A DNA stretch of 64,000 bases from Fimbriiglobus ruber. Its GTDB lineage: Bacteria; Planctomycetota; Planctomycetia; Gemmatales; Gemmataceae. Positions 1 to 64,000 of the stretch are shown here, piece after piece. The position numbers and the translations under genes were made by a program. Position 1 is the first letter of the stretch. The number at the start of each line of letters is the position of its first letter. The notes under the pieces were generated by a model, which ran no database searches, was not told the DNA's origin, and was given only the letters and a program-made list of their open reading frames with translations. The stretch covers positions 1,162,712-1,226,711 of the forward strand of contig NZ_NIDE01000017.1 of assembly GCF_002197845.1 (NCBI RefSeq), written 5' to 3'.

Positions 1-150
1 TTCGATCCGGGTCGGCAGCGGGATCGGGCCGTGAACTTCGGCCCCAGTCCGTTGCGCCGTGTCCACGATTTCCTGGGCGGTCCGGTCCAGGACTTCGTGG
101 TCGTAGCCTTCCATCCGAATGCGGATGCGCTCGTTCGCGAAGCCCGCCAC
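1..150 (-). CDS. rpsJ: 30S ribosomal protein S10, N-terminal part (cut by window edge)
   Basis: S10 is a small-subunit protein of the 30S head that also joins the NusB/NusG antitermination complex. Read on the minus strand from a GTG at 150, the 50 visible codons include [18 protein letters not shown] and [20 protein letters not shown], then LPTRIE; this is the canonical S10 N-terminus, so the call is firm. The start is fixed by an in-frame TAG two codons upstream and a GAGGAG ribosome site just before it. The gene leaves the window on the left; the full protein is usually about 100-105 residues. In most bacteria rpsJ heads the S10 ribosomal operon, which would lie outside the window. No other ribosomal gene is visible upstream. 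Confidence 0.93.
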
Positions 151-374
151 GCCCTACTCCTCGGTCAGCAGTTCGTTTCTTCGTGCCCCGTACTTGGGGT
201 GGAAAGAATAAAGTTAGGGACGACCAACAATGTGGTCAAGGCGCTTTCAAAATTCGGGCCGAGATTTTCCACACCGTTTTCGCACCTGCGAAGACCGCGA
301 ACGCTGTGAACGATACGACTCGACCCGGCCTCTCGGATCGTGACCGCAGCGCCACGCCAGTGCCAATCTGAACG

Positions 375-1493
375 CTAACAACGCGAACCACCCGATCGTA
401 TCGTCGGGGTCATCTGGCCAACACGGCCGGCCGCAAGGTGGGAGAAACGGCGTTGAAACTCGGGTGAAGGGGGCGAGGAATAATCGCACGGACTCTTGCG
501 AAGACGACAGCATCTTATTAGTTTACCGATATTCATAGCAAATGAATCGGTGCATTTTGCCGGGAAGTCGTGTGTTCGCCACTGGCGACCCAAACCAGAC
601 AAGAAAGGCAGGCTTCCATGAACATCATCTGGACTATCGTAAGCACGGTCGGTCTCGCCGGTCTGATTATTGCCGGTCTCATAGTGTTTGAAGTTACCAT
701 CCATCCAGGTGCCCGGCAGCAACAGACGGCCGGGAATGTCGCCTTCGTCACGTTTGCTCTGCTGACTTTGGCGCTTTGGGTATGGCACTTCACTTCGGGC
801 AGGCCGAAGAAAAACCGGGAAAAGAAAGTGTGATCCGTCGAATTCGCGCTCCCGGGATTGGCTTGTTGAGAGCCTATAGCCGAGCCCGCTTTTACGTCCC
901 CACGACGTCTCGATGAGTAATCGCCGACCCATCTCCGATTTGACCGGGTATAACCGCTCCGGCGGCAAGTGCCGCCTCGCTTTGTCCGCCTGCCCGTCTT
1001 GCAAGAAGTCATAAATCTTGCGGACCCGCGGCGTGTAATCTTCGATTCGCACCACCCACTCGTCCACGTATTCGCGAATGACGTGCCGGCTCAGTCCGAC
1101 CTGGATGCTGTAATACGGCAGTCCGGCTCCGCGCAGGGTCCGTTCAGGATCCCACTGCAAATGGACCTGAGCCGCCGCGAACTGCTCGGCCCATTCTTCG
1201 GGCGATGCGAATAGTCCCGGCTCGAACGAGGTCAATACGGCCAACGACAGGGCTTTCTCCCACCCCGACTGCTTGATCCGCACGGCCAAAATTCGTTCCT
1301 GGCCACTCTTCTGGCCCCAGTTGCTGCGGTGCATGAGCCAGAGGAACGAAGGCTTGATCCAGGTCATCCGGTGGAACGAGAACGGCGAGACAAACCGCCC
1401 GGCCGACAGCGCCGCCTCCGCGATAGTCGGCGAATACGCCTGGTAAATCGTGATCGTATCCCGGTCGTAGTCCGCGCGAATCTCGCGTTCCAT
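375..1493 (-). CDS. DUF4291 family protein with an abnormal read-through tail
   Basis: Function unknown; DUF4291 proteins are soluble and about 190-200 aa long. The start at ATG 1493 gives MEREIRADYDRDTITIYQAY, the typical family N-terminus, and the family core (FHRMTWIKPSFLWLMHRSNW, HLPPERLYP) ends near base 900, about 198 residues in. The frame then stays open for another 174 residues that look non-coding and lie antisense to a small membrane-protein gene at 618-833. Adding one base to the CCCC run at 898-901 would give a TAA stop at 892-894 and a normal 200-aa product, so the tail is probably a frameshift artefact or a lost stop. An upstream extension to 1619 is possible but lacks family similarity. 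Confidence 0.75.
   Translation of the reverse strand: MEREIRADYDRDTITIYQAYSPTIAEAALSAGRFVSPFSFHRMTWIKPSFLWLMHRSNWGQKSGQERILAVRIKQSGWEKALSLAVLTSFEPGLFASPEEWAEQFAAAQVHLQWDPERTLRGAGLPYYSIQVGLSRHVIREYVDEWVVRIEDYTPRVRKIYDFLQDGQADKARRHLPPERLYPVKSEMGRRLLIETSWGRKSGLGYRLSTSQSREREFDGSHFLFPVFLRPARSEVPYPKRQSQQSKRDEGDIPGRLLLPGTWMDGNFKHYETGNNQTGETDRAYDSPDDVHGSLPFLSGLGRQWRTHDFPAKCTDSFAMNIGKLIRCCRLRKSPCDYSSPPSPEFQRRFSHLAAGRVGQMTPTIRSGGSRC
618..833 (+). CDS. Small two-helix membrane protein
   Basis: A 71-residue product starting at ATG 618, with a purine-rich AAAGGCAGG stretch a few bases upstream as ribosome site. Two hydrophobic segments are visible: roughly residues 3-26 (WTIVSTVGLAGLIIAGLIVF) and 42-58 (VAFVTFALLTLALWVWHF), separated by a polar loop, followed by a basic tail (KKNREKKV) that should stay in the cytoplasm. 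I do not recognise a family. It lies antisense to the read-through tail of the DUF4291 gene, which supports that tail being non-coding. Hydrophobic pattern and start context make it more likely real than not. Confidence 0.5.
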   Translation: MNIIWTIVSTVGLAGLIIAGLIVFEVTIHPGARQQQTAGNVAFVTFALLTLALWVWHFTSGRPKKNREKKV

Positions 1494-1805
1494 AGGCAGG
1501 GTGTCTCCCAACCTCTGATATTTACGTTCACTTATTCGTATGCGCTGAAATGAAGCTTCTGCCCACGCCACTGCGTCGTCAACGACGATGCGATGAGCGT
1601 CGCGGCAACAATCCGACACGAAAACGCGCTCCCGGGTTCACGACACACGTCGAACCGGCTGAAGGATCAAGGCCATTGGGGCCAAACCGTTTTCCGCGAG
1701 CCTGGCCCCTTGACAAGCCGCCCGTTTTCCTCGAAATAGGAGTCGCCTTCCCTGCCTCGCGGTCGCCTTCCAAACCCTCCCGCCTTGTCTGCCAGGAGAT
1801 TTCCC
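1494..1805. other. Divergent intergenic region
   Basis: About 310 bases between the DUF4291 gene (minus) and the oxidoreductase gene (plus). It should hold both promoters, but I cannot pick out convincing -35/-10 boxes. No hairpin with a T-run and no convincing small gene were seen. Confidence 0.4.
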
Positions 1806-3086
1806 TTGCTCTCCCGCCGTACTTTTCTCGGGGCCGCCGCTGCTGCCCCGATCGTCCTCTCACGGGCGTCGGCCGCGGACAAGCCGTCCGACCGCATCGC
1901 CCTCGGCTTCATCGGCATCGGCATCCAGGGCCGCGGCCACCTGGGCGGCTTCCTGGGCGACCCGGCCGTCGAGGTCGTCGCCCTGTGCGACGTGGTCAAG
2001 GAACGGCTCGACAACGCCGGCCAGATGGTCGAGAAGCGGTACGCCGACCGGGTGAAGTCCGGGGCGTTCAAGGGCGCCAAGTCGTACACCGACTTCCGCA
2101 AACTCCTCGATCACCCGGGCCTGGACGCCGTCCTCATCGCCACCCCGGACCACTGGCACGCCATCACGTGCATCCACGCGGCCAAGGCCGGGAAGCATAT
2201 CTTCTGCGAGAAACCACTGACCCAGAACGTCGCCGAGGGGCGGGCGGTTGTGGCGGCGGTAAACAAGTCCAAGGTCGTGTTCCAGACCGGAAGCCAGCAG
2301 CGGACGGAGTTCGGCGGCCACTTCCGCAAGGCCGTCGAATACGTGTGGAACGGCCGCATCGGCAAGCTCAAGACGATCCGCATCGGCGTCGGCGGGCCGG
2401 CCGTCCCGTGCGACCTGCCGACGCAGGAGGTTCCGGTCGGGACCGACTGGGACTCCTGGCTCGGGCCGGCCCCGGAGCGCGGCTACAACGAAATCCTCTG
2501 CCCCAAAGGGGTTCACAAACACTTCCCGGCATGGCGGAACTACCAGGAATACGCCGGCGGCGGGTTGGCCGACATGGGCGCGCACCACTTCGACATCGCC
2601 CAGTGGGCGATGAAGATGGACAGGTCCGGGCCGGTCGAGGTGATCCCGCCGGAGGACCCGAAGAAGACGTCCGGCCTGAAGTACGTTTACGCCAACGGCG
2701 TGGTGATGATTCACAACGAATTCGAGGGTAGCGAGAAGGCGGACTGCGTGTTCGAGGGGACGGAGGGGAAGATCCTGGTCGGCCGGAGCGGAATCAAGAG
2801 CCTGCCCGAATCGATTCTCAAGGAACCGCTCGGGGACACGGCCGAACGCGTCTACCCGGCCACCGGCGGCCACCACAAGAACTGGACCGATTGCGTGAAG
2901 TCCGGCAAGCCGACGATCTGCACGGCCGAGACCGGCCACCGGTCGGCGACCATCTGCCACCTGGGCAACATCGGCTACCGGCTACACCGCAAATTGAAGT
3001 GGGACCCGGAGAAAGAACAGTTCGCGAGCGACGCCAAGGCAAACAAGGAGCTCATCCGCGAACCCCGTGCGAAGTGGGCAATCTGA
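1806..3086 (+). CDS. Gfo/Idh/MocA family oxidoreductase, Tat-exported
   Basis: An NAD(P)-dependent dehydrogenase-like protein of 426 aa, probably acting on sugars or cyclitols outside the cytoplasm. The start is a TTG at 1806 preceded by AGGAG at 1794-1798 (7-base spacer). It gives a Tat signal SRRTFLGAAAAAPIVLSRAS; the alternative TTG at 1785 has no such ribosome site. After the signal come the Rossmann motif GFIGIGIQGRG, the family CEKPLT signature (Lys-Pro near the nicotinamide) and DMGAHHFDIAQW, which matches the usual catalytic Asp/His segment. Tat-exported Gfo/Idh/MocA paralogues are abundant in planctomycetes; cofactor loading before export explains Tat use. The substrate cannot be read from sequence. 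A hairpin follows at 3122-3160. Confidence 0.88.
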   Translation: MLSRRTFLGAAAAAPIVLSRASAADKPSDRIALGFIGIGIQGRGHLGGFLGDPAVEVVALCDVVKERLDNAGQMVEKRYADRVKSGAFKGAKSYTDFRKLLDHPGLDAVLIATPDHWHAITCIHAAKAGKHIFCEKPLTQNVAEGRAVVAAVNKSKVVFQTGSQQRTEFGGHFRKAVEYVWNGRIGKLKTIRIGVGGPAVPCDLPTQEVPVGTDWDSWLGPAPERGYNEILCPKGVHKHFPAWRNYQEYAGGGLADMGAHHFDIAQWAMKMDRSGPVEVIPPEDPKKTSGLKYVYANGVVMIHNEFEGSEKADCVFEGTEGKILVGRSGIKSLPESILKEPLGDTAERVYPATGGHHKNWTDCVKSGKPTICTAETGHRSATICHLGNIGYRLHRKLKWDPEKEQFASDAKANKELIREPRAKWAI

Positions 3087-3121
3087 TCGGTTGACGAAGG
3101 TCGGGATGCACTGAATTCGCG

Positions 3122-3160
3122 GCCCGGTGTCCGCACGTTATTGCGTGCGCGACACCGGGC
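3122..3160 (+). terminator. Hairpin after the oxidoreductase gene
   Basis: GCCCGGTGTC (3122-3131) pairs with GACACCGGGC (3151-3160), and the inner GCACG pairs with CGTGC, giving a nearly continuous stem of about 16 bp around a small AT loop. There is no clear T-run after it, so termination is plausible but not certain. Confidence 0.55.
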
Positions 3161-3227
3161 ACGATCCGCTCGTCGGTGAAATCACCCACGATCAAGTTCG
3201 GATCCGTTTCCGGAGTCTGATCGTCTG

Positions 3228-3602
3228 ATGCGGTTCTTCGGTTACCTTTGGGCTCTTCCCGTCACGGTCGTGGGCTTGACGCTCGCACTTCTGGCGTTTC
3301 TGACGGGTGGATCTGTCCGGGTTCGGGGCGGCGTCGTTGAAGCGTATGGCGGCTTCGTCGGTCGGCTACTGAAGGGCGGGTGGGTCCGTCGCGGCGGGGC
3401 GGCGGTCGCCCTCGGTCACGTGATCCTGGCCCGGGACTCCGAGTGCCTGGAGCGGAGCCGAACTCACGAGATGGCCCACGTACGACAATACGAGCGGTGG
3501 GGGCCGTTTTTGTTGCCGGCTTATTGGCTGGTGGGCGGATGGCTGTGGTCCCGAGGGTATCATCCGTACCTGGATCACCCGTTCGAGCCACCGCCGGTAT
3601 GA
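3228..3602 (+). CDS. Small membrane protein with an HExxH motif
   Basis: A 124-aa protein with a hydrophobic N-terminal segment (residues about 5-28, LWALPVTVVGLTLALLAFL) and a second hydrophobic patch around residues 93-107 (FLLPAYWLVGGWLW). Between them, residues 80-84 read HEMAH, an exact HExxH zinc-binding motif followed by VRQYERWG, similar to the HE-x-x-H-V-x-Q arrangement in DUF4157-like putative metalloproteases. No third zinc ligand is obvious and the protein is very short, so peptidase activity is only a guess. It stands alone, between a hairpin upstream and a very strong bidirectional terminator downstream. Confidence 0.7.
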   Translation: MRFFGYLWALPVTVVGLTLALLAFLTGGSVRVRGGVVEAYGGFVGRLLKGGWVRRGGAAVALGHVILARDSECLERSRTHEMAHVRQYERWGPFLLPAYWLVGGWLWSRGYHPYLDHPFEPPPV

Positions 3603-3613
3603 GCATACATGCC

Positions 3614-3655
3614 AAAGCACCGCGACCCGAGCCAATGCTCGGGTCGCGGTGCTTT
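3614..3655. terminator. Strong bidirectional terminator
   Basis: A perfect 19-bp stem, 3614-3632 with 3637-3655, around the loop CAAT. The arms begin with AAA and end with TTT, so the hairpin can serve both the plus-strand gene ending at 3602 and the minus-strand operon ending at 3676. Confidence 0.9.
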
Positions 3656-3675
3656 GTATTATTCGGTGAGCGGTC

Positions 3676-4323
3676 CTAACGCGGGTTCGGCAACGTCGGG
3701 TCGCCGATCTGGGGTATGGCGGGGGTTCCGATCAGCGGAGCCCCGGGAGCGGCTGGCTCGGTCCCCTGGTTGGCGTTGGGCGTTTCGGTCACGGGTCGGG
3801 ACAGATTGAGCCCGGGCCGTCGGCCCCGCGCAGGGAGGGGGGCGTCGGGCGCCGCCGGGGTCACGGCGACAGGCGGAGTCGCTGCGACAGGCGGCACCTC
3901 AGCAGCGGGTGGAACCGCCGGCCGGACTGTCGCTGTCTCTGGGACCGGGATCACAAATGGGCGGGCGGGCACAGCCGGATCGCGGCGCATCATCCCGGGG
4001 GCTGGCGGTGCCGCCGGTGCTGCGGGGGGAGCCGCCGGTGCTGCGGGGGCAACGGCAGGGGCGGGTTCAACCGTGCCGCCACCACCAACTCCGCCGGGAG
4101 GCGGAGGCGTTTCATTCCGGGGTCCGGACGGGCGGGCGACCGCGGCCGGCAACTTGATGTCCGGCTGAGTCGATTTGGCTTCGGACACCCAGTCGTAATC
4201 GTTCGATTCCAGTGCGAGGAGGCCGATGCCCAGCAGCATGGCCACGCACGTCATCGCGAGCATGCCCACGTACACATCGTTCCGTGGCGGCGCGTCGACG
4301 TATCGTTCGCGTACCTTTCCCAT
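3676..4323 (-). CDS. Membrane-anchored Pro/Ala-rich protein, last gene of the five-gene membrane operon
   Basis: A 215-aa protein of unknown function. ATG 4323 is chosen because GAGGGG sits 7 bases upstream; a GTG two codons earlier overlaps that site less well. The N-terminus is short and polar (MGKVRERYVDAPPRNDVYVG), followed by one membrane helix (about VGMLAMTCVAMLLGIGLLAL). The remaining 170 residues are Pro/Ala/Val-rich and low complexity, probably an extended stalk across the periplasm or cell wall. The segment NDVYVGMLAMT just before the helix is matched in the next gene upstream (NDAYVGLLAIT), so the two are likely paralogous anchors. It is followed by the strong terminator at 3614-3655. 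Confidence 0.75.
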   Translation of the reverse strand: MGKVRERYVDAPPRNDVYVGMLAMTCVAMLLGIGLLALESNDYDWVSEAKSTQPDIKLPAAVARPSGPRNETPPPPGGVGGGGTVEPAPAVAPAAPAAPPAAPAAPPAPGMMRRDPAVPARPFVIPVPETATVRPAVPPAAEVPPVAATPPVAVTPAAPDAPLPARGRRPGLNLSRPVTETPNANQGTEPAAPGAPLIGTPAIPQIGDPTLPNPR

Positions 4324-4374
4324 ATCCACGCCCCTCAGATAAGACTCACGACGGCTTGTCCCGCTCGCACTTTT

Positions 4375-4728
4375 TCACGTCCCAGCTGCGACCGGAGCTG
4401 GTGCCGGCGGGGCAGCCGCGGGCGCCGCCGGGGTCGTGGACGTCGAGCCGCCCAGGCCCGGGACCGTAAAGCTCGGCGACTGTACCGGCGAGGCGGACAG
4501 CTCGGTGAAATCCAGGTAGAACATCACGCTCGCGGCAATCAGTGCGAGCAACGTGATCGCCAACAAGCCGACGTAGGCGTCGTTTCTGGATCCCTTCTTC
4601 GGCTCCGAATACCCGTCGTCGCCGTCGTCGTCGTCGTCCGCCTCATCGACGACTTCGTCTTCGTCCCGCGGGGCGGCTTTCTTCTTCTTTTTCTTCGGCT
4701 CGTCTTCGCTGCGTTTTTTTTTGGCCAT
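4375..4728 (-). CDS. Small membrane protein with Lys-rich and Asp-rich N-terminus
   Basis: A 117-aa protein of unknown function. It begins MAKKKRSEDEPKKKKKK, continues with an acidic run (DEADDDDDGDDG), then the NDAYVGLLAIT motif and a membrane helix (residues about 53-72, LLAITLLALIAASVMFYLDF), and ends with a Pro/Ala/Thr-rich tail. GAGGGGG before the ATG at 4728 supports the start. The charged N-terminus should be cytoplasmic and could bind nucleic acid or a partner protein. It shares its anchor motif with the downstream gene at 3676-4323 and lies 67 bases after the upstream coiled-coil gene, within one operon. Confidence 0.75.
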   Translation of the reverse strand: MAKKKRSEDEPKKKKKKAAPRDEDEVVDEADDDDDGDDGYSEPKKGSRNDAYVGLLAITLLALIAASVMFYLDFTELSASPVQSPSFTVPGLGGSTSTTPAAPAAAPPAPAPVAAGT

Positions 4729-4795
4729 GATCGGGTTCCCCCTCGCTAGGCGTGTCGGCGTCGTGGTCTCGGGTCGGGCAGTCGGCCGTCCGGGG

Positions 4796-5671
4796 TTACC
4801 GGCCCGCGACTGAGGGAACGATCTCGTCGCCCGGCTTCGGGTAGTCGTCCTCGCCTAGCCGCCCGCCGCGTGGAGCGTTGAACTGGCCGACGCCGGTCTT
4901 TGTGTCGACTTGCATGACAACAATCTTGCCGATGTATCGCGGCGTCGGGGTCAATCGCTGGACCGTCAGGACGGCACCCTTTTGCAGACCGGAGTCGATG
5001 CCCGGGGTGAAGGAGACGTAAGTTCCGTCGCGGGTGACGATCGTGCCCCGGAAGCCGGCCGGAGTGGGAACGGCCTTGTTCAGAACACCCGGCGGGGCCA
5101 CGCCGCCCTGGTACTGCCGCCGCTCTTCGAGTTGCTCGTTCAATTCGAGGATCTTGGTGTTCAGCTGTGCGACTTGCTGGGTCTTCGATTGGACTTCGAG
5201 CCGCGCCTTGTTCGCGTCCACCCGGTCCTGGTCCGCAGACAGCGTCTTGGCCGTCAGCTCGTCCTCGCGTTTCTTGAGTAAGTCGCTTTGGTCCTTGACC
5301 TGGGTCTGGAGGGCGTCTCGGTTGGCCTGGAGGGCCTTCTCGGCGACGGCCGTCTTCTGGACGACGGCGGTCAGGTCGCCGATCTGCTTTTGCAGGGCTT
5401 CCACCTCGGTCGACAGCCGTCGCTCGGACTCGTACCGGCGGGCGATTTCCGCGCTGAGCGAGCGGTTCGCGTCCTCGGACGCGGCGAGCTGGTCGGAGAG
5501 CAGCTTGTTTTGAGCGACCGCCGAGTCGGCGGCTTCCTTGTACTTGTCCTGGAACTTCTTGGCTTCCGCCTGCCAGTTGGTGCGTGTGACGAAGGCGTTC
5601 ACCACCAGTCCGGTCCACGCCAGACTGAGGACGAGTACCATGATCACCAACATCTTGCCCATTGCGGTCAT
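4796..5671 (-). CDS. Single-pass membrane coiled-coil protein (operon gene 3)
   Basis: A 291-aa protein of unknown function. ATG 5671 is chosen because GGGAGGG lies 8 bases upstream and because it leaves MTAMGKMLVIMVLVLSLAWT, matching the MGxxGKxL starts of the two genes upstream; a longer start at 5764 adds only low-complexity basic sequence. After the helix a heptad-rich coiled coil runs from about residue 30 to 190 (repeated KxxEL/Q patterns). It is followed by a compact C-terminal domain with beta character (GFRGTIVTRDGTYVSFTPG, GAVLTVQRLTPTPRYIGKIV) that resembles a small beta-barrel such as those in MreC-like proteins. MreC-like topology (helix, coiled coil, beta domain) suggests a structural envelope role; that is inference. 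Confidence 0.78.
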   Translation of the reverse strand: MTAMGKMLVIMVLVLSLAWTGLVVNAFVTRTNWQAEAKKFQDKYKEAADSAVAQNKLLSDQLAASEDANRSLSAEIARRYESERRLSTEVEALQKQIGDLTAVVQKTAVAEKALQANRDALQTQVKDQSDLLKKREDELTAKTLSADQDRVDANKARLEVQSKTQQVAQLNTKILELNEQLEERRQYQGGVAPPGVLNKAVPTPAGFRGTIVTRDGTYVSFTPGIDSGLQKGAVLTVQRLTPTPRYIGKIVVMQVDTKTGVGQFNAPRGGRLGEDDYPKPGDEIVPSVAGR

Positions 5672-5815
5672 CGAGTGAACCCTCCCCTGTGACCAGCGCG
5701 ACCTGATTTCCGATCCGCCGCTTCGCCCCCGCGGGCGGCGTCTATTCTCGATCCCCGAAGCCAACCTTCGGGTGTTTTATCCGCTTCCCGATCTGCGGTG
5801 CCGTTTCAGCCACCG

Positions 5816-6616
5816 TTATTTGAATTCCTGCAACCGTGCTTCCAGCTGGGCCTGACGCCGTTCGAGCGTCTGGAGCTGGACGACCCAGTTGACCTTGATC
5901 GATCCCAGGTACGCGGCTTCCTCGCGCAAGTTCGTGAGCGCGGTCTTCTGTCGCCCGATCAGGGCGTCATTCGCCGCGACTAGCTCGGACAGGTCCGAGT
6001 GGAGAATGCGAAGGTCTTCGACCCCGAGCCCGTTCAGGAGTTCGGTGTAATCGGCGTTGTTGCCGACGGTCTTCGAGAGGTCGCGCTTCTGGGCGTCCGT
6101 CAACTTCCGGGCCGGGTCGCCGAAGCGGAGGAGCCGGATCGTCGCGACCGTGTCCTGGAACTGCTTCCGGAGCGATTCGAGACCTTCGAGCGGCTTGTTG
6201 TTCGCGCCCAGGATCACCGCCCCGTCTTTACTGAGGTCGGTGAACGCGGCGTCCCCGGCCCCGCCGACGGCCGGGATCTGCACCCGGAACACGGCCTGAA
6301 TCCGCCGGCCGGCCCCGTCGGCCCCGCGGGCCTGGTACAGTCGATCATTGTACTTCGACCGCCGGAAGTCGCGGGTCAGCTCGAGATCAGATAGGCCGCG
6401 GAACTTGGCCCCGTACGCCGACTGCGAGCCGGCGATCGATTTGGAGAGGGAATCGATTTCCTTCTTGTAAATCGTGATCTGCCCTTCGACCGTCTCGTTT
6501 TCGTTCTTGCTATCGAGCAGGTCGACCCGGTTCGTGTAGGACGACACGCTCCAGGATAAGAGCGCGACCGCGACGAACACGTTGAGGAAGGTCAGCAGTT
6601 TGCCGAAGCCGGTCAT
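5816..6616 (-). CDS. Single-pass membrane coiled-coil protein (operon gene 2)
   Basis: A 266-aa protein of unknown function. It opens with MTGFGKLLTFLNVFVAVALL, a membrane anchor of the same MGxxGKxLxxxN style as the gene before it, then a periplasmic coiled-coil stretch (about residues 30-70), a central region of mixed character (YNDRLYQARGADGAGRRIQA and following), and a second coiled coil at the C-terminus (residues about 215-266, ending LERRQAQLEARLQEF). It lies 50 bases after the gene at 6667-8034 and is co-oriented, so the five genes probably form one transcript. No enzymatic motif was seen. Confidence 0.75.
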   Translation of the reverse strand: MTGFGKLLTFLNVFVAVALLSWSVSSYTNRVDLLDSKNENETVEGQITIYKKEIDSLSKSIAGSQSAYGAKFRGLSDLELTRDFRRSKYNDRLYQARGADGAGRRIQAVFRVQIPAVGGAGDAAFTDLSKDGAVILGANNKPLEGLESLRKQFQDTVATIRLLRFGDPARKLTDAQKRDLSKTVGNNADYTELLNGLGVEDLRILHSDLSELVAANDALIGRQKTALTNLREEAAYLGSIKVNWVVQLQTLERRQAQLEARLQEFK

Positions 6617-6666
6617 GGGTCGGTGTCCTCGGTCGTCCGATCGTGGGACGGAGCAACGGTCGGCAG

Positions 6667-8034
6667 TTATTTATCTTTAACCGGCGTATTAGTCGCCCGC
6701 GTCTTTTGTTCACTGTTCAACAGTTGTTGTTCCAGGTCGAAATTCTTTTGCAGCGTGTTGCCGACGGTCCGTTCGGTGTCGAGCAGGTCCTTTTCGACCT
6801 GGGCCTGCTTCTCCAACGAGGCGGCGACCTGGGCGCGGATCGCGGCCAGATCCTGCTGCCGTTCGACGAGTTGGGCGGCCCGTTGCTTGGCGGCTTCGGA
6901 GTCCCGGGCGCGCTGGGCTTCGTATTCGGCCTTGAGGGCGAGTTGCTGGTCGAGCAACAGGGAGTTCTGGACCGCGAGCCCCTTGAGAAGTTCGTACTCT
7001 TCGGAGAATCTGGCCTGGTCGCTCACGATCTGTTGGTTCACGCTCGCGGCCATTTCCCGCAGATGGTTCACCTGATCCGAGATCGCGGCCGAGTAGACCC
7101 GCAGGCCGGTCACGAGGGCGACCCGCTTCTGCCACTCGGCCGAATAGTCCAGGTGAACGAGCAGGTGGGCGATCCGCAACCGGCGGTCGGCGTCATCGCG
7201 GCACGCGGTCGAGCCGAGGTTGGTGAATTCGGCCTTGAGCTTCTGGCGGGCGGAGTCGGCCGCCGTCAAAGCGTCGTCCAAGACTTTGCGGGCGGCCTTG
7301 TAGCCTTCGTCCGCGTCCCGTTCTTCCACCGTCTTCCCGCGGAACGCGTCCTCGGCCTGGACCAACTTGGTGTTCGCCCCCCGGACGGCTTCGGCCGCCC
7401 GCGTGATCTCTTCGCCCGCCGTCTTGAGGCGGGTGGCTTCTTCGTCGGCCAGGCGTGGGTTCGGGGTGGCCTGTACCGTGGCGAATTTCTTTTTGAACAT
7501 GGCCACGGCCGTTTCCGCGTTCTCTTTCAACTTCGTCTGGTCCGCGGAAACCATCTTGCGGACGAAATCCCGCTCGTCGTACCGCTCCGCCAGGAGGATG
7601 AGCCAGCCGGGGGTGAAGACGTTCTGATTGAAGCTCCCGCAGAGTACCTGGATCTTCTGGGCGTCGCCGGCGTCGTTGAGCTGGGATTCGAGTTTTGTCC
7701 CGACCCGCTTGACCTCGTCGAGCTGGGTTCGTGGCGGCTTGGGGTCGCCAAGCTGGGTGCCGCCGTTCGTCCCCTTAAAGTGGTTCTCGAGGAACTTCGT
7801 GCTGACGGATTCGATGGGCACCCCGCCGGAGCCGGTCATGTTCAATGGCACGCTGTCCTTGTCGTCGTCGGCCCCGGTCGGAGCCTGGACGGGCATTCCG
7901 ACCAGGATCAGCAGGTAATCCGTGGCGACGGCGGAGATTTCCTGCCGCTTGGCCCAGTCCTGGGTGGCGAGGTAGGCCACCCCGGCCGCCGCCAGGAGGT
8001 TGATGAACAGCAGAACTTTCCCGAGCGTCCCCAT
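6667..8034 (-). CDS. Single-pass membrane coiled-coil protein (operon gene 1)
   Basis: A 455-aa protein of unknown function heading the minus-strand operon. The N-terminal MGTLGKVLLFINLLAAAGVA is an uncleaved anchor or signal-like helix. It is followed by a globular region (residues about 30-170, including WLILLAERYDERDFVRKMVS) and long coiled coils rich in Ala, Glu, Gln, Lys and Arg (residues about 170-450). The product is predicted to face the periplasm with a rod-like body. Together with the two following coiled-coil proteins it could form a hetero-oligomeric envelope filament or tether. No homologue of known function comes to mind. Confidence 0.77.
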   Translation of the reverse strand: MGTLGKVLLFINLLAAAGVAYLATQDWAKRQEISAVATDYLLILVGMPVQAPTGADDDKDSVPLNMTGSGGVPIESVSTKFLENHFKGTNGGTQLGDPKPPRTQLDEVKRVGTKLESQLNDAGDAQKIQVLCGSFNQNVFTPGWLILLAERYDERDFVRKMVSADQTKLKENAETAVAMFKKKFATVQATPNPRLADEEATRLKTAGEEITRAAEAVRGANTKLVQAEDAFRGKTVEERDADEGYKAARKVLDDALTAADSARQKLKAEFTNLGSTACRDDADRRLRIAHLLVHLDYSAEWQKRVALVTGLRVYSAAISDQVNHLREMAASVNQQIVSDQARFSEEYELLKGLAVQNSLLLDQQLALKAEYEAQRARDSEAAKQRAAQLVERQQDLAAIRAQVAASLEKQAQVEKDLLDTERTVGNTLQKNFDLEQQLLNSEQKTRATNTPVKDK

Positions 8035-8468
8035 AACTACCCGTTCCTACGCGCGTTGCGCCGTCCGGAGGGTGGTAGGCGTTCCGGCGGCGAGTGGCCG
8101 TCGCTACCCAACGATTGTTGCGTCTACCTGCGACCTTGACAAGCGATTTGACCGGGCAATGCGTGGGGTTTCGGCTATCCGCGTCGGCGCGACCGGTCCC
8201 GTCGGACTGACGGGTCCGGTCGGGTTTTCCGGCTGGGTCGACCCGGCGGGCCAAACCGCCCGTACAACCGGAACGGACGGCGCAGCCGGCACACTGCCTG
8301 GGCGAATCCGGCGCGCAAAGCCGGCGCGCGGATGTCCCCCATCCAAACACTAAACGGTTCCGCCAGAGGATTCGTTTGCGCGAAGCGGGTATCTTTCAAA
8401 TGAGATGATTAGTAGCATGAGACGATCGTAGGGTGGATCAGGCCAAACGATTGGAGCTTCCATCGGCC
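8035..8468. other. Divergent intergenic region between the membrane operon and the sigma-factor gene
   Basis: About 430 bases. It should carry the operon promoter (minus) and the sigma-gene promoter (plus). Around 8190-8260 there are short self-complementary GACCGG/CCGGTC stretches that can form hairpins. I see no convincing small gene; the open frames here have no start context and skewed composition. Confidence 0.4.
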
Positions 8469-9032
8469 ATGTTGACGACTTCACCCACGCTCCTCGACCG
8501 TCTCCGGCTACCGAACCAGCCCGAAGCCTGGGCTCGGTTCGTCCACCTTTACACCCCCCTCATGTTGACCTGGGCACAGCGGCAAGGTCTGCAAGAAGCG
8601 GACGCCGCCGACCTGGCCCAAGACGTTCTCATCAAACTGGTTCGCTTACTCCCGACCTACGAGAAAGGGAACGGCCAGTCCTTTCGCGGGTGGCTGAATC
8701 GCGTCACCGCCAACCAGTGCCGCGATTTCCGCCGCCGGCGAGCGACCCGAGCGCTACCGACCGCCGACGGATTGTCTGGCGCTGATGACGAGTCACCGGT
8801 CGCGGAGTTGGAGGAAGTCGAATACCGACAAGCGATTGTTCGGCGGGGCTTGGAGCTGATCCGGCCGGACTTCAGCGAGAAGACATGGAAGGCGTTCACC
8901 GGCTTGATGCTGGACGGCCGGACCGCCGCCGAGGTCGCGACTCAACTCGGAATGACCGAAAACGCCGTCTACATGGCGAGACACAAAGTCTTGACCCGAT
9001 TACGAGAGGAAATAGGGGGACTGATCGAGTAA
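8469..9032 (+). CDS. RNA polymerase ECF-family sigma factor
   Basis: A 187-aa sigma-70 factor of the extracytoplasmic-function type. The ATG at 8469 is preferred because planctomycete homologues begin with TSPTLLDRLRLP-like sequence; a GTG at 8433 would add 12 residues. Region 2 is visible in AWARFVHLYTPLMLTWAQRQ and DAADLAQDVLIKLVRLLPTY, followed by FRGWLNRVTANQCRDFRRRR. Region 4 (helix-turn-helix) is FTGLMLDGRTAAEVATQLGM and then ENAVYMARHKVLTRLREEI. It lies directly upstream of the calpain-like gene and a membrane kinase, all on the plus strand. In planctomycetes ECF factors are often encoded next to Hanks-type kinases, so control by phosphorylation is plausible but not shown. Confidence 0.92.
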   Translation: MLTTSPTLLDRLRLPNQPEAWARFVHLYTPLMLTWAQRQGLQEADAADLAQDVLIKLVRLLPTYEKGNGQSFRGWLNRVTANQCRDFRRRRATRALPTADGLSGADDESPVAELEEVEYRQAIVRRGLELIRPDFSEKTWKAFTGLMLDGRTAAEVATQLGMTENAVYMARHKVLTRLREEIGGLIE

Positions 9033-9155
9033 GAAAAAAAATCCGCACACCGAGAAAGTGCTGCGGTGAAGGCTGCGTTACCTCTGCGAAGCCCGAACGC
9101 CGGCCGCAAAAAGCGACCGGACGAAGGGTGGACCAAACCCCCAGAGGTAATGGCA

Positions 9156-10742
9156 ATGTTCCGAATGCTTCAATGGCTCGGTAAAAAACGGCCCGCGGGA
9201 ACGACGAAGACGACCCGTCCGAGGACGGGCCTGCGGGTCGAGAGCCTGGAGGTCCGCGAAATGCTGTCGGTATCGCCTGCGGCGTCGGCCAACGTCTTCC
9301 TCCCCAATGACACCGCGATCCACACCATTCCAGGCAGCACCTCCAGCTACCGACTCACGACGCAGGGCTCGTTACAGTACGAAAACGGCACGGCCGGCTG
9401 GAATACGATCCAGAACGGTGTGAGTGCGTTTTCTCTGACGCCGCAAAGCAATTATGTGGACTATTTGACCACAAGTGGGAATCTGTACGAAGCGCCCGTC
9501 GGAACCTCAAACTCGATTTGGCTGGACAACACGGTCACGAAATTCGGGATCGCCGGGAACGGGCTCGTCGTGGAACTGGAAGCCAGCGGCCACCTGGAGG
9601 AGCAGATGGCGCCCGGGGCGGGCGCTCCGTTCGACGTCCTGGACACGACCGTCTCGTCGTTCGCCATCGCCGGGAACGGGCTCGTCGTGGAACTGGAAGC
9701 GGGCGGCAACTTGGAAGAACAGAACGCTCCCCTGTCGAACGCCGGGTGGGTCGCCTTGGATTCCGGGGTGTCGTCGTTCGCGATCGCCGGGAACGGACTC
9801 GTCGTCGACCTCGAAGCGGGCGGTAACCTGGAGGAACAGAACGCTCCCCTGTCGAACGCTGGGTGGGTTGCCCTGGACTCCGGGGTGTCGTCGTTCGCGA
9901 TCGCCGGGAATGGACTCGTCGTAGACCTTGAGGCGGGCGGCAACCTGGTGGAACAGAGCATCCCGCTGTCGAACACCGGGTGGGTCGTCCTGGACACCGG
10001 GGTGTCGTCGATCGCGATCGCCGGGAACGGGCTTGTCGTTGACCTCGAGGCGGGCGGCAACTTGGTGGAACAGAGCATCCCGCTGTCGAACACCGGGTGG
10101 GTCGTCCTGGACACCGGGGTGTCGTCGATCGCGATCGCCGGGAACGGGCTTGTCGTTGCTCTCGAGGCGGGCGGTAACCTGGTGGAACAGAGCGCTCCTC
10201 TGTCGAACACCGGGTGGGTCGTCCTGAATTCCGGGGTGTCGTCGTTCGCTGTGGCCACCGGGAACACCCTGTATGCACTCCAATCCGGCAACCTGTACCG
10301 GGTCGACGGAACGCTGACCGGACCCGGCCTTTGGACCGATCTGAACAGCGGGGTCCAGTCGTTCGCCATGGTCAGCCCGAACACCTTGTACGTCCTTCAG
10401 TCCGGCAACCTGTACCGTGCTGACGGGACGCTGTCCGGTCCCGGCCAGTGGACCAATCTGAACAGCGGGGTCCAGTCGTTCGCCATGGCCAGCCCGAACA
10501 CCTTGTACGTCCTATTATCCGGCAACCTGTACCGGGTCGCCGGGGCGCTCGCCGGACCGGGACAGTGGACCGATCTAAATGGTGGGATCCAGTCGTTTGC
10601 CATGGCCAGCCCAAGCATCTTGTACGCCCTCCAGTCCGGCAACCTGTACCGGGTCGCCGGGGCGCTCGCCGGACCGGGACAGTGGACCGATCTAAGAGCC
10701 TGTTTGGGAATCCTGGCTATCTACATCCGTCTGCACTCGTAG
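9156..10742 (+). pseudogene. 5' part of a secreted calpain-like protease gene, interrupted by an IS element
   Basis: Starts at ATG 9156 (AGAGG 8 bases upstream). The N-terminus has a basic stretch and the LEPR-XLL-like motif LRVESLEVREMLS, common on exported planctomycete proteins. From 9543 the product consists of 39-residue repeats: six of type A (FAIAGNGLVVELEAGGNLEE) followed by type B (FAMASPNTLYVLLSGNLYR). The size and pattern recall tectonin-like beta-propeller blades. The frame runs into the IS at 10696 and stops at 10742 after 15 IS-encoded residues. Removing the IS and one copy of the target duplication (999 bases) restores the frame exactly to the protease part at 11695-12980. The gene sits between the ECF sigma factor and the kinase. 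Confidence 0.85.
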
Positions 10743-11691
10743 TTTAGGTATTCTGGGCCGTCATTCGCCGTCTGTCGTTAGGCACACTTATTCAGGCGAC
10801 GAAGCATGAGTCGGATGCTGCTGACCTGGACCATGGCCTCGCTCGACGATTCGGTCCGCTCGTAATCCTTGCTATTCCGCCGACACCGTCCGATCCACGC
10901 GAACGTCCGCTCGACCACCCATCGGACCCGCAACGGCTGGAAGGTGGTCGCCCCCGGGGGCGGGACGAGATCTCCAACCGCACCCCCGGGCGGTGACCGG
11001 ACAACCACGCCTCGAACGCATGGTTGTGATACTTCTGGTCGGCGAACACCGCCCGGACCCGCGAATACACCCCGGGATCGAGTCGCCCGAGGACGGTCGC
11101 GGCGGCCGCTCCGTCGTCCACGTTGGCCGCCGTCACGACGACCACCAACAGCAACCCGAGCGTGTCCGTCAGGATGTGCCGCTTCCGCCCCTGGATCTTC
11201 TTTCCCCATCATATCCGGGGCTTTCCGTGCATTCCGTCCCCTTGACGGATTGGCTATCGATGCACGTCGCACTCGGGGTCGGGTCCGGCCGGCCTTCGGC
11301 TACCCGGACCTGGGCGGCCAACGCGGCATTCAGCCGGGTCCATGTCCCGTTCCGCTTCCACGTGGCGAAATACGCGTACACCGTCTGCCATGGGGTGCCC
11401 AAATCGTTCGGCAACATCCGCCACTGGCAACCGGTCCGATTGAGATACAGGATGCTGTTCAGGACGGATCGGAAGTTCACCGTTCGGGGAGCCCCGGCTC
11501 CCGTCGGGGGCGGGACGAACGGTTGTACGAGAGCCCATTCGGACTCGGTCAGGTCGGTCGGGTAACCCGTTCGCATGATCCCTCCGGGGAAAGCGGCCAT
11601 TGGGCTGACCGGCCTATACCCCCGAGTCGAGATCTTCTCCAGACCGACACCACCACCACCACCCAAATCCCATAGATTCCCAAACAGGCTC
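10696..11691. mobile_element. IS5-family insertion sequence, 996 bp
   Basis: The ends are inverted repeats GAGCCTGTTTGGGAATC (10696-10712) and its complement (11675-11691). The element is flanked by a 3-bp target duplication TAA (10693-10695 and 11692-11694). A TNA target and GAGCCTGTTTGG-type ends fit the IS1031-like group of IS5. The undisturbed site is preserved in the neighbouring repeat unit (GATCTAAATGG), which confirms both borders. It carries one minus-strand transposase gene broken into three frames. Confidence 0.93.
10778..11576 (-). pseudogene. IS5-family DDE transposase, broken by two frameshifts
   Basis: Starts at ATG 11576 (MRTGYPTDLTESEWALVQPF) and ends with a TAA at 10778-10780. 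The first catalytic Asp is in CIDSQSVKGTE, the second in VFADQKYHNHAF and the catalytic Glu in RVRWVVERTFAWIGR, so all DDE parts exist but lie in three frames. One missing base near 11201-11207 (run TTTCCCC) would restore GYDGGKKIQGRKRH; one missing base near 10951-10960 (C5G5) would restore RPPGATTFQPLR. With both added the protein is 266 aa, a normal length. Either the copy is dead or the sequence has two base deletions; a programmed shift is unlikely because no slippery heptamer is in frame. Confidence 0.85.
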
Positions 11692-11694
11692 TAA

Positions 11695-12980
11695 ATGGTG
11701 GGATCCAGTCGTTTGCCATGGCCAGCCCAAGCATCTTGTACGCCCTCCAGTCCGGCAACCTGTACCGGGTCGCCGGGGCGCTCGCCGGACCGGGGCAGTG
11801 GACCGATCTAAATGGAGGGATTCAGTCATTCGCCATGGCTAGCCCGAGTACTTTGTACGCCCTCCAGTCCGGAAACCTGTACCGGGTTGACGGGGCATTG
11901 GCCGGGCCCGGTCAGTGGACCGATCTGAACGGCGGGGTTCAGTCACTAAATGACGTCCCCGTTGCAAATGTGCCGTACATACCAGCAAACGGAATTCTAT
12001 TTGGTCCTGATGGTCCTTCCTACCTAGATGTTCAACAGGGCAACGAGAACGACTGCTGGCTGATCGCAAGTCTAGCTGAAGTAGCAGCCCGTGCGCCGCT
12101 GGAGATTGAGAAAATGTTCACTTACATCGGCACCGAGGAGGAAAATGGATCGGTCGTAGGACTGTACACTGTCCGTTTCTTCAACAACAGCGGTACGCCA
12201 GAATATGTCACTATTGACACGGAACTACCAGCTGGAGGATCCTATTACGATCGCCCCACCAACGGCGTCTTGTGGGTGGCCTTGGCCGAAAAAGCTTATG
12301 CTGCTGCAAATGCCGCAGGATTCGTGACAACCTGTTACAAGAATGTGAACTCCTACGATGCCCTCGGCAACCTGAATAACAGCGGCGGACTGTCGTCATG
12401 GGCCTTGCAAGCTATTACGGGGCAGACAATCGGTTCTACTACTAATCTCAACAACGTCGCTTCTGACTGGAACGCAGGATCACTGATTGTCCTGGGCACC
12501 AGCAAAAATAAGCCGACGGATTCTGATAAGGCTATCGAGGCGGATCATGCGTATGCGGTCGTTGGATATGATGAATCAAGCGGCATGTTTCTGATCATGA
12601 ATCCTTGGGGAACCGATTCTGCGGGATGGGCTCCTGGTCTAGACAACCAAGTTTATGGCCTATTCTCGACCAGTCAGGAGGTCTTATTGCAGAATTTTTC
12701 CGAGGAATTCAACGGAATAAGTACAGCTTCTGGGCTAGCGCAGGCATCCCTCAATCCCATCGGACTTACCGTGCAATGGTCTTACACTGCTAACCCACCA
12801 ACGGCGGGGGCAAACATGCAAGAAGAACCTGATTCGGTCAGCGAAAACAGAAGTTGTTTGGAATTCAATTCTCTCCAGACAAAAGGCATTGCTGAACCCA
12901 CTGAAGCGTCTTTTTCCATTGACAATCCTCAATCTGGCCTGTTGAAACGCTGGCACTTTGAAGTTGACTACGAAATGTAA
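11695..12980 (+). pseudogene. 3' part of the calpain-like (peptidase C2) protease gene
   Basis: Continues the reading frame of 9156-10695 after the IS. It holds the last repeats and then a papain-fold calpain domain. The active-site Cys is in QGNENDCWLIASLAEVAA (calpain QGxxxDCW signature), the His in EADHAYAVVGYDES and the Asn in MNPWGTDSAGW, so the triad is complete. Between them is WVALAEKAYAAAN, the calpain structural segment. About 120 further residues follow, ending at TAA 12978-12980. The fragment could be translated from ATG 11718, but it would lack the export signal, so it is probably not functional as it stands. Bacterial calpains of this type are thought to be secreted, calcium-independent proteases; the substrate is unknown. 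Confidence 0.85.
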
Positions 12981-13020
12981 GCGGAGGTCGTCAGTCTTCT
13001 CGGGTCTTCTCGGAAATACC

Positions 13021-16000
13021 ATGCCCCCACCCACCTCCGCCAGCCTCCACAGCTTCCTCCTCGGCACCCTTCCGACGGAGGAAGCCGCTCGGATCGCCGC
13101 CTGGGTCGCAGACGACCCGGGCGCGGCCCAGGCTCTGCGCGACACCCTTGCCGACGATGCCCTCACTGGCATCCTCACGTCCACCGCTCAAATCCAACAG
13201 CCGCACCCGCCCGCGGTCGAAAACGTCATCCGCACGGTAACCCACGCTCTCGGGATCAATCCGCCCGAAGTGGTTCCACCGCCCGAGCGGATCGGTGGAT
13301 ATCGAGTCGTCCGCGAACTCGGGCGTGGTGGAATGGGCGTCGTGTATGAAGCCGTGGACGACCAACTCCACCGTCGGGTCGCGATCAAGCGCATGAGCGC
13401 GGCCCTTGCGGCCAACGAAAGCGGACGCCAGCGATTTCTCCGGGAAGGTCGGGCCTGTGCCGCCCTCAAGTCAGACCATGTCGTCACCATTTACCAAGTC
13501 GGCGAAGACGCCGGTACTCCGTTCCTGGCGATGGAATACTTGGAGGGCGCCACGCTGGAAGAATGGCTTCGTGGTCGTCCCGGGTCTGCGACGACTGATC
13601 AGGTGCTGTGGGTCGCTCGGGATGTGTTGACAGGATTGGCAGCCGCCCACGCCAAGGGGTTAGTTCACCGGGACATCAAGCCGACAAATCTGTGGGTGGA
13701 ACAGGACACAGGCCGGGTGAAACTACTCGATTTCGGCCTCACCCGTGGGCCGCTAGAGGGAGAACCCATCACCAGCGAAGGGGCTCTCGTCGGCACCCCG
13801 GCATATATGGCCCCGGAACAGGCAGCGGGGACACCACCCGACGCCCGGGCCGACTTGTTTTCCGTGGGCGTCGTTCTGTATCGGATGTTGGCCGGCCGGT
13901 CGCCGTTCCAACGGGAGTCGGTTTACGCCACGCTATCCGCCTTGGCGACCGAGACCCCGGAATCGGTGCAAGGCGTGCCAGAGGCATTGTCGAACTGGAT
14001 CGCCCAACTGATGGCGAAAACCCCAGCGGCGCGCCCCCCGGAGGCAAAGACGGCGCTGGCCGAGTTGCACGAACTCGAGCAGCTGCCTAAAGCGGAACCG
14101 GCGACAGAACCTGCGAGGTCGCCTCGTCGCCCCCGGCGCAAGTGGCTGGTCGCCGCGGGGTTTCTCGGGGCGCTCGCGGCATCCGCTTTCGCGGCGCAAT
14201 GGATCATCATCCGGGACAAAGACGGCAATCCGACGGCCAAGGTAAAACTCAACCCGGGTGACAAGCCGTTGATCGTGGAAGCCGCTGGGAAAGAACTGCC
14301 GCTCGTTCCGACCCCGGATGTGCAGAAGAAGGACAAATCTCCCGTTCCATTATCTCCGAGCGCCAACCCGTTCGACCGTCTTGATCCAGCTAAGATCCCA
14401 GCCGAAGAGCGATTTCCGTGGCAGCCGAAGGAACTCGTCGCAGTCATCGGCAGTCACGCCCGGCGGGTATGGGGGCACCATCCCGAAATCGGTATCAGTC
14501 CGGGTGGGAAGTACGTTGCTGTTACACCTGGTAGCGATGGACATGCACCGAGTGTGATCTGGGACATAGCAAGCCGGCAGATCAAATGGCAAATACCGTC
14601 TTATGAGTCTAACAATTATTGGTGCAGTCCCCGGTTCGCGTCTGAAAGCCGGTTAGTGACGGGGCGGCACTGGAATGGCAACTATATTCAGCCCAATGAT
14701 TTTATCGAAGACAAGGTCGTATTTCATGGATGGCTCGAAGGGGGCGATACTGTTGAGGTGCTTGAAAGTGGAAAGACACTCGCGGCGACGGAAAACTACG
14801 GCAACCCGCTGTTCTTGGACGTATCCGAATCGAAGCCGCGACCTGTCGGAACCCGACTACCGACCCGAGGCAGAGTTTTGTTTGCCACCATTACTAGTCT
14901 CATGGTTTATATCACACCCGCGGGAGAAGTTCGCAAAGCGAGTATTCGAAATGCCAAATTGCAAGACGACGAAAGACTCAAGATCACATTAGCCGAGGGG
15001 GATACTCCGACGACGATATCTGCAAACGGTCGGCTGCTGGCAGTTTTGGCGAAGAATCAGATACACGTCTGGGACATTGCTCAAAATCCACCACAAATAC
15101 GACAACGCCTCACCGATAAGGATATCACTGATGTGGCCCTCAACTTCACTAGCCAATTTCACCTGTCTCCCAATGGACGCTGGCTAGCAGCTGTTGGTAC
15201 AAATGGGAAAGGTCAGGTGATACGGATCGACAATATGCGACCTCAATTGATGGGTAATTTCGAACTAACTTCAGGAATTTATACACCATCTGCCGTCGCA
15301 TTTATTCCGGACGAGAGACAACTGATTGTCGCCGATTCTGCCGGACTGGTGCGATTCTGGGATCTGTCCGAGGGCGCCCCAAAGGAACTTTCTCCATTCG
15401 ATCCCTCGTCCGCATTCACGGCGGATGAAACGAATTTAGAAGACAACAACGGTCGCTTATTGCTCCGCCGAACGGACCGAAGCCTCCAGCTTTGGGATTT
15501 GACAAAAGATATGCCGCATCCAGTCGAGGAACTGGGAAACCGACTGTCACTTCTTGGTCTCGAAGGCTTCAGCCAACCTGGACCTGGGAACGGGTGGCTG
15601 GTCGTTCAAGCTTCTACGGAAAATCCGTTTCGCCTCGTAAATTTTCAAGACGGATACTGGAAGAAAATAAAGGAGCCGTTTGGAGAGACTTTTAGGGCTG
15701 CCCGCTTGTCGGCTGATAGACAAAACCTTTTTGTTCTCCCAAGTCGTCCCAAAAACGATCTCCTCGTTTGTTGGAATTCCGGAGCTAACCCGCCCATACA
15801 ACGGTGGACAATTACAATTCCAAGTAGTGAAGACAAAAAACGCAATCCCGATCCGATCTGCATTTCGCCTGATGGGAAATTACTAGCTTTGCCAATTTAT
15901 CATGACCCGGGTGCGGGCGGAAAAAGTTTCCTTCAGCTCTGGCGAATCGTCGATCCAAAACCCGAACTTGTGGGAACTCTTCCTTTTCCGGCCAATTTTC

Positions 16001-16380
16001 CACGTCATTGTCTCATGTTCGCGCCGGACAATCGTCATCTTTGTTATTTAAAAGAAGACCTGACCGTTGCTGTAATCGATCTCACAGGACCGATTCCCCG
16101 CGAAATCGGACCTCTTATTACAGGTGCGACTGACGGAATCTTTTCGCTTTCGTTCGGCCCATACGGACGTGTAGCGTGGAGTACGAAGAACGGCGTGGGG
16201 ATCTCAGATATCAAAGGCATCGGCGATTTGATCCCACGAAAGCCATTATGGACCTGGCTTACGTCACCCGGCACCGTGCGGGCCGTCCGGTACACCCCTG
16301 ATGGTCGTTACCTGCTGACCGGCAACGCGAACAACACCATCTACGTCCTCCGGCTCCCTCCCTTGGCCGTGGGCCCGTGA
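13021..16380 (+). CDS. Membrane serine/threonine protein kinase with C-terminal WD40-type propeller
   Basis: A 1,119-aa protein. Start ATG 13021 follows the calpain gene by 40 bases; an upstream ATG at 12958 overlaps that gene and adds unlikely residues. Residues 8-60 resemble short helical anti-sigma-like segments. The Hanks kinase domain spans about 91-350: P-loop GRGGMGVVYEA, Lys123 in VAIKRM, HRDIKPTN at 216-223, DFGL at 237-240 and GTPAYMAPEQ. A membrane helix at about 374-397 (WLVAAGFLGALAASAFAAQW) separates it from roughly 700 periplasmic residues with WD40-like blades (for example VIWDIASRQIKWQI, LVRFWDLSEGAP, SLQLWDLTKDM). The WD repeats may sense ligands while the kinase faces the cytoplasm. 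Linkage to the ECF sigma gene suggests a signalling pair. Confidence 0.88.
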   Translation: MPPPTSASLHSFLLGTLPTEEAARIAAWVADDPGAAQALRDTLADDALTGILTSTAQIQQPHPPAVENVIRTVTHALGINPPEVVPPPERIGGYRVVRELGRGGMGVVYEAVDDQLHRRVAIKRMSAALAANESGRQRFLREGRACAALKSDHVVTIYQVGEDAGTPFLAMEYLEGATLEEWLRGRPGSATTDQVLWVARDVLTGLAAAHAKGLVHRDIKPTNLWVEQDTGRVKLLDFGLTRGPLEGEPITSEGALVGTPAYMAPEQAAGTPPDARADLFSVGVVLYRMLAGRSPFQRESVYATLSALATETPESVQGVPEALSNWIAQLMAKTPAARPPEAKTALAELHELEQLPKAEPATEPARSPRRPRRKWLVAAGFLGALAASAFAAQWIIIRDKDGNPTAKVKLNPGDKPLIVEAAGKELPLVPTPDVQKKDKSPVPLSPSANPFDRLDPAKIPAEERFPWQPKELVAVIGSHARRVWGHHPEIGISPGGKYVAVTPGSDGHAPSVIWDIASRQIKWQIPSYESNNYWCSPRFASESRLVTGRHWNGNYIQPNDFIEDKVVFHGWLEGGDTVEVLESGKTLAATENYGNPLFLDVSESKPRPVGTRLPTRGRVLFATITSLMVYITPAGEVRKASIRNAKLQDDERLKITLAEGDTPTTISANGRLLAVLAKNQIHVWDIAQNPPQIRQRLTDKDITDVALNFTSQFHLSPNGRWLAAVGTNGKGQVIRIDNMRPQLMGNFELTSGIYTPSAVAFIPDERQLIVADSAGLVRFWDLSEGAPKELSPFDPSSAFTADETNLEDNNGRLLLRRTDRSLQLWDLTKDMPHPVEELGNRLSLLGLEGFSQPGPGNGWLVVQASTENPFRLVNFQDGYWKKIKEPFGETFRAARLSADRQNLFVLPSRPKNDLLVCWNSGANPPIQRWTITIPSSEDKKRNPDPICISPDGKLLALPIYHDPGAGGKSFLQLWRIVDPKPELVGTLPFPANFPRHCLMFAPDNRHLCYLKEDLTVAVIDLTGPIPREIGPLITGATDGIFSLSFGPYGRVAWSTKNGVGISDIKGIGDLIPRKPLWTWLTSPGTVRAVRYTPDGRYLLTGNANNTIYVLRLPPLAVGP

Positions 16381-16505
16381 CACGAAACGGCCGCCCGCCC
16401 GGCGCAATGGGCTGCTGAATTCCCGCCCGACCTCCGTTTCCGCAAACCGGCATCCGGATAAAATCGACTGCTAGAAGTCGAACCGGAGCGCCGTCAGGAG
16501 CCGTC

Positions 16506-17993
16506 ATGGCCGAGCCGTACAAGATCGTGGTCGGGCTGGAAGTCCACGTCCAACTGCTGACCAAAACCAAGCTGTTTTGCGGGTGCCTGAACAAGTTCGG
16601 GCAGGCGCCGAACACGGCTACGTGCCCGGTCTGCCTGGGCATGCCGGGGTCGTTGCCGGTGATGAACCGGACGGCCTTCCAGCTCGCCCTCCGGGCCGCC
16701 CTTGCGCTCAACTGCCAGATCGCCGGGTTCACCAAGTGGGACCGCAAGAACTACTACTACCCGGACCTGCCCAAGAACTACCAGATCAGTCAGTACGACC
16801 TGCCGTTCAGCCACGACGGCTGGCTCGACATCAACGTCCACCCGGACCCCAAGAAGGGCCACACGGCCAAGCGGATCGGCATCATCCGCGCCCACCTCGA
16901 AGAGGACGCCGGCAAGTCGATGCACGACGAGACCGGCCGCGGCGGGAACTCCCTGGTCGACCTGAACCGGACCGGCACGCCGCTCCTGGAAATCGTCTCC
17001 CACCCGGACATGAACACGCCCGAGGAGGCGATCGCGTACCTGGAAGAAGTCCGCCTCATGCTCCGCGAACTCGGCGTCTCCGACTGCGAAATGCAGGAAG
17101 GCAGCCTGCGGTGCGACGCGAACGTGAACATCCACATCCCCAAGGCGGACGAACCGAACGGGTACGCAGCCACGCCGCTCGTCGAGGTAAAAAACCTGAA
17201 CAGCTTCCGGGCCGTCGGTCGGGCGATCAAGTACGAGGCCGAACGGCACCATGAGGAATACCAAAAGCACCCGGCCGACTTCGTGTTCGGCAAGCTACTC
17301 AAAACGACAGCCGGCTGGGACGACGCGAAGGGCCGGACCGAGGTCCAGCGGCATAAAGAATCGGCCGCTGACTACCGGTACTTCCCCGAGCCCGACCTGG
17401 TGCCTGTGGTGGTGACGCCAGTCGAGGTCGAGGCAGTCCGGGCGGCGATGGGCGAACTGCCGTCGGCCCAGCGGACCCGCCTGCAATCGCAGTACAGCCT
17501 CTCGCAATACGACGCCGAGGTGCTGGCGGCCAAGGGCCGGACGATGGTGGCGTACTTCGAAGCGGTCGCGGCCGGACTGGGCGACGGGAAGGCCGCGAGC
17601 AACCGGCTCAGCGACCTCGTCTTCCCGGCCCTGACCGAGCGGCACGAGGAGATTACCGAGTTCCCGCTCAAGGCCGCCGCGTTCGCCGACTTCGTGAAGA
17701 AGACGGCCGCCCTGCCGAAGCAGGACCGGCTGACCGTGTTCAAAATCGTTCTCGAAGAAAACGTCGATGTCGAGACGGCCAAAGGCAAGGCCGGCATCAA
17801 AGAGGTGGACGAATCGACCCTCCGGGAAGCGGTCGCGAAAGCGGTCGCCGCTAACCCCAAGGCGGTGGCCGACTTCAAGAGTGGCAAGGACGCAGCCAAG
17901 ATGTCGATCGTTGGCGCGGTGATGAAGGCGAACAAAGGCGCCCCGAACGACGTGGTCCGCCGGCTGGTGGACGAGGAACTGGCACGGGTGTAA
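16506..17993 (+). CDS. gatB: Aspartyl/glutamyl-tRNA amidotransferase subunit B
   Basis: GatB is the kinase/tRNA-binding subunit of the GatCAB complex, which converts Glu-tRNA(Gln) and Asp-tRNA(Asn) to the amide forms in organisms lacking the cognate synthetases. The 495-aa length matches the family. The N-terminal signature YKIVVGLEVHVQLLTKTKLF and the family signature VDLNRTGTPLLEIVSHPD are present, as are zinc-type cysteines (FCGCLNKFG, TATCPVCLGMPG). The C-terminal GatB/YqeY-type helical domain is seen in KAKVGIKEVDE-like sequence and GAVMKANKGAPNDVVRRLVD. AGGAG lies 7 bases before the ATG. gatA and gatC are not in the window, so the genes are unlinked here. Confidence 0.97.
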   Translation: MAEPYKIVVGLEVHVQLLTKTKLFCGCLNKFGQAPNTATCPVCLGMPGSLPVMNRTAFQLALRAALALNCQIAGFTKWDRKNYYYPDLPKNYQISQYDLPFSHDGWLDINVHPDPKKGHTAKRIGIIRAHLEEDAGKSMHDETGRGGNSLVDLNRTGTPLLEIVSHPDMNTPEEAIAYLEEVRLMLRELGVSDCEMQEGSLRCDANVNIHIPKADEPNGYAATPLVEVKNLNSFRAVGRAIKYEAERHHEEYQKHPADFVFGKLLKTTAGWDDAKGRTEVQRHKESAADYRYFPEPDLVPVVVTPVEVEAVRAAMGELPSAQRTRLQSQYSLSQYDAEVLAAKGRTMVAYFEAVAAGLGDGKAASNRLSDLVFPALTERHEEITEFPLKAAAFADFVKKTAALPKQDRLTVFKIVLEENVDVETAKGKAGIKEVDESTLREAVAKAVAANPKAVADFKSGKDAAKMSIVGAVMKANKGAPNDVVRRLVDEELARV

Positions 17994-18005
17994 TAGTCCG
18001 GTCGT

Positions 18006-18033
18006 GAGCCGCGGGGGCTGACCTCCGCGGCTC
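18006..18033. terminator. Hairpin between gatB and the convergent minus-strand operon
   Basis: GAGCCGCGG (18006-18014) pairs with CCGCGGCTC (18025-18033) around a 10-base loop, 13 bases after the gatB stop. No T-run follows. Its position between convergent genes favours a terminator serving both strands. Confidence 0.6.
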
Positions 18034-18063
18034 ATGCGCTTAACGGCACGTCTCAATCGCCGG

Positions 18064-18243
18064 CTATTTGTCTTGTTGGTTATGCATGACCAGTTCGGCA
18101 ATTTCCTGTAGCTGCTCCCGCTCGAGTTCCGGGATCAAGAACCAAAGGACCGGAGCTGCCGCCCCGTAATGCATCGGCAGATCGGGGTGGAGTTCGCCGC
18201 AGCAGCGACATCGCCACTTGCGCTTGCTCGACTTCTTCCCCAA
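18064..18243 (-). CDS. Truncated DUF2199-like zinc-ribbon protein
   Basis: A 59-aa product starting at TTG 18243. AAGGAG lies 7 bases upstream and overlaps the stop codon of the preceding Clp-N gene, so translation is probably coupled. The sequence WRCRCCGELHPDLPMHYG followed by PVLWFLIPELERE matches the start of DUF2199 proteins (CxxCGxxH..LP...G...P..W), which are normally about 150 aa. Here a TAG follows soon after, so only the zinc-ribbon-like N-terminus and one helix remain. Function is unknown. It may be a remnant or a shortened but maintained form; the intact ribosome site argues it is translated. Confidence 0.55.
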   Translation of the reverse strand: MGKKSSKRKWRCRCCGELHPDLPMHYGAAAPVLWFLIPELEREQLQEIAELVMHNQQDK

Positions 18244-18254
18244 GTCACCACTCC

Positions 18255-18722
18255 TTAGCCATTTGGCCGATCCGTCACCAACAACTCACCGAGGCGTTCC
18301 AGGTCGACGCCGAGGCGGATAAGGGCGGCCAATCCGATCCCGTCGGCCATCAGGGCCAGGAGCAAGTGTTCCGGCTCCGCGACCGGTGCTTGGCGGGCAC
18401 GGGCCTCATCCGCCGCCCACGCAATCGCCCGGCGAGCCGTTGGCGTGATCGGCAGCGGGCCCGTCAGAACCTCGCCAGGATCACCTTTCAGGTCGTCAGC
18501 GAGAGCGACCTGCAGCCGCTGCCGGGTGACTCCGACCGCGGACAAGGCGCGGCCGGCGGCCCTGTCCACGAGCCGGGTGAGGGCGAGCAGCAGATGTTGT
18601 GTGCCGATAAACTCCTGCCCGTAGGTTACGGCCTCATATTGGGCGAGCGGCAGCAACTCGTCGACCGTGGCCGCGTTCGCTGGCGGGAAGGCACTCATGC
18701 GCTGAAATAACCAGCCGAGCAT
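18255..18722 (-). CDS. Stand-alone Clp N-terminal domain protein
   Basis: A 155-aa protein consisting of the double Clp-N repeat (PF02861), the substrate and adaptor-binding domain of ClpA/ClpC. Repeat one is VDELLPLAQYEAVTYGQEFI with GTQHLLLALTRL; repeat two is PTARRAIAWAADEARARQAP with EPEHLLLALM. No AAA+ domain follows. ATG 18722 is used (GGAAAGG 8 bases upstream); GTG 18725 is one codon earlier. Such free Clp-N proteins could act as adaptors or decoys for a Clp protease (ClpS/ClpI-like roles are inference). It lies 32 bases after the DUF1552 gene and is followed by the coupled 59-aa gene. Confidence 0.82.
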   Translation of the reverse strand: MLGWLFQRMSAFPPANAATVDELLPLAQYEAVTYGQEFIGTQHLLLALTRLVDRAAGRALSAVGVTRQRLQVALADDLKGDPGEVLTGPLPITPTARRAIAWAADEARARQAPVAEPEHLLLALMADGIGLAALIRLGVDLERLGELLVTDRPNG

Positions 18723-18756
18723 CACGAACGCCTTTCCGTGGGAGAAATGCCCCGGA

Positions 18757-20070
18757 TTAAATCTCGGCCAGACGCTCCTTCGAGTCGCCGAAGCTGTCGA
18801 GGTGGACGCCGGCCTTGTCCAAGAGTGACAGGTAAAGGCTGCACATCTTGCGGTTCGGCTTGCCCTGGTAGTCCAGGGTGCGGCCGGTCTTGATCTGGCC
18901 GCCGCCGCGGCCGACCATCACCACCGGCAACTGGTCGTTGTTGTGGTTCCCAGTCATCATGCTCGACATCATCAGGATCATGCTGTTGTCGAGCAGCGTG
19001 CGGTCGCCTTCCTGCACCTGATCGAGCTTCGTAGCGATGTAGGCCAGTTGTTGCGTGAAAAACTGGTTCACCTTCAACCAGTCGGCCCCGTCGGTGTGCG
19101 ACAGGAGGTGGTGGATCATGTAGTCCACCTTCAGGTTCGGGAAGCGGAGCGACGAGTGGTCGTTGTTGAGCTTGAGGGTGCAGACGCGCGTGGTATCGGT
19201 GCGGAAGGCGAGGACGAGGATGTCGCACATGAGCCGCATGTGCTGATCGATGTCCTGGGGGATGCCGTCGGCCGGCCGGGGGACGTCCGGCTTGGCCAGC
19301 GTCGGCCGCCACCCCTGGAGCCGGCCGGCCTTGCCCGCCTGCTCGATCCGCTGCTCCACCTCGCGGACCGACGACAGGTACTCGTCGAGCCGCCGCTGGT
19401 CGGACTTACTCACGGCGTTCCGCAGCCCGCGGGTGTCCTCGGTCACCGCGTCCAGCACGCTCTTGTCGGCCCGGCCGACCTCGTCGCGGAACAGGCGATC
19501 GAACGCGAGGGCGGGATAGAGTTCGAGCGGCGTGGGCGTGGTCGGGGAACTCCACGAGATGTGCGAGCTGTAGATCATCGAGTAGTTTTTGTGGATAGCC
19601 GCGATCGACGGCTCACACCCCAGCACCAGGCTCGGCACCTTCGTCTGATTCTTCAACCGCTCGGCGAGTACCTGATCGCAACTGACGCCGGACTTGATCT
19701 CCCCGGCGGGGGCCAGGTGGGCGCCGGTAAGTAAGTTCCCGGTCTGGCAGCTGTGAATGCCGCCGATCAGGGCTTCCTGGTTGTACAGCCCGCGGAGGAA
19801 GAGCAACTTTTCGCGGACCGGCAAGAGCGGTTCGAGAACCTTCCCGAGTTCCATGTTCTTGCCTTCGCCCTTCGCCCACCACTCCTTGCTGTGGTACCCG
19901 TTCCCGGAGAACAGGCAGGCGAACCGCACCGGCGGCTCCGAGGACGCGGTCTTCGACTTGTCGTCGCCCCACACCGGAACCGACTCCAGCCACGGCAGGG
20001 CCATCGTGACGCCGACGCCCCGCAAGAACGCCCGGCGGGAGAGCGGATGGGTGATCTTCGTGAACTTCAT
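18757..20070 (-). CDS. DUF1552 domain protein, Tat-exported
   Basis: A 437-aa member of DUF1552, a family found mostly in planctomycetes and related bacteria and usually encoded beside DUF1587/1592/1588 cytochrome c-like proteins. ATG 20070 leads to MKFTKITHPLSRRAFLRGVG, a Tat signal (SRRAFLRG) ending near residue 35; a TTG at 20088 is less likely. Conserved segments include VRFACLFSGNGYHSKEWW, LSHTDGADWLKVNQFF and LLDNSMILMMSSMMTGNHNN, typical of the alkaline-phosphatase-like DUF1501/1552 group. The biochemical role is unknown; it is probably periplasmic. Its usual partner is present at 22017-26180 but separated by two other genes. Confidence 0.9.
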   Translation of the reverse strand: MKFTKITHPLSRRAFLRGVGVTMALPWLESVPVWGDDKSKTASSEPPVRFACLFSGNGYHSKEWWAKGEGKNMELGKVLEPLLPVREKLLFLRGLYNQEALIGGIHSCQTGNLLTGAHLAPAGEIKSGVSCDQVLAERLKNQTKVPSLVLGCEPSIAAIHKNYSMIYSSHISWSSPTTPTPLELYPALAFDRLFRDEVGRADKSVLDAVTEDTRGLRNAVSKSDQRRLDEYLSSVREVEQRIEQAGKAGRLQGWRPTLAKPDVPRPADGIPQDIDQHMRLMCDILVLAFRTDTTRVCTLKLNNDHSSLRFPNLKVDYMIHHLLSHTDGADWLKVNQFFTQQLAYIATKLDQVQEGDRTLLDNSMILMMSSMMTGNHNNDQLPVVMVGRGGGQIKTGRTLDYQGKPNRKMCSLYLSLLDKAGVHLDSFGDSKERLAEI

Positions 20071-20100
20071 GGCAGTCGGTCCCTTCAAGTGAATCCGGCT

Positions 20101-20718
20101 CTATCGCAGATCGTCGATGTCTACCGTGCCCCGGCAAGCGTTCAGGAATGAGTCCGCTACTCGCACGCTCTGGTCGGCCCGCCAACCCAGGTTGCCGGAG
20201 TGGGCGCAGACGACCGGGTACTCGTCTCCGATCGCCGACTCACGCATGTCGAATAGATAAAACGTCCCGCCGCCGTTAAAAGCGATCGGGAGTGCCCCGG
20301 GCATGTACTGGGGCACGTTGTACCCGAGTAACATCGACCGCACGCTCCGCAAGGCGTCGAGCGCCGGAAAAAACTGAAACCAGCGCTGCCCGGTGCGAAA
20401 CTCGCCTCCGTTCGACCACTTCAAAAAGTCCAGATACAGGCTCGGGAGCGGTCCCCAGGGGAGAATCCAACGTTCGGGATCGAACGGGCGGTAAGCGGCA
20501 TGAAGCGAGTCACTGGCAGGAAACGGATTCTGTTGTCTCCGATTGATCGTCGTAATTTCGGCTGCTCGGAGCGGTTCCCCGACGGACTCAGCAAACCCTG
20601 CAAGAGTCGCCCCAGAAGCCCCAGCTTCGGGGTAGGTCTCGTCGAAGACTGATGGCCATTTTAACGCATTCTGTTTCATTCGCGGCAGCGGTTGGACCGG
20701 TTGTCGAATTATGGTCAT
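20101..20718 (-). CDS. SMI1/KNR4 (SUKH) family protein
   Basis: A 205-aa cytosolic protein. The C-terminal half carries SUKH features: LPSLYLDFLKWSNGGEFRTG, LPIAFNGGGTFYLFDMRES and EYPVVCAHSGNLGW, with a final helix. SUKH proteins are often immunity proteins for contact-dependent or polymorphic toxins, but many in planctomycetes are orphan. ATG 20718 is chosen as the first start after the non-coding upstream stretch; ATG 20676 (MKQNALKWP) is possible. No strong ribosome site was seen at either. No toxin gene is adjacent, so an immunity role is unsupported here. Confidence 0.72.
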   Translation of the reverse strand: MTIIRQPVQPLPRMKQNALKWPSVFDETYPEAGASGATLAGFAESVGEPLRAAEITTINRRQQNPFPASDSLHAAYRPFDPERWILPWGPLPSLYLDFLKWSNGGEFRTGQRWFQFFPALDALRSVRSMLLGYNVPQYMPGALPIAFNGGGTFYLFDMRESAIGDEYPVVCAHSGNLGWRADQSVRVADSFLNACRGTVDIDDLR

Positions 20719-21011
20719 CGACCATCTGTTAGGTGTACCTAATTTTTTCCTTTTTTTCCCCCATCTCGGGGACTGACTGCCCACACTACAGGCAACAAGA
20801 TACGTGGACCGACTACCACGGTGGGCGGCTCGTGGGCTAGATGGCATACCTTCTGGGACACACGGCAGACTTTCACCACACTTCGTCGCGGCGTCCGAAA
20901 TATCGCTTGGCTTCGATTGAAAAGAAATGGCTCCGCGCGACCAGCCAGGCATAACAAGGCGAACGCGGGCCGTGATACACACGGGCCGCGAATCGATTGC
21001 CCCGAGGGAGT

Positions 21012-21674
21012 CTATTTGATGGCCCGGCGACGGGCGGCTTCGGGTTTGCCGTCACTCAGGTGAATGAGTCCGAGCGCGATGCATTGCCCGTTTTCGGCGA
21101 AGGCCGAGATGCCGACCGCCAGCTGACCGTCCGTCGAAATCTCGCTCTTGCCACCAATACCCTGATTGCCGAGCCACTCACTTTCGTACGTATCTTCCAT
21201 GTCGAGGTGATCGACTTCGACTTTCGAGAATTTGACTTTCGCCGCGGTCAACGTGTGCGCGGTCCTGAGAACCAACCCGGAGACGGCGTAGCCCTTCTTC
21301 GCCATGACGGTTACGGTCTGGATTTTCGGACCACGATTTCGCGGCAGCTCGAACGCCCCGAACGCTCTCTCGACCATGGCCCCGTGCTTGGTCATGTGGA
21401 CCGGTTTGATGCCATAAAGTAGTGGCTTTTGGGAACCGTCCTGCCCCACTCCAAAATCGAATCCGACGATGTATCCGTCTTTGCTGACCTGGTCGATCGG
21501 TTCCCTACCGAGTGCCGAACCGAGTACCCTCGTCTTCTCGATGTTTTTCGCGGCGACTTCCTCCCGGACAACGCGAATCGCAGGCGTTTCGTCCTCGGCT
21601 CGCAAGTTTGCTGTCAGAGTGAAAGCCAGCCCGAGGACCACGACAACCGTGCGCGCCCAGAATTTGGTACTCAT
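21012..21674 (-). CDS. Exported protein of unknown function
   Basis: A 220-aa protein. ATG 21674 gives MSTKFWARTVVVVLGLAFTL with cleavage likely after TANLRAE, a clear Sec signal peptide; AAAGGTG lies upstream. The mature part has no cysteines suggestive of metal binding and no motif I recognise. Repeated beta-like segments (KDGYIVGFDFGVGQDG, KIQTVTVMAKKGYAVSGLV, VKFSKVEVDHLDMEDTYESE, LGLIHLSDGKPEAA) suggest an all-beta fold. The open frame continues upstream to 21830, but that part covers a palindromic repeat and should not be coding. Confidence 0.7.
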   Translation of the reverse strand: MSTKFWARTVVVVLGLAFTLTANLRAEDETPAIRVVREEVAAKNIEKTRVLGSALGREPIDQVSKDGYIVGFDFGVGQDGSQKPLLYGIKPVHMTKHGAMVERAFGAFELPRNRGPKIQTVTVMAKKGYAVSGLVLRTAHTLTAAKVKFSKVEVDHLDMEDTYESEWLGNQGIGGKSEISTDGQLAVGISAFAENGQCIALGLIHLSDGKPEAARRRAIK

Positions 21675-21692
21675 GAGCAACACCTTTGTGGC

Positions 21693-21824
21693 GGCACGTT
21701 TCCAACGTGCCGGAGCCGCCCCGACATAAGCGGGCGGAATCCCGAAAAAAGACGACACCACGACACACACGGCCGACACGACAAAAGGCGACCCACGAGC
21801 CACGGGCACGTTGGAAACGTGCCC
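21693..21824. repeat. Pair of palindromic repeats with GGCACGTT..AACGTGCC cores
   Basis: Two short palindromes lie in the 340-base gap upstream of the exported-protein gene. One is GGCACGTTTCCAACGTGCC at 21693-21711, the other GGGCACGTTGGAAACGTGCC near 21804-21823, with related but inverted centres (TCC versus GGA). The flanks (GTGGCGGCAC and GTGCCCCCAC) extend the inverted relation, so together they form one larger inverted repeat. They appear to be dispersed intergenic repeats rather than operators. Confidence 0.7.
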
Positions 21825-22016
21825 CCACAACTTTTAGAACAAATTGGTTGAAATGATGGCCGCGACTGGAAAATCCTGAGGCTTCTCACTGAACACAGCG
21901 GGTGAGTCGCGGGTGTGGTGTCCCCGGACCACTCTGGTCGCGCTCCGCGAGAAGTCCCCACATCATTCGGGCAGAGCCAATGCCATTTGGCCCTGCCCGA
22001 CTCATTGCCCGAGGAA

Positions 22017-25000
22017 TTACTCCTCGAATTCGCTGCCTCGCACCATCCGGAACTGCGGGCTGCGCACGACCGCATCCACGACAGCCGATACTCGTCCGCC
22101 GTGCTTGTTTAGCGCGATTACCATCTCGTCGAGCAGTGTCTCGTCCGACAGGGCCACGGCACGACCCAGCGCGTAGCCGAGGAGCCGCTTGCAGAAGAGC
22201 CGCACGACCACGTCTTTCTTTTTGGTTAGCAGGTACGTTCGCAGGCCGTCGATGCCGTCGAACTCGGTGCCGTCTCGGAGTTTCGCCTTCGTGTCGATCG
22301 CCAGCCCGCCGAGGTCTTTTTCCCGCAGCCGGCCGATGGGATCGTACTTCTCCAGGGCGAACCCGAACGGGTCGATACGGACGTGGCAGGTCGCGCAGGC
22401 CGCGTCCTTCGCGTGCCGCTCGACTTGCTGCCGCATCGTCAGGCCGCCGTCGCCTTCTTCCTCGGGCAACCGCGGGACGTTCGCCGGCGGCCGGGGGAGT
22501 TTCTCCCCGAGCAGCGTTTCCACCACCCAGTTGCCCCGAAGAACGGGGCTCGACCGCGACGCCCCGGCTTCCTTGGTCTGCACGCTCGCCAGCCCCAACA
22601 CACCGCCTCGGCCGTACTTCCGCACGCCTTCGACCCGCCGCCATTGTGGCCCGGTTACGCCCGGGATGCCGTAATGCTTCGCCAGTTTCTCGTTGAGGAA
22701 TGTGTAATCCGCGTCGAGAACTTGCGTCACTGCTCGGTCGGCCCGGAAGAGGTCCTGGAAGAACAGGATCGATTCTTCGTAAATCGCCTTCCGCAGGTCG
22801 GCGTCGAACGTGGGGAACAGCTTCTCGTTCTTCTCCTTGAGGTCGTCGAACCCGCGGACGTGAATCCATTGCGTACCGAACTCGGTGGCCAGCGCCCGGA
22901 GTCGGTCGTCTGTCAGCATCCGCCGGACCTGGGCCGCCAGCACGTCCGGCTCGTGGAGTCGCCCCGCGGCGGCATGTGATCGCAGCTCGTCGTCGGGCGC
23001 GCTCGACCACAGGAAATAGCTCAGGCGGGAAGCCAGTTCCCAGTCGTTGACGGCAACCGGCGTCTTGCCTGCCGGCGCCCGCTCGATGCGGAACAGGAAC
23101 GCGGGCGCGACCAGCACACGAGCTAGCACGCCGCGGAAAGCCTCCTCGTGTCCGGCCCCCTTCCCGCGGATCGCCTTGTACAAGGCGAGCAGGTCGGCTT
23201 TTTCCTTGTCTTGCGCCGGTCGCCGGTACGCTTGGCCGGCGAACGCCAGCAGCACGTCGAGCTGCTTCGGGATCGCCGCCGCCTCGTCCGCCAGGAGTTC
23301 GTCGGCCCGTTTCTTGAAGGCCGGCCGAATCCCCTCGAAGAATGCGAGCAGTTCTTTCGACTGGTCCTGTGTGACGAAACCGGTGAACGTCGGCAGGTAG
23401 TTGTTCTCGGCCACGGCTTGCCGGCTGATGAACCGGTGCTCGGCCCACAGGCGATCGAGTTGCCGCCGGGCGTCCGCGTCGAGAAACAGCCGGGCGAGCG
23501 GCTCGTCCTCGCGGTGGAACATCTTCAGCGAAATGACCTCATCGCTCGGGACGACGGGCGGGTAGCAAAGAAACCTCGGGAACACCCGGCGGAAATCGTC
23601 GTGCCCCTGGAGGAGTCGCTTGTACGCCCCGCCGTCCGGCGACGCCAGCACCGGAGTGTCACCGCCCTCCGCACCGCCCGACTTGGGCGGCGCGGTTAGC
23701 GCCCGGACGTGAACGACGCGGTCGCCGGGCGGGCCGCCCAGCCGGCCGTCGACCACGAACACGCGACCGGCGAACAGGGCCGCCGGCAGCCGCACCGCGA
23801 CGACCTCGTTTGAACCGGCGGCGAGGCTGGCCTCGTCCGCGGACGGTCCGCCGAAGCGGCTCGTCGGTAGACCGTAAGCGCCCCCCTTCGGCCGTGGCTT
23901 CGCGAGCCGGGCGACGTCGACCCCCGCGAACAACGAGCCGTTCCCCGCCACGAGCTTGTCGTAGAGGGCGCGGTCGGGATCGTTTTCTTTTGTCGGCCGC
24001 GGCCCGGACAGCAAGGCTTCGACCTGCCCGGCGAGTTTCGCCGCCTCGGTCCGCCCGTTGGGGTCGGCGGCCGCCTGGCGCCACCGGCCGAGAACCGAGT
24101 TCGGCGGGACCGGCGGAGCCAGCCCGCTGCTCCCCCGCTTCGACGGCCCGCGGGCAAAACTCCAGGTGTCCGCGTTCCCGTACTTGTCCGCGTGCGGGTT
24201 GCCGGCCTGGACACTGTCGGCCACGTCCGCCGCGAGGTGCCACGCGCGCCCGGCCGGGTTCTCTTCCGTGACGGTGAACGCGACTTCGGTCAAATCGCAG
24301 CTGTGATTGCCGTCCCGGGCGTCCACCGCCAACACGATCTGATCGCCCTTTTCGACCACCAGCGTCTTGGCCGGCGGCTTCGCTTCCTGACCGAGTTCGA
24401 TCACCCCCTCGCCGAGAACGACCGCCGACCCGGCTCGCCGCCGTTCGAGCCGCCACGCGACGCCGTTGCCGCACGTCGGGTCTGCGTGGGCGATGCGGGC
24501 CGTGACCCGGACGCCCCCGGCCACCGGGCTCTTCCAGACGACAGCGGCAACTTCGTCGGGCGACGGGTGGACCGCGACCCCATGCGGCGCCATCCGGCCG
24601 GGCACCTGCTCCACCTTGCCCGAAGCGTTCGCGATGACGATCGGGTGGTTGCTGCCCCGTTTGTGCCAGCCGTTGACGGCGGGGCGCGCGGGGTTTCTCG
24701 CGGTCTTTTCTTCCAGCAGTTCCAGCGGCACTGCGGCAATCATCTTCGGCTCACCGTTCTTGACCGGCTCGACGGCCAGCACTTTGATCCATTGCTTCAA
24801 GAACAGAGCGTCGAGCCCGTACTTCCTGGCCAGGTCGTCCGGCGAGAGCTTCCGGTCGTTGGCTACCTCCACCACGGCGGCAAGGTACTTCGCGCTGCCG
24901 ATGAACGCGGACGGGTAATCGACCTCAAAGGCCGGCCCGTACTGGGCGTAGTCCCGCAAGAGGAGCGGGGACTTACCGCCCCCCTCGAACCGGGGGCGTT

Positions 25001-26180
25001 GCCAGACGACGTGCCCGGGACCGGCCGGCGCCGCCTCGCTGGCGGCCAGGTACAGCGTGACGTCGGGCTGGCCCGGCACCGGCTTGATCGACACGCGGAG
25101 CGGGACCGAAGCGGCCGCGGGCGGGTCGAGCGCGACCTGGCGGCTCGTACTCTCCGCGAGGCCGTTGGGGGTCGAGTGGACGTAGCTACCGACCTTCACC
25201 GCCTGCCACAACCCGGTCTGCCACCCCGCGACCGCATCGGCGAGGGCGGCCACGTCCTTGTCCCCGGCCGTTCGCCATCGGGCGCGGATCGCGTCGAGCG
25301 GGTACGACGGGGTTTTGTGCGTCAGGGTTTGCCAGAGTGTGCCGAAGTACTTCGCATTCAGCTTTTCCCGGGCCGCGACGGCTGCGGGCGTGGTAGTGCC
25401 GGCGAGCAATGCGTCGCGGTGGCGGACGGCGGCCGCGAGGTACGGGCGGACCTGTAGGCGGCCCTCGCCCTCGGCATACGGGGCGTAAAACTGGCGGAGG
25501 CGGGCGGTGCTTTCGTCGGTCCAGTCGCGGCGGTTCTTCGACGGCGAGAACCGGAACCCGTCGGGCAGCAGGACGGCGTGGTCGGCGGTGTCTTTGGCCG
25601 CGTTGAGGTACTTGGTGAGGAGCGTCGGGGAAACGTCCGAAAGCGCCTCGGCGGCGTTGGTGAACCCCTCGCCGGCCGCCCCGTCGGCCGGGAACTCGCG
25701 GGTCGGCCGCAGGTCGACGCCGGTCAGGTCGCGGATCGTGCAATCGTATTCGGTGTTACTCAGCCGGCGGAGCGGGACGTCCCCCGGGTCGCCGGCCCGC
25801 GCGCGGGCCTCGGCGTCCAGAAACCCGCGGGCCCAGGCGACGATCCGTTTGCGCTCGTCGGCCGTGGGCTGCGGCTTCTCCTTCGGCGGCATCTCGCCCG
25901 CCTCAAGCTGTTCGATGACGTGCTGCCAGGGCTTGAGGTCTTTGCGGATCAGGTCGAGCGAAGTGAACCGTTCCAGATCGAGGTCGCCCTTCTGGACCTT
26001 CGCGGAGTGGCAGGCCGCACAATATTTCTGGACGAGCGGCCGGACGGTCGTGGTGTACTCGGCCTTCGCGTCGGCCGCGGCGGGCTTCTGTGCCGTGCCG
26101 GAGCCGCTGACCGCCAGTGCGAGTACGCCCAACACGGTGGCGACACGCAGAACCCATAACGGCCAGGGAGAATGGCTCAT
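22017..26180 (-). CDS. Large DUF1587/DUF1592/DUF1588/DUF1585 cytochrome c-like protein
   Basis: A 1,387-aa exported protein (hydrophobic segment LRVATVLGVLALAVSG). A PSD-type cytochrome c-like domain carries CAACH at residues 54-58. DUF1587 follows (PLRRLSNTEYDCTIRDLTGV). A central region with beta-rich carbohydrate-binding-like character spans roughly residues 300-830. DUF1592 is marked by WELASRLSYFLWSSAPDDEL, DUF1588 by ADYTFLNEKLAKHYGIPGV and a second heme-type site DAACATCHVRIDPFG, and DUF1585 by LFCKRLLGYALGRAVALSDE at the end. The AAGGA ribosome site is 5 bases before the ATG. The family is planctomycete-enriched; a redox role in the periplasm is likely but not proven. It is normally paired with a DUF1552 protein, found here 2 kb downstream. 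Confidence 0.93.
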   Translation of the reverse strand: MSHSPWPLWVLRVATVLGVLALAVSGSGTAQKPAAADAKAEYTTTVRPLVQKYCAACHSAKVQKGDLDLERFTSLDLIRKDLKPWQHVIEQLEAGEMPPKEKPQPTADERKRIVAWARGFLDAEARARAGDPGDVPLRRLSNTEYDCTIRDLTGVDLRPTREFPADGAAGEGFTNAAEALSDVSPTLLTKYLNAAKDTADHAVLLPDGFRFSPSKNRRDWTDESTARLRQFYAPYAEGEGRLQVRPYLAAAVRHRDALLAGTTTPAAVAAREKLNAKYFGTLWQTLTHKTPSYPLDAIRARWRTAGDKDVAALADAVAGWQTGLWQAVKVGSYVHSTPNGLAESTSRQVALDPPAAASVPLRVSIKPVPGQPDVTLYLAASEAAPAGPGHVVWQRPRFEGGGKSPLLLRDYAQYGPAFEVDYPSAFIGSAKYLAAVVEVANDRKLSPDDLARKYGLDALFLKQWIKVLAVEPVKNGEPKMIAAVPLELLEEKTARNPARPAVNGWHKRGSNHPIVIANASGKVEQVPGRMAPHGVAVHPSPDEVAAVVWKSPVAGGVRVTARIAHADPTCGNGVAWRLERRRAGSAVVLGEGVIELGQEAKPPAKTLVVEKGDQIVLAVDARDGNHSCDLTEVAFTVTEENPAGRAWHLAADVADSVQAGNPHADKYGNADTWSFARGPSKRGSSGLAPPVPPNSVLGRWRQAAADPNGRTEAAKLAGQVEALLSGPRPTKENDPDRALYDKLVAGNGSLFAGVDVARLAKPRPKGGAYGLPTSRFGGPSADEASLAAGSNEVVAVRLPAALFAGRVFVVDGRLGGPPGDRVVHVRALTAPPKSGGAEGGDTPVLASPDGGAYKRLLQGHDDFRRVFPRFLCYPPVVPSDEVISLKMFHREDEPLARLFLDADARRQLDRLWAEHRFISRQAVAENNYLPTFTGFVTQDQSKELLAFFEGIRPAFKKRADELLADEAAAIPKQLDVLLAFAGQAYRRPAQDKEKADLLALYKAIRGKGAGHEEAFRGVLARVLVAPAFLFRIERAPAGKTPVAVNDWELASRLSYFLWSSAPDDELRSHAAAGRLHEPDVLAAQVRRMLTDDRLRALATEFGTQWIHVRGFDDLKEKNEKLFPTFDADLRKAIYEESILFFQDLFRADRAVTQVLDADYTFLNEKLAKHYGIPGVTGPQWRRVEGVRKYGRGGVLGLASVQTKEAGASRSSPVLRGNWVVETLLGEKLPRPPANVPRLPEEEGDGGLTMRQQVERHAKDAACATCHVRIDPFGFALEKYDPIGRLREKDLGGLAIDTKAKLRDGTEFDGIDGLRTYLLTKKKDVVVRLFCKRLLGYALGRAVALSDETLLDEMVIALNKHGGRVSAVVDAVVRSPQFRMVRGSEFEE

Positions 26181-26291
26181 GATGATCCTTGGTCAAATCA
26201 CAGCGAGGACGAGGCACAAAGGGGAACAAAAGGCAGGACCGCAATCGACGGCGCTTGGCGTGAAAATCAGTCGCGGGGCGGCGAAGCGGAG

Positions 26292-26406
26292 ACCTCACCT
26301 CCAACCCCTCTCCGACGCGGAGAGGGGAGCCCGAGCGGACGGCTCGCTGATCGAGGTTGGCGGTTCGGTTCCCCCTCTCCGCGTCGGAGAGGGGTTGGGG
26401 GTCAGG
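26292..26406. repeat. Inverted repeat built of two small palindromes
   Basis: Arms 26292-26327 and 26372-26406 are complementary with few mismatches. Each contains the self-complementary CTCTCCGACGCGGAGAG or its complement. The repeat lies in the gap between gnd (ending 26464) and the start of the DUF1592-type gene (26180). It could end gnd transcription, but no T-run is present; the nested design looks more like a dispersed repeat. Confidence 0.7.
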
Positions 26407-26463
26407 TCGGCGCCCCACATCCCCTTAATCTTCGTCCCTCTTCGCAGCCATTCTTCTGCTCGC

Positions 26464-27483
26464 CTACTTCCCCGCCGGCTTTTCCTTGTGTCCGCCGAAC
26501 TCCGACCGCATCGCGGACAGAAGTTTGTCGGCGTACCCGGCCTCGCCGCGGGAGCTGAACCGCTCGTACAGCGCCGCCGTCAGCACGTGAGCGGGGACAC
26601 CCGCGTCGACCGCGGCCTGGACAGTCCACCGGCCCTCGCCCGAGTCCGACACGCGGCCGGCGAAGTCGGACAGTTCCGGGTTCTCGGACAGTGCGTGGGC
26701 GGTCAGATCGAGCAACCACGACGCCACCACGCTCCCCCGCCGCCACACCTCGGCCACCGCTGGTACGTCGATCGTGTACTGGTAGTGTTCGGGGTTGCGG
26801 AGCGGGGTCGTCTCGGCGTCGTGGGTCTGTTTCTGACTGCCGATATTCGCGTTTTTCAGGACCGCCAGCCCTTCAGCATAAGCGGCCATCATTCCGTATT
26901 CGATCCCATTATGCACCATCTTAACAAAGTGCCCGGCCCCGGCCGGCCCGCAATGGAGATACCCGCGCTCGGCGGGTGACGGGTCGCCGGTCTTCCCTTC
27001 CGTCCGCGGGGCCGTCTCGAACCCCGGGGCGAGGGTGGCGAAGATCGGGTCGAGTCGCCGGACCGCGTCCGTATCGCCCCCGATCATCATGCAGTACCCG
27101 CGGTCCAACCCGAACACGCCGCCGCTGGTGCCGACGTCCAGGTAGTGCAACCCCTTGGTCTTCAACTCCTTCGCCCGGCGGATGTCGTCAACGTAGTACG
27201 AATTCCCGCCGTCGATGACGATGTCGTCCGGGGCGAGTTTGGGGACGAGGTCGGCGAGGGTGGCGTCCACGACCCCGGCCGGGACCATCAGCCACACGGC
27301 CCGCGGCGTCTTCAGTTTGCTCACGAATTCGTCGAGCGTCCCGGCCCCGGTCGCGCCCTTTTCGACCGACTTTGCCACGGCGTCCGCCGAGCGGTCGTGG
27401 ACCACACACGTGTGCTTTCCGCGGAGCAGGCGTTCGACCATGTTGCCGCCCATCCGGCCCAGTCCGATCATCCCGAGTTGCAT
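26464..27483 (-). CDS. gnd: 6-phosphogluconate dehydrogenase, decarboxylating (short NAD-type)
   Basis: Oxidises 6-phosphogluconate to ribulose 5-phosphate and CO2 in the oxidative pentose phosphate route. The 339-aa length fits the short GntZ/YqeC-type family rather than the 470-aa classical enzyme. Motifs in order: Rossmann loop MIGLGRMGGNM at the N-terminus, WLMVPAGVVDATL, IDGGNSYYVDDIRRA, DVGTSGGVFGLDRGYCMMIG (substrate binding) and GAGHFVKMVHNGIEYGMM (family signature with the catalytic Lys). The C-terminal helical domain ends with basic residues. The gene appears to stand alone, with palindromic repeats on both sides. Assignment of NAD versus NADP preference is not possible from inspection. 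Confidence 0.93.
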   Translation of the reverse strand: MQLGMIGLGRMGGNMVERLLRGKHTCVVHDRSADAVAKSVEKGATGAGTLDEFVSKLKTPRAVWLMVPAGVVDATLADLVPKLAPDDIVIDGGNSYYVDDIRRAKELKTKGLHYLDVGTSGGVFGLDRGYCMMIGGDTDAVRRLDPIFATLAPGFETAPRTEGKTGDPSPAERGYLHCGPAGAGHFVKMVHNGIEYGMMAAYAEGLAVLKNANIGSQKQTHDAETTPLRNPEHYQYTIDVPAVAEVWRRGSVVASWLLDLTAHALSENPELSDFAGRVSDSGEGRWTVQAAVDAGVPAHVLTAALYERFSSRGEAGYADKLLSAMRSEFGGHKEKPAGK

Positions 27484-27670
27484 TGCGGTTCCTCTTGGAT
27501 TCGAGTCGCGGGCGATAATACGCGGGCCAACGTGGGCGCCCGTTCGGTGGGAAAAGATAAACCGCTTCGACCAAGGCGGTGGGTCGAGCGGTATCGGAAT
27601 CGTGGCCCATCATACCAGAGCGAGAGGGGGTGGACAGAAATCCCTTTCGTTCGTCGCGGAAAGTTCATTT

Positions 27671-27933
27671 GGCTCATGAGGCGGCCGAGGTGCGATGATC
27701 GCCATTTCGGCGGAATGTTCACACCGGCGCTCGGCGCGGGTCTCCGACCTCGCCGCTCTGCCGACCGCAGGTCTCCCACGCCAGCCTGGCGCGGGCGGCG
27801 GTGTCCGAGGGGGCGAGCCCGGGAGACCCGCGATCGGCAGAGCGGTGGGGTCGGAGACCCGCACCGAGCGCCGGTGTGGGGGGCTATTGCGGCGGGATGT
27901 TTACGCCCTTCCACCTCTGCCGCCTCATGAGCC
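27671..27933. repeat. 263-bp imperfect palindrome (large hairpin repeat, copy 1)
   Basis: This fills most of the 478-base gap between gnd and the MFS gene. The outer arms GGCTCATGAGGCGGC (27671-27685) and its exact complement (27919-27933) bound it. The inner arms 27722-27776 and about 27822-27876 pair with few mismatches and contain GGGTCTCCGACCTCGCCGC. The same core occurs at 33226-33398 with different ends, so this is a dispersed element. No coding potential was seen. Confidence 0.85.
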
Positions 27934-27961
27934 GTTCATTTTAGTCCGCCCGTCGTGATCG

Positions 27962-29227
27962 TCAGACCAGTCGGTCCGCCTTCCGCAAGGGCGGGAAGAG
28001 TCGCGACCAAATACCCGTCACGAGTAACGACCCGGCACCGCCGAAGGCCACCGCGCCAACCGGCCCCAGGAACCGGGCCGCCACCCCGCTCTCGAATTCA
28101 CCCAACTCGTTCGACGCCCCGATGAACAGGGTCGAGACGGCCGACACCCGCCCGCGCATCCGGTCGGGCGTCGCAATTTGGACGAGGCTCTGGCGGATGT
28201 AAACTGAGACCATGTCGGCCCCGCCCAACACGGCCAGGGCTGCGGCGGAAAGGAGAAACGACCGGGACAGAGCGAACACGATCGTCATCACCCCGAACAA
28301 GGCGACCGCCAAGAGCATCTTTACCCCAGCCCGGCTGCGGATCGGGCTCAGCGCCAGATACCCGGCCACGACCAGGGCTCCGACGGCAGGGGACGCCCGG
28401 AGGACGCCAAAGCCTTGCGGCCCGATGTCGAGCACGTCCCGAGCGAACACGGGGAGTAACCCGGTGGCCCCGCCGAGCAGGACGGCGAACAGGTCGAGTG
28501 AGATGGCTCCGAGAACCAGCTTGTTGGCCCAGAGATAGCCAAGACCTTCCCGAATCTGGGCGACCCGCGACCGCCCCGGCTCGACCACCGGCCGGGTGTT
28601 CGCCCGGATCAACAGCGCGCAGGTGCCCGCGATGGCGTACAACCCGCTGCACACGCCATAGCCAAGAGACGGGGACGCCGCGCAGAGCAGGCCGCCAAGA
28701 GCGGGGCCGAGAATACTGGCAAGCTGGGCGGCCAACGAGTTAGTCGCGATCGCCCGCGGCAACAGGTGTCGCGGGACGAGCATGGGTCCGAGCGCGCTGG
28801 CCGCCGGTTGAAAGAAGGCTCGCGCACAACCGAACAGTGCTGCCAGGGCGAAGATCGGCCAGAGCCCGCCGCCGAACTCGGAGTGCCCCGCGAACCCCGC
28901 GGCGGTGAGCAGTTGCGTCGCGAAACAGGCAGCCAGGATGTACCGCCGGTCGTACCTGTCGGCCGTCTCGCCGGCGAAGAGAGTCAGCGCGAACAGTGGG
29001 AGGAATTGTGCGAGGCCGATCATGCCTACCATGAACGAGGCTTCCGCCACGGACATCGTCTGTCGGGCGATCTCGTACACTTCCCAGCCGATGATGACGG
29101 CTTGCGAGCCGGTAGCCAGGACGCCGCAGAAGCGGCCCGAGAGGAAGAGGAGGTAGGAACGGCGGCCGAACAGCGTCAGGAAGCCGTCGGTCGTGGAATC
29201 CGGCGCGGAAACGGACATACTCTTCAT
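27962..29227 (-). CDS. MFS transporter (MFS_3 / EntS-like)
   Basis: A 421-aa membrane protein with about 12 hydrophobic segments. The signature between helices 2 and 3 is LFAGETADRYDRRYI (GxxADRxDRR), typical of the drug/siderophore exporter group related to EntS. The corresponding C-terminal half shows MVSVYIRQSLVQIATPDRMR followed by GRVSAVSTLFIGASNELGEF, also characteristic of that group. The likely role is proton-driven efflux of a small molecule; the substrate cannot be read. The start at 29227 is uncertain because ATG 29218 (MSVSAPDS) is also possible. It lies downstream of the LRR gene on the same strand with a 45-base gap. Confidence 0.88.
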   Translation of the reverse strand: MKSMSVSAPDSTTDGFLTLFGRRSYLLFLSGRFCGVLATGSQAVIIGWEVYEIARQTMSVAEASFMVGMIGLAQFLPLFALTLFAGETADRYDRRYILAACFATQLLTAAGFAGHSEFGGGLWPIFALAALFGCARAFFQPAASALGPMLVPRHLLPRAIATNSLAAQLASILGPALGGLLCAASPSLGYGVCSGLYAIAGTCALLIRANTRPVVEPGRSRVAQIREGLGYLWANKLVLGAISLDLFAVLLGGATGLLPVFARDVLDIGPQGFGVLRASPAVGALVVAGYLALSPIRSRAGVKMLLAVALFGVMTIVFALSRSFLLSAAALAVLGGADMVSVYIRQSLVQIATPDRMRGRVSAVSTLFIGASNELGEFESGVAARFLGPVGAVAFGGAGSLLVTGIWSRLFPPLRKADRLV

Positions 29228-29272
29228 TCTTACGTGACGACCCGGCCTCTAGGTAGGAGCGCTCCGGTGGGA

Positions 29273-30439
29273 TTAAATCGCCACCGTTTCAAACCGCTCG
29301 CGTAACGCCGCCACGCTCCGCGGATCGAGCTGATTCACCGACAAATCCAGTCGCGAAAGACTTTTAAGGGTGTCGGACCGAACCAGCGCCGCGGCACCGG
29401 TCGGGCCGATCCGGTTCCCGCGAAGGGCGAGTTGCCGCACAGTGGCCAGAAGCGGGGCGGCCGCGAGCATTGCGACTCCTTCGTTGCCCAGGGCGTTGAA
29501 GCCCAGATCCAAATACTCGGGCCGACCGACCGCACCCGCCAACACGGCCGCGCCCGCCGGCCCGAGGTGGGTTGAACATATCGCCAGCCGCTTGGCCCGC
29601 GACAGGAACCCGCTTTCCGCAAGCACCGCCGCTCCTTCGGAGCCGAGCGGGTTGTCCGAGAGATCCAGGTCGTCGAGGGTCGCGAAGCCGGGATCGGTGA
29701 GCAGCGTGCGTACGTCTGCGGCGGTAAGATGATTGTCCGCCAGCGCGAGGGCGTGGAGTTGCGATCGCCACGGAGCCGCGGACACTTCTCGCACACCCGC
29801 GGTTTCCAGGCCATTTCGCGACAGATCGAGGGCGGTCAGGAGGCCGAGGTGTGGCGTCGCGGCCAAGTGACGCACGCCGGCCGGGCCGATCTGGTTGCCG
29901 CGCAGGTCGAGCCGGTCGAGCCTGGCCAGATTCGCCGCGCGGGCGAACTCGTTCGTGTAAGGCTGAACCGCGATCAGTCGCACGTCGCGAATCGGGGCGA
30001 TGCGGAATAGCCCATCGCTAATCGAAAAGAACGCCCGGCCTGTCAGCGACAGGGCTTCAACAAATCCGCGGCGGAACACGATGTCCCGTACAGACCACGG
30101 GGTGAGAGGCACGGACCATTCCGGGCGAACCGCGGGGCACGCGGTTGGTGTCTCGGGGTGATGGTGCTGGGCGATTTGGCCGCGAATGAAGGCACCGCGG
30201 CAGTCGCCCCGGCGGTCGCACCAGTCGGCGTAAGCGAGCCGGGGACCGTCGGCGTCCGGGTCAGCCAACACGGCGTCGAGCAGTAGCCGCTCATCCGAAG
30301 GCATGTCCTGCGGACCAGGCGCCACGAACGGCGCAGGGTCGAGAAGTTCGCGCGGGTGCGGGGCGAACCGGGACGGGGCCACGGCCATGCGCTCCAGGTC
30401 GGCCGGGCTAGGCGGCCACACGAGCCGACGCGGGGGCAT
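29273..30439 (-). CDS. TIGR02996-domain leucine-rich repeat protein
   Basis: A 388-aa protein without a signal peptide. Residues about 49-90 form the TIGR02996 repeat-companion domain: DERLLLDAVLADPDADGPRL then AYADWCDRRGDCRGAFIRGQ. Ribonuclease-inhibitor-type LRRs follow from about residue 165 to the end, for example LDRLDLRGNQIGPAGVRHLA, LTALDLSRNGLETAGVR and LDDLDLSDNPLGSEGAAVLA. TIGR02996 proteins are expanded in Gemmataceae; the LRR face implies protein binding, with unknown partners. The start (ATG 30439) lacks a clear ribosome site, so a downstream ATG near the TIGR domain cannot be excluded. Confidence 0.87.
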   Translation of the reverse strand: MPPRRLVWPPSPADLERMAVAPSRFAPHPRELLDPAPFVAPGPQDMPSDERLLLDAVLADPDADGPRLAYADWCDRRGDCRGAFIRGQIAQHHHPETPTACPAVRPEWSVPLTPWSVRDIVFRRGFVEALSLTGRAFFSISDGLFRIAPIRDVRLIAVQPYTNEFARAANLARLDRLDLRGNQIGPAGVRHLAATPHLGLLTALDLSRNGLETAGVREVSAAPWRSQLHALALADNHLTAADVRTLLTDPGFATLDDLDLSDNPLGSEGAAVLAESGFLSRAKRLAICSTHLGPAGAAVLAGAVGRPEYLDLGFNALGNEGVAMLAAAPLLATVRQLALRGNRIGPTGAAALVRSDTLKSLSRLDLSVNQLDPRSVAALRERFETVAI

Positions 30440-30503
30440 GGAAGAGTCTACTCGCTTATGTGGGTGAATCCGCGGTTACCATACGCTGCCTGGTTTGCCG
30501 GAG

Positions 30504-31430
30504 TCAATCGAAGTGGCGGGGCCAGTCCGGGATCGACCACGGCTTCCCGGGCGTGAATTCGTAATCCCGGTAGACGTGAAGTTCCCGTGATGTATCACCC
30601 GTTTGCTTCGCCCGGAAGTGCGACGCAATCGTGCTCCGAGCCCACTGTAGCATTCCGGACCACCGACTGGCTTCGGGTACGTCGGGCGCCTGGACTACGA
30701 CGCAAGTGATGTTGTCCGGTCCGCCCCGCAGGTTGGCGAGTACGACGAGATACCGACACGCCTCATCGGGGGGAAACGCAGAGACGATGGCTCCGAGTTC
30801 ATCCGGCGAGACAACGTTGCTCAGGCCGTCGCTGCAAAGTAGGAACCGGTCCCCGGGTTCGACGGGGTGCGGTCCTTCAATATCGGTTTCCACCTCGGCG
30901 TCCAATCCGAGGGACCGGATGATGACGTTTTTCTGGAAGCCAAATTCATCGGGATCGATTCCCTGAATACGGGCGATCTCCCATACCCAGGAGTGGTCGA
31001 ACGTCAGTTGCTGAATTCGATTTCCACGGATTCGATACGCCCGGCTGTCGCCGACGTGTCCGATCCACGCGCCTTCGGGGCGAATGAATAAAGCCGTTCC
31101 GGTCGACCCCAATCCCCGGAGTTTCTGGCTACTCTGCCCGATGTCGTAAATCGCTTCGTTGGCCGCGCGGAACGCACGACGAATGGCAGCCTCCGGCCCG
31201 TCGCGGGCGACGTGGCCGAGGTACATGAGCGAGATGTCCTCGACCGCTTGCTTGCTGACTTTATCACCGACCCCCTGACCGCCCATTCCGTCGGCCACGA
31301 TGAATAAATGCCCCCGTGTTTGAAAGGTGGTAGCGTCCCGCGCGGGATACGATGCGCAAGCATCTTGATTGTGACTCCGCCGAGTCCCGGCATTGGACAA
31401 ACTGGCGTACCGGAGGTCCACGATAGGCAC
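30504..31430 (-). CDS. PP2C-family serine/threonine phosphatase
   Basis: A 308-aa cytosolic phosphatase that should reverse Hanks-type kinase signalling. Metal-binding and catalytic motifs are all present: SLSNAGTRRSHNQDACAS (motif 1 Asp), LFIVADGMGGQGVGD (motif 2), LRGLGSTGTALFI, WIGHVGDSRAYRIRGNRI, FLLCSDGLSNVVSPDELG and GGPDNITCVVVQAP (final Asp-Asn-Ile-Thr). The last 60 residues after the phosphatase core are unique. No kinase gene is immediately adjacent, but two membrane kinases are encoded within this window (13021-16380 and 35107-38829). Confidence 0.93.
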   Translation of the reverse strand: MPIVDLRYASLSNAGTRRSHNQDACASYPARDATTFQTRGHLFIVADGMGGQGVGDKVSKQAVEDISLMYLGHVARDGPEAAIRRAFRAANEAIYDIGQSSQKLRGLGSTGTALFIRPEGAWIGHVGDSRAYRIRGNRIQQLTFDHSWVWEIARIQGIDPDEFGFQKNVIIRSLGLDAEVETDIEGPHPVEPGDRFLLCSDGLSNVVSPDELGAIVSAFPPDEACRYLVVLANLRGGPDNITCVVVQAPDVPEASRWSGMLQWARSTIASHFRAKQTGDTSRELHVYRDYEFTPGKPWSIPDWPRHFD

Positions 31431-31679
31431 CGCCGAAGAATATCACGGAATAGTCGAGTCGTTAGAAGCATTTTGCCACAAATGAATCGGGCAGGCGAAC
31501 TACTTTCGCAAGGTTCACCGCCCGGCTCACTGGCGCCAACCGAAACGCGGAACTCCGCGCGGTGTTGAAATAGACGAAGACGGCACCACCGCCCCCTTTC
31601 CGCTTCCGTCCCGGCTCCCGCCCCCCTAAACTACTCGTACCCGCCGGCCCACACACTTTGCCCTCCGGAGATCCAGTCG

Positions 31680-33152
31680 ATGCCCCGCCTCCGCGCCTGT
31701 CACTGTATTTTGTGTGCGGCCACCGCCGCGCTTCTCGCGTTCCTGTTCTTCGGCACCGCGACGCCCGCCCACGCGCAGCAGCCGGTCAGCTTCGTCAACG
31801 ACGTGGCCCCAATTCTCAAGGAGAATTGTTTCGCCTGCCACGACGCGAAGAAGAAGAGCGGCAAATACGACATGACCACGTTCGAGAAACTGATGACGGG
31901 CGGGGCGAGCGGCGAAGCGGTAGTGGCCGGGAAGCCGACGGACAGCGACTTTTACACGCTCATCACGTCGAAAGACGACCGGCGGATGCCGCCGAAGGAT
32001 AAAGGCGAGGCGGTGCCCGCGGCTAAAGCCAAGATTATCGAGCAGTGGATCAAGGAAGGGGCGAAACTCGACGGCGGCCTGGACAAGAAAGCCGACCTCG
32101 TCCGCGAACTCCGCGTCCGCTGGAAGCCGCCGGTCCCGCCGGCCCAGTACAAGTTCCCGACGATCGTCAACGCCCTGGCGTTCACCCCGGACAACAAAGC
32201 CCTCGTCGTCGGCGGGCACCACGAACTGACCGTCTGGTCGGTCCCCGAAGGCAAACTCCTGAAGCGGGTTCGCACGCGGGCCGAACGAGCCTACGCGATG
32301 GCGTTTCTACCGACCGGGCCGCTTGTCGTCGCGGGCGGCCGGCCCGGGCAGGAAGGGGACGTGCGGGCCTACGACCTCTCCGCGAAGGGCAAGACCGAGA
32401 ACGGCGTCGAAACACTCGACGGCGTGGCCGACAAGAAGGTGCTGCTCGCGCAACTACTCGACGCGGACGACTCGGTCCTCTGCCTCACCACGACGCCGGA
32501 CGGCAAGAAGATCGCGGCCGGCGGCTGCGACCGCACCGTCCGCGTGTGGGACGTGTCCGGCGGCGTGACGGCAGCCAAGCTCGAACAGACGATCGAAAAC
32601 CACGCCGACTGGGTTCTCGGCGTCGCCCTCTCGGCCGACGGCAAATACCTCGCGACGGCCGCCCGCGACAAGACGGCCAAGGTCTGGGACTTGAACTCGA
32701 AAGAGTCCGTGATGACCTTCCCCGAACACCAAAATATTGTGTACGCCGTCGCCCTCAACAAAGACGCGTCGGTCGGGTTCTCGGTCGGCGCGGACAAGAA
32801 CCTCCGCACCTGGAAGCCGACCGGCGAAGGTAAGCAGATCAAGGCGGCAGGCGGGCACGGGGACGAGGTCTTCAAGATCGCCGTTAACGCCAGCGACACA
32901 ATCATCGCCACCAGCTCGGCGGATAAAACGGTCCGGCTGTGGGATTTGAAGAACGTGTCGAACACGAAAACCCTCCAGGGGTTAACCGACTACGTGTTCG
33001 CGATCGCGTTCAGCCCGGACGGCACGCTCGTGGCCGGCGGCTCCTACGACGGCGAAGTCCGCGTCTGGAAGGCGGCCGACGGGACGCTGGTGAAGGGCTT
33101 CAACGCCTCCCCGGGGTACACACCGAAGCCGGCGCCGGAAGCGAAGAAGTAG
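31680..33152 (+). CDS. Exported PSD1 cytochrome c-like / WD40 repeat protein
   Basis: A 490-aa protein with a Sec signal (residues 1-32, LLAFLFFGTATPAHA). A planctomycete cytochrome c-like domain follows, with CFACH at 50-54 and the RRMPPKDKGEAVP segment typical of PSD1. From about residue 155 there are seven or so WD40 blades, for example VNALAFTPDNKALVVGGHHE, LGVALSADGKYLATAARDKT and IAFSPDGTLVAGGSYDGEV. GGAG lies 8 bases before the ATG. Such proteins are thought to sit in the periplasm and may couple redox centres to a protein-interaction platform; the exact role is unknown. A hairpin follows at 33182-33223. Confidence 0.92.
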   Translation: MPRLRACHCILCAATAALLAFLFFGTATPAHAQQPVSFVNDVAPILKENCFACHDAKKKSGKYDMTTFEKLMTGGASGEAVVAGKPTDSDFYTLITSKDDRRMPPKDKGEAVPAAKAKIIEQWIKEGAKLDGGLDKKADLVRELRVRWKPPVPPAQYKFPTIVNALAFTPDNKALVVGGHHELTVWSVPEGKLLKRVRTRAERAYAMAFLPTGPLVVAGGRPGQEGDVRAYDLSAKGKTENGVETLDGVADKKVLLAQLLDADDSVLCLTTTPDGKKIAAGGCDRTVRVWDVSGGVTAAKLEQTIENHADWVLGVALSADGKYLATAARDKTAKVWDLNSKESVMTFPEHQNIVYAVALNKDASVGFSVGADKNLRTWKPTGEGKQIKAAGGHGDEVFKIAVNASDTIIATSSADKTVRLWDLKNVSNTKTLQGLTDYVFAIAFSPDGTLVAGGSYDGEVRVWKAADGTLVKGFNASPGYTPKPAPEAKK

Positions 33153-33181
33153 TCGAAGTAGCCGAATTTGGAGTGCGGCGC

Positions 33182-33223
33182 ATGACCGCCGCTTTGCTTT
33201 TTAGAAACCAAAGCGGCGGTCAT
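33182..33223 (+). terminator. Terminator hairpin after the PSD1-WD40 gene
   Basis: ATGACCGCCGCTTTG (33182-33196) pairs perfectly with CAAAGCGGCGGTCAT (33209-33223) around a 12-base loop. It begins 29 bases after the stop. The next element, a large palindrome, starts three bases later. Confidence 0.7.
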
Positions 33224-33225
33224 AG

Positions 33226-33398
33226 CGTCGCACGCCTCGCGCTCGGCGTGGGTCTCCGACCCCGCCGCTCTGCCGACCGCAGGTCTCCTCTTCCAGCCTG
33301 GCGCAGGCAGTCGGATCCAGAGGAGCGAGCGGCGGGAGACCTTCGGTCGGGCGGAGCGGCGGGGTCGGAGACCCACGCCGAGCGCGAGGCGTGCGACG
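33226..33398. repeat. 173-bp palindrome (large hairpin repeat, copy 2)
   Basis: The outer arms 33226-33270 and 33354-33398 are perfectly complementary over 45 bases; the inner part pairs imperfectly (AGGTCTCC with GGGAGACC). The core GGGTCTCCGACCCCGCCGC matches the repeat at 27671-27933, identifying a dispersed family. The remainder of the gap up to 33527 holds nothing recognisable. Confidence 0.88.
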
Positions 33399-33527
33399 GT
33401 TTGAACTAGCCCAAAGGAATTTGGTTGTGCCGCGGGGAAAAGAATCCCTCGTAGCACTACAGCTCGGGAGTCGCGACGAGAACACGACTTTGCGCCTCGT
33501 GGGAGACTTTTCGTTGCTCGCCACACG

Positions 33528-33805
33528 CTAACGGCCACGCGGGACAACGCGGATGCTCTGCTCCTCGGTGTCGAGATCGACGGTCAGATATTCGCCGTAC
33601 TCGAACCACTTGCTGCGAGTTCGGATAGCTTCTCCTGTTTCGATTCAACCAAGCCGTCACGCTCGTCGTCATCAACGCCAGTGACTTGCTTTGCCAACTC
33701 TTTTGCGGCGTCCTGGAGACAGTCGTAAACGCCATCGGGGTCTTTCATCGTGATCTGAAACTTCGTGCTTCCTCCTTGCTTTCTAGCATTTAATCCGTGG
33801 CTCAA
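33528..33805 (-). pseudogene. Small conserved hypothetical gene with a frame break
   Basis: The upstream frame reads KFQITMKDPDGVYDCLQDAA and then KELAKQVTGVDDDERDGLVE before stopping at 33584-33586. The next frame continues sensibly with SKWFEYGEYLTVDLDTEEQS and ends at a TAG at 33528-33530. Together they resemble a roughly 85-aa planctomycete/phage-type hypothetical protein (KDPDGVYD...WFEYGEY). Adding one base near 33606-33614 joins them. The only start (TTG 33805) overlaps the MazG-like stop codon, while a strong AAGGAGG site lies further in without a start codon 5-10 bases downstream; this suggests a second defect or loss of the original ATG. Confidence 0.6.
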
Positions 33806-34197
33806 AACTTCTTGCCGTTTGCCAGCAGCCGGTTTTCCGGCTTGTGATCCGCTCGCCTGTCGTTGAAGCGTGTCTTTTCTAGCAAGGCTGGTACGTCATC
33901 CGGGAATTCCCGCCCGATGGTATCGAAGATGCGGATCACCGCGTCGAACAGTTCCACCGGCACCATCCCGCGGTGCGGCAACTTGTCGGCCATCAGGCTC
34001 TTGCGGTGACCTTCCAGAGCCTCTGAGATTTCGCTGTGTATCAGGGCGAAGATTTCGCCCCAGTTCCGCTGGACCTCCTCGCCAGTTCGCGGGTCGTGAT
34101 ACCAGCCTGTGTTCCACGCTCTTCCGTGGCAGGCGTCAACCAGCACCCGGGTTGCCTTCAGAATTTCGTCATCCGACGGGATCGGTTTCTTCTGCAT
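33802..34197 (-). CDS. MazG-like nucleotide pyrophosphohydrolase family protein
   Basis: A 131-aa protein. ATG 34197 is preferred because GAGGGG lies just upstream; the frame is open to 34251. The helical MazG/NTP-PPase features are visible: WGEIFALIHSEISEALEGHR with the E-x-x-E metal motif (SEISEALE), and VELFDAVIRIFDTIGREF with the second acidic motif (E-L-x-D). Phage and bacterial members hydrolyse dNTPs or modified nucleotides. The tryptophan-rich GRAWNTGWYHDPRTGEE segment resembles phage-encoded versions. It overlaps the downstream broken gene by 4 bases, so the two were a translationally coupled pair, possibly of phage origin. Confidence 0.72.
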   Translation of the reverse strand: MQKKPIPSDDEILKATRVLVDACHGRAWNTGWYHDPRTGEEVQRNWGEIFALIHSEISEALEGHRKSLMADKLPHRGMVPVELFDAVIRIFDTIGREFPDDVPALLEKTRFNDRRADHKPENRLLANGKKF

Positions 34198-34437
34198 TCC
34201 ACCCCTCTTTCTGTCCGGCGTCCGGACCGTTAATCCATCGCCAGGCTTCATTGCCCATGCGTGCGCGCACAGTAGTGCGGGTCGACGACCCTTGTCGAGG
34301 ACTTTCTTGCGTCAATCGCCGGAGGGATGCAGTCGCGTCAGCGGCCGAGCGTTCGGCGAGTCTCGGAGGTGGTTACGGCGCAGCCGGGACGCCCAAATCC
34401 CTGAAAATACAATAGAATCCCGCGTGGAGGGCAACCG

Positions 34438-35082
34438 ATGACGGGGGAGGAATGGCTGGCGTGTGTTGATCCGTCCGCGGTGCTTGAATTCCTCAAGGGA
34501 AAAACAAGCGACCGCAAGATGCGACTGCTCGCTGTGGCGTGCTGCCGACAAGTGTGGCACCTACTGACGGATATCAGAAATCGTACCGCAGTAGAAATGG
34601 CAGAGGTTTACGCCGAAGGCGGAATCACAGACGAGAGGCTTCTTACATACCACGATAAGGCTTACTGGCTATACGAATCCCTACGTGGTGATGAGCAAAG
34701 TGCTGCCCTTGCATCCCGTGATTCAGCCTGGTGCTTTGTTGAGAAATCCCTTGCACCGGGCTCGGCCTTCTTTGCGACCAATAATTGTTTGCTACATCTG
34801 GCCGAAATACCGCGACAATCCTCTGTCTGCTTGAACTTGTTACAAGATGTGTTTCGCAACCCCTTCCGCCCCATAACCCTCAACCCCTTCTGGCAAACCT
34901 CGACCGTTCTCTCTCTCGCGCAGGGCATCTACGAAGACCGCGCTTTCGACCGCATGCCGATCCTTTCCGACGCTTTACAAGACACAGGCTGCGATAACGA
35001 GGACATCCTGACCCACTGCCGGGGATCAGGGCCTCACGTTCGCGGATGCTGGGTGGTGGACCTCGTTTTGGGAAAAGAGTGA
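34438..35082 (+). CDS. Gemmataceae paralogue-family protein of unknown function
   Basis: A 214-aa protein. It begins MTGEEWLACVDPSAVLEFLK and contains KMRLLAVACCRQVWHLL, then VFRNPFRPITLNPFW, RAFDRMPILSDALQDTGCDN and HCRGSGPHVRGCWVVDLVLG at the C-terminus. These segments define a family I associate with many copies per genome in Gemmata relatives, often beside TIGR02996/LRR genes. No function is known. It is mostly helical, soluble and cysteine-containing. The start has no perfect ribosome site (GTGGAGGG about 10 bases upstream). Confidence 0.8.
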   Translation: MTGEEWLACVDPSAVLEFLKGKTSDRKMRLLAVACCRQVWHLLTDIRNRTAVEMAEVYAEGGITDERLLTYHDKAYWLYESLRGDEQSAALASRDSAWCFVEKSLAPGSAFFATNNCLLHLAEIPRQSSVCLNLLQDVFRNPFRPITLNPFWQTSTVLSLAQGIYEDRAFDRMPILSDALQDTGCDNEDILTHCRGSGPHVRGCWVVDLVLGKE

Positions 35083-35106
35083 GTCAACTTTGAGCGGGCC
35101 GTCCGG

Positions 35107-38100
35107 TTACTTCGCCAGTTCCTTGTCGAGCTGGACGGCGACCTTCTCGGCCCACATCTTGCCGTGGGCTTTCAGACCCTTCGCGCTGAAGTGAATCCCC
35201 TTCCCGCCTTCGTCGCGGTTGTCGCCCGTCAGGGTGTCTGTATCCGGGCCTTCGAACGCGGTGCCGCTTTCCCAAAGCTTCTTCTGGGCCGCCCGCGGGA
35301 GCGGGAAGGTAATCTGGTTCGGGTTGTGGTACGACACCTGGGCCACGAACCACGGCACGTCCCAGCCCGCTCCCCGCCGCGTTTCCTTGATGAGAGCCGT
35401 CATCTTGCGGGCGTACTCGTCCGCCGGCATCGATACGTCGGACTCGCCCTGGTGCCACAGCACGGCCCGGAAGCCGTTCTTCCCGAGCTGATTCATGCGG
35501 CCCGTCGTCCAGCGGCAGAGATCGCTGCCGGGCGCCCATTGGTTAACGCTGGTGCCGGAATGGCCCGTCGAGGCGACCCCGATCGGAACCTGATATTCCT
35601 CGAACATCGCGTCGCCGAACGCGGGCCAGAAACTGCCCCCGGCACTGTTGTCGTGAACCCCGGGCTGCGGGTCGTCGCCCAGTTGCCAGTTCGTGCCGCT
35701 GAAGCTGGATACCATCCCGCTGTTCTGGCGGATCTTCTCCTGCCCGCAGTTGGTGGAGTTGGACTGCCCTGCTCCGATGAACACTTCGCCGATCCCGACG
35801 TGATCGACCGCCATCTGGCCGATCACCTTGCCGTCCTTGAAGGCGCGGACCTCAACCTTATACCAGCCCCCCGCGGGTGTCGGGACAGTTGTTTCAAACG
35901 ACCGAGTGGTCTCGGGGAGTGGAACTTCCCGCCACTGGTCCGGGACGGCTCCCTGGAGCGACTTGCCAATTGTCCGCACTTCGAGCCGGTCATAGTCCGA
36001 CCGGACGCGGCCGTTCAGCGTCATCGCCCCCTCGAATTTGGTCTTCCGCTGGAAAACCTGATAGTCCATCGGAGCGTCCAACGTCAGGGCGGTGGCCAGC
36101 AGCGGTTTGGTCCCAGTGATTTCGCCCAATTTGGCCGCCTCGGTGGCGTCCGTTAAGCCGAGTTCGACGGTAACCGTCCGCTTCTCCTTCGGGGCCAGGG
36201 ACGCCTCCCAGACCTGGTACTTGTCCTGCCACGGACCCCAGATCCGGCTGCCCCCGGTCATCTTGAATTTCGCCCGTCCCGCATACCAGGTACTCGTCGC
36301 CCAGTTCGTGTTCGGCGGCCCGCCGGTCGGCGTTTTCGCCCACACATCCTTGTCGTTGCAAACTCCGGTCACGGTCGTGTCCATGACGACGAAGAACGGC
36401 ATTCCCTGGTCCGACCTGTTCTCGACCGTCCAGGTCATCTTGTTGGGGCCGAAGTCGTACTGGACCGCCGCCTTGTCACTCTGGGCGGAAATGGTCGTAG
36501 TAGACGGTTGCTTGATGTCGAACGGGGGCAGGGGGAATCCCGGAAGGAAGTAGACGCCCTTCGACACGTCAATGTTGGCTTTCAGCACCTCGACGCCGTC
36601 GACCCGAAGGCTGGGCATGCAGGCGTTCGCGTCGACCGTCGCCTCGTACAGTTCCGTCCGAACCCGCCGGGACGAGCCGGACCGGGTGATCAGGACGCCG
36701 CCCGGCTTCAGCACGGCCTTCGGCCGCTCCGGACCATTTACCGGCTCCAGGGTGAACTGGACGTTGTTGTAGGTTTTCGCGTCGGCTTCCCAGACTTGGG
36801 ACTGGAATTCGGAGAACGGCCCCCAGATTCGCGCTGTTCCGTCGCCCGACAGGTCGGTCACCTTGAGGCTCGCCTTGTCGGCTACCCACGTCGTCGTGCG
36901 CCATTTCGGGTCGAGCGGATCACCTTGTTTGCGGGCGACCGGCACCGAGAGTTCTTCGGCCTTCTCGTTAATCACGTCCTGAACGGCCGCGGAATCGATC
37001 AGGAGGTAATACGGCACGGTGTCGTCGGTCGCGTTCTGACCAGTCACGGTCAGTTGGTTTACACCGAACTCGTATCGGACGGAGAACGAACCCCCCGTCG
37101 CAACGATGACGTTCGGGGCGGGTTGTTGGATGTCGGTCAGCTTGACCAGCCCCTGGTGGCCGTTTTTCTCGGAGTAGAAATACCCGCCGCGGGCGGTCGT
37201 TTTATTAGCCGCCAGGCCCGCGCCGCACCGAAGGAATTCGACCCCGGACGCGCTGAAGCTGCTGAGGCAGCCGTCCAACTTGTCGATCACCGCTTCATAC
37301 TTCGGCGTCTGGACGTAAAACCCATCGACCCCCGCCTTGATCGAGACCTTGGAGGCCACACCCGCCGGTTTGGGAGCGGCTGGTTTGACGTCCTCCGGCA
37401 CGGGTGCCGGGGCTACGTTCGCTGGCTGGGGTGGTGCTGGCTGGGGTGGCGCCGGTTGGGCTGGTGCTGGCAGAGCCTGCGCTGGCTGGGCCGATGCTGG
37501 CTGCGCCGGAACAGGAGCCGGATGAGCGGCGGCCGTCTCCGTCGGCTTGGAGGCCGGCCAGGCGGCATACGCGATGACACCGATTATCGCCAGGGCCGCC
37601 ACGACCGCCCCGGCTATCGCGCCGACCAATTTGCCACTTCCCCGGCGAATAGGCTGCGGTGGCGTCTGGGGTTCGGCCTCGGGTTTAGCTTCTGGCCGCT
37701 TGATGCGTTTCGTGGCGATTTCGTTGAGGGTTTCTTGCAAGCGGCTCGAACTGCCCTGGTCCATGCCCGAGAGGCCGATGACCACTTTTTGGCCGCCGTC
37801 GTCGGAGAGCCAGGGGGCTAACGCGGCAATCACGTCGGCGGGCGTCTGATACCGGTCGGCCGGCTTCTTCGCGAGCATCTTCGCGATGATCTTCGCGAGT
37901 TCGGGCGGGAACGTCCGGTCGCGATCGGTCAGGTTCGGGGCCGCTTTCATCTGGTGCTGGACCAGTTTCTGCGAGGTGTTCCCTTCGAAGGGCGGTCGCG
38001 AAGTCGCCAGGACGAAGAACGTCGCGCCGAGGCTGTAGATGTCGGCCCGGATGTCGACGGTCGTATTGCCCAGGGCCTGTTCGGGAGAGATGTAATCGGC

Positions 38101-38829
38101 CGTTCCGACTACCGCACCCTTGTCGATCAGCTCGGTCAAACTGTCTGTGGCGGTCTCCGACCGGGCGAGTCCCATGTCGAGGATTTTGACCGTCCCGTCC
38201 TTGGTGAGCATGAGGTTGGCCGGTTTGATGTCCCGGTGGACGAAGCCCTTCTCGTGCGCGTGCTGGAGCCCGGCGGCGGCCTGGGCGATGTACCCGACCG
38301 CGAGCGACGGCGTGATCGGGCCGCCCCGGGTCAGGAGTTGCTCGAGGGTCTGCCCCTCAACGTACTCGAGCCCGAGGTAATGAATCCCGCCGTCCTGGGA
38401 AACGTCGTGGATGCGGACGATGTTCGGGTGGTCGAGAGCGGCCGCGGCTCGGGCTTCACGGAGGAATCGCTCGACGTTGACGCGGTGGTCGCCCTTCTGC
38501 TTCGGCTGGAGAACCTTGAGGGCGACCCGCCGCCGGAGTGTCTCGTGTTCGGCGAGGTACACCGTCCCCATCCCGCCCTGCCCGAGCTGGTCGCGGATGA
38601 TGTACGGCCCGAGGCGGAAGCCCTTGTGCCGACCGGCCAGGAGTAGCTTGGCCTGGAAGCGGGTGAGCAGTCCCTTGCGGACCAGCACGTCGGCTGCGCG
38701 GTTGGGCTCCTGGGGCAGGTCCGCGAACTCGCCCAGGCGCTCGCCGAGGAATCCAGGCTTGTGGATCCCACTGCCACGCAACAGGTTGAGAAGATCCGCA
38801 GTCGACGCCGGCGGGGTGACGGGAGGCAT
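35107..38829 (-). CDS. Membrane serine/threonine kinase fused to a SASA-type carbohydrate esterase
   Basis: A 1,240-aa protein. ATG 38829 is favoured because planctomycete kinases begin with TPPASTADLL-like sequence; the frame is open to 38916. The kinase spans about residues 74-340: GQGGMGTVYLAEH, Lys105 in VALKVL, HRDIKPANL at 198-206, DMGLA at 218-222 (Met for the usual Phe of DFG) and GTADYISPEQ. A membrane helix lies near 401-424, then a Pro/Ala stalk, beta-rich domains, and from about 1003 an SGNH-like SASA esterase (PF03629): GAGQSNSTNCG with the nucleophile Ser, LWHQGESDV, and GIHFSAKGLKAHG holding the catalytic His. An esterase outside the cell joined to a cytoplasmic kinase is unusual. 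Confidence 0.87.
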   Translation of the reverse strand: MPPVTPPASTADLLNLLRGSGIHKPGFLGERLGEFADLPQEPNRAADVLVRKGLLTRFQAKLLLAGRHKGFRLGPYIIRDQLGQGGMGTVYLAEHETLRRRVALKVLQPKQKGDHRVNVERFLREARAAAALDHPNIVRIHDVSQDGGIHYLGLEYVEGQTLEQLLTRGGPITPSLAVGYIAQAAAGLQHAHEKGFVHRDIKPANLMLTKDGTVKILDMGLARSETATDSLTELIDKGAVVGTADYISPEQALGNTTVDIRADIYSLGATFFVLATSRPPFEGNTSQKLVQHQMKAAPNLTDRDRTFPPELAKIIAKMLAKKPADRYQTPADVIAALAPWLSDDGGQKVVIGLSGMDQGSSSRLQETLNEIATKRIKRPEAKPEAEPQTPPQPIRRGSGKLVGAIAGAVVAALAIIGVIAYAAWPASKPTETAAAHPAPVPAQPASAQPAQALPAPAQPAPPQPAPPQPANVAPAPVPEDVKPAAPKPAGVASKVSIKAGVDGFYVQTPKYEAVIDKLDGCLSSFSASGVEFLRCGAGLAANKTTARGGYFYSEKNGHQGLVKLTDIQQPAPNVIVATGGSFSVRYEFGVNQLTVTGQNATDDTVPYYLLIDSAAVQDVINEKAEELSVPVARKQGDPLDPKWRTTTWVADKASLKVTDLSGDGTARIWGPFSEFQSQVWEADAKTYNNVQFTLEPVNGPERPKAVLKPGGVLITRSGSSRRVRTELYEATVDANACMPSLRVDGVEVLKANIDVSKGVYFLPGFPLPPFDIKQPSTTTISAQSDKAAVQYDFGPNKMTWTVENRSDQGMPFFVVMDTTVTGVCNDKDVWAKTPTGGPPNTNWATSTWYAGRAKFKMTGGSRIWGPWQDKYQVWEASLAPKEKRTVTVELGLTDATEAAKLGEITGTKPLLATALTLDAPMDYQVFQRKTKFEGAMTLNGRVRSDYDRLEVRTIGKSLQGAVPDQWREVPLPETTRSFETTVPTPAGGWYKVEVRAFKDGKVIGQMAVDHVGIGEVFIGAGQSNSTNCGQEKIRQNSGMVSSFSGTNWQLGDDPQPGVHDNSAGGSFWPAFGDAMFEEYQVPIGVASTGHSGTSVNQWAPGSDLCRWTTGRMNQLGKNGFRAVLWHQGESDVSMPADEYARKMTALIKETRRGAGWDVPWFVAQVSYHNPNQITFPLPRAAQKKLWESGTAFEGPDTDTLTGDNRDEGGKGIHFSAKGLKAHGKMWAEKVAVQLDKELAK

Positions 38830-39092
38830 ATTGCTTATGACCGCCAGAGGGGAACGATTAGCGCCTCGGTTGTCGAGTGCAACCGTGACGTAGCGTTTTC
38901 CCCCAGCGTAGCTCATTTTTCACGAACAGGGCGCGGATTTATTCTCCCGGATGCAATATGATCGATCGCGGGACGGTGTTCACTTCTGGTTGAATCCCGA
39001 GTAAATGGCCTCCAGGGCGCGGAGAACGGCTTCAGCTCAGGATCGACGAATTCCGAGGGCGCGATTCAGTCAATCGCGGCTGCGCCCCACCG

Positions 39093-40556
39093 TTACGTCA
39101 TGATTTCGGCGATCGGGTTGCCGCGGTCCACGTCGAGCCGCTTGCGGCCGGGGATCTCCAACTTGTGGAAGTCGAGGCCGAGTCGGTTCATCACGGTGGC
39201 GTGAACGTCGGTCACGTAGTGCGGGTGTTCGACGGCGTGGAAGCCGAGTTCGTCGGTCGCCCCGTGAACCACGCCGCGCTTGATGCCGGCCCCGTAGAAC
39301 CAGATTGTGAAGCCGTGCGGGTGGTGGTCGCGGCCGGTGGAATTAAAGCCCTTGCGGTCCTCGACGGCCGGCGTCCGCCCGAACTCGGTGAGGCAGACGA
39401 CCAGGACGTCCTTATCCAGTCCGGTCCGCTTCAAGTCGTGGACCAGTCCGGCGAGCGGTTTGTCCACGCGGCTACACGAGAGAGCATGGTTCGTCTTCAG
39501 TTCCGTGTGCGAGTCCCACTCGCCGTATTTGCTCAGGTAGACCAGGGAGAAGCGCACCCCGCGCTCGGCGAGCCGACGGGCGGTCAGGAGCCGGCGACCG
39601 TAAACGGCGGTGATCGGGTTGTCGATGCCGTAGAGCTTCTGCGTTTCGCTGGTTTCTTTGGAGAGATCGAGCGCTTCGGGCGCGGCGGTCTGCATCCGGT
39701 AAGCAAGCTGGTAAGCCGCGATCCGCGCCCTCAACCGTTCGTCGTTCGGGTATCGCGCGGCAGCCAGTCGGTCGAGTTCGTTCACCAGCGCGAACTGTTC
39801 CTGCTGCTCCTTCGGCAGCACGCCCTTGCCCGGCGTACCGAACGGCAGCGGGTTGGCCGGGTCGAGCGAGAGTTCGATCCCGGCGTGTTCGGAGCCGAGG
39901 TAATCCGGGTCGAAGTTCTGCTTGACCCGCGTGTCGCTGTATTGCCCGAGGAACGCGAACCGGGGGAGGTTTTCGTTCAACGAGCCGAGGCCGTAGTTGA
40001 CCCACGAGCCGAGCGCTGGCTGCTTCTCGTCCAGGGCGTGCCGGCCGGTGTGCATCTGGAATTCGGCGGCGTGGTCGTTGTCGGTCGTGTACATCGAGCG
40101 GACGACCGCCAGGTCGTCCACGCAGCCGGCCAGGTGCGGCAGCCAGTCGCTCACCTCGACGCCCGACTTGCCGTGCTTCTTGAAGCCGACCTGGAGCGGC
40201 ATGATTTTCGTGTACAGGTCGCGATCCATCCCGACGACCGACCGCGACCGCTTGAGGAACAGCGGCGAGTCCTGCGGGTTCGGGCGGCCGGTCTGTTTGT
40301 ACGTCTTGCCGGCGTACTTGTCGAGCGCCGGCTTCGGGTCGAAGGTTTCGAGCTGGCTGACGCCACCGGACAGGAACACCCAGATGACCGACTTAGCCTT
40401 CGGAGCGAAGTGCGGCTTGCCGTCTGGCCGCGCGTGGGCATCGGCTCCGGCGCGGGCGATGCCGTCGCGCCAGAGGAGGTCGCCGAGGGCCAGCGCGGCG
40501 CAGCCCATGCCCGTGTCGGCGAGGAACCCGCGGCGGGTCGGTTGCGGCCGGCTCAT
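39093..40556 (-). CDS. DUF1501 family protein, Tat-exported
   Basis: A 487-aa protein of the DUF1501 (sulfatase/phosphatase-like fold) family, very abundant in planctomycetes. The N-terminus MSRPQPTRRGFLADTGMGCA is a Tat signal. Conserved segments are SVIWVFLSGGVSQLETFDPK, WVNYGLGSLNENLPRFAF, LTEFGRTPAVED and RDHHPHGFTIWFYGAGIKRG, the latter with the His-rich metal-like site. It starts 18 bases after the DUF1549/1553 gene stop with GGGAG upstream, so the two form the standard planctomycete pair. Its biochemical activity is not established. Confidence 0.94.
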   Translation of the reverse strand: MSRPQPTRRGFLADTGMGCAALALGDLLWRDGIARAGADAHARPDGKPHFAPKAKSVIWVFLSGGVSQLETFDPKPALDKYAGKTYKQTGRPNPQDSPLFLKRSRSVVGMDRDLYTKIMPLQVGFKKHGKSGVEVSDWLPHLAGCVDDLAVVRSMYTTDNDHAAEFQMHTGRHALDEKQPALGSWVNYGLGSLNENLPRFAFLGQYSDTRVKQNFDPDYLGSEHAGIELSLDPANPLPFGTPGKGVLPKEQQEQFALVNELDRLAAARYPNDERLRARIAAYQLAYRMQTAAPEALDLSKETSETQKLYGIDNPITAVYGRRLLTARRLAERGVRFSLVYLSKYGEWDSHTELKTNHALSCSRVDKPLAGLVHDLKRTGLDKDVLVVCLTEFGRTPAVEDRKGFNSTGRDHHPHGFTIWFYGAGIKRGVVHGATDELGFHAVEHPHYVTDVHATVMNRLGLDFHKLEIPGRKRLDVDRGNPIAEIMT

Positions 40557-40574
40557 GTGCGAACTCCCGGGCAG

Positions 40575-43271
40575 TTAGCGGATCGTTACGAAATCGTTGT
40601 GGTTGAAGAGGGCGACGACCAACCCTTCCATCGCACGAAGGAGCGGGTCGGCGGACGGGCCGGCGGCAGGCGGTTTCGGGGCCGACTTCAACAACTCCAC
40701 CTGGCGGTCCAGGAAGCGAACCGCCGCAGCCACTTCGTCCGGGTCCGGCGTGCGACCCAACACCTGCTCGAACGCCGCTCGGGCGAACGCGGCCCGGTCC
40801 GTCGGAAATGCTGTCGCGAGCTTGCGGGCCAATGCCCGACCACTCCGCAGGGTGAGTTCGCTGTTACTCAGCACCAGCGCCTGTTGCGGCGTAACGGAGG
40901 CGGTGCGAGTGTATGCATCGCACGGGTTCGCCGCGTCGAACAGTTCGAGGAAGCCCATCTTGCTCTCGCCGTGGTAGGCGAAGTAAAGGCTGCGGCGATG
41001 AGATGTCAGACCCTGTTCGTGCGGAATCTCGGGGCCGCCGGCCTTGGGATCGAGTTCGCCGGCGAGGTAGAGTACGCTGTCGCGGACGACCTCGGCCTCC
41101 ATTCGGGCGGTCGGGAATCGCCACAGGTAGACGTTGTCCGGGTCGTGGGCACGGCGGGCGTCCGCGGCAGGCGGCTCGGACGAATCCATCCGGTAGGCGC
41201 GACTGGTGACGATCAGCCGGTGGAGCGGTTTCATCTTCCAGCCGTTCGATTGGAGTTCGACGGCGAGCCAGTCGAGCAGCGCGGGGTTCGACGGCGGCTT
41301 GCCGTTGCGGCCGAGGTCGAAGGTCGGTTCGGCGAGCGCCCGGCCGAAGTGCCACCGCCAGAGGTGGTTGACGGCCACCCGCGCCGCGAGCGGGTTGTCC
41401 GGCCCGGTGATCCACTTCGCGAGGGCGAGCCGGCGGCCGGAACTCTGCTTCGGATAAACGGGACTGAACGCGGTGTACTCTGTCGAGACGACCGCCACGG
41501 CGACCGCGGCCGCGTCGACTTGCTTTCGGGCGGTTTCGGCCGCGGCGGCGAGTTTGTCGGCTTCCGGCTTCGCCTTCGTGTCGGCTGCCGCTTTCCGCCT
41601 CACCGGGGCCAGCGCTTGTTCGGCTTGCGCCAGCGCCAGAACCGTGGTGGCATGCTGCAGCTGGCGCTCGGCCTTGGCCGCGGCTTTCGCCAGTTCGTCG
41701 GCGTTGCCCGGCCCGCCGAGGTACATCGCGTCGTCGGCCGCGATTCGCGCCTGGACGGACCCGAGATCGGCGCGGGCGACCGCCAGCCGGGCTTCGGCCA
41801 CGTGCCTGGCGCGAAAGAAATCTTCCCAGCCCGCCATGTTCGAGAAAGACGGAATGGGCGCGCCGGCTTTCAACGCCGTCTCGGCCGCTGCGACTGCCGG
41901 CGTGCGCTTCGCCAGTTCTTCAGCGCGGATGAACGGCTTCAGGCCGGGATACCATGCCGTGGGCGGAAGCGTAATCGGGGTAGGCGTCAGGCTCCCGAGA
42001 GCGCCGGGCACGCCGGGCGGGACGGCCGCGGCGCCGGCCGTCTTGTTGCGTTCGTCGCCAGCGGCGTAGACGAACGTCTCGGCGTCCGGCTTCTCGTCGA
42101 AGACCCGCACCTTGCCGCTGGCGATGGGGCCATAGGCGACGCCATACACGTACTTCTTGAACGGGCCGGGGTCGGGTTCGCCGGGCACGCGGTCGTGCCG
42201 CAGTTCGAGCGGCTCGAAGACGGCCCGGAGGCGGAAGTATTCGCGCTGGGTGATCGGGTCGTACTTGTGGTCGTGGCAGTGGCAGCAGTTCATGGTCAGG
42301 CCGAGGAAGGCCTTCCCCGTGTGCTCCACGTTGTCGCGCATCCAGTTGTTGTAATTCCACTTGAACCAGTTGCGGACCAGGAAGCCGGTGGCGACCACGT
42401 TCGTTTCGTCGGCCGGGTCGAGTTCGTCGGCGGCGAGCATCTCCGCCACCATCCGGTCGTACCCCTTGCCGGCGTTCAGCGACGCCACAATCCAGTCCCG
42501 CCAGCGCCAGACGGTCGGGTAGCTGTTCATCACGTCCGGAACGGCCCGACGGCCGTACCAATCGGAGTACCGCCATACGTCCATCCAGTGCCGCGCCCAC
42601 CGCTCGCCGTACCGCGGGTCGGTGAGCAGGCGATCGACCACCTTCTCGTAGGCGTCGGCCGCCGGGTCCGCGAGAAACGCCGCGACCTCCTCGCGGGTCG
42701 GCGGCAGGCCGATGAGGTCGAGGTAGACGCGACGGAGTAGCACGGCCTTGCCCGCGGGCGGGTTCGGCGTCAGTCCCTTCTCGCGATGCTTGTCGGCCAG
42801 GAGAGCGTCGACGGGGTTTCCGCCCCAGGCTTTGCCGATGGGGGCTGGTATCACCGGCCGGACGGGCTTTCGGAATGCCCAGTGATCGCGCGGGTCGGCT
42901 TCGGGCTTATCGTTGAGTGGGACTTTCGCACCCTGCTCGACCCACGCCTTGAGTGTGGCAATTTCCTTGTCCGTCAGCGGTTGGCCTTCGGGCGGCATCC
43001 GCTCTTCCGGGTCCTTCTCCGCAACTCGGAGGAGAAGTTGGCTGAGTCCCGGCGTGTCCGGCCGGACCGCGGGGCCACTCACGCCGCCCTTGCGGAGCAG
43101 GTCGCCGCTGTCGACGCGGAGCTTGCCTTTTTGTTGGAGGGCCCCGTGACACGAGTAGCAGCGGGCGCGCAGGATCGGCTTCACGTCCTTGACGTAATCA
43201 ACCGGCGCGGCGGCGCCGGCGACCGACGCAATAGCCAACAAACCGAGCAACGCGGCGAGCCAGGCGTGCAT
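40575..43271 (-). CDS. PSD1-DUF1549-DUF1553 cytochrome c-like protein
   Basis: An 898-aa exported protein (signal residues 1-21, LLGLLAIASVAGA). A PSD1 cytochrome c-like domain with CYSCH at 38-42 and EERMPPEGQPLTDKEIATLK is followed by DUF1549 (LLADKHREKGLTPNPP, YGERWARHWMDVWRYSDWYG), then a CHCHDHKYDPITQREYF heme-like site. A helical Ala/Lys-rich insert spans about residues 440-610, and DUF1553 completes the protein (LAKWITGPDNPLAARVAVNH, LWRFPTARMEAEVVRDS). Together with the downstream DUF1501 protein it is the canonical gene pair of planctomycete polysaccharide-use loci, though the enzymatic role is unresolved. Confidence 0.94.
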   Translation of the reverse strand: MHAWLAALLGLLAIASVAGAAAPVDYVKDVKPILRARCYSCHGALQQKGKLRVDSGDLLRKGGVSGPAVRPDTPGLSQLLLRVAEKDPEERMPPEGQPLTDKEIATLKAWVEQGAKVPLNDKPEADPRDHWAFRKPVRPVIPAPIGKAWGGNPVDALLADKHREKGLTPNPPAGKAVLLRRVYLDLIGLPPTREEVAAFLADPAADAYEKVVDRLLTDPRYGERWARHWMDVWRYSDWYGRRAVPDVMNSYPTVWRWRDWIVASLNAGKGYDRMVAEMLAADELDPADETNVVATGFLVRNWFKWNYNNWMRDNVEHTGKAFLGLTMNCCHCHDHKYDPITQREYFRLRAVFEPLELRHDRVPGEPDPGPFKKYVYGVAYGPIASGKVRVFDEKPDAETFVYAAGDERNKTAGAAAVPPGVPGALGSLTPTPITLPPTAWYPGLKPFIRAEELAKRTPAVAAAETALKAGAPIPSFSNMAGWEDFFRARHVAEARLAVARADLGSVQARIAADDAMYLGGPGNADELAKAAAKAERQLQHATTVLALAQAEQALAPVRRKAAADTKAKPEADKLAAAAETARKQVDAAAVAVAVVSTEYTAFSPVYPKQSSGRRLALAKWITGPDNPLAARVAVNHLWRWHFGRALAEPTFDLGRNGKPPSNPALLDWLAVELQSNGWKMKPLHRLIVTSRAYRMDSSEPPAADARRAHDPDNVYLWRFPTARMEAEVVRDSVLYLAGELDPKAGGPEIPHEQGLTSHRRSLYFAYHGESKMGFLELFDAANPCDAYTRTASVTPQQALVLSNSELTLRSGRALARKLATAFPTDRAAFARAAFEQVLGRTPDPDEVAAAVRFLDRQVELLKSAPKPPAAGPSADPLLRAMEGLVVALFNHNDFVTIR

Positions 43272-43526
43272 GTAAGGCTCCGGTCACGTGCGAACTGGGC
43301 AGGCGGGACAAGTCTCGGCGGGGGAGAGGAGAGCGTGGGCTATCACGAGACTCGGCTTCCGGATTGTAAATGATCTCACTCACGCTTCCAGATAAATCGC
43401 CGCGATCGACGATCAAGAGCCGAACCCACGTATCGCAAAATTCCGCGCGAGCCATTGATCGGGAGTCCGGATAGGATCTGGGGCTGCCCGGATTTCAATG
43501 CTTTCGACCCTTCGGAGACCGAACCC

Positions 43527-44870
43527 ATGCGACGCGCGATCGTTGTTTCACTTCTCGTCCTCGGACTGGCGGCCGTTCCCGCACCGGCGGCCGACCCGGC
43601 CGGCTTCCCACTCAAGGACGGGGACGTCTGGGTGATGGCCGGGGACAGCATTACCGCCCAGCACCTGCACTCGAACTATTTCGAGGCGTTCTGCTACGCC
43701 CGATACCCGAAACTCAAATTCGCGTTTCGCAACTCCGGCGTCGGTGGGCACACCATTCCCTCGACTCTGGCCCGGTTCGACTACGACATCGCGGCCTGGC
43801 ACCCGACCGTCGTCTCGGTCGAACTCGGAATGAACGACAGCGGTGGGACCGCGACCGATAAATTCGTCGCGAACATGGGCACGATGGTGGCCCGCATCCG
43901 GGAGAGTAAAGCCCGGCCGATTCTCTTCGCCGCCAGCCCCGTCAACGACGGTACCCGGGCGGCACGACTCGGCGGTCGAAACCAGCGACTCGACGAGTAC
44001 GCCACGGCTCTCAAGACGTTCGCCGAAAAAGAACAACTGCCCTACGCCGATCAGTTCCACGCCCTCCTCGACGTCTGGGGCAAAAACAAGCCCCGGGAGA
44101 ACCTGGCCAATTCACTCGGTATCGTCCGCGGGCTGGCCGGGGATAACTCGGTCGCCGGCGTCGAACACCTCCGGGAATTCCTGGCGGCCCAGGACAAAAG
44201 CCCCGACAAGCCCGTCTCCATGAATGGCGACCCGGTCCACCCCGGCCCGCCCGGCCAACTGATGATGGCCGCGGCACTGCTAAAGGCGCTGCATGCGGAC
44301 GGATTTGTCAGCAGTGTGGCCGTCGATGCCTCCGGTAAGACTGCCGACGCGAAGGGGTGTGAGGTGTCCGGTCTGAAGTCCGGTGACAACACGGTGACCT
44401 TCGACCGGCTCGACGAGTGTCTACCCTTCCCGATTCCCGAGGACGCCCGGGCCGTACTCTCGCTGGCTCCGGACGTACTCACACTCAGCGCGTACACGTT
44501 GAAGGTGAACGGGCTCAAGGACGGTGAATATCTGTTGAAGGTGGACGGCGTCGAGTCTGCCCGGGTTTCAGCCAAAGAGCTGGCTGCGGGGCTCAACCTC
44601 ACGGACTTGCCGCGCGTCGCGAAGGCCAAGGGGCCGAATCCGCTTGCCGCTCAGTCGCAAGCGATTCTCGCCGCGGTGGCGGCCAAGGAAGGAGTGGTCG
44701 GGACGTGGCGAGCGCTGTCGCAGCGAGCCCACGCCGCGAACGCCAATGCCGCGCTCAAAGCCGAGTTGGGCGAATTGACCAAGAAAGTAGAGGCCGCGGA
44801 CGAGAAAATCCGCGAAGCGGCACGTCCCCAAAAACGGCACTTCGAGATTGCACCCGCTCCGGGCGTTTGA
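43527..44870 (+). CDS. Exported SGNH/GDSL-family hydrolase
   Basis: A 447-aa secreted esterase/lipase-like protein. ATG 43527 (GGAGA upstream) gives a signal MRRAIVVSLLVLGLAAVPAP. The SGNH blocks are present: block I VWVMAGDSITAQ with Ser41, block II RNSGVGGHTIPS (Gly), block III VSVELGMNDSGG (Asn) and block V GDPVHPGPPGQ (Asp and His). About 150 C-terminal residues, including LKVNGLKDGEYLLKVDG, match the tail often found in planctomycete SGNH proteins. Substrates are probably acylated carbohydrates. It lies divergent from the DUF1549/1501 pair and ends at a strong bidirectional terminator. Confidence 0.92.
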   Translation: MRRAIVVSLLVLGLAAVPAPAADPAGFPLKDGDVWVMAGDSITAQHLHSNYFEAFCYARYPKLKFAFRNSGVGGHTIPSTLARFDYDIAAWHPTVVSVELGMNDSGGTATDKFVANMGTMVARIRESKARPILFAASPVNDGTRAARLGGRNQRLDEYATALKTFAEKEQLPYADQFHALLDVWGKNKPRENLANSLGIVRGLAGDNSVAGVEHLREFLAAQDKSPDKPVSMNGDPVHPGPPGQLMMAAALLKALHADGFVSSVAVDASGKTADAKGCEVSGLKSGDNTVTFDRLDECLPFPIPEDARAVLSLAPDVLTLSAYTLKVNGLKDGEYLLKVDGVESARVSAKELAAGLNLTDLPRVAKAKGPNPLAAQSQAILAAVAAKEGVVGTWRALSQRAHAANANAALKAELGELTKKVEAADEKIREAARPQKRHFEIAPAPGV

Positions 44871-44879
44871 GACGGAAAA

Positions 44880-44919
44880 ACCCGGGGCTCCATACTGGAT
44901 ACTGGATGGAGCCCCGGGT
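44880..44919. terminator. Bidirectional terminator
   Basis: A 14-bp perfect stem, 44880-44893 with 44906-44919 (ACCCGGGGCTCCAT and its complement), around a 12-base loop. It is flanked by AAAAA at 44876-44880 and TTTTT at 44922-44926. It lies between the SGNH gene (plus) and the giant repeat gene (minus). Confidence 0.92.
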
Positions 44920-44947
44920 CGTTTTTCCCTCGACGAAGCCTTCGACC

Positions 44948-47900
44948 TTATCCCACGAAGACGCCGCCGGTAAACCCGGGCAGCGCGTCGAAGTCGAACA
45001 GCGAGGTCGGGTCGGACGGGTTGGCCAGGATGCTCTGACCGGTGTACGCCGTCACCCGGCTACCGTCGCCCGCACCGGACCCGACCACCACGTCGGCGTC
45101 CGCGTCGCCGTCCAGGTTCTTGACCGCGACTCGCACCCCGCCCCGAGCACTCGCGTCGCCTGCGAAGAAGTCGGCGATCGTCGTCTGCGTGCCGTCGAGG
45201 AGGGCACTCCCGCTGAACACCGTCACCCGGGGGGCACCGCCGGGGCCGCCGCCAACGACGATGTCCGCCTTCCCGTCCCCGTTGACGTCGCCGACCGCCA
45301 CGTACGCCCCGTTCGTCAGCGACGGCTCGAACGCGAAGAAGTCCGCGAACAGTTTGACCGGAGATGCCGCACCGGACGCGACCGACTTGCCGTCGAACCC
45401 GGCGATCCGCGGTCCCCCCCCGAACCCGGCCGACACAACGATGTCGGCCACCCCGTCCCCGTTCACGTCGCCGACGGCCGCCCGGGCTCCACCCCGGAAA
45501 TTCGGATCCTGGATGCCGAAGAACCGGTCGATCTGGGCCGGTTGGCCGTTGGGTTGGCCGGACGCCAGTCCCTGGACGAGTTTGGCCCCGTCGTACACGG
45601 CCACGACCGGCCCGCCGGTCTGATCGGGGGTGACGACCAGGTCCGGGACGCCGTCGCCGGTGATGTCCCCGACGGCCACGAAGACGCCGCCGGTGAACGT
45701 CGCCTCGAACGGCTGGAAGGTGGTGATCACGGCCCCCGTCTTACCGTCCAGGATGACGACCTCGTTCGGCGTTCCCGGCCCGGACCCGACCACGATGTCC
45801 GCCACCCCGTCACCGTTGAAGTCGCCGGTCGCGACCCGGACGCCACCGGTGAACGAGGCGTCGAGGGCGAGCGTGGCCGCGAGTTGCGGCGACCCGTTGG
45901 CCCCGAACGATTCCACCACCGGCCCGCCGCCGGCGTCGGCCCCGACGGCGATCGTGCTGTTACCGAGCAAGAGGGTCGACGACTCCCCGCCAGCCGATGT
46001 CGACCCGGCCGTCGTCGATTGTGGGGCCGACGTCGACGCGGTCGTGTTCGCGTCCCCGTTGTACTGGGCGACGATCGTCTGGGCGGTCGCCGGGACGCCG
46101 GTCCAGTGGAAGGTCGCCACCCCGCCCGCGGTCGGGACCGTGGCGATCACGGCGCCGGTGATTTGGTCCGTGAACGTCACGGTCCCGGTCGGGGCTGCCG
46201 CGCCAGAAGTGGTGGTCGTCACAGTAGCCGTCAAGGTCACCGGCGACCCCGACGCCGCCGTGTCCGGGGCGATCGCCAGCACAGTCGCGGTGCCGGCGGC
46301 CGAGACCGTTTCGGCCGGCGCGAGCGTGCCAGAACTGGTCAGGTAACTGCCGGTCGCCTGGAAGGTCGCCGCGACCGTGTGCGACCCGACTGATAGACCG
46401 GGGACCGCGAGGGTTGCCGTCCTACCGTTCAGGGCGACGGGCGTCGGCGTGCCCCCGTCGATCGAGAACAAGACGGACCCGGTCGGGGTGCCGGCGGCCG
46501 CCGTCACGGTCGCGGTGAAAGTGGCCGACTGGCCGGCGGACACGGGGTCGGCGGCCGCCGTCACGGCCGTCGTCGTCGTGGTCGGCGTCACGGTGACCGA
46601 CACGTTTCCGCTGCTCGTGGCGAGCTGGAAACCGTTCGGCGTGAAGACCGCGCGGATCGAATGGGGGCCGCCGGTCAACTGGGTCGACGTGGGCGTCAGG
46701 GTCCAGACGGCGGTGTCCGCGGTCGTGTTCTGGAGTACCCCGGCACCGAGGTCGGTTTGCGTGGCGTCGTCGAAGAACTCCACCTGCCCGGTCGGAGCCT
46801 CGCCGCCCGCCTGCACGGTCGCCGTGAGCGTGACCGGCGAGCCGAACGCGACGGTCGGGGCGGAACTCGTCACGGTCGTCGTCGTGAACGTGGACGGCGT
46901 GATCGTCCCGTTCGGTTCGGGAACGAAAGTGAACGTGTAGTTGGCGCCGCCGTTCCCGTCGTCGACGGTGCCGGACGGCGTCATCTGCTTGCCCGTACCG
47001 ACGCCCGGGTTGTCGTAGACTTCGGTGAAGGCTGCCGTGTCGCCGGCCCCGAGGCTGCCGACCGTCGGTACCGCGGTCGACGTCGTCGTGCCGTCGTAGA
47101 CCTTGGTACTCGGCGCCGCCGTCACGATGACGGGCCGGGGCATGATGGAGGCGGTCGAGGACGGGAACGTCAGGGCGTAATCCCCGGCCTGGGCTCCCCC
47201 CAGGGCGAACCCGGCCGTCGTCACCGGAATCCCACTCCCGACGTTGCGGCCCGCGAACGTACCGATGGCATTGGTCGTGAGCAGGCTGACGCTGTCCCCG
47301 GGCAGTAGACCGACGACGGCGGCGGACGTCGTGTCCAATGTGTCGTTGGTCGTCCCGTCGTAGACCTTGTCGAGGGTTCGGACGCCGCTGATCGAAAGGG
47401 TCCGCGGCGTGATGTCGGCGGCCGTCGTCCCGGTAACAGTGTAATCCCCGGCCTGGGCACCCGAGAGAGACAAGCCGCCGACGGAAACGGGAATGTTGGC
47501 GCCCGCACTGGCGCTGGCAAACGTCCCGGTCGCCCCGCCCGTGTTCAGGGCAACAACGTCACCGCTGAGTACACCGACCAGGGTAGCTACCGCCGTGTTC
47601 AGGGTGGCGTTGGTGGTGCTGTCGTACACCTTGTCGGCCGCCGTTATACCGGCGACCGTCAGGGTGAACGGGGTGATGCTGGCGGTAGTGGTCGGCTGGG
47701 TCAGGGTGTAATCGCCCGCCTGGACCCCGGTCAGGGCAAACCCGGCGGTGGTGACGTTGATTCCGGCCCCCACGTCCTTCGAGACGAACGTGCCGGCCGC
47801 CCCACTCGCGTCGGTACTGACGGCGTCACCGCCGAGTACACCGACTAGCGTGGCCGCCGCGGTATTCAGGGTGGCGGTCGTGGTGGCGTCGTACACCTTG

Positions 47901-50900
47901 TTGTCCGCCGTCACCCCGGTCAACGTGACGGCACGCGGCGTGATGCTGGCGGTGGTGGTCGGCTGGGTCAGGGTGTAGTCATCCGCCTGGGTCCCGGTCA
48001 GGGTGAACCCGGCGGTGGTAACAGTGATCCCGATCCCCACGTCCTTCGAGACGAACGTACCCGTGGTGCCAGCGGTACTCAGGCCGACGGTGTCGCCGCT
48101 GAACACGCCAACGAGGATGGCCGTCCCGGTGTTCAGAGTGGCCGCCGTCGTGCTGTCGTACACCTTGGTGTCGGCCGTCACGCCACTGACGGCGAGGGTG
48201 GCCGGGGTGATGCTGGCGGTAGTGGTCGGCTGGGTCAGGGTGTAGTCACCCGCCTGGGCCCCGGTCAGGGCGAACCCGGCGGTGGTAACGGTGATCCCGG
48301 TCCCCACGTCCTTTTGCGCGAACGCGCCGGTGGCCGCGGCCACGTTCAGGCCGACGGTGTCCCCGGCGAACACGCCGACCAGCGTGGCCGTCCCGGTGTT
48401 CAGGGTGGTGTTGGTAGTGCTGTCGTATACCTTGTTGCCGGCCGTCACGCCACTGACGATCAGTGTGGCCGGGGTGATGTTCGCGGCGATCGTCGGCTGA
48501 GTCAGCGTATAATCGCCGGCTTGAGCCCCGGTCAGGGCGAACCCGGCGGTGGTAACGGCGATCCCGGTGTCGACGTTCTTCGAGGCGAACGTGCCGGTGG
48601 CCGCGGCCACGTTCAGGCCGACGGTGTCGCCACCAAACACCCCGACCAGGGTGGCCGTCCCGGTGTTCAGGGTGGCGTTGGTGGTGCTGTCGTACACTTT
48701 AGTGTTGGCCGCCACGCCACTGACGGTGAGGGTGAACGGGGTAATGTTCGCGGTGGTCGTCGGCTGGGCCAGGGTGTAGTCACTCGCCTGAGCCCCGGTG
48801 AGGGCGAACCCGGCCGTGGTGACGGTCATCCCAGTCCCCACGTCCTTGTGCGCGAACGCTCCGGTTACCCCGCTCGTGCCGAGACTCACGGTGTCTCCGC
48901 TGAACACCCCGACCAGGGTCGCCGACCCGGTATTCAGGTCCGCGGTCGTCGTGCTGTCGTACACCTTGTCGCTCGCCGTCACGCCCGAGATCGTCAGTCC
49001 GAACGGGGTGATGCTGGCCGTGGTGGTCGGTTGGGTCAGGGTGTAGTCGCCCGCTTGAGCTCCGGTGAGGGCGAACCCGGCCGTGGTGACGGTGATCCCG
49101 GTCCCCACGGCCTTGTCCGCGAACGTGCCGGTGACTCCGGCGCTGTTCAGGCCGACTGTGTCGCCGCTGAACACGCCGACCAGGGCCGCCGACCCAGTAT
49201 TCAGGTCTGCGGTCGTCGTGCTGTCGTACACCTTGTCGCTCGCCGTCATGCCCGAGATCGTCAGCCCGAACGGGGTGATGCTGGCCGTGGTCGTCGGTTG
49301 GGTCAGGGTGTAGTCGCCCGCTTGAGCCCCGGTGAGGGTAAACCCGGCGGTGGTGACGGTGATCCCGATCACCACGTCCTTTTGCGCGAACGTGCCGTCG
49401 GCCGCGGTCACGTTCAGACCGACGGTGTCGCCACCAAACACCCCGACCAGGGTAGCCGCCGCGGTGTTCAGGACGGCAGCCGTGGTGCTGTCGTACACCT
49501 TGGTGTTGGCCGTCACGCCCGAGATCGTCAGCCCGAACGGGGTGATACTGGCCGTGGTGGTCGGTTGGGCCAGGGTGTAGTCGTCCGCCTGGGCCCCGGT
49601 CAGGGCGAAACCGGCAGTGGTAACGATGAGCCCGATCCCCACGTCCTTTTGCGCGAACGTGCCGGCGGCCCCCGCCACGTTCAGGCCGACGGTGTCGCCA
49701 CCAAACACCCCGACCAGGATAGCCGCCGCGGTGTTCAGGACGGCAGCCGTGGTGCTGTCGTACACCTTGGTGTTGGCCGTCACTCCGGAGACGGTGAGGG
49801 TGAACGGGGTGATGTTCGCGGTGGTGGTCGGCTGGGTCAGCGTGTAGTCGCTCGCCTGGGCTCCGGTGAGGGCGAACCCGGCAGTAGTGACGGTGATCCC
49901 GGCGTCGACGTCCTTCGAAGCGAACGTGCCGGTAGCTCCGGCGCTGTTCAGGCTGACAATGTCCCCGGCGAACACGCCGACCAGGGCGGCCGCCGCGGTG
50001 TTCAGGGTGGCCGCCGTCGTACTGTCGTACACCTTATTGTTGGCCGTCACGCCGCTGACGGTGAGGGTGAACGGGGTGATGCTGGCGGTGGTCGTCGGCT
50101 GGGTCAGGGTGTAGTCACTCGCCTGAGCCCCGGTGAGGGTGAACCCGGCGGTGGTGACGGTGAGCCCGATCCCCACGTCCTTGTTCGCGAACGTGCCGAT
50201 GGCCCCGGCGCTGTTCACGCCGACGGTGTCGCCGGTGAACACCCCGACTAGCGTGGCGAGCCCGGTGTTCAGGGTGGCGGTCGTGGTGCTATCGTACACC
50301 TTGCCGTTCGCGATCACGCCGGCAACTGTCAGTGTGAACGGTGTGATGCTGGCGGTGGTGGTCGGCTGGGTCAGGGTGTAGTCGCCGGCCTGGGCCCCGG
50401 TGAGAGCAAACCCGGCGGTGGTGATGGTGATCCCGGTCCCCACGTCCTTGTTCGCGAACGTGCCGGTGGCCGCGGCCACGTTCAGGCCGACGGTGTCGCC
50501 ACCAAACACCCCGACCAGGGTGGCGGCCGCGGTGTTCAGGGTGGCGGCCGTCGTGCTGTCGTACACCTTGGTGTCGCCCGCCACACCCACCACCGTAATG
50601 CCGAGCGGCGTAATATTGGCGGTGGCGGTCGGCTGCGTTAGGGTGTAGTCGCTTGCTTGAGCCCCGCTGAGGGTGAACCCGGCGGTGCTGACAGTAATCC
50701 CGATCCCCACGTCCTTCATCGCGAACGTGCCGGTCGCCCCGCTTGTGACCAGAGTCACGGCGTCCCCACTGAACACCCCGACCAGGGTGGCCGTCGCGGT
50801 GTTCAGGGTGGCCGTCGTCGTGCTGTCGTACACCTTGTTATTCGCCGTCACGCCGGAAACGGTGATGGTCAACGGGGTGATGGTGCCGACGGTCGTCGGC

Positions 50901-53900
50901 TGGACGAGGGTGTAATCGCTTGCGTTCGTCCCGCTCAGGGTGAATCCGGTGGTGGCGACGGCGATCCCAGGGCTCGCATCCTTCGAGCCAAATGTCCCGG
51001 CCGCGCCGGTCGCGACCAGAGTCACGGCGTCCCCACTGAACACACCGCTCAAGCTGGCCGCCGCGGTGTTTAGGGTGGCGGCCGTGGTATCGTCGTACAC
51101 CTTGGTGTTGGCGGTTACGCCGGCGACAGTGAGGGTGGCTGGGGTGATGGTGCCGGCAGTCGTCGTCTGAATCAAGGTGTAGTCACCGGCCTGGGCTCCG
51201 GTGAGGGCGAACCCGGTCGTCGTAACGACAATCCCGGCGCCCACGTCCTTGCTCACGAAACTGCCCGTCGCCCCACTCGGGTCGAGGTTCACGGTATCCC
51301 CGGCGAAGACGCCGTTCAGCATCGCCGCGGCGGAGTTTAGCGTCGCCGCTGTCGTTTGGTCGTACACCTTGGTGTTCGCGGCAACGCCATTAAGCGTCAG
51401 GGTGAACGGCGCGATCGTTTCGCCGATCGGCAGACTACCCTGGCTGGACGTGAACTGACCGGCCGGCGAGAAGACCGCGCGGATCGCGTGGTTCGGGGCC
51501 GGGATCACACCCAGTTGCGTCTGGCCGGTGGTGAACGTCCACGTCGCCGAAGAGCTGTCCTGACTTTGCAGGGTGCCGACGCCCAGCAGCGTCCCGGTGG
51601 TGTCGTCGTAGAACATCACTCCGCCCGTCGGCGTTCCGCTCGTCGCGGTGACGGTCGCGGTCAGGGTAACGGTCGTCCCGTACGTCACCGTCTGTTGGGA
51701 GGTGCTGACGGCGGTCGTCGTGGTGATGGAGGTGGTAATCGACCCCGTGGGCACCGGAACAAACGTGTAGCTGTAGTCGGCACCGCCGACGCCGTCCTCC
51801 ACCGTTCCGGATGGCGTCAGGGTCTTGCCGGTTCCAATGCTCGGGGTGTCGTAAGTCTCGATGAAGTTGGCCGTGTCGCCGCCCAGAACGGCGCCCGAGG
51901 TGACTTGCGGAACCGCGGCGGCCGAGGTCGTGCCGTCGTAAATCTTCGTGTTGGCGACGGCCGTAATCGTCAGGGCGAGAGGAGTGACGTTGGCGGTCGG
52001 GGTCGGTTGGGTCAGGGTGTAGTCGCCCGCCTGAGCCCCGCCGATGGCGAACCCAGTCGTCGTGACCGCGAGTCCGGAACCAACGTCTTTGGCCGCGAAC
52101 GTCCCGGTCGCACCACTGGCATCGAGGGTCACTACGTCTCCGCTGAACACACCGACCAATGCCGCCGAGCTGGCGTTCAAGGTGGCGTCCGTCGCTGCGT
52201 CGTACACCTTGTCGTTGGCCGTCACGCCGGAGACGGTGAGGGTGGCCGGGGTGATGCTGGCGGTGGTCGTCGGTTGGGTCAGCGTGTAGTCACTGGCTTG
52301 GGCTCCCGTGAGGGCCAATCCGGCCACATTGACGACGATCCCGGAAGCGACATCTTTGCTCGCGAACGTCCCGATCACACTACTTGCGTCCGGGGCCACG
52401 GTGTCCCCTGCAAAGACACCATTCAGTGTCAACGACCCGGTATTCAGGGTGGCGGTCGTCGTGCTGTCATACACCTTATCGTTCGCCGTCACACCGGAAA
52501 TCGTCAGCGCAAATGGAGTGATGCTGGCGGTGGCCGTCGGCTGGGTCACGGTGTAGTCGCCGGCCTGGGCCCCGCCGAGGGTGAACCCGGCGGTGGTGAC
52601 GGTGAGCCCGGTCCCCACGTCCTTCTGCGCGAATGTTCCGGACGCGCTGCCCGAATTCAAGGTGACGGTATCCCCGCTGAACACCCCGACGAGGGCCGCC
52701 GAGCTGGTGTTCAGGGTGGCGGCCGTTGTGCTGTCGTACACCTTGTTGTTGGCGGTTACGCCGGAGACAGTGAGGGTGAACGGGGTGATATTGGCGGTGG
52801 CCGTCGGCTGGGTCACGGTGTAGTCGCCGGCCTGGGCCCCGCCGAGGGTGAACCCGGCCGTGGTGACGATGATCCCGGTCCCCACGTCCTTGCCCGCGAA
52901 CGTCCCGGTCGCCCCGCTCGTGCCGAGAGTCACGGTGTCCCCGCTGAACACCCCGGTCAGGGTCGCCGACCCGGTGTTCAGGGTGGCGTTGGTGGTGCTG
53001 TCGTACACCTTGTCGCTCGCCGTCACGCCCGAGATCGTCAGCCCGAACGGGGTGATGTCGGCGGTGGTCGTCGGTTGGGTCAACGTGTAGTCGCCCGCTT
53101 GAGCCCCGCCGAGGGTGAACCCGGCGGCGGTGACGGTCAACCCGGTGCCCACGTCCTTGCCCGCGAACGTCCCGGTCGCCCCGCTCGTGCCAAGAGTCAC
53201 GGTGTCCCCGCTGAACACGCCGACCAGAGCGGCCGAGCTGGTGTTCAGGGTGGCGTTGGCGGTGCCGTCGTACACCTTGTTATTCGCGGTTACGCCCGAG
53301 ATCGTCAGCGTGAAGGGCGTAATCGTCTCCGAGACATCGCCGGCTCCGGAACTCGAACTGGTGGCAAAGCCGGTCCCCGGGGTATATGTCGCGGAGATGT
53401 CGTGGGCGGCTCCCCCGTTGACTTGCAGTTGCGTGGCCGATGTGGTGAACGTGAAAGTCGTCACGTTGCCATTTGTGCTGGCAATCGTGCTCGTAGTTCC
53501 CAGGGATACCCCGTTATCGAAGAACTGAACGCTGCCCGCCGTCGGGGCGGTCGACCCGCTGGTCGCGGTCACGGTCGCCGTGAAGGTGATTTGCGTGCCG
53601 TACACTTCCGGCGAGGCGAGACTAGTGGTGACCGCCGTGGTCGTCGTCGTCGTCCCCGTGGTGCTGAGAACGGTCGCCACGATGTCGTTCCCGTCGCCGC
53701 CCGCATAGTTGATGGTGAAGATGTACTGGGAGTTGTTCGCCGCGGTGATCGTGGCTCCACCAGCGAACTGCCCCACGACCGCGTCCGTGCCATCGTTGTT
53801 GACGATCAGGAACTGGTCCCCGACGTTGGGACTGCCGAGGACGTTCAAATTCAGGGTCGACCCGGTGACGTCGACGGTCCCGCTGGCGTTCAGCTCGTCG

Positions 53901-56668
53901 AAAGACGAGGTGCTGTTCAGGTCGATGTTGAGGACGCCGCCGGTGGGGATCACCGTGTTCCCGACGTTGAGCGTGCCGACGGTGCCCGCGCCGCCCGGAG
54001 TAATCGCGCCGCCGGACTGTACGGTGAGGGGGGTGGCGTTGGTCGCCGCTCCGGTACCCGTCACCGTCCCGGTGGACGAGACGACGAGGGCGTTGTTCGC
54101 CGCGGTGACCGCCACCGTGCTGGTCGGGGTCAGGGGGAGGGTCGAGTTCAGGGTGGCGGGATTGCTACCGGCGTTGATCGTGATGAGGCCGGTCGCTGCC
54201 CCACCAAGCGGAGCGTTGATGTTCACGCCACCACCGGTGCCGGTGCTGGTCAGGCTGATCGTTCCGCCACCCACATTGTTGGTAGCGCCTGCTACGGTCA
54301 ACACGCCCGCGGTGGTCGAAAGGACTACCGGGGGGGCTCCGGCACCGGCCTGGCCGGTGATCAGCGTGGCTTCTGTAACCGTATAGTTCGTTGCCGCGGT
54401 ACCGGTTACCGTCACGTTGCCGTAGTTGATATAAGCGAGTACGTTTCCGCCGGCGACCGCGACCGGCAGAGTCGCGCTGCCGATGGCGTCGCCGAAGGAG
54501 GTGACGGTCGTACTGTCGTCGTAGCCGGCGATCAGTTCGATGGTGCCGGTGGGTCCGGCATCCAAGACGTTTGCCGCGCCGGCCATCGCTATTTGGCCGC
54601 CGAGAGAACTGGAGCTGCCCGCGGGCGTGGGGAGACCGTTCGGGATGGCGTTGATGTCGATCAGACCGCCATTGCCGGCCGTGATGTTCCCGAGTGTCAT
54701 GTGCGCGGGGGTGGCCCCCGAACTGCCGGAAATATCGATGTAGACGGCTTGGGTCGTCGGGGTGTGGCCGTCCGCTCCGGTCAGTAAAGCGTCGTTGGCG
54801 TTGAAGACGTTCGTTGCGTTGCTGGTGATGATGGACGAGGTGGGGTCCATCACGAAGTTCTGGCCGGCGGTGCCGTGGTCCCGGTTGGTCTCGATAAATA
54901 CAGTGCCGCTGAAGCCGGCGCCGCCGATGACGACACCCGGGCCGATGTGGAGATCGTCGTCCGAGCCGAGGAAAATCGTACCGGACCCGGAGCTGACATT
55001 CCCTTCGATCCACAGGTTGTGCCCGCTCGCGTTGGCGGTCGCGACCAAAATCCCTCCGGCCCCCGCGGCGGCGATGGCGCCGGTCGTCAGGTCGTGGCTA
55101 CCTGCCGCGTCCCAGTCCACAACATACACGCCGCCCGACCCCGCACTCGCCGTAAGGTTCGGCACGGAGTTGGCCGCGCCGTCGGTCCCGTAGTTGTCGG
55201 TCTGAAGTGGCCGGGCGGAGGTTCCGACCGACCCGGTCGACCCGGTCGTGAACGTGTAAGTGTAAGCGTGGAGGGTCTGGGTGTCGTTTCCGCTGTCGGC
55301 TGTGTTGTAATTGCTACTGCTGTTAATCCCCTGGCAGATGGCCGTGTTCGCCGCGAAGTACGTGTACGTCGAGTCGCTGCTCCAGAGGATGTTCCCGCCG
55401 TAGTTCGTGACCGCGTACCCGCCGCCGGTGTTGCTCCCGACTATCCCCTGACCGATGACCGCGTTACCGGTCCCGCCCGATGCCGTGTTTACGGTGATCG
55501 ACACGGCCGCGGCCGTGGTGTTGGTCGTCGTCAGGGACGCGCCGTTCTGGTTGTACCCCTGGTTCCCCGTCCCGTCCGTGTTGGCCGCGATGGTGATGGT
55601 ACCCGACCCGGCGTTCAGCGACCCGCCGGTGGTGCCGGCGGCGCCGAGGATGACGTCGTCGCCGCTCGCGAGTGCGATGTTGCCGCCCGCCGTCGTTATC
55701 CCCGCCGCCCCAATAGTGAGGGCTCCGGACCCGTTCACGACGGAGACGTTCCCGGCTCCCGCGGCGGAGGCGGTGACGCTCGCGCCCGTGCCCACGGCGA
55801 GGTACACGCCACCGGAGCCGGCCGTCGCCGCGATGGTGCCCGCCTGCGCGGGGAGGGCGCTCGTCGCGGACCCAATCGAACTCGTGCCCGAGTCCGTCAA
55901 ATTCAGAGTCGCGGCGTTCAGCGCGGCGCCGGCGGACGCGGCGATGACGGGGGCGGTCAGGGTCTCGGTGCCGCTGGCCGTGACGGTGCCGGAAAGGTTC
56001 ACCGCGGAGACGCCCGCGGCGGCGATGTTTCCGGTGGCGGTGATGGTGCCGCCGAGGTTCAGGGTGGCGGAACCGGAGAAGCTCAAATTGCCCGTGGTGA
56101 TCGTTCCGCTGGTCGTTAGCGTGCCGCCGCTGACCAAGGCGACCGCGGCGCCGTTGCTGTTGAAACCGTTGATGGTATCGTTGCCGTCGCTCGTGTTGAC
56201 CGCGAACGCCGTGATGTCCGTCATCGGGCCCGTGGCAATGGTTTGGGTCGCGTCCAAGGTCCAGCCGGCCGTTATCGCGCTCTGGTCCAGCGAGATCGGC
56301 CCCGACGTGTCGGTCAAGACGTAGTCGCCGTTCGACACACTGACCGACAGAGTGCTGTCGATGCCGGAGGCGGTGGTGTAGGAAATGGTGTTGCCGCCGT
56401 TCACGATGGCGAGGTAGCGCGGGCCGGTGACCGCGGCCAGCGTCAGTACGACGCTACTGGCGTTGTAAGTCACCGCGAACACGTAGGACGGGTTGTCCGA
56501 CGCGGCGATCACGGTCGTGCCCTGCGTCGTCGACGTGTTGCCGAAAACACCAGAGACCGAGGTGCCCGTGATGATGGTAAACGTCTGGCCGACACTGAGC
56601 GAGGGGCTCGAACCGACCAGCACGTTCAAGGCGGCGTTACCCAGAGCGACGATTCCGGTCGAGTTCAC
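44948..56668 (-). CDS. Giant YDG-repeat / FG-GAP surface protein, main part
   Basis: Gives 3,906 aa when read from the GTG near 56668, but it is the continuation of the gene starting at 59109, separated by a one-base frame break at 56773-56779. From its N-terminus it holds autotransporter-like passenger repeats and filamentous-type beta repeats (to about residue 1,100). About 21 YDG-type domains of 89 aa follow (SGVTANNKVYDSTTAATLNT, GVFSGDTV, GAQAGDYTLTQPTT), then bacterial Ig-like domains (VTLTATVTATSGTPTGGVMF) and finally FG-GAP/integrin-like repeats (VGDVNGDGVADIVVSAG). The DxNxDG motifs of the last group bind calcium. The protein is probably an extracellular adhesin or matrix component. 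The DNA repeats are very similar, so the copy number could vary or be misassembled. Confidence 0.85.
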   Translation of the reverse strand: MNSTGIVALGNAALNVLVGSSPSLSVGQTFTIITGTSVSGVFGNTSTTQGTTVIAASDNPSYVFAVTYNASSVVLTLAAVTGPRYLAIVNGGNTISYTTASGIDSTLSVSVSNGDYVLTDTSGPISLDQSAITAGWTLDATQTIATGPMTDITAFAVNTSDGNDTINGFNSNGAAVALVSGGTLTTSGTITTGNLSFSGSATLNLGGTITATGNIAAAGVSAVNLSGTVTASGTETLTAPVIAASAGAALNAATLNLTDSGTSSIGSATSALPAQAGTIAATAGSGGVYLAVGTGASVTASAAGAGNVSVVNGSGALTIGAAGITTAGGNIALASGDDVILGAAGTTGGSLNAGSGTITIAANTDGTGNQGYNQNGASLTTTNTTAAAVSITVNTASGGTGNAVIGQGIVGSNTGGGYAVTNYGGNILWSSDSTYTYFAANTAICQGINSSSNYNTADSGNDTQTLHAYTYTFTTGSTGSVGTSARPLQTDNYGTDGAANSVPNLTASAGSGGVYVVDWDAAGSHDLTTGAIAAAGAGGILVATANASGHNLWIEGNVSSGSGTIFLGSDDDLHIGPGVVIGGAGFSGTVFIETNRDHGTAGQNFVMDPTSSIITSNATNVFNANDALLTGADGHTPTTQAVYIDISGSSGATPAHMTLGNITAGNGGLIDINAIPNGLPTPAGSSSSLGGQIAMAGAANVLDAGPTGTIELIAGYDDSTTVTSFGDAIGSATLPVAVAGGNVLAYINYGNVTVTGTAATNYTVTEATLITGQAGAGAPPVVLSTTAGVLTVAGATNNVGGGTISLTSTGTGGGVNINAPLGGAATGLITINAGSNPATLNSTLPLTPTSTVAVTAANNALVVSSTGTVTGTGAATNATPLTVQSGGAITPGGAGTVGTLNVGNTVIPTGGVLNIDLNSTSSFDELNASGTVDVTGSTLNLNVLGSPNVGDQFLIVNNDGTDAVVGQFAGGATITAANNSQYIFTINYAGGDGNDIVATVLSTTGTTTTTTAVTTSLASPEVYGTQITFTATVTATSGSTAPTAGSVQFFDNGVSLGTTSTIASTNGNVTTFTFTTSATQLQVNGGAAHDISATYTPGTGFATSSSSGAGDVSETITPFTLTISGVTANNKVYDGTANATLNTSSAALVGVFSGDTVTLGTSGATGTFAGKDVGTGLTVTAAGFTLGGAQAGDYTLTQPTTTADITPFGLTISGVTASDKVYDSTTNATLNTGSATLTGVFSGDTVTLGTSGATGTFAGKDVGTGIIVTTAGFTLGGAQAGDYTVTQPTATANITPFTLTVSGVTANNKVYDSTTAATLNTSSAALVGVFSGDTVTLNSGSASGTFAQKDVGTGLTVTTAGFTLGGAQAGDYTVTQPTATASITPFALTISGVTANDKVYDSTTTATLNTGSLTLNGVFAGDTVAPDASSVIGTFASKDVASGIVVNVAGLALTGAQASDYTLTQPTTTASITPATLTVSGVTANDKVYDAATDATLNASSAALVGVFSGDVVTLDASGATGTFAAKDVGSGLAVTTTGFAIGGAQAGDYTLTQPTPTANVTPLALTITAVANTKIYDGTTSAAAVPQVTSGAVLGGDTANFIETYDTPSIGTGKTLTPSGTVEDGVGGADYSYTFVPVPTGSITTSITTTTAVSTSQQTVTYGTTVTLTATVTATSGTPTGGVMFYDDTTGTLLGVGTLQSQDSSSATWTFTTGQTQLGVIPAPNHAIRAVFSPAGQFTSSQGSLPIGETIAPFTLTLNGVAANTKVYDQTTAATLNSAAAMLNGVFAGDTVNLDPSGATGSFVSKDVGAGIVVTTTGFALTGAQAGDYTLIQTTTAGTITPATLTVAGVTANTKVYDDTTAATLNTAAASLSGVFSGDAVTLVATGAAGTFGSKDASPGIAVATTGFTLSGTNASDYTLVQPTTVGTITPLTITVSGVTANNKVYDSTTTATLNTATATLVGVFSGDAVTLVTSGATGTFAMKDVGIGITVSTAGFTLSGAQASDYTLTQPTATANITPLGITVVGVAGDTKVYDSTTAATLNTAAATLVGVFGGDTVGLNVAAATGTFANKDVGTGITITTAGFALTGAQAGDYTLTQPTTTASITPFTLTVAGVIANGKVYDSTTTATLNTGLATLVGVFTGDTVGVNSAGAIGTFANKDVGIGLTVTTAGFTLTGAQASDYTLTQPTTTASITPFTLTVSGVTANNKVYDSTTAATLNTAAAALVGVFAGDIVSLNSAGATGTFASKDVDAGITVTTAGFALTGAQASDYTLTQPTTTANITPFTLTVSGVTANTKVYDSTTAAVLNTAAAILVGVFGGDTVGLNVAGAAGTFAQKDVGIGLIVTTAGFALTGAQADDYTLAQPTTTASITPFGLTISGVTANTKVYDSTTAAVLNTAAATLVGVFGGDTVGLNVTAADGTFAQKDVVIGITVTTAGFTLTGAQAGDYTLTQPTTTASITPFGLTISGMTASDKVYDSTTTADLNTGSAALVGVFSGDTVGLNSAGVTGTFADKAVGTGITVTTAGFALTGAQAGDYTLTQPTTTASITPFGLTISGVTASDKVYDSTTTADLNTGSATLVGVFSGDTVSLGTSGVTGAFAHKDVGTGMTVTTAGFALTGAQASDYTLAQPTTTANITPFTLTVSGVAANTKVYDSTTNATLNTGTATLVGVFGGDTVGLNVAAATGTFASKNVDTGIAVTTAGFALTGAQAGDYTLTQPTIAANITPATLIVSGVTAGNKVYDSTTNTTLNTGTATLVGVFAGDTVGLNVAAATGAFAQKDVGTGITVTTAGFALTGAQAGDYTLTQPTTTASITPATLAVSGVTADTKVYDSTTAATLNTGTAILVGVFSGDTVGLSTAGTTGTFVSKDVGIGITVTTAGFTLTGTQADDYTLTQPTTTASITPRAVTLTGVTADNKVYDATTTATLNTAAATLVGVLGGDAVSTDASGAAGTFVSKDVGAGINVTTAGFALTGVQAGDYTLTQPTTTASITPFTLTVAGITAADKVYDSTTNATLNTAVATLVGVLSGDVVALNTGGATGTFASASAGANIPVSVGGLSLSGAQAGDYTVTGTTAADITPRTLSISGVRTLDKVYDGTTNDTLDTTSAAVVGLLPGDSVSLLTTNAIGTFAGRNVGSGIPVTTAGFALGGAQAGDYALTFPSSTASIMPRPVIVTAAPSTKVYDGTTTSTAVPTVGSLGAGDTAAFTEVYDNPGVGTGKQMTPSGTVDDGNGGANYTFTFVPEPNGTITPSTFTTTTVTSSAPTVAFGSPVTLTATVQAGGEAPTGQVEFFDDATQTDLGAGVLQNTTADTAVWTLTPTSTQLTGGPHSIRAVFTPNGFQLATSSGNVSVTVTPTTTTTAVTAAADPVSAGQSATFTATVTAAAGTPTGSVLFSIDGGTPTPVALNGRTATLAVPGLSVGSHTVAATFQATGSYLTSSGTLAPAETVSAAGTATVLAIAPDTAASGSPVTLTATVTTTTSGAAAPTGTVTFTDQITGAVIATVPTAGGVATFHWTGVPATAQTIVAQYNGDANTTASTSAPQSTTAGSTSAGGESSTLLLGNSTIAVGADAGGGPVVESFGANGSPQLAATLALDASFTGGVRVATGDFNGDGVADIVVGSGPGTPNEVVILDGKTGAVITTFQPFEATFTGGVFVAVGDITGDGVPDLVVTPDQTGGPVVAVYDGAKLVQGLASGQPNGQPAQIDRFFGIQDPNFRGGARAAVGDVNGDGVADIVVSAGFGGGPRIAGFDGKSVASGAASPVKLFADFFAFEPSLTNGAYVAVGDVNGDGKADIVVGGGPGGAPRVTVFSGSALLDGTQTTIADFFAGDASARGGVRVAVKNLDGDADADVVVGSGAGDGSRVTAYTGQSILANPSDPTSLFDFDALPGFTGGVFVG
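47140..53330 (-). repeat. Array of about 21 YDG repeats, 267-bp period
   Basis: Repeated units of exactly 267 bases (89 codons) run through this part of the giant gene, interrupted near 51,420-51,960 by an Ig-like and a degenerate MBG/YDG segment. Nearly identical blocks such as GTCGTGCTGTCGTACACCTT recur at each period. This produces strong similarity between units and many antisense open frames with the same spacing. It is not a CRISPR array: the units are contiguous and coding, and there are no spacers. Confidence 0.88.
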
Positions 56669-59109
56669 CTGGTCGTAGCCGGTGCCCGCCGTGGTGCTGT
56701 TGAGGTTGGCGGTGAAGGTGCCGGTCGACGCAAGTGTGAGTTTACCGGTCCCCAGCGCGCCGACGGCCGCGGCCCCCCCGGCGAGAGCGTGCCGTTGTCG
56801 GTGACCGCGCCGCCAATGGTTGTCGCCGTTCCGCTGTTCGCCAGCGTCGCACCGGCCGCGACCGTGACGGCCCCGGTACTGGAGATGTTGCCGGTGGGCG
56901 TCAGCGTGCCGGCACTGACCGTGGTGGTGCCGGTGTACGTCTGGGCCGCGGTGTTGGTCAGACTCAGGTTGCCGGGGCCGGATTTCGTGAAATTGGTCGC
57001 ACCACTGATCAGGCCGCTATAGGAGGAGTCCGAGGATTGCGAGACGGTGACGGCCGCGGCATTGTTGACGATGTTGGCCGACCCACTCAGGGGGCCATTG
57101 ATCGTAATCGCCCCGGTCGTGGTGTTACCGAGGGCGGCGTTCAGGATCACCCCGGCCGCACCGTTCAGAGTCATCGTGCCGTTGTTAAGGTTGCCAGACG
57201 CGGCTGAGACCGTCAGGGTACCGGCGGTCGTCGTGAGGACAATAGGTATGGCGGCAAACGGCGGAGGGGTGGGTGTCACCGGCGGGGTAGGCGGGGGCCC
57301 CACCGCGATGTTGACATTGAAGTTCGTGTTGCCGGACGAATTGCCTGGCGTGCTGACGTAAATTGCCGGTGTGTTGGGCGCGTAAGTTAGGGGAGACGCG
57401 GTGGTCGGAGAATCATAGGAAAGGGCACTGATATTGACGGTGCCGGCGACGACGTTGAGCGGTGCCGTCGCGGTCCCGACTGCGCTGGCAATACTCGTAA
57501 CGTACGGCCGCGTTTTGATGGTAACGGTGCCAGTGGCCCCCGCATTCAGAACGACGCCACTCGTGAAACCCGAAATGACACCGCCCGACGAAGACGTTGC
57601 GGGCACCGTGGTGAGAGTGATGGTCCCGCCGTTCCCGGTCGTGATGTTACCCACCGTCATGGAACCGGCGGCCGTTCCGTTTTCGCTATACCCCGTCAGG
57701 GTGACCGCGGTGGAACTTGTGTTCGTAGTCGTGATCGACCCGTTCGCGTTGAAATTGAGAGTGCTAGTATTGCCCACGTCGCGGTTGGCGAAGAGCGATA
57801 CCGTCCCGGAGAAAGTCGAACTCCCGACCGCACCTTGGATGTACAAATCGTCGTCCGCGGCAAGGTAGATGCTGCCCGAACCGGTGTTTACCGGCCCCGC
57901 CACGGTCAAGTTATGGCCGCCCGCGTTGGCAGTGACGACGCGGATATTTCCCGCCCCGGTCGCGGTTGCCCCGTCGAGAATGAGCGGCGACCCCCAGTCG
58001 ACCTGGTACGCCCCGCCGCTGCCGGCCGTCAGTGTCGTCGTACCCGAAGAACTCTCCTCAAACGTCTGGATCGTTGCCGTCGAGGTCCCGATCGCCGACG
58101 CGGCCCCAGACGTCGTAAAGACGTAGTTGTACGCATAGATATCGGACGTGTCCGATCCCCCGTTGGCCGTGCCTTGCATCGCCGACGTCTGCGGTGGCGG
58201 CGCCGGCGGACTGCCAGTCCAGGGGCCGGTGACCGCGGGGTCGTTACTCCAGAGGATACTGCCGCCGTTCGCGTTGACCGTGTAATAGGAACCGATCGCC
58301 GTCCCGACTTTCGCCAGGCCGATGGTCGCGTTGCCGGTCCCGCCGCCGGCTGTGTTCACGCTGATGGCAACAGCGTTGGCGGTGTTGTTGCTGGTAATGA
58401 GCCAGCCGCCGGCCTGGTTGAACCCCGACGACCCCGACCCGCCTTGGTTGGCGTTGATCGAAATGGTTCCGGTCGTCTGGTTGGAATATGTGTACGCGGC
58501 GGTCGGAGCGGTTCCGGTCGACGTTACCGTTCCGCCGATTTGCGCCGCGTCGGTCAACGTCACCTGCTGACTGCCGTTGACGCTGATGTTACCGGTCGTG
58601 GTCAGAATCGGGCCGCCGAGTGTGAGCAGGGTGCCGGAATTGTTGATGGCGATGTTGCCAGTGGTCGTCTGAATTTGGCCGGTGCCCAGGGTCAGGGTGC
58701 CGGTGTTGTTGATCGTCAGGTTCTCCGCGGTCAGGCCGACGTTGGTCACCGTGTCCGACCCGTCGACAAGATTCAGCGTGACCCCGGTGATGCCCGAAGC
58801 GTCGGTCGTGGCTATGTCGACGGTGTTAGAACCGGAACCGGTCGAGTTCGGAAAAGCCGACGGGTCGAAACTAATCGTTTCGGCGGAATCAGTAATGACG
58901 TAGTTAGATCCGGAGAGGGTAACCGAGACGTTGTTGCTAACTCCCGACCCGGCGGTGTACGTGAGGATGTTGGACGCGAAGGTAACCGTCGACGGCACGA
59001 CCCGGTGTTCGAGCGATTCGATCCGAAGTTTTGTTGTGCGTTTCTGACTGGCCCGGCGGGTGTAGGTGTATTGACGCCCGAACAAAGAACGCAACCAGAG
59101 AGGACGCAT
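56665..59109 (-). CDS. N-terminal part of the giant surface protein (frame-broken)
   Basis: 814 aa as read, starting at ATG 59109 with GGAG 10 bases upstream. The N-terminus has a basic stretch and the LEPR-XLL-like motif LRIESLEHRVVPS, seen on other exported planctomycete proteins. The rest is Thr/Ser/Gly/Asn-rich beta-helix material (GNISVNGSQQVTLTDAAQIG, VTLTGYSENGTAAGSMTVGN) and ends with a passenger-repeat segment NFTKSGPGNLSLTNTAAQTY. After GTLSPGG the frame becomes meaningless. One extra G in the seven-base run at 56773-56779 would let it continue as AAAVGALGTGKLTLASTGTF into the following frame, making one 4,720-aa protein. Confidence 0.82.
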   Translation of the reverse strand: MRPLWLRSLFGRQYTYTRRASQKRTTKLRIESLEHRVVPSTVTFASNILTYTAGSGVSNNVSVTLSGSNYVITDSAETISFDPSAFPNSTGSGSNTVDIATTDASGITGVTLNLVDGSDTVTNVGLTAENLTINNTGTLTLGTGQIQTTTGNIAINNSGTLLTLGGPILTTTGNISVNGSQQVTLTDAAQIGGTVTSTGTAPTAAYTYSNQTTGTISINANQGGSGSSGFNQAGGWLITSNNTANAVAISVNTAGGGTGNATIGLAKVGTAIGSYYTVNANGGSILWSNDPAVTGPWTGSPPAPPPQTSAMQGTANGGSDTSDIYAYNYVFTTSGAASAIGTSTATIQTFEESSSGTTTLTAGSGGAYQVDWGSPLILDGATATGAGNIRVVTANAGGHNLTVAGPVNTGSGSIYLAADDDLYIQGAVGSSTFSGTVSLFANRDVGNTSTLNFNANGSITTTNTSSTAVTLTGYSENGTAAGSMTVGNITTGNGGTITLTTVPATSSSGGVISGFTSGVVLNAGATGTVTIKTRPYVTSIASAVGTATAPLNVVAGTVNISALSYDSPTTASPLTYAPNTPAIYVSTPGNSSGNTNFNVNIAVGPPPTPPVTPTPPPFAAIPIVLTTTAGTLTVSAASGNLNNGTMTLNGAAGVILNAALGNTTTGAITINGPLSGSANIVNNAAAVTVSQSSDSSYSGLISGATNFTKSGPGNLSLTNTAAQTYTGTTTVSAGTLTPTGNISSTGAVTVAAGATLANSGTATTIGGAVTDNGTLSPGGPRPSARWGPVNSHLRRPAPSPPTSTAPRRAPATTR

Positions 59110-59570
59110 AAGCGGGAAGCTCCGCGATCGAAGGATCGTAGGAAAGTCGTGCGTGGGTGTCAGGTGTGCCGGAAACTCATCAGTCCGTGGTCGAATTTCT
59201 GAGGGCACTCACGCGTGGTCTCTTCATGCGGCGCGTAATCCAAGAACGACACGCGCGGGGGAAGAATGTCATGATGCGATCGAACATGTGGTTTCGGTGA
59301 GGTTAAGGTGAAGAACCAAGGCAGTTTGGGGTGAGTTTGCCGAACAGCTCAAAAGTGAGTTTCTCACAAACGATTAATAAGCAGATATCAAACAGACGCC
59401 AATGCGTCAATCAAAGGCATCTGGCACGCAGAGCTGACTTTTGCTTTTGGCGATAAGTGTCAAGCCAGCGAAACTGGCAAAGCGGAAGTGTGTTCAGGCA
59501 ATTCATACCGCATGAAGAGTCGACAACGGGCCGGGAACGCGTCGTTGATCTCTCGTCACAGCCAATGAAA
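59110..59570. other. Intergenic region upstream of the giant gene
   Basis: About 460 bases with an AT-rich stretch around 59,320-59,430, unusual for this genome and probably the promoter area of the giant gene. I cannot assign exact promoter boxes. No convincing gene was seen. Confidence 0.4.
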
Positions 59571-59624
59571 AACCCGGGCGGGTCGCCACCTCCAGACTGG
59601 AAAGGTGGGCGCCCCGCCCGGGTT
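59571..59624 (-). terminator. Terminator hairpin after the 1,140-aa protein gene
   Basis: AACCCGGGCGGG (59571-59582) pairs with CCCGCCCGGGTT (59613-59624) and the stem continues imperfectly inwards (GCCACCT with AGGTGGGC). On the minus strand the stem is followed by TTTTTC. It lies 26 bases after the stop at 59650. Confidence 0.82.
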
Positions 59625-59649
59625 CCGCTCCGTCGGCGTGCTTTCGGCG

Positions 59650-62600
59650 TCACGCCTTCATGAGTACGGCTCCTTCGCCGTTCCGCAGGCTGATCGACGT
59701 GATGATCGGGCCGAGGGTGCCGTCGCTGTTCAATTCCCGATAGTTACCGCCCAGGTTGATCGTGGTCGCGGTCGCGTTGTCGAGCGTGCCGGTCCCCACC
59801 CCCAGCGTGTACGACAGTGGCTTGTACAGCACCAAGGCGTTGGTGTATTGCCGGCCGAAGACCTGGTACGTGAGGGCTGGGTTCTCCGGATCCTGCCCGG
59901 TGGCGTACACGGACATCGCGCCAAGCGGGGTGCCGACGTTCGTGGTCACGGCCGGGATCCACGTCTGCGACCAGTCCGCCGCCGGGTTGGCCCCGCCGTA
60001 CAGCATCAGCATGGTCTTCTGGGGGTCGGCCAGCAAGTAGTAGTACGCGAGCGTGGCCTCCTGCAACCGCGGGTCGGTCGTCGCGAACGACCCGGGGCTA
60101 CTGTCGAGGATCACATACGGGGGCGGGTTGTCCGACCCGAGTTCCTGGGCGACCACGTTCGCGGCGTCGTCTACCGCCGCCCACGTCGCGCTCATCGGGC
60201 GCAGGAACGATTCTTCGAGTACGCCGGTCGACACCTTGGCCGTCGGGACGGACGAGGCTCCGCCGCCGGACGTGTTCGTGATCACGATCTTCGGGGCGAC
60301 CGCCCGGACCACCGCCGCGACCAGGTTGGCCGAATCCTGGCTGTAACTCACCGTCGACTCGATGACCGAAGTCCCACTGAACGGCAGGCTGCCGGACGCG
60401 TTGTCGATGAACAGGCCGTCGGCCAGGGGGTTGGCGGCCAAGTCCTGGACGGAGAACGCCGCGGCCCACGCCTGGACGGCCGGCGACGACGGGTCGGTGA
60501 CGAATCGCATCGACCCGTAGCTCGGGTAAAACAGCCGGGTCTGGTAAACGAATCGCGCGTTGTCCCCGGGCGCCCGGTTCGCGTACTCGGCGTCGTCCAG
60601 GTACCCGTCGTGATTCGTGTCCGCCGCGTAGTCGAAGGCCGGTATGGTCCCCGACGTCCCGCCGTTCGCACCGGTGTAGTCGCTGCCCAATAACGTGGCC
60701 GCGATCGGGGCCTGGGCCGCCGTCCCGGCCGTGGTAACGGCGCGAATGTAGTACAGCGCGGCCGAATTGCCGGGCAGCACCGTCGGCACCCAGTCGCTCG
60801 GCGGGTCGAACGTGATCTGCCCGGACTGGGTGAGACCGTTGGTGTTGTTCGTGTCCAGCGTCAACGACTTCCAGACGATCGTCTTCCCGTCGGCCCCGAG
60901 CGCGGGGTACTGGTACGTGACCTGCCAGCCCGCCGAGGCCGGCTTCGACAGGGTGACGTCCAGTTCGCGGAACGGCTCCGGGTACCCGATCGTCATGGCC
61001 GAGCCCGCGGCGCCGAACGGCTCCCCGGTCGTCGCCCCGCCGTGGGCCGCCGACGTGAGGTCGGTGGTCGTGCCCGCCCCCGACGCGGGCCCGCTGTACA
61101 CCTCCCAGAACCAGTTCACCGGCTGCGACGACGGGCTGCTGCCGGAGTAAGGCGTCGGGGCGGAGACGTGATAGAACGCCGATTCCGGCGAGATGTTGTT
61201 GGCGTAGGCGTAGGACAGCCAGCTCGTCAGGAGCCCGCCGTACAGGTTCGAGACGTTCGTGTAAATGAGTTGGGGCGTCGTCGGGGCGGCCGCGTTGATG
61301 GCCGACAGGTAGGTCGGGTTCGGGATGACCAGGTCGACGTCGTTTTGAATCAGGCTCAGGGTACTCGCGGTCATGGGCGTGCCGGCGTACGCGAGCTGGG
61401 CGATACTGATGGACGGGAGCTTGTTCGGCAGCGTCGGCCGGGCCGGGAGGGCGACCGACGGGGGGTTGTTGACGGTGAAGTTGAGAGTGGCCGTGCCGAC
61501 GTCGCCGGCCGAATCGATCGCCTTGACGACGAGTTGGTGCGAGCCGTTCGTGAGGTTGGTGGTGTCGACCGACCAACTGGTCGGCAACGTGGCCGAGGCC
61601 GACTGGAGGGAGCCGTCGAGCCAGAACTCGACCCGCTGGGCGGAGGCGCCGCCGGTGGCGCTGAACGTATTGACGCCGGTCACGGAGGCGACGGCCTCGG
61701 ACGACGTCACGGCCACCGCCGGGGGGGTGATGAGGGAAGCCGGGCGGGCCACGAAGTTATCGAACGCGAGGGGCGAAGCGTCGACGCGGCCGCCGCGGGA
61801 AACCCCGACGAACCCGCCCGCCGTGATGCCGGTGTCGGTCGCGGTCAGGGCCGGCTCGGGGGTCGTCAGCCAGTCGCCGGTCGGCGAGAGCCACATGCCC
61901 GTGTCCGGCCGCGAAACGACGGCACTGAGTTGATTCCCGATCACCGTCAGGGTGACGTTGATCCAGACGCCGCTGACGTAACTATTTGAATTGATCGACG
62001 CGAGCGTCGTCTGGACGCCGTTCACTACCTTGACGATCTGGACGTTCAACCCGCGGGCGATCTGGACCGCGTAGTAAGTCGGCGTGGCCGTGTTGAGGTT
62101 CGCCCCGCGGGCCATCACGGCCGCCGGAATGAGGGTGGTCGTGAGAACGGACGCGGACACCTGAACATCCGCCGGTTGGGAAGTCGCGTACCACGCGCGG
62201 GCGGCCGTGACCGACGTCCCGGCCGCGACGAGCGCGTTCGGTCCACTCGGGGCCGTCGCGGGCGGGGCCGGTGGGGCCGCGACGAACCCGGCCGTCCCGT
62301 CGTTCGTCCACCCGGCCCACCCGGTCGGGAGGCTCCCCGTCTTGGTCGTGTCGAACGACTCCTGGATGACCTGGGTCGGCGGGGCGGTCACGGCGAAGCT
62401 GTCGAAGAACTCCATCCCCTGTCCGCCCGCCCCCCGGGCGATGCCGACCGACCCGTTGGCCGTGGTGGACACGACGTTGGCCTGGAGCGCGTTGGCGGCG
62501 GCCGTTTGCCATTGCCCCTGGGCGTTCAGGTAGGCCCCCGTGTCGCCCCGTTGGATTTGAACGGTAGCCGTCCCGCCGGTCGGTTGCAGGGTGACGGTGA

Positions 62601-63072
62601 CCCACGGGCCGAACACTTCGGTCGGGACGGAGAGCGACGCGAGTGTGGTCGCGACCCCGTTCTGGACCTGAACCAGTGTGACCTTCTGGGTGCCGGAGTA
62701 GACGTAGGCCGCGAGGTAGCTCGGGCTGCTCGTGGTCAGGTTCTGACCGCGTGTGAGTACGCCCGCCGGCGCGGGCCCGTCCGACTTGACCGCGACCGAT
62801 ACGCCGGCATCCGCGGGCTCGGTGGTGGGCGCCCAGGTGTATTCATTCGTGGCGGTCGTCCCGAGCGCGGCGATCGAGGTCGTCCCCGACGCCGCGGCGA
62901 GGTTGGTCGTCATGAACCCGCCGGCCGAGTTGCTGCTCCAACTTTGCCACCCCGTCGGTGTGTATGGCGGGGTGGTGGTATCGAACGATTGACTGAGCAA
63001 GAGCGTGGCGGGCGTTTCGCGGCATTCTAATTCATCAACGCGGGGTCGGAACCGGTGCGCGAATGGGCGCAT
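59650..63072 (-). CDS. Exported multi-domain protein with putative glycosidase-like C-terminal domain
   Basis: A 1,140-aa protein. The N-terminus MRPFAHRFRPRVDELECRET, then PATLLLSQS, carries a variant of the planctomycete LEPR-like motif (VDELECRETPA). Two similar lectin/LamG-like halves follow (about residues 25-225 and 232-440: SFDTTTPPYTPTGWQSWSSN and SFDTTKTGSLPTGWAGWTND), then an Ig-like domain (VEFWLDGSLQSASATLPTSW). The C-terminal 550 residues include SYAYANNISPESAFYHVS, VQDLAANPLADGLFIDN and YYLLADPQKTMLMLYGGANP, a pattern like GHL15-type (PF14885) putative TIM-barrel glycosidases. It ends RNGEGAVLMKA. Likely secreted and carbohydrate-active; catalytic residues cannot be fixed by eye. 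Confidence 0.78.
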   Translation of the reverse strand: MRPFAHRFRPRVDELECRETPATLLLSQSFDTTTPPYTPTGWQSWSSNSAGGFMTTNLAAASGTTSIAALGTTATNEYTWAPTTEPADAGVSVAVKSDGPAPAGVLTRGQNLTTSSPSYLAAYVYSGTQKVTLVQVQNGVATTLASLSVPTEVFGPWVTVTLQPTGGTATVQIQRGDTGAYLNAQGQWQTAAANALQANVVSTTANGSVGIARGAGGQGMEFFDSFAVTAPPTQVIQESFDTTKTGSLPTGWAGWTNDGTAGFVAAPPAPPATAPSGPNALVAAGTSVTAARAWYATSQPADVQVSASVLTTTLIPAAVMARGANLNTATPTYYAVQIARGLNVQIVKVVNGVQTTLASINSNSYVSGVWINVTLTVIGNQLSAVVSRPDTGMWLSPTGDWLTTPEPALTATDTGITAGGFVGVSRGGRVDASPLAFDNFVARPASLITPPAVAVTSSEAVASVTGVNTFSATGGASAQRVEFWLDGSLQSASATLPTSWSVDTTNLTNGSHQLVVKAIDSAGDVGTATLNFTVNNPPSVALPARPTLPNKLPSISIAQLAYAGTPMTASTLSLIQNDVDLVIPNPTYLSAINAAAPTTPQLIYTNVSNLYGGLLTSWLSYAYANNISPESAFYHVSAPTPYSGSSPSSQPVNWFWEVYSGPASGAGTTTDLTSAAHGGATTGEPFGAAGSAMTIGYPEPFRELDVTLSKPASAGWQVTYQYPALGADGKTIVWKSLTLDTNNTNGLTQSGQITFDPPSDWVPTVLPGNSAALYYIRAVTTAGTAAQAPIAATLLGSDYTGANGGTSGTIPAFDYAADTNHDGYLDDAEYANRAPGDNARFVYQTRLFYPSYGSMRFVTDPSSPAVQAWAAAFSVQDLAANPLADGLFIDNASGSLPFSGTSVIESTVSYSQDSANLVAAVVRAVAPKIVITNTSGGGASSVPTAKVSTGVLEESFLRPMSATWAAVDDAANVVAQELGSDNPPPYVILDSSPGSFATTDPRLQEATLAYYYLLADPQKTMLMLYGGANPAADWSQTWIPAVTTNVGTPLGAMSVYATGQDPENPALTYQVFGRQYTNALVLYKPLSYTLGVGTGTLDNATATTINLGGNYRELNSDGTLGPIITSISLRNGEGAVLMKA

Positions 63073-63504
63073 AGGGCGGTGTGCTCCTACTCTAGGTGTC
63101 GATCATACCGGTCGCGCGGGTCGGAGAAACCGCGTGCGGCCGGGGCGGGTGAGCGCGCGGCGCAAGTCCGAATACCCGTCGCGTTTGCTTCCGTGAAACA
63201 CGTTTCGATCGGTCGCGCGCGGCGGGGGTCCGGTGTTCGGTTAGGATTCGGCCGCGGGTCCGGGCGAAAGAGATGAAATGCACCGGGCCGCGGGGGAATC
63301 GCCCCCCGCGGCCCGGTAGTATGCCGACGAGTCGACGGACAGTCACATCGCGACGAATCGCCGCGACGGGATTAATACCCTCGAACCGGCACGATCCTCC
63401 CTTCCGATCGGATCGCAAGTCGCCGGGTTTGTTGGTTGTGACGACCGCGCGGGGACCGTTGTCGTCGTGCGGCGTCGCCACCGAGGGTTATTCTTCGACC
63501 GAAA
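63073..63504. other. Intergenic region between the S53 peptidase and the 1,140-aa protein gene
   Basis: About 430 bases. Apart from the hairpin at 63282-63317 nothing recognisable was seen. It should carry the promoter of the minus-strand gene starting at 63072. Confidence 0.4.
63282..63317 (-). terminator. Hairpin downstream of the S53 peptidase gene
   Basis: A 15-bp perfect stem (63282-63296 with 63303-63317, ACCGGGCCGCGGGGG and its complement) with a 6-base loop. It lies about 190 bases after the peptidase stop and before the next gene start on the same strand. No long T-run follows, only a T-rich stretch. Confidence 0.65.
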
Positions 63505-64000
63505 TCAGTCGTTGATTGCGTCCACCAGAACGCCACTCTTGTATACCAGCTTGCCGCTAAACCCCACGACCGGGGTGCCGTTCACGCCGCCATTACCGCC
63601 CGGTCCGGTGCCGGTACCGTTGCCGGTGCCGGTCCCATTGCCCGAACCCGAGCTTCGGTTAAAGAGGGCCGCCAGTGCTTTCCCCTTTGGCACGCCCAAG
63701 CCGGTACACAAGTCGATCCCGGGCCCGGCCCGGTATTGCCCGTTGTCGCCGGTGGTAATGTCGGTGAAGGCGGCCGGGTTCGCGTACAACTTGTCCGTGA
63801 TAAACCCGAGCCGCCGGCCGAACGTGGCGAATAGCCCCGCCAGGAACGGGGCCACGAAACTGGTTCCACCGACGCCGCCCCAACTGCCTCCGATGAAGAT
63901 ATTCACACCCGTCTCCGGGGCCGCGTCGGCCGACACGTCGGGACTCGTCCGGCCGGTGGCCTGAGGGGCTCCGATGGCCCACGGCTGCTGCGGGAACACC
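63505..64000 (-). CDS. S53-family serine peptidase (sedolisin), C-terminal part, cut by window edge
   Basis: Only the last 164 residues are inside the window. The catalytic Ser segment is GGTSFVAPFLAGLFA (family SGTSxxxP), preceded by GRTSPDVSADAAPETG and followed by LCTGLGVPKGKALAALF, which matches the calcium-binding C-terminal loop of sedolisins (DxCTGxGxP). S53 peptidases act in acid and are usually secreted with a long prodomain. After the peptidase comes a low-complexity linker (SGSGNGTGTGNGTGTGPGGN) and a short beta-like end. The N-terminal Glu/Asp catalytic residues lie outside the window. It is encoded just upstream of the 1,140-aa exported protein on the same strand. Confidence 0.85.
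   Translation of the reverse strand, partial: VFPQQPWAIGAPQATGRTSPDVSADAAPETGVNIFIGGSWGGVGGTSFVAPFLAGLFATFGRRLGFITDKLYANPAAFTDITTGDNGQYRAGPGIDLCTGLGVPKGKALAALFNRSSGSGNGTGTGNGTGTGPGGNGGVNGTPVVGFSGKLVYKSGVLVDAIND

Follow-up and report, generated by a model that had tools for sequence, protein, structure and literature searches.

A phylum-wide rod-and-barrel protein from a five-gene locus of Fimbriiglobus ruber is a candidate envelope spacer with linkage to mreB in other planctomycetes

Planctomycetes divide without FtsZ. This raises the question of how they keep their shape and divide, the more so as mreB, pbp2 and rodA are all reported as non-essential in Planctopirus limnophila, with rodA and pbp2 mutants growing like the wild type (PMC10632474). 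In the same species mreB, mreC and mreD are described as forming one unit (PMC6952346, in excerpt), while the excerpted survey of PVC proteomes places MreD in none of them and does not place MreC in budding planctomycetes (PMC5147048), contrary to the loci presented here.

Several described families resemble the central protein of this study, protein C of a five-gene locus in Fimbriiglobus ruber, in one feature or another. MreC (PF04085) has the same succession of membrane helix, coiled coil and beta domain, and is encoded with mreB, as C commonly is outside the order Gemmatales; its coiled coil is shorter than the rod of C, which is modelled as one helix of 186 residues. FtsL and DivIC have the short N-tail, membrane helix and coiled coil in common with C, with one of 31 C members reaching DivIC at a sub-threshold E of 0.004. 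The six-strand barrel predicted for C has the fold of the FlgT C-terminal domain (PF16538) and of the N-terminal barrel of the F1-ATPase alpha and beta subunits, but no flagellar or ATPase context was seen around C. Periplasmic adaptors of tripartite pumps combine a barrel of the FlgT topology (PMC4446572, as far as the excerpt goes) with a helical arm; they also have a helical hairpin and a lipoyl domain, whereas the C model has neither. Lastly, Lpp and Deinococcus SlpA, length-conserved spacers or tethers according to the excerpts consulted (PMC5082667, PMC8824477, PMC9388160), are like C in having a divergent rod of near-constant length. Here C differs by its membrane-helix anchor and barrel head, and the likeness lies in the behaviour of the rod. 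In the literature found, no title or abstract opening names C or its linkage to mreB.

The five genes, A to E, lie in a window of 64,000 nucleotides, the whole stretch analysed, and form one co-directional minus-strand unit at 3676-8034 with intergenic gaps of 50, 144, 67 and 45 bp (Table 1). This is as first noted from the letters, and all five reading frames proved real, in place and on that strand. Since 200 shuffles of the region yield comparably long ORFs (longest ORF median 277 aa, 95% point 453 aa), ORF length is no evidence of coding here; the evidence is conservation. GC3 in the coding frame is 0.80-0.86 for A-D, and does not distinguish the frame of E (0.73 vs 0.77 in the next frame), which was missed by the codon-model gene caller, yet has homologues in relatives (8e-11 and 1e-17 in two loci, L061 and L062). 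None of the five matches a Pfam or NCBIfam model above its curated cut-off and no enzymatic domain was found in either, which bears out the absence of enzymatic motifs noted earlier. A single membrane helix is predicted in each protein (A 4-22, B 2-20, C 7-25, D 52-70, E ~19-40), so that the claim of one helix per product holds, but its placement near the N-terminus fails for D, where the helix sits mid-protein behind a charged low-complexity head. The proposal that the products share anchors was borne out: the N-terminal anchors of A, B and C are homologous by hhalign, and D and E carry a second common anchor type, as seen by motif and cross-matches.

Table 1. Positions of the five genes, the parts of protein C and the flanking signals within the window.
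Feature	Position	Strand	Description
Gene A	6667..8034	-	455 aa; N-terminal anchor of the type found in B and C; body helical, with a long C-terminal helix (model residues 311-448)
Gene B	5816..6616	-	266 aa; same anchor as A and C
Gene C	4796..5671	-	291 aa, ATG at 5671; anchor, rod, linker, barrel; phylum-wide core protein
C residues 1-30	5582..5671	-	short N-terminal tail plus membrane anchor, with the motif M-[TSN]-x-x-G-K
C residues 31-188, rod	5108..5581	-	one continuous helix in the model; ~24 nm at 0.15 nm/residue
C residues 205-289, barrel	4805..5059	-	six predicted strands, F1-ATPase N-terminal / FlgT C-terminal type
Gene D	4375..4728	-	117 aa; charged head, NDAY motif immediately before one membrane helix, Ala/Pro tail
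Gene E	3676..4329	-	217 aa, GTG start; D-type anchor (RNDVY), long Pro/Ala-rich tail
Stem, likely terminator of the A-E unit	3613..3656	.	20-bp stem, 4-base loop, 19 bases past the E stop; scored on the + strand
Promoter-like site upstream of A	8114..8142	-	9/12 matches, weak

The AlphaFold2 model of C (mean pLDDT 88, pTM 0.41) predicts one unbroken helix over residues 3-188 followed by one barrel only, and together with hydropathy it agrees with the MreC-like order that the sequence-only reading had seen. In Foldseek the barrel retrieved F1-type ATPase chains first (best E 5e-4), with FlgT (3w1e) at rank 20 (E 7e-3), and VIA-align gave a Z of 9.3-10.0 over 66-77 residues, a modest excess over the 7-8 typical of this tool where there is no clear match. 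The PF16538 profile matched 2 of 31 C members weakly (best E 3e-4) and none above its cut-off, while one C paralogue reached 26.8 bits, just short of the cut-off of 27. Among the best 60 of 322 PDB sequence matches of C, most were coiled coils of a generic kind, such as myosin, tropomyosin and lamin, and a viral structure library held no match at E<=0.001, its top row being a phage protein annotated as FlgT_C. Mean pairwise identity is 15% in the rod, 35% in the barrel and 40% in the anchor; rod length has an interquartile range of 170-176 aa (CV 0.049, n=122). The rod is divergent in sequence yet near-constant in length, as in length-conserved envelope spacers, and this constancy could reflect common descent.

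The C profile matches 279 of 294 genomes of the phylum at E<=1e-3, and 254 at E<=1e-8 by hand count. Within Gemmatales, C is found in 98 of 102 genomes, B in 85 and A in 78, and A-B-C are contiguous in 68 of the 78 genomes holding all three, among the matches listed (95 of the 98 genomes with C). Conservation of the order therefore reaches beyond very close relatives. The five genes do not, on the other hand, make up one fixed system throughout the phylum, as A, B and E occur only in some lineages and one single-contig genome has A-B and C-D at separate places; it is C, often with a D-like gene, that is the old core of the set. Matches of the B profile outside Gemmatales were not counted as B, as most of them land on C through the common anchor. 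A search for the conserved anchor motif, the means by which other phyla were covered, gave 75 loci, all of them Planctomycetota by reading of the titles, which does not prove that C is missing from other phyla.

Outside Gemmatales, C lies within 1.5 kb of mreB, commonly directly upstream of it, in 69 of the 77 genomes with both positions among the matches listed (146 genomes for C, 150 for MreB); in the remaining 8 the two are on different contigs. At one such locus (L186) Lnt, MreB and MreC were confirmed by Pfam, with MreD just below cut-off, and MreC is a separate gene both there and in L168. From the window this linkage is invisible, because its order lacks mreB: no convincing MreB was found in any of 102 genomes at E<=1e-30 (best E 5e-22), nor MreC above cut-off (0/102). 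In that order 86 of 102 genomes do pass the Pfam cut-off for MreB, but with frames mostly of ~550-700 aa (some shorter) and E no better than that value, against 9e-37 to 1e-144 for the matches counted as MreB elsewhere in the phylum; from frame length and E we read them as Hsp70-type proteins. C is retained in this order without convincing mreB or mreC, usually alongside A and B. Furthermore, all 13 genomes selected for having C without adjacent mreB also lacked a convincing MreB, and 12 of these have lnt upstream of C.

So what could C be doing? We consider the chances about even that it serves as a spacer in the planctomycetal envelope, anchored in the inner membrane and ancestrally tied to the mre locus. 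What we infer for its function, its assembly, the periplasmic side and the direction of the evolutionary changes is as follows. The short N-tail and membrane helix would hold C in the inner membrane, the continuous rod would cross the periplasm, and the barrel at the far end may bind a partner or assemble with other barrels, so that C would set or bridge the distance between the inner membrane and the outer envelope. In the ancestral state C, together with the small protein D encoded next to it, may have worked with the adjacent MreB/MreC/MreD wall machinery; since C persists in lineages that have neither MreB nor MreC, its job would not need MreB. In Gemmatales the set would have been enlarged by the anchor-sharing A and B and by a second D-type protein, E, and this enlarged set, next to which a divergent membrane Ser/Thr kinase is usually encoded, is plausibly a hetero-oligomeric envelope scaffold. 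A bolder version, which we think improbable, makes C the ancestral load-bearing or spacing element: of the genes at the mre locus, it would be the one retained by lineages that lost MreB, MreC and conventional wall genes. In Gemmatales it would have been combined with A, B, D and E into a periplasmic scaffold independent of the wall, setting envelope width and supporting budding division without FtsZ and MreB. The envelope-spanning scaffold first suggested for the whole set persists as the best reading of C within a co-directional unit. Phylum-wide, without a Pfam or NCBIfam model, beside mreB in many genomes and kept without it in others, C is a concrete single-gene candidate, amenable to deletion, tagging and length alteration in a tractable, harmless species, and a good candidate for the element that keeps the planctomycetal envelope together.

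The direct linkage to mreB and the MreC-like layout would also fit a role of C as an accessory subunit in wall synthesis by the MreBCD/PBP2 complex, where it would be a second scaffold of the MreC type and would still serve residual wall synthesis in MreB-less lineages. There is weak local profile similarity as well: hhalign relates the barrel of C to the first beta region of planctomycetal MreC at 90.5% over 43 columns in one comparison and 74.8% over 30 columns in another, leaving the anchors unaligned, and with filters off an MreC profile picks up C proteins over the coil and the start of the barrel (best E 1.8e-8). PF04085 itself gave no match to the window's C at E<=0.1, and is not among the 25 families listed, out of 30, for the 31 C members. 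That C simply is MreC is ruled out by the separate MreC in the same locus; we judge it MreC-like in layout but not MreC, an uncharacterised envelope-spanning scaffold whose function is inferred. Against the accessory subunit, C occurs where MreB and MreC were not found, and two family-level groups (19 genomes, all with MreB) have no convincing C, so that C is not needed wherever MreB occurs, a point that weighs on the spacer reading as well. We regard this subunit as unlikely. Linkage to the mre locus does not prove importance either, because mreB, pbp2 and rodA are themselves reported as non-essential in P. limnophila (PMC10632474).

Next in standing, and also unlikely in our estimate, is a bridge between inner and outer membrane, or a transport adaptor, for lipoprotein or outer-membrane traffic. 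It draws on lnt, found at most 4 kb upstream of C at 15 of the 33 phylum loci and at 14 of the 73 genome-contig loci, including loci where mreB was not found (e.g. in Singulisphaera acidiphila), and on the barrel topology that FlgT has in common with periplasmic adaptors. Against it speak the single continuous helix, the missing hairpin and lipoyl domain, and the absence of lnt beside C in all 39 Gemmataceae loci; nor was any gene for a transporter or an outer-membrane channel seen to be retained next to C at the listed loci. Genes in the fetched loci were called by a simple codon-model caller, which overlooks some genes or puts them on the wrong strand (both A and B at L066 and at L067, and at L260 an intact C), and these errors carry over into the neighbour counts for lnt and the kinase, though not into C-mreB distances or A-B-C contiguity. 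Loci L061-L100 were picked on a match to C (to B for L078), and no fewer than 14 genome-contig loci coincide with loci in the other set, so the two sets are not independent.

A spacer would require the barrel to lie outside the cytoplasm. Charge leaves the orientation unsettled: the helix is flanked by a mean net charge of +1.9 on its N-side and +1.2 on its C-side, slightly favouring N-in, whereas positive residues average 3.6 on the C-side vs 1.9 on the N-side. The latter, with the very short N-tail, would suit rods facing the cytoplasm, where they would form a cytoskeletal coiled coil tethered to the membrane next to MreB. Gemmataceae, however, hold short anchorless C paralogues with export-like N-termini, 7 of 9 readable ones showing an Ala-type site by eye (5 of the 9 from a single genus). 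A C-type barrel also ends some sigma-70-domain proteins, one of which has a membrane helix in between. From these protein sequences we read the barrel as probably lying outside, and with the FlgT-type barrel they make cytoplasmic rods very improbable. Equally doubtful is that in Gemmatales A-E mainly form a signalling complex, with rods as extracytoplasmic sensors or substrates of the divergent membrane Ser/Thr kinase. This kinase adjoins A at 24 of the 28 loci where the neighbour could be read, and scans of three of them (L072, L075 and L099) confirmed its domain. However, the window has a sigma factor gene in that place, no kinase was seen beside C in 33 phylum loci outside the family, and A-C would expose only ~6 cytoplasmic residues if N-in.

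As for the accessory proteins, large coiled coils had been proposed for A and B along with C. The AlphaFold model of A is helical throughout at medium confidence (mean pLDDT 72.5), without a PDB match at E<=0.001, and thus does not describe a single coiled coil. B scored 12.6 bits (E 0.099) with the FtsL-type model TIGR02209, below its cut-off of 42.45, and is nearly as constant in length (CV 0.063) as the rod of C.

The five minus-strand genes that the sequence-only reading had placed in the window, here called A to E, are borne out by reading frames at those coordinates (see table). They are separated by gaps of 50 (A-B), 144 (B-C), 67 (C-D) and 45 bp (D-E), and the unit ends in a 20-bp stem, 19 bases beyond the final stop codon. 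A divergent sigma-70-family gene (Pfam Sigma70_r2) lies upstream, in a genome of 12.36 Mb. None of the five products matches a Pfam or NCBIfam family above its cut-off.

Coordinates of features in the window and in homologous loci (L-numbers)
Feature	Location	Coordinates	Strand
A	window	6667-8034	minus
B	window	5816-6616	minus
C	window	4796-5671	minus
D	window	4375-4728	minus
E	window	3676-4329	minus
Sigma-70-family gene	window	8433-9032	
Flanking repeats	window	9156-10742; 11718-12980	
Apparent insertion element	window	10695-11692	
3906-aa open frame	window	44948-56668	minus
Tandem duplicates of C	L166	4469-6175	
Tandem duplicates of C	L182	4805-6650	
Anchorless C paralogue	L071	5762-6370	
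Sigma-70-barrel protein	L272	222-1865	
Sigma-70-barrel protein	L276	279-2333	

Within the order Gemmatales, C was found in 98 of 102 genomes (threshold 1e-3); the counts for B and A, each at 1e-12, are 85 and 78. Taking adjacency as the same strand with a gap of at most 1.5 kb, and positions from the matches listed, A and B are adjacent in 75 of the 78 genomes holding both, B and C in 72 of 85, and A-B-C is contiguous in 68 of the 78 genomes holding all three. Such contiguity is common but not required, because in one single-contig genome (G071) A-B, with a divergent kinase (L078), lies about 1.5 Mb from C-D (L079). A divergent Ser/Thr kinase gene with a C-terminal membrane helix stands upstream of A in 24/28 loci, and its kinase domain was confirmed in all three loci scanned; the window has no such kinase at the corresponding place. 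Several Gemmataceae loci (e.g. L073, L091, L099) carry after C a gene with the motif MSGGVDSSVA, presumably of the tRNA thiolation type.

The anchors that had been proposed as shared do recur, in two kinds. Profile-profile comparison aligns the N-termini of A, B and C over the first 36-40 columns only (C vs B 98.6%, E 8e-16; C vs A 96.0%, E 4e-9; B vs A 93.3%, E 3e-7), and the control, planctomycetal MreC, likewise a membrane helix with coiled coil, gave no alignment to C at the anchor. D and E have another anchor in common, which carries a Tyr motif (e.g. NDAY) immediately before the helix. Elsewhere in the phylum, small D/E-like proteins occur directly 3' of C. Over all 145 labelled loci, a short gene with Tyr motif and one helix lies downstream in 35 and any short same-strand gene in 75, counts from overlapping locus sets and a gene caller that overlooks short genes. 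Schlesneria records show a B-like anchor paralogue upstream of C; mreB follows C in some of these loci (L241, L242, L243), not in others. This B-like family aligns to both B (97.8%) and C (98.9%), over the coils as well.

The C profile matches 279/294 genomes of the phylum Planctomycetota, and 150/155 among good genomes; the best-scoring, among the matches listed, mostly span the full length. Counted by hand, 25 of the 279 fall short of E 1e-8, and these may reflect coiled-coil chance. Two family-level groups, f46 (all 15 genomes) and f77 (all 4), have a weak match or none, though most are nearly complete, and MreB is present in all 19; our guess is that these are possibly the anammox lineage. 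C is duplicated in tandem at two loci, L166 and L182; at L166 a D-like gene and mreB lie downstream of the pair.

Outside Gemmatales, the arrangement moeA - lnt - C - D - mreB - mreC - mreD - PBP2-like is frequent, with moeA and PBP2 identified by eye. In one such locus (L186), Pfam confirmed LNT_N, MreB_Mbl (2e-141) and MreC (1.2e-17), with MreD slightly below cut-off (22 vs 24 bits). Among the matches listed, C lies within 1.5 kb of mreB in 69 of 77 genomes with both positions, and in the remaining 8, all drafts, the two are on separate contigs. Called genes place mreB at most 4 kb downstream of C in 20/33 phylum loci, 6/73 loci from genome contigs and 0/39 Gemmataceae loci, sets that overlap. 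In the Pirellulales-type group f3, MreB is present, yet does not adjoin C in the loci read.

No convincing MreB was found in the 102 genomes of Gemmatales (best E 5e-22, frames mostly 550-700 aa), nor MreC above cut-off in any. Thirteen genomes picked for C without adjacent mreB, including Singulisphaera acidiphila and Tautonia sociabilis, gave a best MreB score of only 1e-18, where each of the three mreB-bearing genomes used for comparison reaches 1e-117 or better. C therefore occurs in the absence of mreB at least in those lineages; the direction and number of losses we infer. Upstream of C, lnt was called in 12 of the 13; lnt and moeA adjoining C were confirmed in S. acidiphila, and at the Tautonia locus C is intact and lnt was not found.

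AlphaFold2 (63 sequences; mean pLDDT 88.4, pTM 0.41) predicts C as a single helix that spans residues 3-188, followed by six strands (209-286). The barrel resembles the F1-ATPase alpha/beta N-terminal barrels, with VIA Z 9.3-10.0 over 66-77 residues, 7-8 being stated by the tool as typical without a clear match; FlgT stands at Foldseek rank 20, with just one row below E 0.001. PMC4446572 describes a topology common to FlgT-C, the F1 beta N-domain and adaptor barrels, and C has this fold in the predicted model but does not pass the FlgT_C family model. In a set of 122 C proteins, pairwise identity averages 0.40 in the anchor, 0.15 in the rod and 0.35 in the barrel, and anchor and barrel stand 173 aa apart (IQR 170-176, range 161-208, CV 0.049), a spacing no less constant than the barrel. 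Whole-protein length has a CV of 0.18 for A and 0.063, only slightly more variable, for B. Spacers are described, in PMC5082667, as retaining length while sequence drifts, and by resemblance C would work like such a length-conserved envelope spacer; common descent alone could also have kept the rod length constant.

Charges flanking the membrane helix of C are ambiguous as to orientation. Short anchorless paralogues consist of coil and barrel or barrel alone, and by eye seven of nine readable ones (five of the nine from one genus) have an export-like N-terminus. Paralogues with such an N-terminus in place of the anchor are those in L264, L265, L266, L267, L269, L271 and L071, the last directly 3' of C. 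A C-type barrel also ends two sigma-70 (region 2 + 4) proteins, one from the window's own genome (L272, contig C11), the other (L276) with a membrane helix between sigma domains and barrel. Because of these paralogues and sigma-70 proteins, the barrel is taken to lie outside the cytoplasm.

Judged by the family model, C is not MreC, which it resembles in layout and locus and by local barrel similarity. The best reading is that C would be an inner-membrane-anchored spacer or bridge, which formerly acted beside MreBCD, survives without it, and belongs to a set enlarged in Gemmatales; its orientation, partners and phenotype we infer. For P. limnophila, PMC10632474 reports ftsI, ftsW and mreB as non-essential and rodA and pbp2 as deletable. 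This dispensability adds interest to an envelope element that is linked yet independent, and is also a warning that mre-locus genes can be non-essential.

Elsewhere in the window, an apparent insertion element with transposase-like frames and imperfect inverted ends (18/22) sits within a repeat-containing gene, with repeats on either side. A single long open frame has the appearance of a giant surface-type protein.
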